Source: a virus. Taken from it: a DNA stretch of 46,749 bases. Position numbers and translations under genes: made by a program. How positions within the stretch are numbered: the first letter of the stretch is position 1; each line of letters opens with the position of its first letter. Positions 1 through 46,749 of this stretch are shown one piece after another. The notes below the pieces were generated by a model. That model saw nothing but the letters and a program-made list of their open reading frames with translations, had not been told where the DNA came from and did no database searches. Where the stretch lies: the IMG/VR virus record IMGVR_UViG_3300009168_000023, positions 1 to 46,749 of that record. One strand, given 5' to 3'.

Positions 1-119
1 ACGAGCGCGCACAGCGCGCCTTCCGCTCCATGTGCCACCTCGCCCACTGGCTCGACGACCACACGGTCGCCGACTACACCACGCTCACCCTCACAGGAGG
101 CATCGCATTCACGCCATGA
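1..119 (+). CDS. 3' fragment of the PD-(D/E)XK exonuclease gene (duplicate of right end)
   Basis: This is the duplicated tail of the gene complete at 45900-46745, ending at the TGA at 117-119. It is present only because the contig ends overlap. It should be counted once with the full gene and not read as a broken copy. Confidence 0.9.
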   Translation, partial: ERAQRAFRSMCHLAHWLDDHTVADYTTLTLTGGIAFTP

Positions 120-123
120 CCAC
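1..123. repeat. Terminal direct repeat, left copy
   Basis: These 123 bases match 46627-46749 exactly. They cover the last codons of the exonuclease gene, an AGGAGGCATC ribosome site (95-104) and the first codons of the Rad52-like gene. A gene junction cut this way and restored by joining the ends points to a circular assembly rather than a biological terminal repeat. A true short terminal redundancy cannot be excluded without reads. Confidence 0.95.
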
Positions 124-985
124 ACAGCAGAAGCCACCCGTCCAAGACCTCGACGACATCCTGCGCGAGGCCGAGGAGGGCAGCGCCAAGGCGGCTCCGC
201 CGGAGCCCCGTGGCATCACTCCCTTGGGCGTACAGGCAGCGGCCCTCGCGGACCTGCGCGCCAGCACGCCCCGCGAGGAGATCAAGCAGCGGCCCACCTT
301 CCGCAAGGTGAACGGTCAGCGCGTCCGGGGGCCTGACCTCTCGTACGTGGACGCGCGCTTCGTCATGGACCGGCTCGACGAGGTGGTCGGTCCCGAGAAC
401 TGGAGCACCCAGCAGGACGTGCTGCCCGATGGCTCCGTGGTGACACGGCTGACCATCCGGGTGACCGACGGTGAGATCACGCACTTCGTCTCGAAGTCGG
501 ACGTCGGTGTGCCCTCGACCATCGAGCCCATGAAGGGCGCGTTCAGCGACTCGTTCAAGCGTGCGGCTGTCCACTGGGGCATCGCGCGTGACCTCTACGA
601 GGAACGCGAGGAGGAGAACGCGGCACCGAGCGCTACGCGCCGTGGTCCCATCCGCGAGCGCTACGCCGAGGACGACGAGGGCGATGCGCCCGCGCCGCGC
701 AGCACACGCGCGACATCACCCAGCCGCAACGGCGGTGGCCGCACGGACGCTCGCCCGAACGACGCCCGCCTGCGTGAGAAGCAGGAGATGTACGACGCCT
801 TCATGGAGACGTGGGACATCGAGCAGAGCCCGTGGTACTGCCCGGACCACGATCAGGTGAAGGTGATGGCACCGGGCATCGGCAAGCAGAGCGGCAAGCC
901 CTACGGCGCGAAGCTCGTCTGCCCCGAGCGTGACTGCCAAGAGGGCGGTCCGTGGATCGAGGACATCCTCCGCACGCAGCGATGA
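116..985 (+). CDS. Rad52-like single-strand annealing protein
   Basis: Probable recombinase that anneals single strands during phage recombination and replication. Residues about 75-175 carry the Rad52/22 pattern: a YVDARFVMDRLDEVVG segment, then WS, a strand-rich stretch and the helix AFSDSFKRAAVHWGIARDLY. A charged linker follows. The C-terminal end has a finger-like set C242-x2-H245 and C269-x4-C274, unusual for the family. The ATG at 116 is preferred to the in-frame start at 32 because AGGAGGCATC lies at 95-104 and the codon overlaps the exonuclease stop (ATGA). The exonuclease next door makes a Red-like exonuclease/annealase pair. Family confidence is good; activity is inferred. Confidence 0.85.
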   Translation: MTTQQKPPVQDLDDILREAEEGSAKAAPPEPRGITPLGVQAAALADLRASTPREEIKQRPTFRKVNGQRVRGPDLSYVDARFVMDRLDEVVGPENWSTQQDVLPDGSVVTRLTIRVTDGEITHFVSKSDVGVPSTIEPMKGAFSDSFKRAAVHWGIARDLYEEREEENAAPSATRRGPIRERYAEDDEGDAPAPRSTRATSPSRNGGGRTDARPNDARLREKQEMYDAFMETWDIEQSPWYCPDHDQVKVMAPGIGKQSGKPYGAKLVCPERDCQEGGPWIEDILRTQR

Positions 986-1944
986 CGGCGGCGGACCACG
1001 TCCTCTGGGACCTCTGGATCGCGACGTTCGCCGCCACCAAGGCGGCGTTCGTCGTGGACAGCGTGCGCACGGTGACGGGCCACCAGCTCACGCCCGAGAT
1101 GTGCGACCAAGCGGAGCGCACCGGGCGCTCCATCAGCGGCTACCTCGCCGCGCCATGGGAGGACAAGGGCGGCTTCTACACGACGGTGGGTGCCATCGAC
1201 GTGGACACCACCATCGAGGATGCCCGCACCATCATGCGGTTCCTGCACGCCTCCAACGTGTTCCCGCTCATGGTGCGGTCACGCCGGGGCGCGCACATCT
1301 GGGTCTGGACCGTCGGCGATGGCCGTCACCAGACCGAGAAGTACATGCCCGTGCCCGCATCGCGGTTGCGCAAGGGGCTCCAAGCGGCGGTGGACCTGTC
1401 GGTGCCCTCGGTCACCTGCACCTACTGCCCGCCCGAGGTCCCGGCCCACGTGACCCGGGCACACATCGAGGTGTTCCCCAAGCGGAGCGCCTCACCCCTC
1501 GGGGTGGGCGCGCTGCGCATGCCCCTGTTCAGGCACCCCAAGACCAAGCGGGTGTACCCGGTGATCGCGCCCGATGGGTCGGGCGAGACCACCGACCGGC
1601 TCACGGCCTACCACTGGACGATCGACATGGACACGCCCTACGAGGCTCTGTACGCCTTGGGGGGTATGAGGACACCACCCGTGACCTATCCGACCGCCCT
1701 TGGCCGTCTACGGCTGCCTACGGCCACGCCAGAGGGCCCCGGCGTGGTCGCCATCCTCGCGTCGATGGGGGTGGACCGGGCGACCCCGGGGCGGAACGTG
1801 CGCTGCCCCTTCCACGACGACAAGCACGCATCGCTCTCCATCAGTCGGGACGACCAGCGGGTGTGGTGCAAGGCACCCTCCTGCCCCGCGTACAACGGAG
1901 GCCGGGGTCTGGGTTCCCTCGCCCTCGCGCAGGTACGGAGATGA
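982..1944 (+). CDS. Primase-polymerase (AEP fold) with C-terminal CHC2-type zinc finger
   Basis: Likely primes phage DNA synthesis. Archaeo-eukaryotic primase motifs can be read in order: D73-x-D75 (AIDVDTT), H105 in RRGAHIWVW, and an acidic E163 in HIEVFPK. The C-terminal part is a DnaG-like zinc finger, C275-x2-H278 then C296-x4-C301; the usual finger has two residues between the last two cysteines, here four. The protein therefore joins an AEP catalytic core to a bacterial-primase-style finger in 320 residues. Its ATG overlaps the previous stop (ATGA), and the helicase follows 3 bp downstream. Known families support the motifs; the exact subfamily is not certain. Confidence 0.8.
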   Translation: MTAADHVLWDLWIATFAATKAAFVVDSVRTVTGHQLTPEMCDQAERTGRSISGYLAAPWEDKGGFYTTVGAIDVDTTIEDARTIMRFLHASNVFPLMVRSRRGAHIWVWTVGDGRHQTEKYMPVPASRLRKGLQAAVDLSVPSVTCTYCPPEVPAHVTRAHIEVFPKRSASPLGVGALRMPLFRHPKTKRVYPVIAPDGSGETTDRLTAYHWTIDMDTPYEALYALGGMRTPPVTYPTALGRLRLPTATPEGPGVVAILASMGVDRATPGRNVRCPFHDDKHASLSISRDDQRVWCKAPSCPAYNGGRGLGSLALAQVRR

Positions 1945-1947
1945 CCA

Positions 1948-3246
1948 GTGATCCGACACACGATCATGCCTACGGGCATGGGCTATGTCGCGTCCATCGT
2001 GGATGCGGATGACGACGACGAGGAGGTGGCGCGCTTCGAGATCGACGATCTCGACCGCCACCAGAACGGTGGGCTCACGGCGGTGTTCGTGGTGCGATCA
2101 CGCCTCGACACCCGGCGGGCCATCGAGGACTACGTGACCACCGACCGGGTCACCTTCGACGCCGGTCCCAGCAAGGAGGCGTTCGCGCGCAGGCTCGACG
2201 CCCTCTTGCCCCCACCCGTGGGCGGTGCCCACATCGACTGGCTCCAGCTCATCGAGGCCATCACCTTCGACATCAGCGCTCGGGCATCAGCGCCGACACC
2301 CGTGAGCGACCTCGCCTTGGCCTCACCGATGCAGACCATCCCGCATCTGGTTCCCTTCCTGCTCCCTGAGAAGCGACCGACGATCCTGTATGGGCCCGGC
2401 GGCACGGGCAAGTCCATGCTCGCCGTCACGGCGGCGGTGGCCGTGGCGGCGGGCGTCAACTTCCTCGGCTGGCAGTGCGAGCAAGGCGAGGTGCTCTACC
2501 TCGACTGGGAGACCGAGGAGGGCGACATCGCGTCGCGGGTCCACCGTGTGGCCAAGGGCATGTCCCTCGCCAAGGTGCCCACCGTCCACTACATGAACAT
2601 GGTCCACCCCCTCTCCCAGCGCATGGCGGAGGTGGCCCGGGTCGTCGCCCAGTACGAGGTGCGCCTCGTGATCATCGACAGTGTGGGCATGGCCAGCAGC
2701 CAGCAGCGGGACGGGGCCGACGCCAGTGAGGGCGCGGTCCGGTTCTTCCGTGGGCTCAGGGAGCTTGGGGTGGCGTCGTTACTGATCGACCACGTGACGG
2801 GGGAGGACATGCGTCGCGCGTCCACACCCAAGCCCTACGGCAGTGTCTACAAGTACAACGCGGCGCGCAACGCGTTCGAGATCAGGCAGCGTGAGGACAC
2901 GCTGCTGGGCATGCACATCGCGGTGCTCATCCACCAGAAGTCCAACCTCGGTCCCAAGCACCCGGACGTCGAGGTCGAGTACGAGTACGGCGTGGACTAT
3001 GTCCGGGTCCGTCGGCGTGGCATGGCGACGGGCCCGGCCCCGGAGGATAGGGTGCTCGATGCGCTCGTCGGTGGGCCCATCACCCACTCGCGCCTGACCG
3101 ACGTCCTCAACGTGGAGGGCGAGCCCATCAGCGAGGTGACCGTCCGTCTGGCGGTGCGCAATCTGGTGCAGCAGGGCCACGTCCTCGTCAACAACTCCGG
3201 GTTCGTCCGCCTTGCGGACGACCGGGGCGACAGTGAGGGGGCTTGA
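1948..3246 (+). CDS. RepA-like AAA/RecA-fold replicative helicase
   Basis: Probable hexameric helicase working with the primase just upstream. A 140-residue N-terminal part precedes a RecA-fold ATPase: Walker A GPGGTGKS at 149-156, an acidic DWETEE stretch and Walker B LVIIDS with D244. A GSVYKYNAAR segment follows, then a C-terminal winged-helix-like tail from about residue 370. The architecture matches RepA/AAA_25 proteins of phages and plasmids. The start is GTG 1948, with GGAG six bases upstream inside the end of the primase gene; an internal ATG at 1966 is an alternative. It is the last gene of the replication operon, as a new promoter-like element begins at its stop codon. Confidence 0.82.
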   Translation: MIRHTIMPTGMGYVASIVDADDDDEEVARFEIDDLDRHQNGGLTAVFVVRSRLDTRRAIEDYVTTDRVTFDAGPSKEAFARRLDALLPPPVGGAHIDWLQLIEAITFDISARASAPTPVSDLALASPMQTIPHLVPFLLPEKRPTILYGPGGTGKSMLAVTAAVAVAAGVNFLGWQCEQGEVLYLDWETEEGDIASRVHRVAKGMSLAKVPTVHYMNMVHPLSQRMAEVARVVAQYEVRLVIIDSVGMASSQQRDGADASEGAVRFFRGLRELGVASLLIDHVTGEDMRRASTPKPYGSVYKYNAARNAFEIRQREDTLLGMHIAVLIHQKSNLGPKHPDVEVEYEYGVDYVRVRRRGMATGPAPEDRVLDALVGGPITHSRLTDVLNVEGEPISEVTVRLAVRNLVQQGHVLVNNSGFVRLADDRGDSEGA

Positions 3247-3271
3247 CATGGGCCCGTAGCGTGGATATCAG
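3243..3271 (+). promoter_or_regulatory. Candidate promoter for the SpoIID-like block
   Basis: A perfect TTGACA (3243-3248) overlaps the helicase stop. Seventeen bases later is TATCAG (3266-3271), a weak -10. It would drive the 3388-4424 genes through a leader of about 110 bases. Confidence 0.4.
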
Positions 3272-3312
3272 GCCGGGGTGACGGAGTAGAGACCGTTGCC
3301 CCGGTTCGTCGT

Positions 3313-3351
3313 GAGGTCCCCCGGGAACATTCTGGGTTACCGGGGGACCTC
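3313..3351 (+). promoter_or_regulatory. Perfect 12-bp hairpin in the leader of the SpoIID-like gene
   Basis: Arms 3313-3324 and 3340-3351 are perfectly complementary with a 15-base loop. A smaller CCGGGG/CCCCGG pair lies just upstream (about 3272-3304). There is no T-run after the stem, so it is not a classic intrinsic terminator. It sits between the candidate promoter and the ribosome site (GGGAG before GTG 3388), so it could end helicase transcription or structure the leader. Confidence 0.6.
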
Positions 3352-3387
3352 TCCCCGGAGGACGCCCCAGCCCAAGGGAGAGACCCC

Positions 3388-3999
3388 GTGACCAGAGCAC
3401 TCGTGCTCGCGCTTGCAGCCGTGCTGGCGCTCGCAGCACCTGTCGCAGCGGACGGTGTGCCGCGTGACCCCGAGACCACATGCACGCCATGGACGAACGT
3501 GCATCACCCGCCCAAGACCATCAAGGTCTTCATGATCCACCGCAAGGGCAGCAGCCGACCGGCGTACGTCAGGACCGTGAACTTCCAGCACTACGTCGCG
3601 ACGGTGATGGCATCGGGCGCATGGCCCGGCACCAAGCCCATCCAGTCACTCAAGGTGGGCGCGATCGCCATCAAGCAGTACGCGGCGTGGCACGTGAAGC
3701 ACCACGACCCGCACGACGTGTGGCGGGGCCAGTGCTACGACATCCACCAGAGCGCCCAATACTTCATGCCCAGCCGGGCGCATCGCGCCACCGCCCGCAT
3801 CCGTGAGGCCATCGACTCCACGTGGAACGTGTGGCTGTACAAGGGCAAGCGCCTGTTCCGCACGGGCTGGCGTGGTGACAGCGGGCGTGACGGCTGGCAC
3901 CTCTACGAGGACACCGTGACCCGTCTCGCGAAGCGGGGCTGGAAGTGGTGGCGGATCATCCACCAGCAGCTCGACCCGGTGCGCATCTACCGCGCCTAG
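3388..3999 (+). CDS. Secreted SpoIID/LytB-like protein
   Basis: Residues 1-22 form a clear signal peptide (Arg, long Ala/Leu/Val core, cleavage around VAADG), so the 203-residue product is exported. The mature part matches the SpoIID/LytB pattern FQHYVATVMASGAWP...LKVGAIAIKQYAAWH and QSAQYFMP. SpoIID proteins cleave glycan strands of peptidoglycan. Where most members have the catalytic Glu of a GEMP motif, this protein appears to have Gly (ASGAWP), so it may be inactive or use another residue. GTG 3388 is preceded by GGGAG. It may act as a wall-lysis accessory or surface protein, distinct from the leftward endolysin. Family assignment is moderate; the alignment is by eye. Confidence 0.65.
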   Translation: MTRALVLALAAVLALAAPVAADGVPRDPETTCTPWTNVHHPPKTIKVFMIHRKGSSRPAYVRTVNFQHYVATVMASGAWPGTKPIQSLKVGAIAIKQYAAWHVKHHDPHDVWRGQCYDIHQSAQYFMPSRAHRATARIREAIDSTWNVWLYKGKRLFRTGWRGDSGRDGWHLYEDTVTRLAKRGWKWWRIIHQQLDPVRIYRA

Positions 4000-4047
4000 A
4001 CCGTATCCTCCGGGGCACCCATCCCAGAGTCACCCCCGGAGGCATCA

Positions 4048-4116
4048 GTGTCCAGAGCGGTGGCGGTCATCGGACTGCTGCTCCTGTTCGCCGTGTGCGC
4101 GGCATCCTTTCGATGA
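4048..4116 (+). CDS. 22-residue hydrophobic peptide
   Basis: A very small open frame with GTG start, GGAGGCATC at 4038-4046 and an ATGA overlap with the next gene. The product is nearly all a membrane helix (VIGLLLLFAVCAA). The ribosome site and the coupling to the next start are the main support; the hydrophobic end has a single Cys but no good lipobox. It may be a lysis-related membrane peptide or simply a translational coupler. Confidence 0.45.
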   Translation: MSRAVAVIGLLLLFAVCAASFR

Positions 4117-4424
4117 CCGCGCACCGGCACCGTCCCTATCGGGACCTCCCCACCCATCACCACGGCTTCGAGACGTTCGCGCTGCTCGCGCTGTGCGTGC
4201 TCGTGGGCTGGGTGGTGCTCCATGCGGCAGCGGAGGCGGTCGCGGTCGGCCCGCGTGCGCCCCTGCCCACGACCCGGCACTACTGTGCGGACACGGGTCC
4301 CGCGCCATGGCAGGGCGTGTACGTGCCCGGCTGGACGCTCACGAAGCCAGCACCCGGAGCCAGCGCCCTTTCCAGTGCTCCCCGCACACGAGGCATGTCC
4401 GACACGACAGACGCGTGCCTGTGA
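4113..4424 (+). CDS. Small single-pass membrane protein
   Basis: A 103-residue product: a basic, His-rich N-terminus, one transmembrane helix at about residues 20-43 (FALLALCVLVGWVVLHAA), then a Pro/Thr-rich tail predicted outside the membrane or in the cytoplasm. The ATG at 4113 overlaps the preceding small frame's stop; the longer in-frame extension back to 3945 would overlap the SpoIID-like gene and is not favoured. No family recognised. Being next to a secreted wall-active protein suggests an envelope or lysis role. Confidence 0.5.
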   Translation: MTAHRHRPYRDLPTHHHGFETFALLALCVLVGWVVLHAAAEAVAVGPRAPLPTTRHYCADTGPAPWQGVYVPGWTLTKPAPGASALSSAPRTRGMSDTTDACL

Positions 4425-4440
4425 GGACGGAGAAGGAGCA

Positions 4441-4515
4441 TGCCTCCCAGTAGCGACGGTGCGTGCGGAGGCAGTGCAGGCGACGACGCGTCACATCGTC
4501 AGGTGGTGCCCACCT
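4441..4515. terminator. Candidate bidirectional terminator region between convergent genes
   Basis: The rightward gene ends at 4424 and the leftward region ends at 4499. TGCCTCC (4441-4447) pairs with GGAGGCA (4467-4473), and AGGTGG/CCACCT (4501-4515, loop TGC) forms a second small stem. Neither is followed by a strong T-run. Confidence 0.35.
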
Positions 4516-4789
4516 CGTTGAGGTGCAGGTGGTGGGCATGGGGCCACTCGGGGATGGCCTCCATGGCCGAGACGTCGGTGAGGGTATGGGCGACGAGGGT
4601 CGGGATGCCCACACGGTTGAACAGCTCGGCGACCGGGCGGTCCTCCTCGTCGCTGCCGGGACCGTCCACGAGCGCGAGGTGCTCGGCCATGGGGTCGGTC
4701 TCCAGCCAGTCGATGGCGGCGGGAGAGAGCCCGGCGCGCGGGAGCGCGGCGGTGAGGGCGAGGTTGACGTCGGGCTGGAGTGCGGTCAT
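4499..4789 (-). CDS. Hypothetical protein, tandem paralogue of the next gene
   Basis: A 96-residue acidic protein, last in the late region. It aligns over most of its length with the product of 4786-5049: both share a TPDV/QPDV...LP..GL start, a middle with PG and EDxPVxELF, then a xxGxPTxxxxTL/LAV segment and a His-containing end. The start ATG overlaps the upstream stop (ATGA). No known family or motif; no membrane segment. Position after the lysis genes suggests an accessory or late virion-associated role. Confidence 0.6.
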   Translation of the reverse strand: MTALQPDVNLALTAALPRAGLSPAAIDWLETDPMAEHLALVDGPGSDEEDRPVAELFNRVGIPTLVAHTLTDVSAMEAIPEWPHAHHLHLNEVGTT

Positions 4790-5049
4790 GGCGTCCTCAT
4801 GTGTACGTGCTGGCCGAACGGCGGGTCCTCGATGCCCAGCACGGCGAGCGTATACACCGTGGGCACACCGATGGCGAGGAACAGCTCGATGACCGGCTGG
4901 TCCTCGGCGAGGGTGCCGGGGCCCGGGGCGAGCGTGAGGTCATCGGAGCGGGCGTCCACATCGAGCCGGTCCACGATGTCGGTGGGCAGCCCGCTCGCAG
5001 GGAGCATGGTCAGGAGCGCTACGCGCACGTCGGGTGTCAGCACATCCAT
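4786..5049 (-). CDS. Hypothetical protein, tandem paralogue of the previous gene
   Basis: An 87-residue acidic protein similar to the product of 4499-4789, so the pair arose by tandem duplication. Shared features include the MDVLTPDVRVAL opening, a PGPG turn, EDQPVIELF and a GVPTVYTL stretch. An 87-base structured gap separates it from the next gene upstream. Function unknown. Confidence 0.6.
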   Translation of the reverse strand: MDVLTPDVRVALLTMLPASGLPTDIVDRLDVDARSDDLTLAPGPGTLAEDQPVIELFLAIGVPTVYTLAVLGIEDPPFGQHVHMRTP

Positions 5050-5072
5050 GTCCTCACGTCCCTTCGGTGCGA

Positions 5073-5126
5073 CCCCGCACCCTCGGGGAGCGGACGTGGT
5101 CGTGGCACGTCCGCGAGAGTGCGGGG
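5073..5126 (-). promoter_or_regulatory. Long hairpin in the gap before the paralogous pair
   Basis: Outer arms CCCCGCAC (5073-5080) and GTGCGGGG (5119-5126) enclose perfect inner arms GCGGACGTG (5090-5098) and CACGTCCGC (5106-5114). It fills the only sizeable gap in this stretch of leftward genes and may be a terminator or RNA processing site isolating the paralogous pair. Confidence 0.55.
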
Positions 5127-5136
5127 CCGGGGGAAG

Positions 5137-5346
5137 TCACGCCTTGGGTTCGACGTCCTCGGGCTTGGGTGGGTCCTGCCGGTCGGGCATCTCCTTGACC
5201 TCACCCGTGGCGGGATCGAGCCCGAAGTTGGGCTCGTAGATCGCCTCGTCGCGACCATGGATGGGGTGCCCGCCCGTCTCGGCCTCGGTCTCGGGCTGCT
5301 CGGGCAGGGTCTGCGTGGGCTGCTCGCCCTCCTTGGGCTCACTCAT
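5137..5346 (-). CDS. Small acidic hypothetical protein
   Basis: 69 residues, rich in Glu, Pro and Gln with a likely disordered first half and a short conserved-looking NFGLDPATGEVKEMP segment. The ATG at 5346 overlaps the preceding stop (ATGA). No family recognised. It belongs to a chain of three coupled small genes (5917, 5753, 5346). Confidence 0.55.
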   Translation of the reverse strand: MSEPKEGEQPTQTLPEQPETEAETGGHPIHGRDEAIYEPNFGLDPATGEVKEMPDRQDPPKPEDVEPKA

Positions 5347-5753
5347 GACTTGCGCGCCGTGAACTTGATGCCGTAGCCCATCTGCTTGGCAGCCTCGGCC
5401 ACGGCCCGGCCCTGACCCGGCTGGGCCCCGGCCTTCTGGAAGTCGGCGTCGATCTTGGCGATGTCGTCATCGCTGATGTCGCCGTCCTCGGTGTAGTGGA
5501 TGTCGCCGAAGTTGGCGACGTTGACCCCACTCACCGTGACGATGCGGGTGTTGATGTCGGTCCAGTCGCGGTCGCCCGCGCCCGTGAACGTGCCCTGCGG
5601 AGCCGCCCCGGGCTGGCCCGGGGATACCGGCCCCTGCGAGCCGGTGATGGTGTCGCCCTCGACGTGGTCGAGCGGCTCCTCGCGGACGTCCACCGGACCC
5701 TTGGACCCGGTGATGGTGTCGCCCTTGCCCTGACTACCCCTGCCGGTGCTCAC
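5343..5753 (-). CDS. Hypothetical protein with duplicated GDTITGS motif
   Basis: 136 residues. The N-terminal third repeats a short unit, GDTITGSKGPV and then GDTITGSQGPV about 21 residues later. A Gly/Pro linker and a more folded C-terminal half follow (from about residue 60, with DGDISDDDIAKIDADFQKAG). Starts at GTG 5753, overlapping the upstream stop. Function unknown; repeats of this style occur in virion decoration and adhesion proteins, but that is only a suggestion. Confidence 0.55.
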   Translation of the reverse strand: MSTGRGSQGKGDTITGSKGPVDVREEPLDHVEGDTITGSQGPVSPGQPGAAPQGTFTGAGDRDWTDINTRIVTVSGVNVANFGDIHYTEDGDISDDDIAKIDADFQKAGAQPGQGRAVAEAAKQMGYGIKFTARKS

Positions 5754-5917
5754 GCTTCGCCTCCTTCGTCCTCATCGCCCTCGACGTCGTCCTCGGACTC
5801 GTCGTCCGTGGGCTCACCGAGCGCTTCGTCGATGGTCACCTGAGCCCGGTCGGCGTCCTCCTCGGGGGGAACGGGGTCACGCTCGTCCACACGAGTGGCG
5901 ACCAGCTCCTCGGTCAT
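5750..5917 (-). CDS. 55-residue highly acidic protein
   Basis: The ATG at 5917 is preceded by a strong AGGAGG six bases away, and the stop overlaps the next GTG. The product is almost half Asp and Glu, most densely near its C-terminus (EDDVEGDEDEGG). It is probably disordered. A DNA-mimic or decoration role would fit the charge but nothing in the sequence proves it. Confidence 0.6.
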   Translation of the reverse strand: MTEELVATRVDERDPVPPEEDADRAQVTIDEALGEPTDDESEDDVEGDEDEGGEA

Positions 5918-5961
5918 ACGGTTCCTCCTGAACTGGGCGTGGGGGAATGGACCATCGCACT

Positions 5962-6960
5962 CTACTTGTCGGGGGCGTCGGCGTCACCACTCAGCCATGC
6001 CCGCCACTCGGCGTCGCGCGCCTTGATGACGTCGTCCTCGACCTGATACGGCTCGCCGCACTTGTCCTTCGTGACGTACACGATGGTGGGCCGGTCGGTG
6101 CCATCACTGTAGGGCTTGGAGGTGTTGACGAGGATGGCCATCGAGTTCTCGCCGAGGGCAGGCCCGATGAACTCACGGACCGAGCCCGATGCGAGCGTGC
6201 CGTACTTGGTGTCGAGGCTCGCCTCCTTGTAGAACCCGGTCTCGGCGGTGAGCTTGACGCGTCGTGCGGTCACGATGCGCGAGCCGTTGGTGTTGATGGC
6301 CACGTCGTCTGCTCCCGGCTGCGGCTTGGTGGATGCGAACAGGACGCCGGGGCCGCCGACCTCCGGCAACTCGAACGTGGCCGGGTGGTCGGGCCCGAAG
6401 CGCTCCATGAGGCGGATGGCCGCCGCGATGATGAGCGGCCATGTGGGGCCACTGACGTTGGCGGCGGCACGCGCCGTGGCCACCCACTTCTCCGCGCCCG
6501 CCTTGAGCTTGGACTCACGGACCCAGCTCCACTTGGGCGGGTTGCACCACGGGTCGGCGACCAGCCATTCCTTGTTGCCATCACTCGTGCGCGACTCGGG
6601 TGCGACGCACATGCCGTGGCCGTACGCCCCACTGCCCGAGAGGCATGGCCCGCCCACGGTGGCGTGCCACACCTGCAACATCACGAGCCGCTTGGCCGCG
6701 AGGTCTTCGAGCACCTTGGACCACGGGTTGCCGTCCCGGGTGACGGGGTCCTCCGAGTAGCCGTTCTTCCACGCCCGCTCGATCTCGTCGGTGTTGGTGC
6801 CCCCACTCGTGTCGCCCGAGTAGCTGCGCATCTTCGCGCCGGTCGAGGTCTTGTCGCCCAAGGTGTGGAAGTCGAGGCCCACGGCGGCTGCCGCCATGAG
6901 GCAGTTGCTGTTCGCGAGGGACGACCCGTCCCGCTGCGTGACCGGTTCCGCTCGGTACAT
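5962..6960 (-). CDS. Putative endolysin: C39/papain-like cysteine peptidase with SH3-like tail
   Basis: 332 residues. The N-terminal half has the order expected of a C39-like papain fold: C20 in NSNCLMAA at the start of a helix, H115 in GAYGHGMCV, and D136 in EWLVADPW, followed by Pro/Trp-rich loops. The C-terminal third (LTAETGFYKEAS...) resembles a bacterial SH3 wall-binding domain. It would cut peptide cross-links at the end of infection. The ATG 6960 has GGAGGGG just upstream and overlaps the holin stop (TGATG). No signal peptide, so release by the holin fits. The catalytic set is read by eye and the substrate is inferred. Confidence 0.6.
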   Translation of the reverse strand: MYRAEPVTQRDGSSLANSNCLMAAAAVGLDFHTLGDKTSTGAKMRSYSGDTSGGTNTDEIERAWKNGYSEDPVTRDGNPWSKVLEDLAAKRLVMLQVWHATVGGPCLSGSGAYGHGMCVAPESRTSDGNKEWLVADPWCNPPKWSWVRESKLKAGAEKWVATARAAANVSGPTWPLIIAAAIRLMERFGPDHPATFELPEVGGPGVLFASTKPQPGADDVAINTNGSRIVTARRVKLTAETGFYKEASLDTKYGTLASGSVREFIGPALGENSMAILVNTSKPYSDGTDRPTIVYVTKDKCGEPYQVEDDVIKARDAEWRAWLSGDADAPDK

Positions 6961-7163
6961 CACCCCTCCTCGTCGTCGTGCTTGCCCCGCATGACCCGGA
7001 GCTGGTGCGCAGCGTCGGGCACGACGAGCAGGGCCACCGCTGCCAGCAGGACCACGAGCACCACGATCTCCGGCTGCGTGAACTGGCCGTCGTTGGGTCG
7101 TTGGGACCACACGAACAGCAGCGAGACGAGCATGCCTGCCACCGCTGCCCGAGCCGTGGCCAT
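6960..7163 (-). CDS. Putative holin
   Basis: A 67-residue protein with two predicted membrane helices (about residues 7-20 and 32-50, IVVLVVLLAAVALLVVP) and a short charged C-terminus (RGKHDDEEG). Size, topology and position directly before the endolysin are typical of a phage holin. Start and stop are both fused to neighbours as TGATG. The longer in-frame extension to 7355 lies inside the fibre gene and is rejected. Confidence 0.7.
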   Translation of the reverse strand: MATARAAVAGMLVSLLFVWSQRPNDGQFTQPEIVVLVVLLAAVALLVVPDAAHQLRVMRGKHDDEEG

Positions 7164-9754
7164 CAGTCGTGGATACCGATGGCGTGCCAGCCCGGCGTGA
7201 TGGCCGTGCCCGCCGTGTTGTTCATGATCCTGATGGTCACGTTGGCTGCGGCCACCCCCACGATGGCGAAGGACAGTTGCCGACCCGCCGGGTCGGCGTT
7301 GGTCCACATCGTGATGGACACGGTGTAGTTGGCATCCGCGAACGGGGTCGGCCACGTGATGATGTACTGGGCATTGGCCCCGGCGGCGAGCGACGCCCCG
7401 GTGCCACGCGCCACCCTGATGTCGGCTTCCTTGAGGTAGCCCGCGTGTGGGTCAGCGGCAGCGGCGTGTGTGGCCACCGTGCCCGATGGCTCGTAGGGGT
7501 GCGTGTGGCCCGACAGCGAGACACCCACGCCGTCCACCGCCAGCGCGCCGTCGGACGGGGAGGACAGGTCGGTGTCCCCACCGAGGCGCAGACCCGATGG
7601 CCCCAGCTCGACGAGATCACGGACGCCGCCCGTGGTGCCACGGAGCCGGAAGATGCCGCCCAATGCGCCGTCGATCTGGGCTCCCGCCCGGTCGAACGTG
7701 CCCGCGCCCAGCAGGCCCGGGGCCCACGCCGAGGCGACCCGGCCCTCCTCCAGCTTGACCCCGTCCACCCAGTACTCGTTGCCGATGACGAGGCCGTTGC
7801 TCCACACGTCGGGCTGGATGACGGTCGTGCCCTCGGGCACCGTGAACCAGCCCGCGAGGCGCTGCCAGCCATCGGGGTGGGCGCTCGTGTCGTTGGTCTG
7901 GATGGCCCCGTCATCGGGGTCGCACGGCGTGAGCGTGACGATGTACGCCGTGCCCGCCTGATTGCGGATGCCGATCTTGACGATGGCACCACCGCCCAAG
8001 GGGCCGTTGGTGCGCACGTAGGCGCTGTACGTGTAGTCGGTGCCCGGCACCACGTCGATGCCGCTGCCGATGCCCACCCGGTACGGGTACAGCACGTGGC
8101 TCGTGGTCGCGAGCGCACGCACCCGCAGGCTGAGCCTGCTGAACCGCCGGACCGACGAGTCGAGCGAGAGGGCGGCGTTGGCCGGGACCACGTTGTACCA
8201 CTTGTCGGGCAGCGCCGTCGTGCCCTTGCTGTAGGTCAGGGTCATGTCCGGTAGCGCCGGGTTCTGGCCCGCGACCGTGGCGATCAGGCGCACCAGCACC
8301 TGTAGGTATGCCTTGGGCGTGGTGGGCTGTGAGGGCAAGGCGGTCGTCCACGCCGTGGGCCCAGCGCCAGCCGCGTCGTCCGCGAGGCGGTACAGGAACT
8401 GGGCCCGCCCCTGCGCCGGGGTGCTGTTGGCCCACGAGAAGTCCTTGCCCGTGGTGGTGATGTTCTCGCTGTAGATGGCTTGGCCCCACCGGACCTTGAA
8501 CGTGGTCGGCGTCATCGCCGCCGACCAGTTGCCATCGGCGTCCTGCACCTCGACGCCCCAACGGTACTGGGTGCCCATGACGATGGCGGTCGGGATGTTG
8601 ACCGTCACCACCGCCCCGGCAGCGGCGCTCGCCGCCACCGTGCCCGAGTCGTACAGGGTGGCCAGCGCATCGCTGTACATGCGCACGCGGTACGCCGCCA
8701 TGGGACGGGCGAGCGCGTGCTGGTAGGTGAACTTGACGATGGGCTTGGCGTGCGCCCCGGCCAACGTCCAGATGGCCAGATCGGCTGCGTTGTGGATGTC
8801 CGCGAGCGCACCCGAACCGGGGGTCGGTGAGCTGACGGTCGGGGCCGCGCTGAACGTGACCGTGATGGGCGCACTGACAGCGCTGACCGCGCCGTCCTGA
8901 TCGTAGGTCTTGACCGTGAGGGTGTCGGTGCCCGGGATGTTGGCGATCCCGGCCACGGCGAGCGGGTGATCGGTGACGTTGAAGCCACTGGCGTGGGTGA
9001 GGTCGGTGACCTCACCGCTGTCCGGCCCGGCCCCCCACGTCCAGCCGAACTTGGACATGGTGTCGCCCGCATCCGGGTCGCTGCCCGTGAACGAGAGCAG
9101 GATGCTCGTGGTGCCCGGGGGGAACACCTGCCCGTTGACCGGCTTGGTGATGACCGGCTTGGTCGGAGCCGTGTTGGGCACGGCGGTGGTGTAGGTGACG
9201 ATGAGGTAGGGCGGGTACGCCGAGCGCATCCCGTACATCTCGAACGACTGGCTCGTGAGCGTCTGGTCGAGCGCCCGGAGGTACAGGCCGTTGTTGGACG
9301 CACCGCCGCCGCCGAGGGAGGTGGGCACGTAGGACATGTAGGTGTCGGTGATGTCCATGGCGACCCAGCCCGAGTCGGGCATGGTCTTGTCGATGGGCGT
9401 CCCGGTCCCGATGACCTCACCCCACTTGGTGCCCGAGGCGCTGGTGCTCCACGAGTTCTCGGAGCCGCCGCCCGACGTGAAGGCGGCGTTGGCGCGCTGG
9501 GTGCGCATCTGCTTGCCAGACGCGCCCTGCGCGGTGTGGACACCGCCGGTCATGCGCACGTTGAGCACGACCTTGGTGACCGTGACCATGCCCGACCAGT
9601 CGTGGGCGAACCGGAGGAGCGCCGCGAACGTGATGGTGCTGTTGAACGAGGACCGGCCACACGGCATGTGGTCGTCGTTGCCGTTCCCGGCGGGGCCCGC
9701 ACTGATGTCGGCGACCGACTGCTCCCGGTTGGCGTCGAACCTGCGTGTGGCCAT
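7163..9754 (-). CDS. Large tail fibre / minor tail protein, receptor-binding candidate
   Basis: 863 residues. The N-terminal ~170 residues form a DNRLRE-like beta domain also present at the start of the neighbouring 1347-residue tail protein. Ig/FN3-like segments follow (residues about 190-420), then a carbohydrate-binding-like jelly-roll around 520-660 (YSAYVRTN...GWQRLAGWFTV...YWVDGVKLEEG). The end has a His-containing SGHTHPYEP loop and a compact beta-rich tip. Such modular proteins recognise cell-surface glycans. Coupled to the tail gene upstream and the holin downstream by TGATG junctions. Position and modules support tail; the host receptor is unknown. Confidence 0.75.
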   Translation of the reverse strand: MATRRFDANREQSVADISAGPAGNGNDDHMPCGRSSFNSTITFAALLRFAHDWSGMVTVTKVVLNVRMTGGVHTAQGASGKQMRTQRANAAFTSGGGSENSWSTSASGTKWGEVIGTGTPIDKTMPDSGWVAMDITDTYMSYVPTSLGGGGASNNGLYLRALDQTLTSQSFEMYGMRSAYPPYLIVTYTTAVPNTAPTKPVITKPVNGQVFPPGTTSILLSFTGSDPDAGDTMSKFGWTWGAGPDSGEVTDLTHASGFNVTDHPLAVAGIANIPGTDTLTVKTYDQDGAVSAVSAPITVTFSAAPTVSSPTPGSGALADIHNAADLAIWTLAGAHAKPIVKFTYQHALARPMAAYRVRMYSDALATLYDSGTVAASAAAGAVVTVNIPTAIVMGTQYRWGVEVQDADGNWSAAMTPTTFKVRWGQAIYSENITTTGKDFSWANSTPAQGRAQFLYRLADDAAGAGPTAWTTALPSQPTTPKAYLQVLVRLIATVAGQNPALPDMTLTYSKGTTALPDKWYNVVPANAALSLDSSVRRFSRLSLRVRALATTSHVLYPYRVGIGSGIDVVPGTDYTYSAYVRTNGPLGGGAIVKIGIRNQAGTAYIVTLTPCDPDDGAIQTNDTSAHPDGWQRLAGWFTVPEGTTVIQPDVWSNGLVIGNEYWVDGVKLEEGRVASAWAPGLLGAGTFDRAGAQIDGALGGIFRLRGTTGGVRDLVELGPSGLRLGGDTDLSSPSDGALAVDGVGVSLSGHTHPYEPSGTVATHAAAADPHAGYLKEADIRVARGTGASLAAGANAQYIITWPTPFADANYTVSITMWTNADPAGRQLSFAIVGVAAANVTIRIMNNTAGTAITPGWHAIGIHD

Positions 9755-12700
9755 CAGTAGGTCGCCGTCGTGAGCGTGAGGTCAGCGCCGGTCTTGGTCA
9801 CGTTGACGTCACTGGCAGCGACCGACGCGCCCCAGTCGGCGGCGACGGTCCATGTCTTCACCGTGGCCACCGTGGTGGGGAAGGGCACCAGCTCGAAGGC
9901 CGCGTTGGGGATGAGGTTGTGACCGCCCGGGATGACGCCCCAGTTGATGTCGCTGCCGCTGATGCCCTCGGCGCTTGAGATCACACGCCAGACGGTCGTG
10001 CCCACGTCACCCGTGAAGGCTTCGGACACCTTGACCTCGGCCTCGTTGATCCACATGGCCCGGTTGGGGTTGGCCGGGTCGAGGTACAGCGCACCGTTGG
10101 CATCCCAGCGTGCGGTCAAGCGGCCCGCCGGGTCGAACGCCTCGATGTGCGGGTCGTTGTCGATGCGGATGGTGCCGGTCTTGATGAGGTCCGCGTCGAA
10201 GGTGCCCGTGGCGAGGAAGTCCTGCACGTCCTCCATGGGCGACACGTCGTCGGGCGCAAGGGCCTCGGGGATGGCCTCGATCCGCTCGCTCCAGCCAGCC
10301 TCCGGCTCCTGCGACGCGTACACCGCGATGGGCACGAGGTTGGTGGGCGGGTCGGCGTAGGCGCGCACCTGCCCGGAGCGGTCGATGGCGCGCACCTCGA
10401 ACCAGTAGTGGGCACCCGGGATGAGGTTGGTGATGACGATGCGCGTGGACAGGGTGGACAGGTCGATCCAGCCGTCGAGGTCGGGTTCCGGCGGGGTCAC
10501 GCCCGCCTTCGCTGCCGTGTAGCGCACGCCGTAGCGCGACAGGTCCGCGAAGTCCACGCGCGGCCACGAGAGTGACACCAGCCGGTAGCCCGGGGAGGCC
10601 GTGAGGCTCTCGGGCTCGTCGGGGGCCCACGGGTCGGTGGGTGCCGTGCCCGACGCGACCGGCGGTGGGGTGGTGGGGTCATCCCACTCCAGCCGGTTGC
10701 CCGCCGCGTCGAAGGCCCGGACCCGGACGTAGTAGGTGATGGGCACCGGGTCGGCGCTGATGCCCACGATGGCGAGTGGGGTCACCGGCTCCCAGTGGAA
10801 GGGCGGTGCCGACGGGGTGCGCGTCTGGGGCGCGGGGAACGCGGGGTCGCTGTCCAGCTCGACGTCGTAGCCCACGACATCGGTGTCGGCGGGCGTCACC
10901 CAGTCGATGTCGAAGCCCGACACGAGCGTGCCATCCTCGCGCAGGTAGACCGTGCCCTCGATGCCGAGGCCCGTGATGACACCGGGCGGCGTGGTGTCGG
11001 GCGTGCCGCCACCCCCGCCGCCACCCTCGGCGGTGAGCACGTACGACTCGACACCCGTGGCCTCATCGACCACCTTCTCGTAGGTGTCGTTGGTGTCGGT
11101 ATCGAGGTAGAACAGCGTGAGCTGCGCCATGGTCGCGGTGTTGGGCGCACCCGGGGCCATGGTCCACTCGGGGGTGGGCACGAAGGGCTTGCCCACGACG
11201 AGGTCCGGGTTCGGCGGGTTGCTGTCCTCCCGTGGCCGCACGACCAGCGTCAGCTCGTCGTGGCCGTCGGGATACCAGCGCCACTCGGTGCCCCAGATGG
11301 TCCACCACGAGAGCCCGGCGGTCTCGCCCGAGGGGTCGGGCGCGAAGTTGCCCGTGTCCACGACGCCACGCACGATGTCGATGGGCACACTGTCGGTGAG
11401 GTCCCAGCCGTCGAAGGGCGCGATCCCGCGCACGCGCAGGCCCAGCGCCATGCGCTTGCCCACACGCGCGCTCTCGGCGGCGAGCTGGTCCACCCGGCGC
11501 TGGAGGTCCGCCTCGTCGTCGATGTCCTGCCACACCGCGACCCGGGCGAGGTTGCCCCACGTGCTGGTGGACATGTTGGGCGCGTTGCCGGTCGCGTAGT
11601 GGGGCTTGAGTTCGTTGACCTCACGCCCGATGCCCAGCACCCGGACCGCGAAGTCGCCGAACGCTTGGATGCGGAAGCCCTGCACGAGGCCGCCCCATTC
11701 GAGGCGCAGTGCCTTGCGGTTGGTGCCCGAGTCGGCGAGCAGGTTGAAGGCGTAGCTGTAGCCGTGGGTCTCGTCGGAGGTGCTGTTCTGCTTGCGCCGC
11801 ACGACGAGCCGTGACCGCACACCGGTCCCGGCTCGGTACGAGTCGAGGAGTCCCCGGATGAACTCCAGCCGCTGGCGATACGAGGCGTCGATGACGATCT
11901 TGGTGGCCAGCGTCTGGAACGAGGCGGTGCCCCCGGGAGGGCGCTCGATGAAGCCCACGGGCGAGTCGGTGGTCCCGATGGCCGTGTCGAGCTGGTCCGC
12001 GATGATGGAGCTGATGGTCTGGTTGTAGTACTTGGGCTTCTTGCTGTTGGCATCACCCGACTTCCACGACCGGCGCTCGATGTCGAGCGACAGCAGCCCG
12101 ATGTAGTCCATGCCGTTGATGACCACGTCGTCGCCCGTGGCATCGAAGTCGATGAGGATGCCCGCCCATATCTCCTGCCACTTGCCGTTGCGGTACTGCT
12201 CGAACGAGCAGTGGCGCTTGAAGGGCTCGCACTCGCCGACCTGCGGGTGGGTCGCGGGGAGCGTGAAGTAGCACTCGCCCGGTGCGCTCACATACGACGA
12301 CATGCCCACGTTGAGCGCGTCCTCGATGACCGCCTTGAGGGCACCCGGACCCCGGCTCGTGCCCATCGCCCGCAGGATGATGCGGAAGCCCACGCTCTTG
12401 CGGCTGTAGCCCACGTTGTCGCCCGCGCCCGGGTTCTCGACGTCGTAGTCGGCGGTCAGCACGTACGTGCCGTAGGCCCACGCGCTCTGGGCACCCAGCA
12501 CGTCGGTGACCATGATCCGCCACGAGTAGTTGCCCGCCTCTAGGGAGTCACCCGTGTAGCCTCGGTTGACGGTCTTCGATGTCTGCTCCGTGGCGGTCGG
12601 TGTGACGTCCCCCGTATCCCATGCGTTGTCCGTACCGTCCCAGAGGGGGGAGCCCTCTACGGTGGAGACCCGTGTCTGGATGCGCAGTGATGCGATGGCC

Positions 12701-13797
12701 TTGCCTTGCGGGTGGGTCCACGGCACCATGAACCGGACCCCGGCCATCCGGTCCACGGTCCCGATCGGCGACACGGTCCCGAGCGTCGGGACGCCACCGG
12801 TGACCGTGAAGCGGCTGTCCACCCAAGGCGTCCAGTCGGAGTACGAAGGCTTGGGCTCGCTGTCCCAGACGCGGGCGCGCCACTCCTGTTGCTGACCGAT
12901 CTTGAACTGGCTCTTGGGCGCGACGATCGAGCACTGGCCCTGTGCGCCCGTCGCCCTCTCGGCGGCGGTCGCTGCGGTCTTGGGCTGGTTCCATGTGAGC
13001 GCCGTCCCTCCTACCTTGCGGACCTCCAGCTCATACGCGCTGATGCGCTGGTCCGGGTCCTCGTCGGCCATGCCCACGACGAACGTGGGGGCATCGTTGA
13101 CGTTGCCCAAGGGCGCGATGGCCACCGCCACCGGCTTGGTGGTGCTGGGCTCGTAGGTGACCTCGACGTAGGGCCGGTTGCCCGAGGTGGCGTGGTCGAT
13201 GGAGCAGCACTCGAAGGCGTGGCTGCTCTTGTCCTCGTCGTCGGACCAGACCTTGAAGCCACGATTGATGTGGCTCCGACCCGCCACATCGACGCCCCCG
13301 ATGCGGAACAGCACCGAGGTGGGGGCCCAGAAGCGCAGCAAGGGCATGATGTCGATGCGGTTGACCACACCCGGGTCGAGCTGCTGGCTCACGACCGATG
13401 CGCTCGACGCGTCCGTCAGGCGCTCGTTGAGGTACTCGTCGGCCCCCCACGAGTTCTCGCCCCTGTTGCCCTCACTCCACGCATCCGCGCTGGGCGTGAT
13501 GGGGCGCATCCGCAGGCGCGAGATGTTGCCGCCCTGATCGATGTGCGTCGCCGAGCCGCGCAGCACGAGGTCGGCACCGATGACCCGTCCGACGTTGGTG
13601 TACTGGCCGCTCTCGTCGATCTGGGCATGGACCCGGTAGACGTCGGTGCGTCCACCGCCGAGGCCGAACGCCTTACCGACGATCCAGTGGGGCTCCCCGC
13701 CCGAGCCTTGGTCGGTGGCCCCACTGCCATCGTTGGTCATGTGGCGGCTGGTGTTGTCCTTCGACAGCTCCAGCCGCAGCGTCTTGGTCGCGGCCAC
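9754..13797 (-). CDS. Large tail protein: DNRLRE-like, Gp37-like and FN3 modules
   Basis: 1347 residues. It begins with a DNRLRE-like domain (about 1-240) and FN3-like segments (240-440). A region resembling the siphovirus ReqiPepy6 Gp37-like tail component follows (about 470-890, with GMDYIGLLSLDIERRSWKSG and SIIADQLDTAIG), then a Gly run and further FN3 repeats (about 950-1200). A fibre-like end carries a YLDPANPNRAMWIN motif typical of tail-tip proteins. It probably forms the tail tip or hub. It starts at GTG 13797, directly after the previous TAG. Module assignments rest on pattern recognition; the role is inferred from them and from position. Confidence 0.75.
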   Translation of the reverse strand: MAATKTLRLELSKDNTSRHMTNDGSGATDQGSGGEPHWIVGKAFGLGGGRTDVYRVHAQIDESGQYTNVGRVIGADLVLRGSATHIDQGGNISRLRMRPITPSADAWSEGNRGENSWGADEYLNERLTDASSASVVSQQLDPGVVNRIDIMPLLRFWAPTSVLFRIGGVDVAGRSHINRGFKVWSDDEDKSSHAFECCSIDHATSGNRPYVEVTYEPSTTKPVAVAIAPLGNVNDAPTFVVGMADEDPDQRISAYELEVRKVGGTALTWNQPKTAATAAERATGAQGQCSIVAPKSQFKIGQQQEWRARVWDSEPKPSYSDWTPWVDSRFTVTGGVPTLGTVSPIGTVDRMAGVRFMVPWTHPQGKAIASLRIQTRVSTVEGSPLWDGTDNAWDTGDVTPTATEQTSKTVNRGYTGDSLEAGNYSWRIMVTDVLGAQSAWAYGTYVLTADYDVENPGAGDNVGYSRKSVGFRIILRAMGTSRGPGALKAVIEDALNVGMSSYVSAPGECYFTLPATHPQVGECEPFKRHCSFEQYRNGKWQEIWAGILIDFDATGDDVVINGMDYIGLLSLDIERRSWKSGDANSKKPKYYNQTISSIIADQLDTAIGTTDSPVGFIERPPGGTASFQTLATKIVIDASYRQRLEFIRGLLDSYRAGTGVRSRLVVRRKQNSTSDETHGYSYAFNLLADSGTNRKALRLEWGGLVQGFRIQAFGDFAVRVLGIGREVNELKPHYATGNAPNMSTSTWGNLARVAVWQDIDDEADLQRRVDQLAAESARVGKRMALGLRVRGIAPFDGWDLTDSVPIDIVRGVVDTGNFAPDPSGETAGLSWWTIWGTEWRWYPDGHDELTLVVRPREDSNPPNPDLVVGKPFVPTPEWTMAPGAPNTATMAQLTLFYLDTDTNDTYEKVVDEATGVESYVLTAEGGGGGGGTPDTTPPGVITGLGIEGTVYLREDGTLVSGFDIDWVTPADTDVVGYDVELDSDPAFPAPQTRTPSAPPFHWEPVTPLAIVGISADPVPITYYVRVRAFDAAGNRLEWDDPTTPPPVASGTAPTDPWAPDEPESLTASPGYRLVSLSWPRVDFADLSRYGVRYTAAKAGVTPPEPDLDGWIDLSTLSTRIVITNLIPGAHYWFEVRAIDRSGQVRAYADPPTNLVPIAVYASQEPEAGWSERIEAIPEALAPDDVSPMEDVQDFLATGTFDADLIKTGTIRIDNDPHIEAFDPAGRLTARWDANGALYLDPANPNRAMWINEAEVKVSEAFTGDVGTTVWRVISSAEGISGSDINWGVIPGGHNLIPNAAFELVPFPTTVATVKTWTVAADWGASVAASDVNVTKTGADLTLTTATY

Positions 13798-14712
13798 CTA
13801 CGCCCATGCCTCCCAGAACCACATGCGTGATCCGGGGTCGAGCCAGCCCTGACCCGACGGGCGGGTCCACGTGAACGGGTTGTTGCCCGGCTGCACGAGC
13901 GGGTGGGTCACGCCCTGCGTGAACTTGAGCAGGTCCATGCGCAGCGACACGGTCGTGCCGATCTGCAAGGTGACCACCCGGTGGGTGCCGTCATAGCGCA
14001 GGACACGCGCATTGGACGCATCGGCGGGGACGGTCAGGACCATGGTGCTGCCGCCCATCACGAGCGTGAAGGTGAGGGCAGGACCCGCCGACAGCGCGAG
14101 CATGATGTTGAGCGGCGAGGGGTAGTCGCCCTTGTGGTTGAACGACCCGGACTGGGTGCCCGTTGACCCCACGATACCCGTGAACTCGGTGTAGTCCTGT
14201 GCGTACACGCGCGGGTCGCGCGCTTGGAGCTGGGCCTGCCACGGGATGGACAGCCCCTCCTCGGTGACCCCACCGATGGTGTCCCGCCGGATGTTGAAGC
14301 CGAGGTCGCGCACCGGGCGGACCTTGATCATCTGCGGCTTGAAGCCACTCGGGTAGCTCGTGGTGTTCTTGGTGGGGACCTCGAAGTTGAGCGGGATGTA
14401 GCCGTACTCGCCGGGCTCGTCAGCGAACGCGGCGGTCGGGCTGAACGCGTTGCGCAGGAGCTGGAGATAGTCGAACAGGTCCGCCCGGGTCTGGCCGTAC
14501 AGGGTCCCGGTGAGCACCACGGTGCGCATGCCGAGCGTGATGTCCGACGCGTCGTAGCCGTCGGTGGCCGCACGCTTCTCGGTGTAGCCCACGCCGGGCA
14601 CGTCGGAGTAGTCGCAGCTCTCGATGGTGATGCCACGGATGGGCGCGGTGGGTGAGATCACCGGGCTGTTGAGCTGGAGTCCCCGGTACTCGACGGGCCG
14701 GGTCAGGTCCAC
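13798..14712 (-). CDS. Distal tail (Dit-like) protein
   Basis: 304 residues with a beta-rich pattern typical of siphovirus-type distal tail proteins: a VEYRGLQLN opening, GITIESCDYSDVPGVGYTEKR, then YLQLLRNAFSP and a second half of beta strands. These proteins link the tail end to the hub, which here is the next gene. The start is GTG 14712 right after the upstream TAG (TAGGTG), the same junction as at 13800. Moderate confidence. Confidence 0.6.
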   Translation of the reverse strand: MDLTRPVEYRGLQLNSPVISPTAPIRGITIESCDYSDVPGVGYTEKRAATDGYDASDITLGMRTVVLTGTLYGQTRADLFDYLQLLRNAFSPTAAFADEPGEYGYIPLNFEVPTKNTTSYPSGFKPQMIKVRPVRDLGFNIRRDTIGGVTEEGLSIPWQAQLQARDPRVYAQDYTEFTGIVGSTGTQSGSFNHKGDYPSPLNIMLALSAGPALTFTLVMGGSTMVLTVPADASNARVLRYDGTHRVVTLQIGTTVSLRMDLLKFTQGVTHPLVQPGNNPFTWTRPSGQGWLDPGSRMWFWEAWA

Positions 14713-15357
14713 CTACGCCACCCGGCGCAGCAGCACCGCCCGCTTGCGCAGGTCCGACCACTCCTGCTTGAAGGTGCTCGCCATCTGGAGGAGCTGGGTC
14801 GGGGAGACGTCGCTGTTGTTGGCCTGCGTCTGCCACTGCTGGTAGAGCGTGCGGTCATGGAGCAGCATCTCCAGCGCGGTCCAGCGCGCGTAGGCGCGCA
14901 CGACCTCCTCGTCGGTCATGTCGAAGAACTGGGCGACGTCGGTCTCGTTCTTGAGCGGGTCCCGGTCCTCGTAGCAGAGCGCCCGGAACGCCGTGGTGTC
15001 AGAGGTCAGGATGCCCTGCGGCAGGATCAGGGTGTCGCCCCACTGGTCCCAGCCGTCAGCGGCGATGCCCTCGAAGGTCCGACTGCACTGGGGCACGTAG
15101 CGCCACGGGGCGTCGGTGTAGTTCTGCGCCTCCAACGCGATGATCTGCTGGCGGCCCAGTGCGATGTCGGTCGCCGGATACGTCCACGCGAGCGCGACGA
15201 CGCGCGGCCACGGGCGCAGCCGGTCCAGCTCGGCGATCCCCTCGTTGATGAGTGATCCCACCATCGGCTCCGTGAACGTCTTGAACAGGACGTCACGCAG
15301 GTCGAGGGCCACCGCATCCTTGAGGTGGTCGAAGTCAGGCGCGATGTAGGGGGCCAT
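14713..15357 (-). CDS. Hypothetical head-tail region protein
   Basis: 214 residues, rich in Trp, Arg and Asp, mostly helical at both ends and without membrane segments. It lies directly after the major capsid gene and before the Dit-like gene, where connector or neck proteins are usual. No motif gives the family. ATG 15357 follows the hairpin behind the capsid gene. Confidence 0.6.
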   Translation of the reverse strand: MAPYIAPDFDHLKDAVALDLRDVLFKTFTEPMVGSLINEGIAELDRLRPWPRVVALAWTYPATDIALGRQQIIALEAQNYTDAPWRYVPQCSRTFEGIAADGWDQWGDTLILPQGILTSDTTAFRALCYEDRDPLKNETDVAQFFDMTDEEVVRAYARWTALEMLLHDRTLYQQWQTQANNSDVSPTQLLQMASTFKQEWSDLRKRAVLLRRVA

Positions 15358-15378
15358 GGCCTCACGCTCCTAGGGACT

Positions 15379-15417
15379 CGGGGGACGGGCCCGGCTGGGG
15401 CACGGGACCCGCCCCCG
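15379..15417 (-). terminator. Hairpin after the major capsid gene
   Basis: On the transcribed strand arms 15408-15417 and 15379-15389 pair over 10 bp (one bulged base) with a G+C-rich loop. Lying directly behind the capsid stop, it may be a partial terminator or 3' stabiliser letting the capsid message exceed the tail messages. Confidence 0.5.
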
Positions 15418-15426
15418 ATGGTCAGA

Positions 15427-16446
15427 TCAGAGCGTGCCGCCCGACTCGATGCGGATGTACTTGGGGCCGCTGGACACCATGGTGGCGGAGCCGAGCAGCC
15501 GCGCACCGAACATGCCCTTCCAGCCCACCTCGGCGAGCTGGGCGAGCGGATCGGTGTGATCACCACCCGGGCGCACCATGTACGACCGGATGGTCTGGAC
15601 GTCGCCGACCGCCCACGCGCCGGGGCCGAACACGAAGGTCGAGTAGACCTTCGCGCTGGTCGCGCCCACGGTGCCGAGGTACGTGCCGACGGGGGTCTCG
15701 ATGAAGCGGACGCCGTACAGCCGCCCGATCTCGCCCGCGAACAGCTGATCCACCGCGCCGTACTTGGCGGCCTCGATCCAGCCACCCACGGCGGTGTCGC
15801 CCATCAGATCGAAGATCATGTTGGGGTGGACGAACGCGTGGTAGTAGCCGTCCGCGAAGGTCGGCACGTTGGCCGCCTTGAGGGTGGCCACGGCCTCCCT
15901 GATCTCGGCTGCCGTGAGCTTCATCGCGGAGGTGATGGTGCCGGTGCTGGTGGCCGCACCCGCCCACTGGACGTTGGTGCCCGCATGGAGCACCTGTGCG
16001 ATGTAGTTGTCGAGCGTCTGCATGGCGTTGTACGCCACGCGCTCGGCAGCCACCGAGAACAGGTTGTGGGGGTTGAGCGCCAGCGCGACATCGGAGATGC
16101 CGACGAGCCGACCCGCCTGATAGGCGACCAGCTCCTCGTATCCGATGGTGATGGGCTCAAGGAAGGGCCTCTGACCCTCGACGAGCCACGGCACGGTCCC
16201 GGGGGCGGGCGGCGTGGGGATGGGCAGCGTGATGGGCAGGTCACCGTAGGAGATGTACCTGATCTTGTTGGTGCCGGGCACGATGTCGCCCGTCACGTAG
16301 CCGTCCGCCGCCATGTAGCGGACGACCTTGCGCAGGTTCTCCGCGATGTTCTGGCTGACCAGTGCGGTGACGGTGTTGTCGAAGTTGGTCGTCTGCGCTA
16401 CGCCACCCGTACCGATGGGCTGGCCAGCGACGATGACATCAGGCAT
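15427..16446 (-). CDS. Major capsid protein, N4-gp56-like (HK97 fold)
   Basis: 339 residues, matching the size and texture of the N4-gp56 capsid family. It has an N-terminal arm (TTNFDNTVTALVSQNIAENLRK), a TLPIPTPP loop, a helix-rich middle with KLTAAEIREAVATLK, and the FVHPNMIFDL strand. The P-domain-like VRFIETP and a C-terminal GMFGARLLGSA follow. It forms the icosahedral shell. The scaffold gene is immediately upstream, the normal order. No sign of an N-terminal propeptide beyond the scaffold. Confidence 0.82.
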   Translation of the reverse strand: MPDVIVAGQPIGTGGVAQTTNFDNTVTALVSQNIAENLRKVVRYMAADGYVTGDIVPGTNKIRYISYGDLPITLPIPTPPAPGTVPWLVEGQRPFLEPITIGYEELVAYQAGRLVGISDVALALNPHNLFSVAAERVAYNAMQTLDNYIAQVLHAGTNVQWAGAATSTGTITSAMKLTAAEIREAVATLKAANVPTFADGYYHAFVHPNMIFDLMGDTAVGGWIEAAKYGAVDQLFAGEIGRLYGVRFIETPVGTYLGTVGATSAKVYSTFVFGPGAWAVGDVQTIRSYMVRPGGDHTDPLAQLAEVGWKGMFGARLLGSATMVSSGPKYIRIESGGTL

Positions 16447-16462
16447 TCGGAGTGTGTCCTCA

Positions 16463-17014
16463 TCAGCGGTTCATGCTGTCGATGAACTCCGGTGCCATCC
16501 GCTCAAGGTCCGCCTTGAGATCACTCGTGGACCGAGGACCGGGTTGCCCCTGCGGAGGGTTCCGGGGCGGTGCGTTGGGGTCCACGTACGGCTCGGGCTT
16601 GCGCCCACCTGCCGGTCGCAGACGCTCCTCCAGCGCTACGAGCTTCGCCTCATCCATCGCAGCCAAGGCGCTCGCGTCGAGCACGTCGGCTGCGTTGGGG
16701 AACCTGATGGACCGCACCTCGCTGGCGTGGGCCGTGTCCCGCTCGGCAAGCTGTCGCTTGAGGGCTTCAACCTCACCTAGTTCAGCGGTCCGTCGCGCTT
16801 CTGCTTCCGTCTGGCGCTGTGCATCCGCTGCCTTGTAGCGGTCCAGCTCCTGTCGGAGAGCGGCGTTCTCGCGGTCCTTGCCCGCTTGCCGCGCTCGGTA
16901 TTCCGCCTCGACCTGCTCGACAGTGCGAGTGGCCTCACCGACCGGCGGGGCGGGCGGCTGTGCCGTCCCCTCACCGATGGGCGCTTGCCCCTCGGACGTT
17001 CGCTGCTCGGTCAC
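16463..17014 (-). CDS. Capsid scaffolding protein
   Basis: 183 residues, Glu/Ala/Arg-rich. A disordered Pro-rich start leads into a long coiled coil at about residues 30-95 (VEAEYRARQAGKDRENAALRQEL...), then a Pro/Arg linker and a short C-terminal helix (DLERMAPEFIDSMN) of the kind that binds capsid protein. It directly precedes the capsid gene. The start is GTG 17014 with GGAGGA just upstream; a promoter-like TTGACA is at 17053-17058. Confidence 0.7.
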   Translation of the reverse strand: MTEQRTSEGQAPIGEGTAQPPAPPVGEATRTVEQVEAEYRARQAGKDRENAALRQELDRYKAADAQRQTEAEARRTAELGEVEALKRQLAERDTAHASEVRSIRFPNAADVLDASALAAMDEAKLVALEERLRPAGGRKPEPYVDPNAPPRNPPQGQPGPRSTSDLKADLERMAPEFIDSMNR

Positions 17015-17028
17015 GAACTCCTCCTTGC

Positions 17029-17058
17029 ATCCTCTATCGCCCCTGACCGTGATGTCAA
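17029..17058 (-). promoter_or_regulatory. Candidate promoter for scaffold and capsid genes
   Basis: On the minus strand TTGACA lies at 17058-17053. TAGAGG (17036-17031) is 16 bases away, continuing as TAGAGGAT. The -35 is perfect, the -10 ambiguous. The preceding 12-mer TGTCCTTGACAT recurs upstream of the terminase genes (33907-33896). Confidence 0.4.
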
Positions 17059-17068
17059 GGACATATCA

Positions 17069-20000
17069 CTACAGCCCGATCTGGGACCACACGTTGGCCG
17101 CGTCGTCGGGCTCCGGGGTGTTGGCTCCGTTCCACTCACTCATGAGGTTGAACGGCGATGCGATGGCGCGCGGACCCCCGAAGGCGTACGCGACGGTGTC
17201 CTCGATGATCTTGCCGAAGTCGGTCGGCTGTGCGGCCAAGCCCTGCTCCGTGCGCAGGCGGTTCTGCGCCGCGTCCTCCGCCGCGTGGCGGGCCCACGCT
17301 GGCATGTTCACGGGGATGTCCCACGGGGTGCCCGGCAACATCATCTGGAACATGCGGATGGTCTCGGGGTGCTTCTCGATGAAGTCCTGCATCTCGGGGT
17401 TGGTCTGGATCATGAGCTGGGCGTAGAACGCCGCGTGCTTGGCCATCAGCGCCCCCGCGAAGGGGGCGTCCACGCCGAAGGGCTTGGCCACGAGGAAGCG
17501 GATCATGGCGGGCAGCACCTTGCCCCACATGTAGGACGCCGGGTACATGCCGAGGTACGGGTGGTTGACGCTGCGCTCGGTCCACGACCGGCCACGCTTG
17601 TAGTAGTGGCGGGTGTGGGCCTGCTCCTCGCCCATCGTGAAGCTCTGCATCAGGGCCTGCATCCAGCGGTATTCGTCCGCGTCGAACGTGGCCTTGGGCT
17701 CACTCTGGTCGGCCACCCGGAACCACTCGTCGAAGACCTCGCGCACCTCCTGCGGCACGTTGCGCACACCGCCTTCGAGGTTGGTCCGGCCCCACTCCCC
17801 GTAGGCGTTGAAGATCGCCTTCAAGCCCGGCGTCGGGGCGGTCTTGGCCCCACCCGCCACGTAGTGCTCGAACTCCCGGGCGAGGTACTCCTCGTGCTGG
17901 CGGCCCCACTGGCGGGACGTGCGCCGACGCCCGCCCGACGCTGTCGGGGTGGCGTCATACGCCGTCATGAGCGCACGCTTGCCCGACTCGTCGAGGGAGC
18001 GCGCGAACTCGTGGGCGAACTCGTGGACGATGGAGCTGGGGTCGGCGTGCTCTAGGACGTAGAGGGTGCTTCGGGCTCCGTCGGTGTAGGCAAGGGCTGC
18101 TCGGACCCCTCGGGCGTTGCGCTGGTACTGGACGGTCTCTCCTCGGGCTCCGCCTCCGAGGGAGGCGAGCCGGGCTCGCCCTGCGGCTGGTCCTGCGAGG
18201 CTCGGCGCGTACTGTTCGTACGCATCGTCGATGTGCGACTTGGCTTGATCCCGCCACCGACCGACCACGCTTGCCGCCACCTCTGCTCCGTAGTCCCCTC
18301 GGGCCCGGAGTCGGTCGAGATAGGTTCGTCCGATCGCATCGTTCGCTGCCTCCTCGGGCGTCATGCCCCCTCGCGTGAGGGAACGGGCCATGCGCTCGTC
18401 ATGGGCGAAGGTCGAGCCCACGCGTGGGTGATCCGCGCCCCGGTTGGTGGTCATCTTGACCTGCACCGGGTGGCGGTCAAGCTCCACGGGCAGGATGGTC
18501 TCGCGCATCCACTCGAACTCGTCGGGCAGCCCGTTCACCCAGTCGCCCACGTGCAGCTCGTCCTCGATGCCCGCCTCGGCCTCACGCATGCCCGCGAGGA
18601 AGTCGTCGAGCGTCGTCTGGGCGACACCCTCCTCGGGCTGCCACACGATGCGCACGACCTGTCGCCCCTCGGTGTCACGCGCGGACAGCACGCGGGTCCC
18701 GTCCGGGTACGCCTCCGCCGCATAGCGCGCGAAGGCGTCCCAGTGGCGAGCGGTGGCGGTCGAGGGGAGTCGCAGGTCGAGCGCCCAGTGGATGCCCTTC
18801 GACGGGTCCGCTGTGAGGGCATCGGTGTACTTGGTGCCCCACACCTCGTCGAGCTGGAGCGTCGCGCCGATCATGTCCATGGCCGAGTCGGCGGCCTCGT
18901 CGGTGAGGGCCATGAGCGACCAGCCCGTGAGTGGCGACACGGCGGCGGCCCCGCCGCCCCGGGGCATCACGATGTCGATGGGTGAGCCCACGAAGCGCAC
19001 GCCCGTGGCCTGCTCCACGAAGTCCATGGCCATCAGCGAGACCTGCCTGCTGACGTCCCGCATCTGGTCGTCGGTGAGGTCATCCCACTGGGGCAGTGTG
19101 CCCTCAAGGGTCGAGCCGGGGCCCGACACCAGCTCGTCGGGGGGCAGCGGGTTGGTCCACTCGGGGGCCCGCCGGAAGCCCGGGCTGACCTCGGTCACGA
19201 GCGCCTTGCGCAGGACGGTGCCGCCCTCCACCTCGCTCGCGTGCTGCTCCGCGATGCGCCGGGCGTGGGTGCTCGCGAGCGTCGCCATCTCGCCCGGTGT
19301 CCAGTCGCTGCGGCCACCCCAGTCCTCGGCGTTGGCCGCGTTGGCGAGGGCGTTGGCCTTCTGGACGCCCCACTCGTAGAGCACCTCGGGGTCCGCCTGA
19401 TTGGGGTTGGGCTTGCGCACGTCGTAGCCCGCACGCGCCGAGAGCTGGCCGAGGGCGTCGTCGATGTCAGTGGCGTCACCTGCCTTGACCATGCGCCGGG
19501 CGATGGCGGTGGCGTACTCGGGTGTCCAGTGCCCCAACGCATGGAGCGCATGGCGGTCGATGGCGGCGGCCTTCGCCTGCACGCTGAACGAGGGGGCCGT
19601 GCCCCGGCGCATCGTGGCCGAGCGTTTGGGCGCACCGAACGTCTGGTCCATGACATCACGGGCGAAGGGGCTCATCGCCGCTGGGGCACCGGCCTCCCAG
19701 TCGCCCACCAGCTCCGCGACCAAGGGGTGGTCCACGACCGTGCGGCCACGGGGGTCGGCCTTCTGCTTGAGGCTGATGTCGTGGAGCACGTCGGCCATCT
19801 GCTGGATCGCCGTCCCCGGGGCGACGTCCTCGTCGAGCGCCCGCACGTAGCCCGCGAACATGCGTGCCGCCACCTCGGCGCGCATGTCCTGCATCGTGCC
19901 CTGCACCTTGGACACACTGGGTTCGATGTCGCCCAGCGTCTGGATGTCCTCGGGCCACACGCGCAGCTCGTGCTCGCCCTGCACCCAGTCGATAGGGCGA

Positions 20001-23000
20001 CCGGGCTTGCGGCGCACCGCCACCTGCACGGTGCGGATGGACTCGGGTGGCGTGGCGGCATGGGAGGCGAACGCCACGTCGGGGTCGCCTACCACGATGA
20101 TGCCGCCGATGCGCTCGGGGTCGCCCTGCTGGAGGTTGTAGTTGTTCCAGTGGCCCTGCATGCGGTGAGCCGCGTTGTCCGCGCGCTGGATCATCTCCCA
20201 GTTCGAGCGGTGCTGGCCCGCTGCCACCCGCTTGTCCCACTCCCGGGCGAAGTAGCGCTGTGCCTTGCGCCACTCGGCGTCCGTGGCGTCCTTCCAGTGC
20301 GGGGCCCGGTAGTCGCCGTCGGGGTCGAGCGTGCGCAGCGCGTCGTAGGGCCGCTGGTAGAGGTGCTCCCACTCGGTGCTGATGAAGTGGTCCCACACCT
20401 GATCGCCCGTGAGTTCACCACGCGCAGCACCAGCGAACACCCGCTGGCGCTCCGCGATGAGGCGGGCATGGTCCTCGTCGTAGGTCAGCGAGATCGTGTT
20501 GTCGGGGCCGCCACCCAGCCCCTGCGCGTTCACCTCGCGGCGTGATCGCAAGCCCTGCTCGGTGACCGGGTCGGTCCGTGTGGTGGTATGCCACAGCCCG
20601 CCGCCACCCTGCCCGTCGTGGCCATACAGCGCCAGATCGTCGGGCAGTGCCCGGCGCATGTAGGAGTCCACGCCCGGCCAGCTCGCGACCTCCGACGGAA
20701 CCACATCGGTGACGAAGCCCTCGGTCACCGGCAGCATGCCGATGCGCTCGTGGGCGACCACGTTCTGCCGCAGCAGCGTCGCCACCTGCTCGTCGGACAG
20801 GAGCTGGGTGACGGTCTGGACCGCCGCCAGCATCTCCTCGTGGAGGTCGGTGGGACGGCTGCCCGCCTCCTGCACCGTGGTGGCAAGGGAGTTGAGCATG
20901 TCGTCGGTGTTGTCGGTGGCGAAGCCCATGGGGAAGGACTCGGTGCCGACTTCGAGGATGCCCTCGGCCATCTGCGGGACGCCATCGCCCAGCGCCGCCT
21001 GCTCCGCCGCCCGGATGGTCCGGTCGGCGATGAGCACCGGGGTCTCCGTGGGGCCACCGCCCAGCAGGCGGTAGGCCCGCTCGGTGACCGCAGCGTCCGC
21101 TGACCGCTGGGGCAGCCCGCCGTGCAGCCCGGCATACGTCCGGCGCGCCGTGCGGATGTCCTCGCGCATCGACGTCATGGTCTGGGCATACGCCGCACGC
21201 GGCAGCTCGCGCTGTGAGTCCACCCACACGGGCTTGCCCGCGAAGTGTGTGGCCATCCACTCGTCGAGGGTGATGCCCTTGGCGCGCGCCCCGGCCTGCG
21301 CCATGTTGCGCGCGAGGCGGGTCGAGAGGTCGATCTCGATGGCGCTGCGTCCGCCCTTGCGCATGCTCGACGCGAGCGAGTCGAACCACTCCTCGGGCGA
21401 CGAGAAGTTGGCGGTGCGCCACGCCCGGTCGGCGAACTCCGGGTCGAAGGTGCTGACCACCGGGTGGGCCCGGAACTGGGCCTCCGTGAGACCACCATCG
21501 CTGATGGCCTTGCGCAGCGCGATGGGGTCGCGATAGCCCAGCGTCTTGGCGAGTGGCTGCATCAGCACCTGATGGGGCTTGCCGATGGAGTTGGGGATGT
21601 AGCCGGTCGCGAGGAACGTCTGGTAGTGGGGGTCGTCCGCGTGGTGGACGCCCTTCTCGATCCAGTAGCGCACCGCGATCTCGCCCGCGTTCGTGGTGCC
21701 GTAGTGCTGCTCCATCTCGGCCCACTGGGCGGGCGCGGAGTTGAGCATGTAGCGCTTCCAGCGCTGGCCGCTGTCGGCCTTCACGTCACGGATGTAGTTG
21801 AGCATCTTGCGGTCCTTGACGTCACGGACCTTCATGCGCTTCTCGTTGGCGATGGCGATCTGGCCGCCGGGCCCGAAGGACGTCTCGGGGCGGTGGGTGC
21901 TCATCCAGCCCTGCGCCGCCGTGTAGGCGTACTCCGCCTGATCGCTGAACATCGTGCCCAGCTTCCAGCGGTCGAGCATCGCGAGGACGGCCCGGTCCTC
22001 GGCGGTCCACTGGAGCCCCGGCCTGACGCCCCGGATGATGTTGAAGAAATAGGGCTCCAGCCACTCCTGCATCTGGAAGATCGGGTTGGCCGTGAAGCGC
22101 ATCATCGGGTAGAGCTTCTCGGAGACCACGCCGACCCAGTTGCCCATGCCCGCACTGCGGGTCTTCATCTTCCCGGTGAGCTTGACCGAGAGGCCCACGG
22201 TGGCCATCTCGCCCTCGAACGCCTGTGCGGTCAAGAGTGCGAGTCCGTCGTCGCCCAGTCGCTGGCGCAGGTTGGGCGAGAGCCCCTCGGCGACGCCATC
22301 GACGATGCCCCGGAACTCGTCCATGGACAGGCCGCGCGGCTGGATGTTGCGCTCACTGGCGGTCTTGCGGACCGCCTCGAACAGGTTGATGGCCTCACGC
22401 CGACCGAGGTTGTGGACCTCGGTCGCGCGCCGGATGAAGCGTGAGCGCGCTTGGAACAGCAGCTTCTCGCCCCGGATGGGGCTGAACAGTCGGTTACGCT
22501 GGGTGTCCCAGTTGGTGGGCACGAACGCGGGGGCGCTCTCGGCGGTCGCCTCGACCCATGGGTTCACACCCACGAGGCGACCCGTAGCGTCGGTGGACAC
22601 ACGCCACTGGTCCTTGGCCGCCGGAGCCACCGCGATCCGGTAGGCGAACTGCTCGCCGCCATTGACCCGGCGGTTCTCGTCGATGAACGACTTGAGGCTG
22701 TCGCCCAGCGTGTCGTAGTCCACCACCGTGGGGAACGACGAGACCCCGTCCTCGCCGCCACTGATGTTGTCGCGCAGCCAGACCGCGAGCCGGTCGAGCA
22801 GCACGGCGTCCTCGATGAGCCGCCCGTCCTCGTCGTACATGCGCTCGAAGTTCTGGTGGAGCACGTCGAAGCGGTTGATGAACTCACGCGCCCGGTTGGC
22901 GGCGTCGGCGGCCCCCGACTCCACGATGCCCAGCAGCTCCTTGGCATCGTCGAGCGACATCTCCCGTGCGCCCAAGAGGGTGTAGCGGTGGACGAGGTCG

Positions 23001-25015
23001 CGGAGTGCGGTCAGGCGGGCCACCTCCACTTGGTCGCCCGCTGCCGCAGCAGCCTCGATCTTGGACCCGTAGGCGTTGGCGTCGAGCGTCCGCGACTCGA
23101 TCATGTCGTGGACCGAGCGCCCGTAGAACAGGCCCTCGGCGAGCGCGAGCCGCTTGTCGTTGCCGCCCTTGATGAACTTGGTGGCGGCCTCGCGGCTCAT
23201 GCCCGTGGAGGCCACCAGCCGCTCGATGGCGATGCCCTCCTGCTCCTCGCGGAAGACCGTCCGGGCGCGTGCCGCCTCCTCGGGGGTCAGGTGGGAGGTG
23301 TCGAGGACGTAGTCGGGCATGGCCCGCGCCGCCTCACGCTTGGACTCGTTGACGAGCACGTCGGGGGCCATGAGGTTGACCTCACGGATGCGTGCGTTGG
23401 GCGTCGCATCGGCCATGTTCTCGGGCAACCCGCCGCGCGCCTTGATCTGCTTGACCATCGAGTTGCGGTGGACGAGCGACATCTCGCTGTTGGCCATCCA
23501 CGTGCCGAGGCTCTGGATGAAGCGCGCCTGTGGCACGCCGAGGGCCTTGGCCAGCGCTCGCACGTTGCCGTAGCCATACGCGTCGAGCGCGCCCCGGGCG
23601 TGGGCGTCGGAGCGGAGTGCGCCCACCATGTCCGCCGCGCGGTCGGTGCCGAACACCCGGAAGGGCTCGTTGAGCACACGTGCCACCGAGCCCGTCGCCC
23701 GGACGATGGGCTCCATCCGCACCACGGCGCGCTGTCGCCGGGTGAGGGTCCCCTCCGCGTACTGCAACGCGTCGTCCATGAGCGCCGGGTCGATCTCGCG
23801 GATGCCGTCGCGGACCCACTCGTTGAACACACCGGCCCGGCCCCGGGGCGGGTTCAGTGGGTCGGTCGCCGCCTTGGCCAGCGCGGCAGCCTGCTCGGAC
23901 GCCGCTTCGAGTGGGGTCAAGGGGGACTGGGTCCTGATGTCGTTGGTCGTGCGTGCGAGTGCCTTGGCGGTCGCCGCCGCGTGGGCCTCGGGCGCTACCT
24001 GCGCGACACGCGCGTTGGCACGCGCCGTGCGCAGCGCGAGCGACCCGCGCTCCATGGCCCCGAGGGCGGCCCCGGTGCCGAAGGAGCCCACGATGATGGG
24101 GTCGGAGACCATGGACAGGAAGAAGTTGGCGAAGGCGTCGTTCGTGAAGGCGTAGCCGAGCTGGGTGATCTCGTCGAGGAACTGGTCGTGCGTGAGGTCA
24201 CCGCTCAAGCGCCGCAGGCGCACCTCCTCCAAGGGCTGGGGGAGCGAGTTGGCAGGCGCGTTGAGGATGGTGTCCTCGACGTTGCGCAGACCCGTGCCCG
24301 CGTACGTCCGCGCGATGACCTGCTGGGGCATGCCCAGCACGCCCAGCGCCCGTTCGAGGATATTGGCGTCGGGCATCATGAGCGGGCTGAACATGCGCGG
24401 CATGCCCAGCGCCTCCATGTACTCCTGCTCGTGCATCCGCAGGTACTGGCTCATGTAGCGCAGCGCCGTGTCCGGGTCGTCGAGCGCGAGCTGCTTGATC
24501 TGCTGGGTCTGTGCGGTCACGGGCAGGCGGTCGAACGCCTCCTGCACGTCGGGCACCCACGGCAGGGGCACGTGCCCGGCCAGTTCGAGGGGCACGTCGA
24601 GCACCTGCCCCACGCCATGCGCGAGGCCCACGAGCGGGTCCCGCGCGAAGCCCGGCAGCGCACCCGTGAACTGCTCCACGAGCCCGCCGATGATGCCCTC
24701 GGCGACACCCATCCGGGGGGCCAGCCCTTGGAAGGGCGTGTTCTGGGACAGCGGTGGCCCCACCATCGGCTGGCTGATGTTGGTCTTGCCCAGACCCCGG
24801 TAGGGCGTGCCCACACGCTGGGTCGGCGTGGGCCCATCGCCACCATCGGGTGACCCGCTCGCGTAGGGCCCTCGGACGGGTCGTCCGCTGAACAGGTCGT
24901 AGGTCGAGAGGGCGGGCCCGATGGTCGCCCCGTTCATGCCGTAGTTGCGGCCCATGGGCGTGATGGCCTCGAACTCCGACGCGTTGTGACGCGCGGAGAG
25001 ACCCCCCCTGTCCAC
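17069..25015 (-). CDS. 2648-residue polyvalent virion protein with ART-like and zincin domains
   Basis: Largest protein of the phage, likely packaged and injected. The N-terminal ~350 residues contain hydrophobic helices (FANFFLSMVSDPIIVGSFGTG). A long helical middle includes ANPIFQMQEWLEPYFF. Residues about 1470-1690 resemble an ADP-ribosyltransferase of the polyvalent type: LWHTTTR near 1475, ISLTYDEDHARLI near 1510, and ExE in GEHELRVW near 1680. Residues about 2325-2385 are a zincin-like metallopeptidase, HEFAHEF then EYLAREFEHYV. Start GTG 25015; ATGs further in are possible. Its place between portal and scaffold and the multi-enzyme make-up fit large polyvalent proteins; a tape-measure role is less likely. 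Confidence 0.65.
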   Translation of the reverse strand: MDRGGLSARHNASEFEAITPMGRNYGMNGATIGPALSTYDLFSGRPVRGPYASGSPDGGDGPTPTQRVGTPYRGLGKTNISQPMVGPPLSQNTPFQGLAPRMGVAEGIIGGLVEQFTGALPGFARDPLVGLAHGVGQVLDVPLELAGHVPLPWVPDVQEAFDRLPVTAQTQQIKQLALDDPDTALRYMSQYLRMHEQEYMEALGMPRMFSPLMMPDANILERALGVLGMPQQVIARTYAGTGLRNVEDTILNAPANSLPQPLEEVRLRRLSGDLTHDQFLDEITQLGYAFTNDAFANFFLSMVSDPIIVGSFGTGAALGAMERGSLALRTARANARVAQVAPEAHAAATAKALARTTNDIRTQSPLTPLEAASEQAAALAKAATDPLNPPRGRAGVFNEWVRDGIREIDPALMDDALQYAEGTLTRRQRAVVRMEPIVRATGSVARVLNEPFRVFGTDRAADMVGALRSDAHARGALDAYGYGNVRALAKALGVPQARFIQSLGTWMANSEMSLVHRNSMVKQIKARGGLPENMADATPNARIREVNLMAPDVLVNESKREAARAMPDYVLDTSHLTPEEAARARTVFREEQEGIAIERLVASTGMSREAATKFIKGGNDKRLALAEGLFYGRSVHDMIESRTLDANAYGSKIEAAAAAGDQVEVARLTALRDLVHRYTLLGAREMSLDDAKELLGIVESGAADAANRAREFINRFDVLHQNFERMYDEDGRLIEDAVLLDRLAVWLRDNISGGEDGVSSFPTVVDYDTLGDSLKSFIDENRRVNGGEQFAYRIAVAPAAKDQWRVSTDATGRLVGVNPWVEATAESAPAFVPTNWDTQRNRLFSPIRGEKLLFQARSRFIRRATEVHNLGRREAINLFEAVRKTASERNIQPRGLSMDEFRGIVDGVAEGLSPNLRQRLGDDGLALLTAQAFEGEMATVGLSVKLTGKMKTRSAGMGNWVGVVSEKLYPMMRFTANPIFQMQEWLEPYFFNIIRGVRPGLQWTAEDRAVLAMLDRWKLGTMFSDQAEYAYTAAQGWMSTHRPETSFGPGGQIAIANEKRMKVRDVKDRKMLNYIRDVKADSGQRWKRYMLNSAPAQWAEMEQHYGTTNAGEIAVRYWIEKGVHHADDPHYQTFLATGYIPNSIGKPHQVLMQPLAKTLGYRDPIALRKAISDGGLTEAQFRAHPVVSTFDPEFADRAWRTANFSSPEEWFDSLASSMRKGGRSAIEIDLSTRLARNMAQAGARAKGITLDEWMATHFAGKPVWVDSQRELPRAAYAQTMTSMREDIRTARRTYAGLHGGLPQRSADAAVTERAYRLLGGGPTETPVLIADRTIRAAEQAALGDGVPQMAEGILEVGTESFPMGFATDNTDDMLNSLATTVQEAGSRPTDLHEEMLAAVQTVTQLLSDEQVATLLRQNVVAHERIGMLPVTEGFVTDVVPSEVASWPGVDSYMRRALPDDLALYGHDGQGGGGLWHTTTRTDPVTEQGLRSRREVNAQGLGGGPDNTISLTYDEDHARLIAERQRVFAGAARGELTGDQVWDHFISTEWEHLYQRPYDALRTLDPDGDYRAPHWKDATDAEWRKAQRYFAREWDKRVAAGQHRSNWEMIQRADNAAHRMQGHWNNYNLQQGDPERIGGIIVVGDPDVAFASHAATPPESIRTVQVAVRRKPGRPIDWVQGEHELRVWPEDIQTLGDIEPSVSKVQGTMQDMRAEVAARMFAGYVRALDEDVAPGTAIQQMADVLHDISLKQKADPRGRTVVDHPLVAELVGDWEAGAPAAMSPFARDVMDQTFGAPKRSATMRRGTAPSFSVQAKAAAIDRHALHALGHWTPEYATAIARRMVKAGDATDIDDALGQLSARAGYDVRKPNPNQADPEVLYEWGVQKANALANAANAEDWGGRSDWTPGEMATLASTHARRIAEQHASEVEGGTVLRKALVTEVSPGFRRAPEWTNPLPPDELVSGPGSTLEGTLPQWDDLTDDQMRDVSRQVSLMAMDFVEQATGVRFVGSPIDIVMPRGGGAAAVSPLTGWSLMALTDEAADSAMDMIGATLQLDEVWGTKYTDALTADPSKGIHWALDLRLPSTATARHWDAFARYAAEAYPDGTRVLSARDTEGRQVVRIVWQPEEGVAQTTLDDFLAGMREAEAGIEDELHVGDWVNGLPDEFEWMRETILPVELDRHPVQVKMTTNRGADHPRVGSTFAHDERMARSLTRGGMTPEEAANDAIGRTYLDRLRARGDYGAEVAASVVGRWRDQAKSHIDDAYEQYAPSLAGPAAGRARLASLGGGARGETVQYQRNARGVRAALAYTDGARSTLYVLEHADPSSIVHEFAHEFARSLDESGKRALMTAYDATPTASGGRRRTSRQWGRQHEEYLAREFEHYVAGGAKTAPTPGLKAIFNAYGEWGRTNLEGGVRNVPQEVREVFDEWFRVADQSEPKATFDADEYRWMQALMQSFTMGEEQAHTRHYYKRGRSWTERSVNHPYLGMYPASYMWGKVLPAMIRFLVAKPFGVDAPFAGALMAKHAAFYAQLMIQTNPEMQDFIEKHPETIRMFQMMLPGTPWDIPVNMPAWARHAAEDAAQNRLRTEQGLAAQPTDFGKIIEDTVAYAFGGPRAIASPFNLMSEWNGANTPEPDDAANVWSQIGL

Positions 25016-25018
25016 GGG

Positions 25019-28000
25019 TTACCTGCCCCAGCCCCGGATACCACCCCTGCCGGTGTAGCCCGACTGGAACTCCCGCTGCTCCTGCTCGGTGGTCGGCGTG
25101 CGCTGGCCGTTCGCCCGCAGGAGGGTGTCGGGCAGCCGCTGTGGGGTCGTCTTGGGTCGTGGCGTTGGCTTGGGCGGCGGCGGCGGCTTCTCGGGCTCGG
25201 GCGGCTTGGGGGTCCTGACCACCGGCTCGGGCGTGACGCGCGATCCGCGGATGGGCGCGATGGGCTTGCGCCCACTCGGGTCGAACGTGACCCGTGAGCC
25301 CATGACCTTCTCCTGATTGGCGCGCAGCCGCTCCCGCTCGGCCTCCTGTGCGTTGATGTTGCCGAAGCCCGTGAGCCCGAACAGCGACGGCAGCTTCATG
25401 ACCGGACGGTCGCCCGCGTCGGCGTCGGGGTCCGGGGTCGCACCGTCGCGACGGTTGAGGATGGAGAACTGGGCGAGCCCGCCCCACTGGGTCGGGTCGC
25501 CCTTGCCACCACCCCAGATGAAGGGCCCGATGGGCACGTCCTCGTCATCGGTCACGGCGTTCGGGTCCTCGTCCTCGAACGTGTCGGTGATGCCCGGCGC
25601 GTTGGGCGCACCCCGCGATGCGCCGCCCTTGCCACGCGCGCTCTTGCCACCCGGGTGGTTGCCCGTGGCCGTGTCCGCGACCTCGGGCGGCACGCCATCG
25701 CCTTGGAGGCGGTCCGAGGTGTAGGTCGCGTTGTCCTTGTCGGCGTTGCGATGGATCGCCAGCACCTCGGCGTTGAGTTCCTGCAACCGCTGCGGGTCCC
25801 GGGCGAGCGAGGGGTCCGCGATGAGCAGGCCGTTGATGATGTCGATGGGCTCCAGCTCGGCCATGGCTTGGCGGCTCGGCTGGTCCCGGCCACCCACGAG
25901 CGTCTGGTACGTGGAGAACGTGTCGTCCTGCTCGACGGTCACCTTGTTGGTGCCGTCGGTCAGGCCGTTGCGCCCGAGGAAGTTGCCGAGGAAGGCCCCG
26001 ATGCCTGCGGCGGTCTGGACGCCCTGCGCCACCAGCTCCTGCCGACCGGTGCGTGATCCCAAGCGGGTCTTGATGATCTCCTGCCGGGCGGTCTCAAGCT
26101 GCTCGCGGATCATGCCGTGGTTCTGGGCCTGATTGGGGTCCTGTAGCTGGAGGTTGAGCTTGCGGATGCCCTCGGCCAGCTCGTCGATGCGCTGCTGGGG
26201 GTCCTTCCACGCGGGACGATCGGGCTCCTCGCGCTGCTGGGAAGGCGTGCTCTGGGTGTTGATGCGCTCGTCGTTGAGGGCACGCTTGACCTCACCGAAC
26301 GCCACCTGATCGGGCTGGGAGGTGGGGGTCCGGTTGGAGGGGTTGAGCGAGGAGTCGATGATCTCCTCGGCGCTCTTGCCCGCACGCGCATCCTGCACCA
26401 TGCGGGTCCACAGCTCCTGCGTGACGCCCCGGTCCTTGAGGTACTGGGGGATGTCGGGGATGGGCGTGGTCTTGGTGGTCTCACTCTTGCCGCCGAACCA
26501 GCGCGCAGGCGCATCGCTGCGTTCGCGTGCCCGGTCGATGCGCTCGTTGCTGACCTCACCGGCCCGCATCTTGTCGAAGCCGCCGCCGCCCTGCTGCCCG
26601 CTGCGACCACTGGTCACGATGCCCTGATCGATGAGGTAGCGCTGGTTCGTGGGCGTCAGCGCCTCGAATGCCTTGCGCTCCTCGGCGCTCCACTGCGACG
26701 TGTCGAGCCCCGTGATGCTGCTCACGAGGTTCCGGGCAGCCGCCGCATCCGGTGGCTGCGGCGTGGTGCCCGCGATCTCGTCGGCCCGCTCCTCCCCGAA
26801 GCGCACGACGTCCGTGAGCGCGTTGCGGGGCCGGTCCTCGTAGATGGGCTGGCCGTTCGCGTCGGTGCCGACGACCTGCACGGTGCCCGTGCCTGTCGTC
26901 TGGTCGTCCGCGACGGTGATGATGACCTCGCCCCTGTCGTTGGTGCGCGTGCTGCGCACGAGCCCGGGGCGGATGAGGTCGCTGCCGTTGCTCCCCACGG
27001 GCGCATCGGTCCACTCATAGGAGCCGTCGTCGCGGAACACCTGATACTGCTTGGTGCCGTCGGCCCGCGTGAACAGGAAGGCGACGATGCCCGACTGGGG
27101 ACCCTGCGTGTCGGGGTTCGCACCCGTCGGGGTCTCCAGCCCCGTGACGTTCTCCTGCGCCCCCACCTGCACCCGGACGGGCTGGCCCACGCGCACGATG
27201 GTGATGGGCCCGGAGCCCGAGTCCACCTCCTTGCCATCACGGTCGCGATACGTGGACCCGTGGGCCTTGACGATCTCGACCGCCGTGCCCCGCCCGGTGG
27301 CCACCTGCCCCCGTGGCACCACGCTGCGCTTGACGGTGCCGTCAGCCCCGACCTCCTCAAGGATCACGTGGGTGCCCTTGAGCAGCCGCTCGTTGTCCTC
27401 GATGTCCTGTCGTGCCAGCTCCGCGATCCGGGCGTCGCCTTGGGTGCCGCCCTGCGCGGCGGGCAGGTTGCCCTCGCTGTCGCGGATGTCGCCGACGTCC
27501 TGACTGATGGCGGTCGAGGTGCCCGAACGGTTCTCGGCGGCCTTGTCCCCACGCAGGATGCGCATGTCCCGGGTGATGTCACCCGTGAGCGTGTTGGCCC
27601 CGTTCCTCTCGGCCCTGCGGCGGATCGCACCCAGTTCCTTGAGCGCGGTGGCCCGGATGGCCATGCGCTCGTCGGGGCTCTTGCCCTCGTCGTTGATGCC
27701 CGCATCGAGCGCGTCCTGCCACACCTGCTCCACGGCGGTCGCGAGGTCGGCGTTCGAGTGGGTCTTCTGGTAGCCGCTCCAGACGCTCGCGCTGTTGTCC
27801 GCACTCCGCTTCCAGTCGTTGTAGCCCCGCCGCTCGGCGAGCTTCGACTGCTTCTTTGCGCCCTGCTTGGCGCGCCCGTACACCGCCGAGAGGTAGTCGC
27901 TGTCGAGGTGGCCCCGGAAGTGGTGCGGATCGGCGCGCCGGAGGGCCGGTTCCCACACCTCCTTCCACTGCTTGGCGTACTGGGGGTCGGTCTCGACCTT

Positions 28001-28627
28001 GGAGAAGAAGTCCTCCATCATCGTCATCTCGCCGCCGCCCAAGGCTTGGGTCCACTGGTTGCGCGATCCGATGTCGGCGGACGTGAGCATCTGGTTGACG
28101 ACGTCATCGACCGTCTCGGCGGGCTTGATGTAGGTGTCGTTGAGGCTGTTCCACTGGCTCTGGAACTGCTCGAACTTGGACTGCTTGGCCCCACTGTTGC
28201 GGGCCTTGGCGGCAGCTTTCTTGAAGCGTGCCGCGTTGGTCATGAGATCACGCCAGATGGCCGAGTTGCGGGGCACCTTGCCCGCCTCCTCGACGTAGAA
28301 CTTGGCGACGCCCAGCTCCTTGATCTTGCCCTGCGTGTAGGCGAGGGTGACCTTCTGCTCCCTGATCTGGAAGCGATAGTTGAAGATCATCTGGTCGTAG
28401 TAGTCGGCCATGGGGTCGTCGTCCGACACCTCGTTCCGACGCTTCTGCCACCAGTTGAGGAAGAACTGGTCGGTGACCTTCTGCCCCTCGAACTTGCCCC
28501 CGTGGTTCCACGCGAACTCGACGTTGCGATCACGCTGGTTCTCGTACTGCGCGATCATCGACGCGATGGTGGAGGAGAGGTCTTGCGCCTCGGCGGGCAG
28601 ACGCCCGAAGCGCCCGGTGCGGGCCAT
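25019..28627 (-). CDS. 1202-residue virion-associated protein of unknown function
   Basis: Helical N-terminal half (residues 1-280, Lys/Gln-rich, coiled-coil character), a beta-rich middle around 430-620 with TIVRVGQPVRV-type strands, further helices at 640-900, and a Pro/Gly-rich disordered C-terminus ending RGGIRGWGR. No catalytic motif is visible. It lies next to the 2648-residue protein with only 3 bp between them, which suggests they are packaged or function together, for example as internal or ejected proteins. ATG 28627. Confidence 0.6.
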   Translation of the reverse strand: MARTGRFGRLPAEAQDLSSTIASMIAQYENQRDRNVEFAWNHGGKFEGQKVTDQFFLNWWQKRRNEVSDDDPMADYYDQMIFNYRFQIREQKVTLAYTQGKIKELGVAKFYVEEAGKVPRNSAIWRDLMTNAARFKKAAAKARNSGAKQSKFEQFQSQWNSLNDTYIKPAETVDDVVNQMLTSADIGSRNQWTQALGGGEMTMMEDFFSKVETDPQYAKQWKEVWEPALRRADPHHFRGHLDSDYLSAVYGRAKQGAKKQSKLAERRGYNDWKRSADNSASVWSGYQKTHSNADLATAVEQVWQDALDAGINDEGKSPDERMAIRATALKELGAIRRRAERNGANTLTGDITRDMRILRGDKAAENRSGTSTAISQDVGDIRDSEGNLPAAQGGTQGDARIAELARQDIEDNERLLKGTHVILEEVGADGTVKRSVVPRGQVATGRGTAVEIVKAHGSTYRDRDGKEVDSGSGPITIVRVGQPVRVQVGAQENVTGLETPTGANPDTQGPQSGIVAFLFTRADGTKQYQVFRDDGSYEWTDAPVGSNGSDLIRPGLVRSTRTNDRGEVIITVADDQTTGTGTVQVVGTDANGQPIYEDRPRNALTDVVRFGEERADEIAGTTPQPPDAAAARNLVSSITGLDTSQWSAEERKAFEALTPTNQRYLIDQGIVTSGRSGQQGGGGFDKMRAGEVSNERIDRARERSDAPARWFGGKSETTKTTPIPDIPQYLKDRGVTQELWTRMVQDARAGKSAEEIIDSSLNPSNRTPTSQPDQVAFGEVKRALNDERINTQSTPSQQREEPDRPAWKDPQQRIDELAEGIRKLNLQLQDPNQAQNHGMIREQLETARQEIIKTRLGSRTGRQELVAQGVQTAAGIGAFLGNFLGRNGLTDGTNKVTVEQDDTFSTYQTLVGGRDQPSRQAMAELEPIDIINGLLIADPSLARDPQRLQELNAEVLAIHRNADKDNATYTSDRLQGDGVPPEVADTATGNHPGGKSARGKGGASRGAPNAPGITDTFEDEDPNAVTDDEDVPIGPFIWGGGKGDPTQWGGLAQFSILNRRDGATPDPDADAGDRPVMKLPSLFGLTGFGNINAQEAERERLRANQEKVMGSRVTFDPSGRKPIAPIRGSRVTPEPVVRTPKPPEPEKPPPPPKPTPRPKTTPQRLPDTLLRANGQRTPTTEQEQREFQSGYTGRGGIRGWGR

Positions 28628-28630
28628 GGG

Positions 28631-28759
28631 TCAGCGGTGCTTCCGGCGCTTGGCCGCCGCGTTGCTGATCTTGGCCGCCTTGGTCTTGGAGTAGCCGCCC
28701 CGACGCAGGGCCTCGTAGACCTTGGGGCGCTTGATGGACGCGTACTTCTTCCCGGGCAT
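28631..28759 (-). CDS. 42-residue basic protein
   Basis: Almost half Lys and Arg, with the pattern KKYASIKRPKVYEALRRGGYSKTKAAKISNAAAKRR. Short proteins of this pattern are common near structural genes of actinobacterial phages; the helix-turn-helix-like end suggests nucleic acid binding. ATG 28759 is 5 bases after the preceding stop. Function not established. Confidence 0.65.
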   Translation of the reverse strand: MPGKKYASIKRPKVYEALRRGGYSKTKAAKISNAAAKRRKHR

Positions 28760-28764
28760 GGCGG

Positions 28765-28914
28765 TCAGAGGAGCGCGAGGATGACGAACACGGCACCCAG
28801 CGTGCAGACGCCCCACGCGCTGATGTCCTGCCCGTTGGAGCGCAGCGCATCGACCGCGCCGAGGATGATGGCAATCGCGCCGCCCACGATCATGACCAGT
28901 TCCTCGTTGCTCAC
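28765..28914 (-). CDS. 49-residue two-helix membrane protein
   Basis: Two predicted membrane helices (VMIVGGAIAIILGAVDAL and WGVCTLGAVFVILALL) joined by a polar loop. The GTG at 28914 overlaps the portal stop (GTGA). It resembles a small holin-like or head-vertex membrane protein. The phage already has a holin candidate by the endolysin, so this may act at entry or as a second lysis protein. Confidence 0.55.
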   Translation of the reverse strand: MSNEELVMIVGGAIAIILGAVDALRSNGQDISAWGVCTLGAVFVILALL

Positions 28915-30986
28915 AGCTCCTCCTCCTCGGGCACTGGCGCGCCGCCGATCTCGTTCTGGAACATGAGCCGGTTGCTCGCCTCACCCTCCTTGATCATGGT
29001 CTGGGCGAGCATGGGCTCCGCGCCCGCTGCCGCCGGGCCACCGGGGGTGGCCTCGGCACCCGGCATCACCTGTGCGCCCTCGCCCTGCATCGACTCATCA
29101 CCGACCGCGCCGCCCTGCTCCTGACCGAACGCGGCTGCCGCCTGCTCGGGGGACACGCCCTCCTCGCCCGGCATCGGCTGGCCCATCTGCTGGGCGGTGA
29201 TCTGGAGCTGCTGCATCGTGCTCATGAGGGCCGCCTGCACCTGCACGTCGGCGGGGAACAGCGAGGCGTCGGTGCGCTCACCCTTGACGATGGCGATCTC
29301 GGACTCGGGGTCCTCGACGCCCACCGCGTCCATGCCCCGCTCCAAGCTCCAGAGCTTGGCGTTCACGAGGTTGATGGCCATCGTGGCGGTCTCGAGATCG
29401 TCCCGTGGGGACAAGGACGGGTTGTCGGTGACCAACCGTCCGACCGACTCGAAGATGGGCTTCAAGGCGGTGTTCTTCTCGGCCCAGATGATGCCCGCCA
29501 GCTTCCAGATGTCCCTGCGCCAGCGGTACAGCAGGTCGCGCTTCATGCGCGAGCGGGTCTCGTAGTTGGCCACCAGCGCGTTGATGGCCTTGCTGGAACT
29601 CAGGACGTTGTTGGGGGCGAGCCCGCGCAGCAGGTCGTTGAGCCCACTCACGTCCTGTAGCTCGCGGTCGATGCGCGCGAGGTACTGCTCCGCTTGGAAC
29701 GAGGGCATCCATGGCTGGATGGCCTCGATCCTGTTGCCCGCACCGGGGCCGACCACCTTGTTGGCCTGCGGACGGAGTCCCGTGGGCACGATGTCGGGGG
29801 CTTCCGGGCCCACGAGCTGCCAATACTGTGCGTTCACGGTCTGGCTCATCATCTGGGCGTATTCGGAGAGCCGCTGCTCCTTCTCGCGGATGAGCTGCTC
29901 CACGTCGTACAGCTCGGAGCGCCCCGTGGGCAGGCCCGGCAGGTAGGTGTTGAACAGCGGGATGTAGGGGATGGCTCCCCGGTACTCGCCGTGCTCCTCG
30001 TCCATGACCTTGTGGTCGCCCACGAAGATGCAGTTGCGGGTGACCATCGTGGTGGGCTCACCCACCTCGATATCGTCCTCGTCCTTGGGCTCCCGGTACC
30101 AGTAGTCCCAGACCTCGACCATGGTCTGGGTGCTGTCCATGACCCCACCCGTGCGGTCGGTGCGCTGGGCGAGCGGGTCCGCGTGGGTGCCGTAGCCGCG
30201 CGTGGCCGGTGGCAGCACGGTGAGGTAGCGCTTGCCGTCCTTGCCCTCACGCCAGCCGCACTCAAGGCCCCAGTCCGCGAGCACCGCCTCGGGGGTCATG
30301 CGGTAGACGTACAGCGCCCAGTCCAGTCGGCGGTAGTCGGAACTGCCCCAGCCGAGGTACAGGTTGCGGGGCTGATCGACGATGGTGAAGCGGGGTGACT
30401 CGGCGTCCTCGTCCCACCACACCTTGGCGGCGGTCTTGCCGTACAGACCCTTGACCACACACGCCTGATGGGCCAGCTCCTCGAAGGCGACGTCGTCCTT
30501 CCACGCGAAGTAGACCCGCTCCATGGCCGCCGCCATCATCCGGCCCTGCTCGTCGGACACCAAGGGCAGGATGTTCTCGATGGGCGGCACGCTCTGGAGC
30601 GCCGCCGGGACGTCCACGTACACGGGGTAGCTGTTGATGCTGATGTGGACGCGCCCGGGGATGCGCGCACTGGGGTGCTCGGGCCAGTTGTCCGCCCCGC
30701 CGCCGTTGGCGATGGTGGTCGGGTAGTACAGCTCGTCCCAGCGGTCGCACATCTGGGCGAACGCCTGCTGCTCCGGTTCGAGGGTCGCCTTGCGCGCCGC
30801 GATCTGGCGGTAGAAGTAGGCGTCGTCCTCGCTCGACCCGTCGCGCTTGAGGTCGTGGGGGCGTCGGTTCTGGCGCGTCTTGGGTGTCTGATGGACACGC
30901 GTATCGCTGAGTGCCGAGCTGGGATAGGGGACGACCGCCACGGGCGCGAGTGTGGGCCCAACGCGATGTGATCGCAAGGCCCGCAT
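28911..30986 (-). CDS. Portal protein
   Basis: About 690 residues. The core has portal-like features: an early LYYPTTIANGGG...WPEHPSARIPGRVHISINSYPVYVDV section, VKGLYGKTAAKVWWDE, VYRMTPEAVLADWG, and a long helical stem with ELYDVEQLIREKEQRLSEYAQMM, IDRELQDVSGLNDLLRG and IWKLAGIIWAEK. The C-terminus is Gln/Gly/Glu-rich and disordered. It forms the ring through which TerL, encoded next door, pumps DNA. The start is unclear: TTG 30992, ATG 30986 or a later GTG all lack a good ribosome site. Confidence 0.8.
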   Translation of the reverse strand: MRALRSHRVGPTLAPVAVVPYPSSALSDTRVHQTPKTRQNRRPHDLKRDGSSEDDAYFYRQIAARKATLEPEQQAFAQMCDRWDELYYPTTIANGGGADNWPEHPSARIPGRVHISINSYPVYVDVPAALQSVPPIENILPLVSDEQGRMMAAAMERVYFAWKDDVAFEELAHQACVVKGLYGKTAAKVWWDEDAESPRFTIVDQPRNLYLGWGSSDYRRLDWALYVYRMTPEAVLADWGLECGWREGKDGKRYLTVLPPATRGYGTHADPLAQRTDRTGGVMDSTQTMVEVWDYWYREPKDEDDIEVGEPTTMVTRNCIFVGDHKVMDEEHGEYRGAIPYIPLFNTYLPGLPTGRSELYDVEQLIREKEQRLSEYAQMMSQTVNAQYWQLVGPEAPDIVPTGLRPQANKVVGPGAGNRIEAIQPWMPSFQAEQYLARIDRELQDVSGLNDLLRGLAPNNVLSSSKAINALVANYETRSRMKRDLLYRWRRDIWKLAGIIWAEKNTALKPIFESVGRLVTDNPSLSPRDDLETATMAINLVNAKLWSLERGMDAVGVEDPESEIAIVKGERTDASLFPADVQVQAALMSTMQQLQITAQQMGQPMPGEEGVSPEQAAAAFGQEQGGAVGDESMQGEGAQVMPGAEATPGGPAAAGAEPMLAQTMIKEGEASNRLMFQNEIGGAPVPEEEEL

Positions 30987-31008
30987 ATCCAAGGACGCTT
31001 GTACTCAC

Positions 31009-31027
31009 GTACTCCCTACGGGAGTAC
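31009..31027 (-). promoter_or_regulatory. Perfect hairpin between TerL and portal genes
   Basis: GTACTCCC (31009-31016), loop TAC, GGGAGTAC (31020-31027). It sits right behind the TerL stop at 31035 and ahead of the uncertain portal start. Read leftward, its 3' arm holds GGGAG. It may control portal translation or be an RNA processing site. Confidence 0.55.
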
Positions 31028-31034
31028 CGGCGTC

Positions 31035-32729
31035 CTACGACTCGACGAGCCAGTCCTCGACGGGCTTGGGCGGCCAGCCTTCGAGCGTGGAGGTGGGCAG
31101 CCGACCGCCGAGGAACTCGCGGTCGGTGATGACCCGGTTCTGGCGGCCCACGGGGTTGCTCGACTGGTCGAAAAACGTGAACGGCGAGGCCGGTGCGGCC
31201 ACGACCTGCTGGTAGCGGACCATGACCCGTGCCGCCACCGCGAGCGCCATGACCGCGTCGGTCTTGAGCTTGCGGTCGGCGAGTCGGTAGGCCAGCAACT
31301 GGGAGCGCAGCTCCAGCCAGATGCCCGTGCGCGGGAAGCGCAGCTTGCCCTGCTCGATGAGGCCCTTGAGGTCGGTCAGGATGGTCAGCTTGCGCTGGCC
31401 GCGACCCCCGAACTCGACCGCCCGCAGGCCCGTGAGGTCACGCAGCGTGTCGTGGAAGACCTTGCCCCCGAAGCCCGTGGTGTCAAGGCCCGTGTCGCAG
31501 CGCGCACTGCCCTCGTCGTAGGCCAGATGGGTGTCCCGCACGAGGCCCGACACGGCGGTCACGGTCTGCTTGCCCTGCTTGCGCTGGGCGAGCACCCCGA
31601 TGGCGGGCTGGCCCGCCACGATCTTGAGCACGACCGACCATGTCGAGTCGTGCGTGAGGGCAGGATCGACCCCCTGCACGTACCGACCACGCGGCTCGGG
31701 CTCCTGTCGGTGGGGCATGCCGTCCACGAAGCAGGCATCGACCGCCCGGGCGTCGAAGAACCCACGCTCGCCCTCGATGAAGTAGCCGTCGATGTTCTGG
31801 GGCACCAGATGTGGCTGCATGCCCGCGACCATCCGGTCGAACAGCTCGTCGCTGATGCCATAGCCCACGTTGTCGCGGGTGCTCATGCGCATGCTGATGC
31901 GGTCGGGGTCGCGCTGGGGGTCGTCGGGGTCGCCCTTGATCCACTGGTCGTGCCACTGGTTGAAGCCCTCGGACGGTGTGGACACCATCACGAGCTGGCC
32001 ACCCGTACTCAGGCGACGAAGGTGGAGCACCTCCTCCACGATGAACTCCAACGCAGGCTCGAAGCCACACTCGTCGAACGTGATGAGGTGCATGTCGCGC
32101 CCCAACTGCGACACCGCCTTCTCGCCCGAGGTACGGAAGGCGATGGTGCCACCACCGAGCACCTCATGCCACGAGAAGTCGAGCGCTCCGCGCTGGCCCG
32201 TGATGCCCCAGACGCCCTTGCCCATGGCTTCGGTGAGGGGGCAGCCGTGGCTCTGGGCGTAGTGGGTGCCCGCCATGATGGCCCGGATGTCCTCGGCCAC
32301 GATCTCGCAGACATCGACGCTGATGCCGAAGTGGTAGGCCGCGAAGCGGCGCTGGGCGTGGGCGTACAGCGCCCGCTCATCACCTTCGGCGGGTGGCGGG
32401 GTGCCGTACTTGTAGAGCGTGCCGTGGAGCAGCAGCACATCCAAGAGCAGGGTCTTGCCCGCACGGTTGCCCGACGACAGGGCGCAGGTCAGGTAGCGCG
32501 GTCGGTGGCCTGTGGCGTCACGCAGCAGCACCGACTCCGCGAAGGCGACCTGTCCCGGGTGGAGGGTGATGCCAAGGACGCCCTTGGCGAACAGCTCGAT
32601 GTCGTAGCGCCCACGGCGCAGCGCGTCGGCGAGGTCAGGTGGTGGTGTCCGTGGTGCGGTAGCGGTTCTGGGGACTGGGGACCGGGATACGATCAGGACG
32701 TCGTCCTTCGATGAGTCGCTCGACGGCAC
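31035..32729 (-). CDS. terL: Terminase large subunit
   Basis: ATP-driven packaging motor and nuclease. The ATPase has Walker A SGNRAGKT at about residues 86-93 and Walker B LITFDE around residue 218. A STPSEGFNQWHDQW motif follows. The RNase-H-like nuclease half shows GVDPALTHDSTW (about 350), DTTGFGG and KTDAVMALAVA. The start GTG 32729 is chosen because GGGAG lies five bases upstream; GTG 32777 is the longer option. Either start overlaps the TerS gene by about 95-143 bases. Confidence 0.88.
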   Translation of the reverse strand: MPSSDSSKDDVLIVSRSPVPRTATAPRTPPPDLADALRRGRYDIELFAKGVLGITLHPGQVAFAESVLLRDATGHRPRYLTCALSSGNRAGKTLLLDVLLLHGTLYKYGTPPPAEGDERALYAHAQRRFAAYHFGISVDVCEIVAEDIRAIMAGTHYAQSHGCPLTEAMGKGVWGITGQRGALDFSWHEVLGGGTIAFRTSGEKAVSQLGRDMHLITFDECGFEPALEFIVEEVLHLRRLSTGGQLVMVSTPSEGFNQWHDQWIKGDPDDPQRDPDRISMRMSTRDNVGYGISDELFDRMVAGMQPHLVPQNIDGYFIEGERGFFDARAVDACFVDGMPHRQEPEPRGRYVQGVDPALTHDSTWSVVLKIVAGQPAIGVLAQRKQGKQTVTAVSGLVRDTHLAYDEGSARCDTGLDTTGFGGKVFHDTLRDLTGLRAVEFGGRGQRKLTILTDLKGLIEQGKLRFPRTGIWLELRSQLLAYRLADRKLKTDAVMALAVAARVMVRYQQVVAAPASPFTFFDQSSNPVGRQNRVITDREFLGGRLPTSTLEGWPPKPVEDWLVES

Positions 32730-33261
32730 GAGCGCTCCCGTCGATGACACGCGCAGGCGTGTGCTCACCAGAGCCACTCAGCAAGCGCGCCAGTCCCATG
32801 GCCAGCTCCCGGTCCTGTGCCCGCTCCTCGCGCCGGTCGATCATCTGCTGGGCGATGAGCCCCTGCTGGACGGTGGGATGGAGGTCCCCATCCTCGACCC
32901 GACGGCGCACGTCGTCGCGCACCAGTTCCGCGAGGTCGGGCTTGGCCGCGTAGCCCCCCGCGAGCTGGGCCATGAGGTCCCGCTCGGTGGCCGGGAGCCG
33001 CGCGATCCAGTGCTCCCTGTGCTTGCTGATGGTCTCGGACTTGGTGGGCCAGTCGAGACCACGCATCTCGCGCTCGATGAGCGTCGGGTACTTGCCCGAG
33101 GCCAGTGCGCGGTCGATGGCCATGCGTCGGTCCTGCTCCCCGACGCATATCCCGCACTCGCCCTTGCCGGGCCGGTCCTTGGGCTCTCTGGGGAGGGGTG
33201 CGGTCACGGATGGGTCGGTCCTCGTGTGTGATGCCGAGGAGGGGCGACAGGAGGGAGGCAT
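32635..33261 (-). CDS. Terminase small subunit (putative)
   Basis: About 208 residues. After a disordered start there is a small Cys pair (GECGICVGEQ), then a helix-turn-helix-like region (SGKYPTLIEREMRGLDWPTKSETISKHREHW) suited to binding packaging sites. A long helical middle (ELVRDDVRRRVEDG...IDRREERAQDREL) and an Arg-rich tail follow. The gene lies immediately upstream of and overlaps terL, and borders the large structured non-coding region, a likely packaging-recognition neighbourhood. ATG 33261 has GGAG four bases upstream; GTG 33264 and GTG 33207 are alternatives. Confidence 0.7.
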   Translation of the reverse strand: MPPSCRPSSASHTRTDPSVTAPLPREPKDRPGKGECGICVGEQDRRMAIDRALASGKYPTLIEREMRGLDWPTKSETISKHREHWIARLPATERDLMAQLAGGYAAKPDLAELVRDDVRRRVEDGDLHPTVQQGLIAQQMIDRREERAQDRELAMGLARLLSGSGEHTPARVIDGSARAVERLIEGRRPDRIPVPSPQNRYRTTDTTT

Positions 33262-33401
33262 CACACTCCGTCTGCCACGACCTCCTCGGTCGGTGCGAGC
33301 GTAGCTCAGTCGGTCAAGGGACTACGTCGTCCGTCCTAGACGCTCTCTCTTGGCCTCACATCGCCCCCCGCTCCTCCCTGCACCCTCCTCACCCCCTCGA
33401 A

Positions 33402-33437
33402 GGGTCTGGGACCCCGGATACAGGGGGTCCCAGACCC
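33402..33437. terminator. 14-bp perfect hairpin near TerS, candidate terminator
   Basis: Arms 33402-33415 and 33424-33437 are perfectly complementary with an 8-base loop. It is followed by C-runs and TTT on the plus strand but no long T-run. It might block rightward or leftward read-through between the divergent operons or be part of a packaging site. Confidence 0.45.
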
Positions 33438-33546
33438 CCCTTTCCCACACCCCGGGTCCTACCATCCCCCCCTCCCCCCCATCCCCCTCGAACCTATGGG
33501 GGGTGGGGACCGTCCCTCAACGAAGTTGAGGGACTGGCCCCCCTAT

Positions 33547-33571
33547 GGGTAGGGATAGGGGGAGGGGAGGG
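33547..33571 (+). other. G-quadruplex-forming motif
   Basis: Five G-runs of 3-5 bases separated by 1-3 bases (GGG, GGG, GGGGG, GGGG, GGG) fulfil the standard four-run quadruplex rule on the plus strand. A C-rich block at 33466-33487 gives long G-runs on the minus strand. Hairpins flank both. Confidence 0.6.
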
Positions 33572-33895
33572 TAGGACCACCATAGGTGGTCCACCCTCTG
33601 GGGACATGACATCCCTCTCCCCTATGAGGGGGACGGGGTCGGGTAGGTGGGACGTAGTCCCACCGTACCCTCCCCCTTCCCTCCGCGCGCGTGCGCGCGT
33701 GAGGGGGAGAAGGGTAGGGTCGGTGGCCCCCCATAGGGGGCCACCTCCCCTACTCAGATGGGAGGGCCCCCTTCGCCTCGGTCGTCGGCGGTGGTCGGGG
33801 ACCCCCACCTTCGGTGGGGACGGGCTCCCTCGATCCGCCCTGTCCCCTCCGGGGACCGCCTCCTCCCTCGGCTCGTCCCCCATTGTGCTTGCACA

Positions 33896-33907
33896 TGTCA
33901 AGGACAG
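33896..33907 (-). promoter_or_regulatory. TTGACA-containing 12-mer upstream of the terminase operon
   Basis: The minus-strand 12-mer TGTCCTTGACAT is identical to the one before the scaffold gene (17063-17052). TTGACA is a perfect -35, but no good -10 is seen 16-18 bases on, so it may be a regulator-binding site or a promoter with a non-standard -10. Confidence 0.35.
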
Positions 33908-33912
33908 GGTGT

Positions 33913-33951
33913 GTCCACAGCTAGGCAGTCTCTGACTGCCGTAGCTTGGAC
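33913..33951 (+). ncRNA. Long stem-loop, possible structured RNA or leader
   Basis: The core GGCAGTC (33924-33930), loop TCT, GACTGCC (33934-33940) extends outward. AGCTA (33919-33923) pairs with TAGCT (33942-33946) with one bulge, and GTCC (33913-33916) pairs with GGAC (33948-33951). It is the longest irregular stem in the region, about 220 bases before the ATPase start, and may be a leader element. Confidence 0.4.
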
Positions 33952-34156
33952 CCACCTATCTGTCCTCCGTGCGTGCGTCGTGAGCACACACACGCCGTCG
34001 GCGCGGTCTTCGCGCGCAAGCTCCCTGCGAGACACACACACAGACCGTTGCTCACCTTCGGTGAGCCGATGGCCGACCCGATGTGGTGGAATGGAAGCGG
34101 CGAACGACCGCCGTTCTCTACCGGCCCCAAAGGGGCTGGCGGCATGGTCAGTCGTC

Positions 34157-34166
34157 AGGAGGCATC
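34157..34166 (+). promoter_or_regulatory. Extended ribosome binding motif AGGAGGCATC setting the ATPase start
   Basis: This 10-mer lies seven bases before ATG 34174 and decides between that start and 76 in-frame upstream codons. The same 10-mer precedes starts at 116, 35811, 38278 and 38769, and its GGAGGCATC core precedes 4048. Confidence 0.75.
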
Positions 34167-34173
34167 CGTTTCC

Positions 34174-35778
34174 ATGGGAAACGTCGCAACCACACCGGTC
34201 CTCTCCGGCAGAGCCGGAGACAGTGGGGTCACGCCATCGAAGATGGCGTCACTCGTGAGCCGTGGCTCTGCCACGGAGAAGTGGGGTCACGTCGCCAAGA
34301 CCCCTGCCACATCGGAGATGTGGACGGTCGAGTTGTTCGGCGATGACGGTTCCACCGTCCATGCCAAGGGTGCGTTCAACGTCTCCGACGTTGACGACCG
34401 ATGGTCGGCGGCGACGGTCGCCGTCCATGGTGATGCCAAAGGCATCAGCGTCGAGCGCTTGAACAAGATCATGCGCCTGCTGACCGACTCCGTCGGATCA
34501 GCACCCCGCATCGATCTGTACTGGAGGACCGGCAAGGCCGCTGTCCGATGCCCCGGCTACGCCGGGAGGACGAACGTCCCGGTGCTGGTCCGTGGCACCA
34601 CCCCCCTTGGGGGTGGCGACTGGTCATGGGACCTCGCCACCTTCGGTGGCTCCATCATCAAGCCCGGCAAGCCCCGCAAGGCACAGACGAAGTCTGTGAA
34701 GGCACCGGTCACCCCGGTCATCCCTGCACCGACTCCGTCGGTGGCTCCCAGCCCGGCACCTTCGGTGCCCTCACCGAAGCGGGCGGAGCGCAAGGCCGCT
34801 CGACGTGCTGCCGCTGCGGAGCAGCGACAGGTCGCAAGCACACCGGTCGAGCCGAAGGCTCGTGAGGTCACGGCGTCGGGGTCTACGACCCCGGTGATCT
34901 TCGCCGATCCGGCGACCATCAAGCCCGGCTTCGCCGTCCACCACGACGCCACGATGCTGGCCGACCTCAAGCGCGAAGCGAAGCTTCATGCGTCAGGTCG
35001 GAGGACCGTCGTGCTGATCTCCGGTCCCACAGGGACCGGGAAGACGCTGACGGCGAAGCATGTCGCGGCAGACGAAGGTCTGCCGTTCCTCAAGGTGGAC
35101 GCCGTTGCCATGGCAACGTTCTTCGACTGGGTCGGCGGCGTTGGCCTCACCTCCGGTGAGGGTGTCCACACCGAGTTCCAGCCGAGCCTCCTACTGGAGG
35201 CTATCCGGGCTGACGGACCGTTCGGTGGCATCCGAAGGATGGTCCTCATCGACGAGGTCAACCGGGTCACCCAAGGCTCTAGCCTTGGGGCGATCATCCC
35301 CATGACGGATGGTCAGGGGACGGTGTACGTACCGGATGCTCGACAGAGCATCCCGGTCGATCCCGCCGTCATGTGGGTCATGACGGCCAACATCGGCGCT
35401 GCTTACAGCAGCGGCACGGTGCAGGTCGATCCGGCGATCATGAACCGGGTCACATCTCACCTTGAGGTGAGATACCCGGCGGCTGTCGCAGAGCGACAGA
35501 TGCTGGTCGAGCAGGGTGGCTGCACGCAGGGCATCGCAGATGCCCTGATCAAGGCTGCGGCTCAGGTCCGGGCTGTCTACGACAGCGGTGCCATCGCCAC
35601 ACCGCCTGTCTCTACGAGACAGTTGATCGAGGCTGCGGCGAAGGTCGCCGTCGGGTGTGATCCCGTCCACGCTTGTGAGTTGGCGTTCGCTCACAACTAC
35701 TCCGCCGAAGGCGGCAACGACTCCGAACGGGCCAAGGTCATGGTGGCGGTCCGCGCCGTCCTGACCGGGGTTCGATGA
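34174..35778 (+). CDS. MoxR/CobS-type AAA ATPase
   Basis: 534 residues. An N-terminal domain of about 150 residues (WTVELFGDDG...GGDWSWDLATFGG), a Pro/Ala/Lys linker (about 165-235), then one AAA+ module. It has Walker A GPTGTGKT near 284, Walker B MVLIDEVNR near 360, sensor-1 WVMTANIG near 405 and NRVTSHLEVRYP. This matches MoxR/CobS ATPases, which remodel partners through a VWA protein; the next gene encodes one. The start is fixed by AGGAGGCATC. The coding DNA contains about 25 perfect short hairpins, including one over Walker A and one over the stop codon. Substrate unknown. Confidence 0.78.
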   Translation: MGNVATTPVLSGRAGDSGVTPSKMASLVSRGSATEKWGHVAKTPATSEMWTVELFGDDGSTVHAKGAFNVSDVDDRWSAATVAVHGDAKGISVERLNKIMRLLTDSVGSAPRIDLYWRTGKAAVRCPGYAGRTNVPVLVRGTTPLGGGDWSWDLATFGGSIIKPGKPRKAQTKSVKAPVTPVIPAPTPSVAPSPAPSVPSPKRAERKAARRAAAAEQRQVASTPVEPKAREVTASGSTTPVIFADPATIKPGFAVHHDATMLADLKREAKLHASGRRTVVLISGPTGTGKTLTAKHVAADEGLPFLKVDAVAMATFFDWVGGVGLTSGEGVHTEFQPSLLLEAIRADGPFGGIRRMVLIDEVNRVTQGSSLGAIIPMTDGQGTVYVPDARQSIPVDPAVMWVMTANIGAAYSSGTVQVDPAIMNRVTSHLEVRYPAAVAERQMLVEQGGCTQGIADALIKAAAQVRAVYDSGAIATPPVSTRQLIEAAAKVAVGCDPVHACELAFAHNYSAEGGNDSERAKVMVAVRAVLTGVR

Positions 35779-35788
35779 ACCCCGTCAG
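35761..35788 (+). promoter_or_regulatory. Hairpin spanning the ATPase stop codon
   Basis: CGGGGTTC (35766-35773), loop GAT, GAACCCCG (35777-35784), extended by CTGA/TCAG outside with one bulged base. The TGA stop (35776-35778) lies at loop and stem, and the next gene's ribosome motif begins ten bases later at 35798. It could couple or insulate translation of the two genes. Confidence 0.55.
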
Positions 35789-35810
35789 CACACACACAGG
35801 AGGCATCGTC

Positions 35811-38021
35811 GTGTCATCACTCATCCCCACCTTCGGTGGGGACCCCATCCCGTGGGTCACGGACCTTTGGTCCGGTGCTCTCGACGGTCGGAAGCCCGAC
35901 GTCGAGCGGTCCCGTGCTGCCTTGGCAGCACTCAACAGCATCGTCGCCGGTCTGTCGGATGACGACCGAACGTACTCCGTACGTTTCAGCGGCGATGCCC
36001 TCACGACGAACACCCACATCGCCGCCAAGGTCGTGACCGTAGGTCACGGTCCGTTGGGTGATCCCAACCTGACCTCCGGTCAGATCGCGGCGATCATGAC
36101 CGGGCTCGCCTTCCACGAGATCGGCCACATCCGGCACACCCGCAAGGTCGAGCACGTCCTTGACTCCTACGGAGCCAAGGGGAGCACGCCATGGAAGCGG
36201 GCACAGCGTGTGCTCAACCTCGCCGACGACGTTCGTTCCGAACGTCTCAACTGTGTCGAGTTCCCGGGTCTCGCAGAGACCCTGCCGATCACCCTTCGGT
36301 GGATCGGTGAGCGCACCATCAAGCCCGGGATGCAAGCATCCCGGATCAGCACGTCCTTCGGTGTCGGCATCATGGCGGTCCGCTACCCCGACTTCGTCGA
36401 ATGGACGGGTCGCGAGGCGGCTCGCGACTGGTGGCAGGCATGGGCGGAGCGTGCAGCGGTCGCCCACACCATCCCGGCACTCCGTGCCGTGATGGACGAG
36501 GCGCTCGATCACATCGCCGAAGGCGATGACCTCAAGGACGAGCCCACCGAAGGTGGCGATGACGCCACCGAAGGTGAGGATGAGTCGGAGCCCGGCGATG
36601 ACGCCACCGAAGGTGGCGACGGTCAGGGTGACGACGCCGATGGCGAGTCCGATGACGCCACCGAAGGTGGCGAGGGTGACTCCGACGGCGAGGGTGAGTC
36701 CGACGATGACGCCACCGAAGGTGGCGAGCAGGGTGAGGGCTCCGATGACGCCGACGGCGACGGCGAGGGTGATGCCACCGAAGGTGGCGACAGCGCCGAC
36801 GGTGAGCCCACCGAAGGTGATGACGATCCGTGGGCCGATGAGTCCGACGGTGATGCCACCGACGGTGAGCCCGGCGGCTTCAACCCGGGCGAGGCACCGG
36901 AACAGGGTTCCGGCCAGCGTGATGGCGATGAGCCCACCGACGGCGAGGATGCCGAAGGCATCGACGCGGAGTCGATGGTGCAGGACTGCCCCACCGATGC
37001 CGCCACCGATGGCACCGAAGGTGACGTGCAGAACGGCATCGACGCTGCCGTGACCATGTCACGGGGCGCGTCGGGCCACCGCTCCTACACCACCACGCTC
37101 ACGGACTACCGTGGTCGCACCACGACCTACACGCAGGAGGTCAAGCGCGGCATCCCGGCACGGCGTGGTGGCAAGGCCACCACGGGTGGCAGTGAGGGCA
37201 TGAGCTTCCTCCCACCTACGGTGGGTCAGCCCATGAACCCCACGGCCAGTCGGACCCAGCGCCCGACCCTTCGGGTCGGCGTGAGTCAGGCGCTGGCCGC
37301 TGCTATCGCAGCGTCCAAGCATGGTGATCCCCTGCCGACACCGGGTCAGCGTTCGGGTCGGCTCGACCGACAGCGCTTGCCACGGGTCGCCGGAGGCGAC
37401 TGCCGTGTGTTCACGAACGTCGTGACGCCGGGACCCACGCGTATCCGGGCCATCGTGCTGCTCGACGCATCAGGATCGATGGACGCCGGGTCACAAGTGA
37501 CCCGTGACCACACGGGTCGGGTGTCGGGGCACTTCGGCGCGACGCGTGCCACGGTGGCCGCACAGGTCGGCATGGACCTCGCCGGGGCATTCGACCGGAT
37601 GCGCAACGTGACCGCCGCCATCTACGCCCACAACGTGAATGACGGAGTCATGGTCCACGCGCTGTGGCAGACCGGTGAGCCCACCGACTATGTCGGTGAC
37701 TACGCCGATCTCGCCCTCGACTCGAACGCGGACGACCTCGCGATCAGGTACGCGACCGACGACATGCTCATGACCCGCCGTCCCGGCGAGGCATGCGTGA
37801 TCGTGGTCGTGAGTGATGGCATGCCGCCGTCCACGGCGCTGGTCAAGGCTGCGGTCGAGGATGCCCGTAAGCGGGGCATCGCGGTCGTGAGCGTGGCCAT
37901 CGCTCCCGAAGCGAACGAGGCGCAGACCGACATGTACGGTCACGAGGACGTCGTCCCGTGGGAGCGTGAGCCCATGGTGATGGCGCGCAAGATCGCTCAG
38001 GCGATCGGGCGGCGCGTCTGA
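35811..38021 (+). CDS. CobT-like protein: zincin-type domain, acidic linker, VWA domain
   Basis: 736 residues. The N-terminal domain has HEIGH at 102-106 and an acidic residue in DDVRSER near 144, matching the metallopeptidase-like part of CobT/DUF2201-type proteins. Residues about 235-405 are an Asp/Glu/Gly linker with repeated ATEGG units. The C-terminal VWA domain has the metal site LLDASGSMD (D552, S554, S556) and ends VMARKIAQAIGRRV. With the ATPase before it, this forms a MoxR-VWA or CobS-CobT type pair, usually metal insertion or protein remodelling; no cobalamin genes are nearby. Start GTG 35811 is preferred over ATG 35775 because AGGAGGCATC lies at 35798-35807. About 19 hairpins occur in the coding DNA. 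Confidence 0.75.
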   Translation: MSSLIPTFGGDPIPWVTDLWSGALDGRKPDVERSRAALAALNSIVAGLSDDDRTYSVRFSGDALTTNTHIAAKVVTVGHGPLGDPNLTSGQIAAIMTGLAFHEIGHIRHTRKVEHVLDSYGAKGSTPWKRAQRVLNLADDVRSERLNCVEFPGLAETLPITLRWIGERTIKPGMQASRISTSFGVGIMAVRYPDFVEWTGREAARDWWQAWAERAAVAHTIPALRAVMDEALDHIAEGDDLKDEPTEGGDDATEGEDESEPGDDATEGGDGQGDDADGESDDATEGGEGDSDGEGESDDDATEGGEQGEGSDDADGDGEGDATEGGDSADGEPTEGDDDPWADESDGDATDGEPGGFNPGEAPEQGSGQRDGDEPTDGEDAEGIDAESMVQDCPTDAATDGTEGDVQNGIDAAVTMSRGASGHRSYTTTLTDYRGRTTTYTQEVKRGIPARRGGKATTGGSEGMSFLPPTVGQPMNPTASRTQRPTLRVGVSQALAAAIAASKHGDPLPTPGQRSGRLDRQRLPRVAGGDCRVFTNVVTPGPTRIRAIVLLDASGSMDAGSQVTRDHTGRVSGHFGATRATVAAQVGMDLAGAFDRMRNVTAAIYAHNVNDGVMVHALWQTGEPTDYVGDYADLALDSNADDLAIRYATDDMLMTRRPGEACVIVVVSDGMPPSTALVKAAVEDARKRGIAVVSVAIAPEANEAQTDMYGHEDVVPWEREPMVMARKIAQAIGRRV
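36512..37022 (+). repeat. Acidic-linker repeats encoded by a hairpin unit
   Basis: The 9-mer ACCGAAGGT occurs at 36546, 36567, 36606, 36660, 36714, 36777, 36810 and 37014, usually inside GCCACC-GAA-GGTGGC (Ala-Thr-Glu-Gly-Gly), a perfect stem. Spacing is irregular, about 21-200 bases, with Asp/Glu/Ser-rich filler. The protein repeat and the DNA hairpin are the same object here. Confidence 0.8.
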
Positions 38022-38094
38022 CACGCGTCGCATGAGGCGCGGCCCGGAGCTGCTACACAGCTCGGGCTCACGCGCACCGACAGCTCCAGCAGAT

Positions 38095-38122
38095 GTGAGC
38101 CCACCGGCAACGGTGGGCTCAC
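38095..38122 (+). terminator. Strong hairpin after the VWA gene
   Basis: GTGAGCCCACCG and CGGTGGGCTCAC pair perfectly over 12 bp around a GCAA loop, a stable GNRA tetraloop. A smaller stem GAGCTG/CAGCTC (38047-38063) precedes it. The tail downstream has CGTTTCGGGG rather than a T-run, which is common for high-G+C terminators. It probably separates the VWA unit from the next operon. Confidence 0.6.
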
Positions 38123-38200
38123 TCCCGTTTCGGGGCCGTTTCGTGGTGAGCCCAACGCCCGTCTGTCCACAGCCCCCGAGCAGGCTACGTGGATAGGGCG

Positions 38201-38228
38201 TTGACAACGGCGACGGAGGACCTACCAT
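38201..38228 (+). promoter_or_regulatory. Promoter of the rightward early operon
   Basis: TTGACA (38201-38206), 16 bases, TACCAT (38223-38228). The -10 fits the actinobacterial TANNNT pattern. The first gene starts at 38278 with AGGAGGCATC at 38261-38270. No further promoter is obvious until the operon crosses the contig join. Confidence 0.65.
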
Positions 38229-38277
38229 GTATACATACGTGAGGCACCGAGCCTCGCGACAGGAGGCATCAGCAGTC

Positions 38278-38496
38278 ATGGCCATCAAGGTCCCATGGTC
38301 CGGGCACAGCACGTCGATCGGCGGCGTGTCCTATACGCCATGGGTCAGCACGACCCTGCACATCGGGGCGGTCCCGTGCGCAGCTCGGATGCGCGTGTTC
38401 GTGGACGAGCACGGGCGACACAGCGTGCAGTACGACCTGCCCGCGACCAAGCGCAAGGCACTCGGCCTGTTCCGCGAGGCGGTGGCCGGTGAATGA
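38278..38496 (+). CDS. Small hypothetical protein, first gene of the early operon
   Basis: 72 residues, beta-rich and basic, without a recognisable motif (MAIKVPWSGHSTSIGGVSYTP at the start). The ATG at 38278 is chosen over 38227 because AGGAGGCATC lies at 38261-38270 and the upstream start would overlap the promoter. It overlaps the next small frame. Confidence 0.6.
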   Translation: MAIKVPWSGHSTSIGGVSYTPWVSTTLHIGAVPCAARMRVFVDEHGRHSVQYDLPATKRKALGLFREAVAGE

Positions 38497-38602
38497 CAAC
38501 CCCGGAGGCGGCTGCGTCGGCTGCTTCATCTGGCTGTTCGCCATCGGCATCGCCATCAGCGCGCTCGGTGCCATCGGCACCGCGCTGGGGTTCAACGGGT
38601 GA
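38489..38602 (+). CDS. 37-residue membrane peptide with CxxC
   Basis: Starts at GTG 38489 inside the end of the previous gene and ends overlapping the next GTG (GTGA). A Gly-rich start with C-x2-C leads into a membrane helix (FIWLFAIGIAISALGAIGTAL). Coupling on both sides supports translation; function unknown. Confidence 0.5.
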   Translation: MNDNPGGGCVGCFIWLFAIGIAISALGAIGTALGFNG

Positions 38603-38769
38603 ACGCACACATCACGGCCACGGTGTGCCGGGGCCCGGGGGTGAGCCTCCGGGCATGGTGCATCTGCGGGTGGTGGGGGCCACACCGCATCCGGCAGGTC
38701 CACGCGACGCTGGACCGGCAGTCACACGAACGAGCCGCCCGACTGGCGGCACAGGAGGCATCGCGCTGA
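38599..38769 (+). CDS. 56-residue Cys/Trp-rich protein
   Basis: Contains CICGWWGP then a helix with His and Arg (HERAARLAAQEAS). Small proteins with a C-x-CGWxGP pattern are common in actinobacterial phages, probably metal-binding. GTG 38599 and stop 38767-38769 both overlap neighbours. Its last codons contain the AGGAGGCATC motif that drives the next gene, so one stretch serves as both coding and ribosome site. Confidence 0.55.
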   Translation: MNAHITATVCRGPGVSLRAWCICGWWGPHRIRQVHATLDRQSHERAARLAAQEASR

Positions 38770-39434
38770 TGGACGCACAGACACAGGACGCGCTCCAGAC
38801 GCTCGCCGAGCAGGAGGCCGAGCGCATGGCGCTCAGCCGGGAGTTGCTCGACCGGGACCCGACCCTCGGAGCGTTGACCGCACTGATCATGGCCGGTGAC
38901 CTGCTCACCGCCAAGCGGGCACGCCAGATGGTCCGTGACGGTGAGGTCACGGCGACCCAGTCGGTCGTGTTCGTGGGCTCGTACGCCCGGCTCGCCTACA
39001 TGGTCGGGCTCATGGACGAGGGCCTGATCGAGCCCGAGTGGGTGTATCGGCGGCTGCCCGACGAGTGGTCGGGCTCCGATCCTGACGACATGAACCCCCG
39101 CTTCCTCACGCTGTGGCGCGAGGCGTTCGCATGGAACGGCAGCACGTACCTGCGGGACGGCGAGGACATGCTGCCCGCCGCCGACGTGCTGCACGTGTTC
39201 CGAGGGCAGGACTACGGACCCGGACCCATCAAGCCCGGGCTCGCGTGGTCGCTCGACCGCAAGGTGGCCGAGAAGTTCGCCAAGGGGGCGGCACTCCGCC
39301 AGTCCCATCGCCCCGGTGTGGTCATCGAGGCGATGGTCATGCGCAAGGACGTGCTGGCCTACATGACGGGGCGCAGGGAAGCCGAGGTCATCATCGACCC
39401 GGTGGACCTGATGGCCCCACGGATGTCGCTGTGA
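38769..39434 (+). CDS. Putative ADP-ribosyltransferase (R-S-E type)
   Basis: 221 residues. The C-terminal half has the order of the Arg-Ser-Glu ART class: VFRG with R145, then AWSLDRKVAEKFAKG with S161 in the S-motif position, then a beta strand VVIEAMVMRKDVLAYM and the catalytic E204-x-E206 in RREAEVIIDP. These enzymes move ADP-ribose from NAD+ to a protein or nucleic acid; T4 uses Alt and ModA this way on host RNA polymerase and translation factors. The N-terminal half is helical and unfamiliar, perhaps for target binding. Early position suggests host takeover or counter-defence. The ATG has AGGAGGCATC upstream. Target is unknown. Confidence 0.68.
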   Translation: MDAQTQDALQTLAEQEAERMALSRELLDRDPTLGALTALIMAGDLLTAKRARQMVRDGEVTATQSVVFVGSYARLAYMVGLMDEGLIEPEWVYRRLPDEWSGSDPDDMNPRFLTLWREAFAWNGSTYLRDGEDMLPAADVLHVFRGQDYGPGPIKPGLAWSLDRKVAEKFAKGAALRQSHRPGVVIEAMVMRKDVLAYMTGRREAEVIIDPVDLMAPRMSL

Positions 39435-39820
39435 ACACCACGTACCCGCTCTCGAAGGCACGCATCCGGCGCGAGCTGATCGCGCTGCGCACCGAGGACG
39501 AGGGCTGGCACACCCTCGCGTCGGCCCAGCGTGACGGGTTCGTGACCTCATGCGGCGGTGTGATCCCACCGGCTGACATCGAGGGCATCGACGAGTGGGG
39601 CGAGATACACGACCTCGGCACCCGCTACTGCATCGAGTGCCTCGCCCTCGCCGAAGGCGAGTGGACGGGCTCCCGCTTCCCCAACTCGCTGCTGCACGCA
39701 CGACGTGGGCAGCGGGAGCGGCGGTGGGAGGCGTGGCGACGGGGTCGCGACGCCGGGTACATCACGGCCACCATCACCGAGCACTTCCTGCGGGAGCAGG
39801 AGCGAGGGCCCAAGGCATGA
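39431..39820 (+). CDS. Hypothetical protein, Cys-containing
   Basis: 129 residues with three Cys (SCGG, YCIEC), a possible metal site, and an Arg-rich C-terminal helix (RRGQRERRWEAWRRGRD). GTG 39431 overlaps the ART stop (GTGA), so it is translationally coupled to it and could act on or regulate it. No family recognised. A single CTCGCC/GGCGAG stem with GAA loop occurs within it. Confidence 0.55.
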   Translation: MNTTYPLSKARIRRELIALRTEDEGWHTLASAQRDGFVTSCGGVIPPADIEGIDEWGEIHDLGTRYCIECLALAEGEWTGSRFPNSLLHARRGQRERRWEAWRRGRDAGYITATITEHFLREQERGPKA

Positions 39821-40008
39821 CCAGATGCATCGAGTGTGGGTACACGCACGGCACACATGGGGTCGGATGTCCCCGCTCGCGTCAGGTCCCGGTGAGCGAG
39901 CAGATCAGCGGGCTCGGCACCGCCGAGATGCTGACGCTTGGGGTGATGGTCCTCGTGGTCATCGCCGCCATGGTGGGAGCGTTCGGCGGGGGGAGCGTGA
40001 GCCCATGA
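39817..40008 (+). CDS. 63-residue zinc-finger-like membrane protein
   Basis: N-terminal C-x2-C with two His and another Cys (RCIECGYTHGTHGVGC), then a polar stretch and one membrane helix (LTLGVMVLVVIAAMVGAF). Overlaps both neighbours by ATGA junctions. Possibly a membrane-anchored metal-binding protein; function unknown. Confidence 0.55.
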   Translation: MTRCIECGYTHGTHGVGCPRSRQVPVSEQISGLGTAEMLTLGVMVLVVIAAMVGAFGGGSVSP

Positions 40009-40235
40009 ATGAGCAGTCGGACGGGACGCAGGGACTCCGACCCCTGACGCCGGACGACGTCCCGGTCAGCGACCGGTGGGTCTGCAAGACCTGCCGCACG
40101 GTGACCCGCCCCGGCATCCAGCCCCACGAGCGTCTGCTCGGGGGCTGGGTCCGGGTGCATTGCGCGCACTGCAACGGGATACGCGTGGCGGTGCCCGTGC
40201 AGGAAGCCATCGACACACAGCAGGAGCAGCCATGA
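40005..40235 (+). CDS. Small zinc-ribbon protein
   Basis: 76 residues with a clear pair of CxxC knuckles, WVCKTCRTVTR and RVHCAHCNG, about 28 residues apart, as in zinc ribbons that bind nucleic acid or protein. The rest is polar. Overlapping start and stop with neighbours. Target unknown. Confidence 0.6.
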   Translation: MNEQSDGTQGLRPLTPDDVPVSDRWVCKTCRTVTRPGIQPHERLLGGWVRVHCAHCNGIRVAVPVQEAIDTQQEQP

Positions 40236-40543
40236 CGACGGAGACGGAACGGTTCCAACTCATCGACCCCGTGGTGGCGGAGCAGGTCAAGAGCATCGCC
40301 GCCGAACGGGTCAACCCATTCGTGAAGGGCTCGCCGCGCAAGCGGAGCGAGCGCACACAGGCCCTGCTCGACGGGGCGACCGTGTTCATCCCCGGGGACA
40401 TGCCCACCCGCAACTGGTCGGGCTGGTACCGCCGGGTCTTGCGCCCACATGGGCTCCGCGTACGCCAGTTGTACGCGGAGTTCGAGGGGCGACGGGGCCA
40501 CTTCGTGTGGGCCCAACCCATCGAGAAAGGACAGGCCAAGTGA
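40232..40543 (+). CDS. Hypothetical basic protein
   Basis: 103 residues, Arg-rich, with KSIAAERVNPFVKGSPRKRSERTQALLDG and a RPHGLRVRQLYAEF segment. Charge suggests nucleic-acid contact. No family recognised. ATGA overlap with the previous gene and an overlapping GTG for the next. Confidence 0.5.
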   Translation: MTTETERFQLIDPVVAEQVKSIAAERVNPFVKGSPRKRSERTQALLDGATVFIPGDMPTRNWSGWYRRVLRPHGLRVRQLYAEFEGRRGHFVWAQPIEKGQAK

Positions 40544-40926
40544 ACCCATCGAGCACGTGGTGCGTCGTCCACCCGGACGGCCACGTCGAACATCAGGAGG
40601 GTGAGCCGACCATGTCGGCCATCCGCAAGGCACTCGGTGGCTACAAGCCCGCCGAGATCGCGCTGGACACCGTGCTCCACCCGTATCTGCGCCTGTTCCG
40701 GGCGGACGTGGTGGCCAAGGATGCCCTCGCCAACTATCCCGTGCGGGCCATCGTCCAAGGGCATCTGGTGCCCCCGATGGTGCCCATCGTGGGGCGCATG
40801 GTGCTCACTGGTGTGGGTGGCGAGGGCCTGCCCAGCGATGTGCTGGCACGGCTGCGTGACACGGACACCCGAGCACGTGAGCGCGACGTGATGGCGCAGA
40901 GCGCGGACACGCAGGTGTCGGCGTGA
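40540..40926 (+). CDS. DUF3846-like protein
   Basis: 128 residues. The N-terminal VVHPDGHVEH, then SAIRKALGGYKPAEIALD and a strand-rich middle ending PIVGRMVLTG, follow the DUF3846 pattern: a short conserved domain found in phage and conjugative-element proteins near the antirestriction ArdA context. A disordered charged tail follows. Function not established. GTG 40540 overlaps the previous stop. Confidence 0.5.
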   Translation: MNPSSTWCVVHPDGHVEHQEGEPTMSAIRKALGGYKPAEIALDTVLHPYLRLFRADVVAKDALANYPVRAIVQGHLVPPMVPIVGRMVLTGVGGEGLPSDVLARLRDTDTRARERDVMAQSADTQVSA

Positions 40927-41189
40927 GCAACGACGACGTGGTCGAAGCGGTCCGCTGGAGGGTGCAGCTCGCACTCAAGGGCGAGCCCGGACAGACCTGC
41001 CCGTCGTGCGGGGGACAGGTCGGTGGGGTCAAGGCCCTCACCGCCCGTGACCTCGCCCGGCGGGCGGGCATCAAGCCCGGCGTCATCCGTCGGTTCGCGA
41101 AGGGCGGCGACATCATGGCGTCGAACCTCGCGGCCCTCGACAAGGCGACCCTGATGGTCGGTGTGAGCGAGCCATGGCCAGCCTTGTGA
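40923..41189 (+). CDS. Small zinc-finger/HTH DNA-binding protein
   Basis: 88 residues. One C-x2-C (TCPSCGGQ) precedes a helix-turn-helix of the XRE/Cro type (LTARDLARRAGIKPGVIRRFAKGGDIMASNLAALDKATLMV). Likely a transcriptional regulator of the phage. It overlaps the previous stop and the next gene's start. Best candidate regulator in this window. Confidence 0.6.
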   Translation: MSNDDVVEAVRWRVQLALKGEPGQTCPSCGGQVGGVKALTARDLARRAGIKPGVIRRFAKGGDIMASNLAALDKATLMVGVSEPWPAL

Positions 41190-41527
41190 ACATCCCCGGG
41201 TCGCTCGCCGACCCGGCACTGCGACCCGAGTACATCGTGCGCCACCGTGAGGGCAACGACCCCATGCTCGCGGCCATCCCGGCCAAGGGCTCGACGGGTG
41301 CCTGTGCCTACATCGAGGACGTGACGGGCGTGACGTGTGGTCACGACCGGTCGTGCGGCTGTCACGCCCGCGCACAGAGCGAGGCGCAGGCGGGCATCAC
41401 GGACCTGCTCTGCCACCCATGGGCCAGCCCGATCATCACCCTGCACTTCGTGCCGGGGAGCAGCGACTGGCTCGCATCACCCACCCCCACGCCCGACGCG
41501 TGGTACGAAGGGAGCGGACACCCATGA
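41174..41527 (+). CDS. Cys/His-rich hypothetical protein
   Basis: 117 residues with a cluster of Cys and His (TCGHDRSCGCHARAQ, LLCHPW) suggesting metal binding, and Pro-rich ends. ATG 41174 overlaps the upstream gene by 16 bases. No family recognised. Confidence 0.55.
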   Translation: MASLVNIPGSLADPALRPEYIVRHREGNDPMLAAIPAKGSTGACAYIEDVTGVTCGHDRSCGCHARAQSEAQAGITDLLCHPWASPIITLHFVPGSSDWLASPTPTPDAWYEGSGHP

Positions 41528-41676
41528 GTCTCTACCCGCACCGCCTGCTGGGGCATCGCTGGCGGTTGCTCGGTCGTCGCCAGTGCGACGGGTGCCTGCG
41601 CTGGGTGGAGGTCTGGACCTGCCGCCCGTGTGGTGTCACCAGCGAGCGACGGGTGCGTCGGGGACAGGCCCGATGA
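41524..41676 (+). CDS. 50-residue zinc-knuckle protein
   Basis: Two CxxC pairs (QCDGCLRW, TCRPCGVT) in a highly basic protein, consistent with a small zinc ribbon binding RNA or DNA. ATGA junctions both sides. Function unknown. Confidence 0.5.
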   Translation: MSLYPHRLLGHRWRLLGRRQCDGCLRWVEVWTCRPCGVTSERRVRRGQAR

Positions 41677-41879
41677 CCAAGTACGAGGTGATCGCCAAGG
41701 CGTTCCACGACGCCTACGAGACGCTGGCCCCGCAGTACGGATACGAGACACGCCGCGAGTCGGCGGTCCCGTGGGACGACCTGCCGGAGAACCATCGTGC
41801 GCTCATGGCAGCCACGGTCGAGGTCATCCTGCCCGACATCCACTGCGGCGGATGCGACGGGCACGACATCGACGGATGA
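41673..41879 (+). CDS. Small hypothetical protein with C-terminal Cys/His
   Basis: 68 residues: helical (YEVIAKAFHDAYETLAP), a WDDLPENHRALMAATVE helix and a HCGGCDGHD end that could bind metal. Overlaps neighbours by ATGA. The helical core with E-NHRA resembles short phage proteins of unknown role. Confidence 0.5.
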   Translation: MTKYEVIAKAFHDAYETLAPQYGYETRRESAVPWDDLPENHRALMAATVEVILPDIHCGGCDGHDIDG

Positions 41880-41971
41880 ACGATCCGATCATCAACGACC
41901 GGGTGATGCTGGTGTTCCTCATCGGGTGCAGCCTGCTCGCCTTCGTGTCGTGGGTCCTTGACCCGGCATGA
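41876..41971 (+). CDS. 31-residue membrane peptide
   Basis: One membrane helix (VMLVFLIGCSLLAFVSWVL). Start and stop overlap the neighbours by ATGA, which supports translation. Function unknown. Confidence 0.45.
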   Translation: MNDPIINDRVMLVFLIGCSLLAFVSWVLDPA

Positions 41972-42462
41972 GTGACGTCATCGACTTCGAGGTCACGGGG
42001 TTGCCCATCCCGCAGGGTTCGCTGCGGGCCATGGTCAACCCCAAGACCCACAAGGCGGTGGTCCCACAGGCCGACCAGCGCCTGCTCACCTACCGCGCTG
42101 ACCTGCGCACGGGTGGGCAGCGGGCGATGCACGAGCGGTGGCTGCCGCTCATGGCGTGGGCCGTGAGCATGGACGTCACGTTCGTGCTGCCACGCCCCGC
42201 GCTCCACTACCTCCCCGTCAACAGGCGTCGCGCGGAGCCCGAGCTTCGCGCCGACGCCCCCGTGTTCCCGATGGGCACACCCGACATCGACAAGTTGTGT
42301 CGGTCGGTGCTCGATGCCCTCACCGGGATCGTCTTCGCGGATGACGCGCAGGTCGTGCGTCTCCACGCATCCAAGGTCTACGCCGACGAACCCGTGTTCG
42401 CCGGACTCACGCGCCTACGCATCACAGGAGGCAACGCACCGACATGGCCACCCCGACCCTAG
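41968..42462 (+). CDS. RusA-like Holliday junction resolvase
   Basis: Endonuclease resolving branched DNA in phage recombination and packaging. 164 residues with the RusA pattern: GLPIPQGSLRAM near the N-terminus, then PDIDKLCRSVLDALTG with D106 and D108, and FADDAQVVRLHASK with D125 and D126, the acidic metal-binding residues. It belongs to the recombination set with the exonuclease and annealing protein. Overlaps the following gene by 19 bases. Confidence 0.85.
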   Translation: MSDVIDFEVTGLPIPQGSLRAMVNPKTHKAVVPQADQRLLTYRADLRTGGQRAMHERWLPLMAWAVSMDVTFVLPRPALHYLPVNRRRAEPELRADAPVFPMGTPDIDKLCRSVLDALTGIVFADDAQVVRLHASKVYADEPVFAGLTRLRITGGNAPTWPPRP

Positions 42463-43682
42463 TCACGGAGCAGCAGTCACCCAACGGGCAGGTCGTCGCC
42501 CTGCTCAAGCATCGGGTCATCCAGTGGTTGCAAGAGCACGCCGGGGCGGACGGGGACCTGCCTCGCACGGCGGACAGCGTGACCATCGCGAACGAGACGC
42601 GCTCGACCGTGGGCAACGTGAACCGCGCGCTGTGGAGCCTCCAGAAGCAGGGACTTCTGACGCTTCGCGAGCGCAAGAACGGGGGCACGGGCAGTCACTC
42701 GTCAGCGCCCGTGCTCACACACTTCACGCTCACGGTCAAGGGCCGTGAGTGGACCCTCGATGACCCCACGATGCTGGCCGATCTCGGCGAGGTCATCCTC
42801 ACTCGCGGCACGGTCGCCGATGCCGACAGCTTGTTCGACCCGGCGTGGTCCCAAGAGGTGGACGACGCCGAGGTCGTGAACGACATGCGCCGCGAGGCTG
42901 CGGTCGGGCGTGTGGCCAAGGCCGTGGACATCATCCGCGACCACAAGCCCGCGCCCTGCTCATGCGAGCACCCGGCGGGTACGGTCCTGCGCAACGTGGA
43001 GCACGAGCGTGGCTGCCCGTGGGCCGCGCAGCAGGAGGCCATGGCCAAGGCCGTGCGGGCAGCGGACGTGAAGCCCGTGGTCCGAGGCGAGGTCACTCCC
43101 GAGGACTTCGCGCAGCGCATCATCGAGCAGGGCGAGGAGGCACGCCCGCCCTTCCGCCTCGACAAGAGCATGACGCCCGGGGATGCGCTGTTCGCATACC
43201 TCAAGCACATGGGTGGGCGAGCGAAGATCGTGCCTCACGCGAACGAGGCGCTGGGCTACTACGCCAAGTCCACGGCGCTGTACTCGATGGTGCGCACCAA
43301 CCCGGAGGGGTTCGCCATCGAGCAGGGCTGGATCATCCTCAAGGACGACCGGCCCGCAGGCTGGAAGCCCAACACGCAGAAGTCCCACACCCAGCGCACG
43401 ACGTCAACACCCACATCGGATGAGGCCCCAGCTCCGGTCGCCGTGCCCTCACAAGACGCGAGCTTCCGTGAGCTGGTGGCGCTCGACCTCGCGGGTGCGT
43501 ACCCCCACATCAGTGCGCTCATGGAGCGTGAGCAGAAGCGCTCGAAGGTAGCCGAGGCGGTAGCCGCGCTCGAAGCCGCAGGGCTGGAGGACGATGCCCT
43601 CACGGTACTCGGGCGCATCCCCGACGACACCCCGTTGGAGCAGGAGGTGATCACGTTGGTCAAGCGGTTGCGCGATGGGTGA
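42444..43682 (+). CDS. Winged-helix DNA-binding protein, possible replication initiator
   Basis: 412 residues. Residues about 15-75 form a winged helix (GDLPRTADSVTIANETRSTVGNVNRALWSLQKQGLLTL). A middle part has a Cys/His set (CSCEHP...GCPW), and a second helix-rich wing-like region lies near 235-290 (DALFAYLKHMGGRAK...). A helical end follows. Two DNA-binding-like folds and the place between RusA and the exonuclease suggest a replication initiator or regulator, but no known family fits firmly. ATG 42444 has AGGAGGCAAC at about 42427-42436, close to the usual motif. Confidence 0.5.
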   Translation: MATPTLVTEQQSPNGQVVALLKHRVIQWLQEHAGADGDLPRTADSVTIANETRSTVGNVNRALWSLQKQGLLTLRERKNGGTGSHSSAPVLTHFTLTVKGREWTLDDPTMLADLGEVILTRGTVADADSLFDPAWSQEVDDAEVVNDMRREAAVGRVAKAVDIIRDHKPAPCSCEHPAGTVLRNVEHERGCPWAAQQEAMAKAVRAADVKPVVRGEVTPEDFAQRIIEQGEEARPPFRLDKSMTPGDALFAYLKHMGGRAKIVPHANEALGYYAKSTALYSMVRTNPEGFAIEQGWIILKDDRPAGWKPNTQKSHTQRTTSTPTSDEAPAPVAVPSQDASFRELVALDLAGAYPHISALMEREQKRSKVAEAVAALEAAGLEDDALTVLGRIPDDTPLEQEVITLVKRLRDG

Positions 43683-44148
43683 GCGCATGACGATGGCCGA
43701 AGTCCTCCGGCTGGCCCGCGAGGGTCGGCTGGAGGGCACATGGCAAGGCGGTGCGGATGGCGTGGTCATCCGCGTGAGCAACGAGAGGATGGACGTGAGC
43801 AAGGACGAGCGACACCTACCGGCGGTGATCCCGCAGCCGGAACAGCCCAAGCCCCAGCCCCTGAGCGAGGGCCAGCCCCCGCCCATGGAGCAGTGGGGTG
43901 CGGACACCATCGTGATGGAGCCCATGCGCCCGAAGGGTGCGGGGGCGTACGTGCAGGAGACGCTCGAAGGCGGGGGAGTGCTGCCGCCGGGAGGCGGCGT
44001 GCCCGCACGTGAGCGCATGGAGTGGGGGCCCTACCGGGGTCAGCGCATCGCCGATGTCCCCACCGAGGCGCTCGCCGAGATGCGCACCATGTTCGAGAAC
44101 GGTGCGCCCCCCGAGGTCGAGGCCGAGTTGCGAAGGCGAGGGGCATGA
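43675..44148 (+). CDS. Hypothetical protein with DUF3820-like end
   Basis: 157 residues. A helical start, then a long Pro/Gln-rich, probably disordered stretch. The C-terminal 50 residues read MEWGPYRGQRIADVPTEALAEM, the pattern of DUF3820-type modules found beside nucleases. It may be an accessory subunit for a nuclease. ATG 43675 overlaps the previous stop; ATGs at 43687 and 43693 are possible. Confidence 0.5.
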   Translation: MGERMTMAEVLRLAREGRLEGTWQGGADGVVIRVSNERMDVSKDERHLPAVIPQPEQPKPQPLSEGQPPPMEQWGADTIVMEPMRPKGAGAYVQETLEGGGVLPPGGGVPARERMEWGPYRGQRIADVPTEALAEMRTMFENGAPPEVEAELRRRGA

Positions 44149-44417
44149 GCGAGGAGGCCCCCGGACGTGAGGCGGTGGACGCCACGATCGAGGCGCACCT
44201 GCGCACCTTGAGCGCACTGGCGGTCGAGCTTGCGGTCACAGCACCTGACGTCCGGCGGGTGAACAGCCAATACGGCTACGTGCCGTGGTCGCTCATCGAG
44301 CGGACACGCGAGACATGTGAGGCGATCGGGCTCGACTGGCGCACGTTGCGTCAGCAGGCGATCGTGCAGGCATCACTCGGCGCGCTCGTCGCCGAGGAGC
44401 AGGAGGAACCGTCGTGA
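44145..44417 (+). CDS. Hypothetical helical protein
   Basis: 90 residues, almost entirely helical with an acidic C-terminus (GALVAEEQEEPS). No recognisable motif. ATGA overlap upstream, GTG overlap downstream. It precedes the SSB-like protein, so it may assist it. Confidence 0.5.
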   Translation: MSEEAPGREAVDATIEAHLRTLSALAVELAVTAPDVRRVNSQYGYVPWSLIERTRETCEAIGLDWRTLRQQAIVQASLGALVAEEQEEPS

Positions 44418-44848
44418 CCGAGGAACAGGTCAGCATCACCGACACCAAGACGCTGGAGGTCCAGCGGGCGGACGGCAAGCCGCCCTTCCGCATCACCGTG
44501 CCCAAGGCGAGCCGCGTGACCTTCGGTCCGTGGTCGCCACAGACCGGGGCCACGCCCGAGGGTGCCCGCTACAGCGACCGCGCCCTCGTGGGCACGCTGC
44601 GGGTGTACGCGCCCGGGCCCAAGACATCCGACAACGTGCTCGCCGTGTTCAGCGGGGTCGCAGGCTTCCGCGACCTGTCCATCGAGTACGCCGAGCAGGT
44701 GGCGGTCGAGGTCGGCTCGATCATGTGGAACAGCGACAAGCGTGGCTACAGCCGTGAGGTCAAGGTCACCCGCGACGAGCAGTGGGGCGAGCAGCCGACC
44801 AAGCAGGTCATGCCCGGCGTCACGCCCGAGGACGAGGGTCCGTTCTGA
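44414..44848 (+). CDS. Putative ssDNA-binding-like protein
   Basis: 144 residues of mainly beta character (EVQRADGKPPFRITVPKASRVTFGPW, VGTLRVYAPG, VAVEVGSIMWN), compatible with an OB-like fold. The last residues read PEDEGPF: an acidic cluster followed by Pro-Phe, similar to the DDDIPF tip of bacterial SSB that recruits repair partners. That and its place in a recombination/primase operon suggest an SSB-like role; the fold is not proven. GTG 44414 has AGGAGG upstream. Confidence 0.45.
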   Translation: MTEEQVSITDTKTLEVQRADGKPPFRITVPKASRVTFGPWSPQTGATPEGARYSDRALVGTLRVYAPGPKTSDNVLAVFSGVAGFRDLSIEYAEQVAVEVGSIMWNSDKRGYSREVKVTRDEQWGEQPTKQVMPGVTPEDEGPF

Positions 44849-45099
44849 TGCGACCCGTCGGTGTGGGCAACAAGCGCAGGAGCCCGCATCCCTCGCAGGC
44901 GCAGGCCGTGGCCGCATGGCTGGGCACCTACGAGCTGCTCGTCGAGGAGACCAAGCACCTCGTGGGCACGATCTGGGATGTGGGGCCATCGACGCTCGCC
45001 GACGCGGCGACCGCCGTGCTCCAGCGCATGGACTTCGAGGAACCATGGATCGGGAGGGTCATGAGCATCAAGGAGGGCGAGGGTGAACGGGGTATGTGA
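44848..45099 (+). CDS. Hypothetical protein
   Basis: 83 residues; basic start (MRPVGVGNKRRSPHPSQAQ), then helices (WLGTYELLVEETKHLVGTIW). No family recognised. TGATG junction with the previous gene, 17-base overlap with the next. Confidence 0.5.
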   Translation: MRPVGVGNKRRSPHPSQAQAVAAWLGTYELLVEETKHLVGTIWDVGPSTLADAATAVLQRMDFEEPWIGRVMSIKEGEGERGM

Positions 45100-45385
45100 C
45101 CGCATCGACTGCGAGAACGACGCCGCCGTGATGCCCATCGTGGAGGTCACGGCGGCGAACGGCGAGGGTGGCGCGGCCATCATCGGCATCACCGTCGAGG
45201 TCTGCCTTGACCACACCGACATGACCATCGAGCAGTTCCTCGACGGGCAGGATGGTGAGGCGTGGCAGGCGGTGCTCGCCGTGTTCCGCAAGCACGGCAA
45301 GGCCCCGCCCTCGCGGGAGTCGGCCATCCTCCACTGGCAGCCGCTGCCCTTCGCCAAGGAACGGAGGGTGCGGCTCGATGCCTGA
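45083..45385 (+). CDS. Hypothetical protein with Cys pair
   Basis: 100 residues with Cys in RIDCENDA and VCLDH, spacing that could form a metal site with His, then helices (IEQFLDGQDGEAWQAVLAVFRKH). GTG 45083 overlaps the previous gene. No family recognised. Confidence 0.5.
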   Translation: MNGVCDRIDCENDAAVMPIVEVTAANGEGGAAIIGITVEVCLDHTDMTIEQFLDGQDGEAWQAVLAVFRKHGKAPPSRESAILHWQPLPFAKERRVRLDA

Positions 45386-45662
45386 GCTGCGCATCACCAC
45401 GGGCGAGGACGAGGACGAGATCGTCGTCTACGGCCACGACGTGTGGGCCATCGAGCGGGTCAGCGCCGCGCTCGCGCTGCTCCACCACTACGAGACCACC
45501 CATGGCGACCTCGGGGAGCACGACCACCACTGCCACATGGGGTGGGCCGAGCCCGAACCCCCGTGTACCTGCGGATGGACGAACGCGGAAGCCGCCTTGG
45601 AGTCACTGAGCAAGATCGAGATGACCCGACAGCAGGAGCGCAACCGTGCCCGACACGCTTGA
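45378..45662 (+). CDS. Small hypothetical His/Cys-rich protein
   Basis: 94 residues with acidic start, a HDHHCHMGW and PPCTCGW segment (His/Cys metal-binding pattern) and a basic helical end. ATG 45378 overlaps the previous stop. No family recognised. Confidence 0.5.
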   Translation: MPELRITTGEDEDEIVVYGHDVWAIERVSAALALLHHYETTHGDLGEHDHHCHMGWAEPEPPCTCGWTNAEAALESLSKIEMTRQQERNRARHA

Positions 45663-45900
45663 CCAGTCCGGGTACGACCCGGAGAAGAACATCACAGGCG
45701 AGGACGCCATCGCCGAGCTTCGTGAGCGCGTCATCCGCACGGCGAGCGCCATCACGGGTGACACACAGGTGGCACGCCTGCGGCCCACGCTCCTGCTCAT
45801 GATCGCAGCAGCAGCGGTGGCCTTCGCGCCACCCCGGGTGCGAGTCCCGGGCATCCTCGCCCTCATCCTCGCGGCGGCGGACGTCGCACGGAGGCGCTGA
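45646..45900 (+). CDS. Small membrane protein
   Basis: 84 residues: polar start with helices (DAIAELRERVIRTASAI) and two short hydrophobic helices (TLLLMIAAAAVAFA and VPGILALILAAADVA). GTG 45646 has a GGAG-type site upstream. Its stop is fused to the exonuclease start (TGATG). Function unknown. Confidence 0.5.
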   Translation: MPDTLDQSGYDPEKNITGEDAIAELRERVIRTASAITGDTQVARLRPTLLLMIAAAAVAFAPPRVRVPGILALILAAADVARRR

Positions 45901-46745
45901 TGGCACTCATGCCCGGCGGCGGGCGCACCCCCCAGTTGGGCGCAGCGCCACCACCGGGCCCAGTCAACGGTACCGCTCCTCGCAATGCACGCACCGACGA
46001 GGCATCGGGTGTCCGGCGCTACCTCTGGGAAGGCGTCGAGTACCCGTCGGTGACCTCACTGCGCAGGATCGTGGGCATCCCCTTCACGCTCCACAACTGG
46101 ATCGTGACCCAGCACATCGAAGGTGCCATCGACGTCCTCCCGCACATGGAGGGTGCGGCCATCGATGACGCGAAGAAAGCGGTGCGCAAGGCGGGCTCCG
46201 CCAAGCGCGACCGGGCAGCGGACCTCGGCATCCGGGTCCATGCCAGCACAGCGGCGGGCATGGTGCCATCCATGGCCCCACCCGATGAGGCCCCCTACCT
46301 CGCCCAGTACCAGCACTGGATCGCGACCGAACGACCGACCCTCTTGCTCTCGGAGCGGCAGGTGTTCAACCTGCGTCTGGGGTACGGGGGGTCCTTCGAC
46401 CTGCTCATCCTCGACCGGCACGGGCGGTACGTGCTGGTGGACATCAAGACCGGGGACGGGCTGTATCTCGACCACGTCCTCCAGTTGCTTGGCTACACGC
46501 TGGCCGACCACGTCGGAGAGGACGACGTCATCGACCACGCAGCCACCGCCCTCCTCATGCAGGTGGAGGCCATCGCCCTGCTCAAGCTCTCGCCCACCGG
46601 GTGGGAGTACGTCGAGGTGGAGGCGGACGAGCGCGCACAGCGCGCCTTCCGCTCCATGTGCCACCTCGCCCACTGGCTCGACGACCACACGGTCGCCGAC
46701 TACACCACGCTCACCCTCACAGGAGGCATCGCATTCACGCCATGA
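45900..46745 (+). CDS. PD-(D/E)XK exonuclease (Cas4/RecB-like)
   Basis: 281 residues. The nuclease motifs are in order: H114 in LGIRVHA, D167 in GYGGSFDLL, then D181-x-K183 in VLVDIKTG (D-x-K), and Q195/Y199 in QLLGY, the Cas4/RecB-type QxxxY motif. It probably resects double-strand ends to give 3' single strands for the Rad52-like protein encoded immediately downstream across the contig join. ATG 45900 is fused to the previous stop. No iron-sulfur Cys cluster of the Cas4 type is seen. Confidence 0.82.
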   Translation: MALMPGGGRTPQLGAAPPPGPVNGTAPRNARTDEASGVRRYLWEGVEYPSVTSLRRIVGIPFTLHNWIVTQHIEGAIDVLPHMEGAAIDDAKKAVRKAGSAKRDRAADLGIRVHASTAAGMVPSMAPPDEAPYLAQYQHWIATERPTLLLSERQVFNLRLGYGGSFDLLILDRHGRYVLVDIKTGDGLYLDHVLQLLGYTLADHVGEDDVIDHAATALLMQVEAIALLKLSPTGWEYVEVEADERAQRAFRSMCHLAHWLDDHTVADYTTLTLTGGIAFTP

Positions 46746-46749
46746 CCAC
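46627..46749. repeat. Terminal direct repeat, right copy
   Basis: Exact copy of bases 1-123. It contains the end of the exonuclease gene (stop 46743-46745) and the start codon of the Rad52-like gene at 46742, which continues from base 116 when the ends are joined. Confidence 0.95.

Follow-up and report, generated by a model that had tools for sequence, protein, structure and literature searches.

Why should two adjacent protein-coding genes of a virus, together with the noncoding DNA in front of them, be crowded with short perfect hairpins? This question is raised by the IMG/VR record IMGVR_UViG_3300009168_000023, of which positions 1 to 46,749, referred to here as the window, were analysed. 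An initial annotation made from the letters alone had drawn attention to positions 33402 to 38122 and had offered several meanings side by side, among them mRNA protection or translation control, packaging or recombination sites, and invasion by a tiny palindromic element. The reading preferred here, to which an even chance is given, is that selection maintains this island as an array of small hairpin-forming DNA elements at the terminase-side end of the genome.

The Hairpin Island

A recount along the window yielded 82 stems of at least 6 bp with loops of 0–4 nucleotides between 33.4 and 38.1 kb, that is 17.4 per kb, as compared to about 98 such stems, or 2.4 per kb, in the other 41.7 kb. This count over the whole genome, which had been set as a test beforehand, bears out the island, and the abundance of stems noticed by eye stands, while the figure given at that time (about 53 plus one) was too low. 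The edges hold as well, the first stem lying at 33423 and the final one ending at 38122. The non-overlapping hairpins of at least 6 bp number 79 in the island (33402..38122, not assigned to a strand), are spaced by 60 bp on average and cover 1384 of its 4720 bases. As had been reported, loops are mostly of 3 nucleotides, this being the commonest class with 59 stems, and 52 of these 59 are closed by a C-G pair. When a strict element was defined as C-[AG][AGT]A-G or its reverse complement with a stem of at least 6 bp, 41 of the 43 strict elements of the genome were found in the island. A search for helical phasing of the hairpin spacings gave no signal at 10.5 bp, and tRNA and Rfam searches gave no matches.

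The array starts 160 bp upstream of the start of the probable terminase small subunit gene (32635..33264, minus strand), which was assigned by position only and has no family match. The genes of the terminase large subunit (31035..32777) and of the portal protein (28911..30992) are likewise on the minus strand, and transcription of the terminase is directed away from the array. A noncoding leader between the terminase operon and the AAA gene (33402..34173, no strand assigned) carries seven strict hairpins, among them those at 33512–33534, 33574–33592, 33646–33664, and 33803–33819. The hairpin CGTTTCC-ATG-GGAAACG (34167..34183, plus strand) has the probable start codon of the AAA gene as its loop. 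This gene, which encodes a MoxR/CbbQ-type AAA+ ATPase (34174..35778, plus strand), starts after AGGAGGCATC and contains 18 strict hairpins, and an 8-bp hairpin, CCGGTCCC-ACA-GGGACCGG (35021..35039, plus strand), falls within its Walker A motif (GPTGTGKT). The partner gene with HExxH and VWA (35811..38021, plus strand, GTG start) contains 16 strict hairpins. Four hairpins with GAA loops (36602..36788, plus strand) fall in the stretch encoding the acidic linker of ATEGG repeats in the VWA protein; three of them are CGCCACCGAAGGTGGCG, and one is shorter. The 12-bp terminator-like stem announced for the end of the island is present past the VWA stop (38095..38122, no strand assigned); it has a GCAA loop and is not a strict element.

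Stems form easily in GC-rich DNA, and chance, composition or an assembly artefact therefore had to be considered. With loops of 0–5 nucleotides the AAA gene contains 36 stems as compared to a mean of 5.2 and a maximum of 12 in 100 synonymous shuffles, and the VWA gene 37 as compared to a mean of 7.0 and a maximum of 12. Eleven further genes of the phage have stem counts inside their own synonymous-shuffle range. The short-range folding energy of the AAA and VWA genes is 7–21 standard deviations below synonymous shuffles, with control genes at −2.7 to +0.2; folding with DNA parameters gave z values of about −10 to −13 on either strand, and RNA folding z values of −13 and −10. The proposed comparisons with codon-shuffled genes and with the folding of the shuffled set thus came out in favour of the claim that a requirement for nucleic acid structure, beyond codon and amino acid use, has shaped the coding sequence. 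An assembly artefact is ruled out by a second assembly (IMGVR_UViG_3300027743_000484), in which the sequence recurs as far as position 37636 and is 99.96% identical. Together with the seven other viruses described below, these results leave chance, composition or artefact with a practically negligible probability.

Arrays in Other Viruses

After the loop rule had been derived in this phage, IMG/VR was probed with one exact hairpin, GCCACCGAAGGTGGC, and at least 118 loci matched. Among the matches listed, 107 loci had no more than two strict elements per 1.5 kb, and eight loci, namely, a second strain of this phage and seven other viruses, had at least nine; with a GAA hairpin as probe, this sample is biased to GAA-rich arrays. 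The whole contigs of the seven other viruses contain exactly one array each. Their GC content ranges from 0.47 to 0.66, their gene content differs, and two of them (G002 and G003) are haloarchaeal. With this phage they make up the set of eight array viruses, G000–G007, with 12–57 strict elements per array.

The array is limited neither to this phage nor to AAA/VWA genes. The two genes crossed by it here are a phage porphyrin-type MoxR AAA (phrog_249) and its VWA partner. MoxR AAA genes of phrog_249, the family to which the AAA gene of G000 belongs, lie within the arrays of G005 and G006, too. In G001 and G005 the array is followed by genes for an exonuclease and a DnaB-type helicase. A gene common to all arrays was not found. 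No such array occurs at 79 other viral MoxR AAA loci, so the array is not a property of the MoxR AAA/VWA cassette. Relatives found by protein in IMG/VR and INPHARED were only fragments or hairpin-free parts, the array being seen among them in the second strain alone. L015, a relative by its portal (46%), has primase/helicase-type genes without hairpins at the place of the array, and no array was found in the stretches examined of Streptomyces Beephvirinae, Gordonia phage Kudefre, Mycobacterium phages Silverleaf and Penelope2018, and Tunturi_4.

Loop and Stem Rule

In the eight viruses the fraction of C-NNN-G sites which bear a stem of at least 6 bp depends strongly on the loop. It was 108 of 310 for GAA, 35 of 146 for GGA, 29 of 80 for GTA, 15 of 42 for AAA, 14 of 57 for AGA, and 11 of 29 for ATA, and for these six favoured loops or their complements amounts to 24–38%. 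The loops GCA (5 of 40, 12.5%) and ACA (2 of 59, 3%) are disfavoured, and ACC (0 of 153), GCC (0 of 102), and GAC (1 of 157) are close to zero. The length of the stems is restricted as well. In the arrays it declines as by chance up to 3 bp, peaks at 6–8 bp and falls sharply beyond 8 bp, resulting in a bimodal distribution with 84, 80, and 39 stems at 6, 7, and 8 bp followed by 7, 7, and 1. This second peak was found in every one of the array viruses, and outside the islands stem lengths fall geometrically. The element is a palindrome of 15–19 nucleotides with a 6–8 bp stem, a closing C-G pair and a triloop of the type [A/G][A/G/T]A or its complement. The stem sequences in the hairpin list of the island are diverse and mostly unrelated to each other. 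The chemical reading of the loop rule draws in part on general knowledge of DNA triloops. By analogy with published hairpins, the favoured triloops appear to be the set for which a sheared purine-A pair can close the loop in DNA (PMC4496689, PMC7205883).

Overlay on Coding Sequence

Within the genes the loops are found 29 times in codon phase 0, 13 times in phase 2, and seven times in phase 1, as had been noticed initially, and the two preferred phases are those in which wobble positions oppose fixed ones. Loop codons are rare codons in 40% of cases as compared to 7% outside, and the favoured loop 5-mers are in excess (78 versus 51). The hairpins changed the amino acids of the proteins, too. 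This follows for the AAA protein from its palindromic potential, 37 hairpins of 7 bp being reachable by synonymous codons as compared to about 14 for a shuffled residue order; for the terminase, portal, and capsid genes this potential is close to that of the shuffled order. Conserved AAA residues fall in hairpins as often as other residues.

The elements are short, alike in size and numerous, as might be expected of tiny palindromic elements which had been inserted into genes. The AAA domain with its 15 hairpins, however, exceeds CbbQ in length by no more than about 16 residues, and when the AAA gene L210 of another array was compared with the hairpin-free AAA gene of Gordonia phage Kudefre the AAA domain showed no gaps at the hairpins, with equal identity inside (40%) and outside (38%) them. 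In addition, inserted palindromic elements of the Rickettsia type are insertions whose copies share sequence, whereas the hairpins here leave no gaps against homologues and their stems are varied. These alignments show the hairpins to be overlays on coding sequence rather than insertions, and the invasion suggested initially is hardly credible.

Position at the Probable Genome End

In G000–G004, G006, and G007 the array lies 5′ of the terminase/portal operon and enters the divergent early genes, transcription of the operon being directed away from the array; in G005 a tail-fibre gene is located between terminase and array. Summed over six genomes, the 10 kb which extend from the terS start to the terminase side contained one strict element, and on the early side successive 500-bp intervals contained 8, 31, 40, 38, 31, 18, 11, 6, 5, and 4, with terS in G000, G004, and G006 assigned by position. 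The arrays thus begin abruptly at the terminase side and thin out within the divergent early operon over a distance of about 5 kb. In the halovirus HF2, which shares 60% portal identity with G003, terminal repeats of 306 bp are located exactly between terS and the early arm (PMC8707807). The junction of terminase and early genes in HF2-like haloviruses is the physical end of the virion genome, and in the array viruses other than G002 and G003, the relatives of HF2, the position of the terminase suggests a genome end at the array. Five cultured relatives of HF2 have no strict array, other stems being only mildly enriched in their corresponding terminal region, and the array is therefore dispensable in the HF2 group. 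Packaging or recombination sites come nearest among the meanings offered initially, every array being on the terminase side of the early region. A GC-skew test for the origin was suggestive, though not decisive, in G003, G004, G005, and G006.

DNA or mRNA

Selection on mRNA should tolerate G-U pairs on the sense strand. Stems with one mismatch, small in number, contained G.T as often as A.C when pooled (7 versus 7), and at the next outer pair the counts were 51 and 57. Loop orientations are balanced on the sense strand of this phage, with 22 of the T-H-Y kind and 20 complements; in the haloviruses GAA loops are favoured on the sense strand, for which their glutamate-rich proteins could be the cause. 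As wobble pairing typical of RNA has left no signature and neither strand is preferred in this phage, the structure probably acts as DNA and not as mRNA. A leader and early mRNA selected for hairpins, be it for stability, translation control or protection from RNases, would be in line with the RNA folding of both genes far below synonymous shuffles and with arrays which follow the early transcript and fade along its length. The counts of mismatches and loop orientations, and a loop rule which suits the sheared pairs of DNA, speak against this meaning, put forward in the initial annotation, and make it very improbable.

Evolution of the Hairpins

The array genes of G003 (L129) and G002 (L169) are 44% identical and share the centres of 11 hairpins. 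In seven of these the inner pairs are unchanged and in four there are six compensated inner pairs, as in CTCACC-GAA-GGTGAG versus GTCACC-GAA-GGTGAC, where the amino acids change from L..E to V..D. The remaining hairpins are private to one virus, many having turned over. Over all hairpin pairs of L129 and L169 covariation did not exceed that of slid controls, since many hairpins occur in one gene only and the informative ones are those at shared positions; it follows that the density persists although individual sites come and go. The compensatory changes which homologues had been expected to reveal thus exist in this one array pair, from two other viruses, for shared hairpins, and many others turn over instead. 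Further homologues of the halovirus array gene were found neither in viral nor in genome contigs. Regarding an origin of palindromes by single events, one near-identical strain was compared: the two strains of this phage show four differences in 24 kb, three of them inside the array, and one of these is an indel in the stem of the start-codon hairpin, where the second strain lacks base 34168.

Possible Function and Competing Explanations

What has been observed is that the element obeys a rule, forms one cluster in each genome, has a defined position and is superimposed on coding sequence; what the array does can be put forward as a mechanism. The hairpins may act within the duplex, from which they would be extruded as cruciforms, or in single strands exposed at the genome end. 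When the end of an entering or replicating genome is unwound or resected, the strand would fold into a row of very stable mini-hairpins, which could slow single-strand exonucleases and, as long as the end is neither joined nor copied, keep strands from annealing or recombinases from loading. GNA telomere loops withstand single-strand nucleases (PMC7205883), and C(GNA)G hairpins are extruded at physiological supercoiling (PMC4496689). The step of end protection by itself is a guess of low probability, and cruciforms formed under supercoiling at divergent promoters would be an alternative.

The strongest competing explanation, which is unlikely but carries appreciable weight, is a hotspot of fold-back or template-switch mutation at an exposed genome end or origin. 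Folded nascent or resected strands would be extended by polymerase to perfect palindromes, purifying selection would spare the tolerable ones, and the hairpins would have no function. Template switching is known to create and repair hairpins and prefers DNA-stable loops (PMC8794818), and fold-back mutation at ends could yield many of the patterns described here, such as the excess palindromic potential of the proteins, that is, their altered amino acids, the decrease of hairpin density with distance from the terminase side, and the turnover between L129 and L169. The loops, however, are not templated and still show an excess of favoured 5-mers and rare codons; variable copy tracts would not be expected to have an optimum at 6–8 bp with a sharp cut-off above; and both loop orientations are equal in this phage, although a given 3′ end exposes one strand. 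The loop excess, the rare loop codons, the length optimum and the missing strand bias make an origin by mutation alone less likely, and the occurrence of conserved AAA residues in hairpins as often as others is a further point against it. The narrow stem length and strict loop rule resemble recognition, and the hairpins could therefore be binding or start sites at which a virion or host enzyme (RNA polymerase, primase, replication or packaging protein) reads a C-RNA-G triloop in extruded DNA. This idea is prompted by the promoters of the virion RNA polymerase of phage N4, which are short DNA hairpins with a 3-nucleotide loop and require a C-G closing pair together with 5′ G and 3′ A in the loop (PMC4496689), and by the location of the arrays at the early region. 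It is nevertheless rather improbable, given dozens of intragenic sites in both orientations, unlike promoters, diverse stem sequences and no gene found to be common to all arrays; a large virion protein of 2648 amino acids yielded no PHROG, Pfam or PDB match to an N4-type polymerase in sequence-level searches.

Comparison with Known Systems

The early promoters of N4 share with the arrays the short stem, the 3-nucleotide loop with 5′ G and 3′ A, the closing C-G pair, and the early region of a tailed phage (PMC4496689). N4 has three early promoters, with the GNA hairpin on the template strand only and conserved stem bases, whereas the arrays have 12–57 strict elements, lie inside genes in both orientations (20 versus 22 in this phage), have varied stems, accept A as the first loop base and disfavour GCA. 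The telomere palindromes of Streptomyces comprise about 180 nucleotides and belong to terminal-protein replication. They resemble the arrays as a row of palindromes with sheared-pair GNA triloops, and they are located at the genome end and are nuclease-resistant (PMC7205883); the arrays differ in being kilobases long, overlapping genes and occurring in tailed viruses with a terminase. Mitochondrial palindromes of Nematomorpha are likewise perfect inverted repeats on coding sequence, both arms of which encode conserved residues, but with arms of 43 bp on average and wide spacers, across mitochondrial genes and with no loop rule or fixed position (PMC6649704). Template-switch (quasi-palindrome) hairpins have perfect stems, stable DNA loops and a one-step origin; in the events of the study cited, however, 4-nucleotide loops were found enriched and 3-nucleotide loops depleted, with no arrays and no fixed genome position (PMC8794818). 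The loop chemistry (N4 promoters, Streptomyces telomeres) and coding palindromes (Nematomorpha mitochondria) are thus already known. For a standardised hairpin array which runs through genes on the terminase side in several unrelated tailed viruses no precedent was found in the literature covered, which lay mostly outside subscription journals.

The chances are about equal that the arrays constitute an undescribed class of viral elements, namely, arrays of standardised mini-hairpins (6–8 bp, C-[AG][AGT]A-G loop) which occur once per genome beside the terminus in bacterial and archaeal tailed viruses unrelated to each other, overlap early genes adapted even in their amino acids, and serve end protection, packaging or entry. 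Protein genes are here written around DNA secondary structure, recurring at one defined place in viruses of two domains. This suggests that tailed viruses handle a DNA end, entry or packaging via cruciform-type DNA in a mode undescribed so far, and hairpin-sensing host defences would bear on the meaning of the array. If the origin were mutational instead, the arrays would represent extreme natural fold-back mutagenesis at virus genome ends, and sequence alone could then locate these ends.

Sequences in and around the hairpin array

The two genes of the triloop hairpin array, encoding a MoxR/CbbQ-type AAA+ ATPase (34174–35778) and its HExxH and VWA domain partner (35811–38021), look like long-time residents of this phage, because the ribosome-site motif AGGAGGCATC is found before them as well as before other rightward genes, its copies lying at positions 34157, 35798, 38261, 38753, 46721, and 95 of the window. 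Short (AC)n runs occur immediately upstream of both array genes (positions 33986, 34032, and 35790) and nowhere else in the window. When 24 kb were compared with the near-identical contig 3300027743_000484, three of the four differences fell inside the array (positions 34168, 34585, and 34896). The start-codon hairpin (34167–34183) carries one of them, an indel in its stem; the remaining two are synonymous and lie outside stems.

This phage also encodes a Rad52-type annealing protein (2–985), an AAA_25 helicase-like ATPase (1948–3246), a SpoIID-like protein (3388–3996), and a RusA resolvase (41968–42462). A virion-type protein of 2648 amino acids (17069–25015, minus strand), which yielded no match in PHROG, Pfam or PDB, is possibly an ejection or multi-enzyme protein.

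Other viruses

Short stems with other loops are mildly over-represented in the terminal early region of cultured HF2-like haloviruses (L243, positions 1–3000; terminal regions of L245, L247, L248, and L249). Two additional IMG/VR loci matching one exact hairpin, L175 and L214, contain 4 to 5 strict elements per 1.5 kb and may represent weak or decaying arrays.
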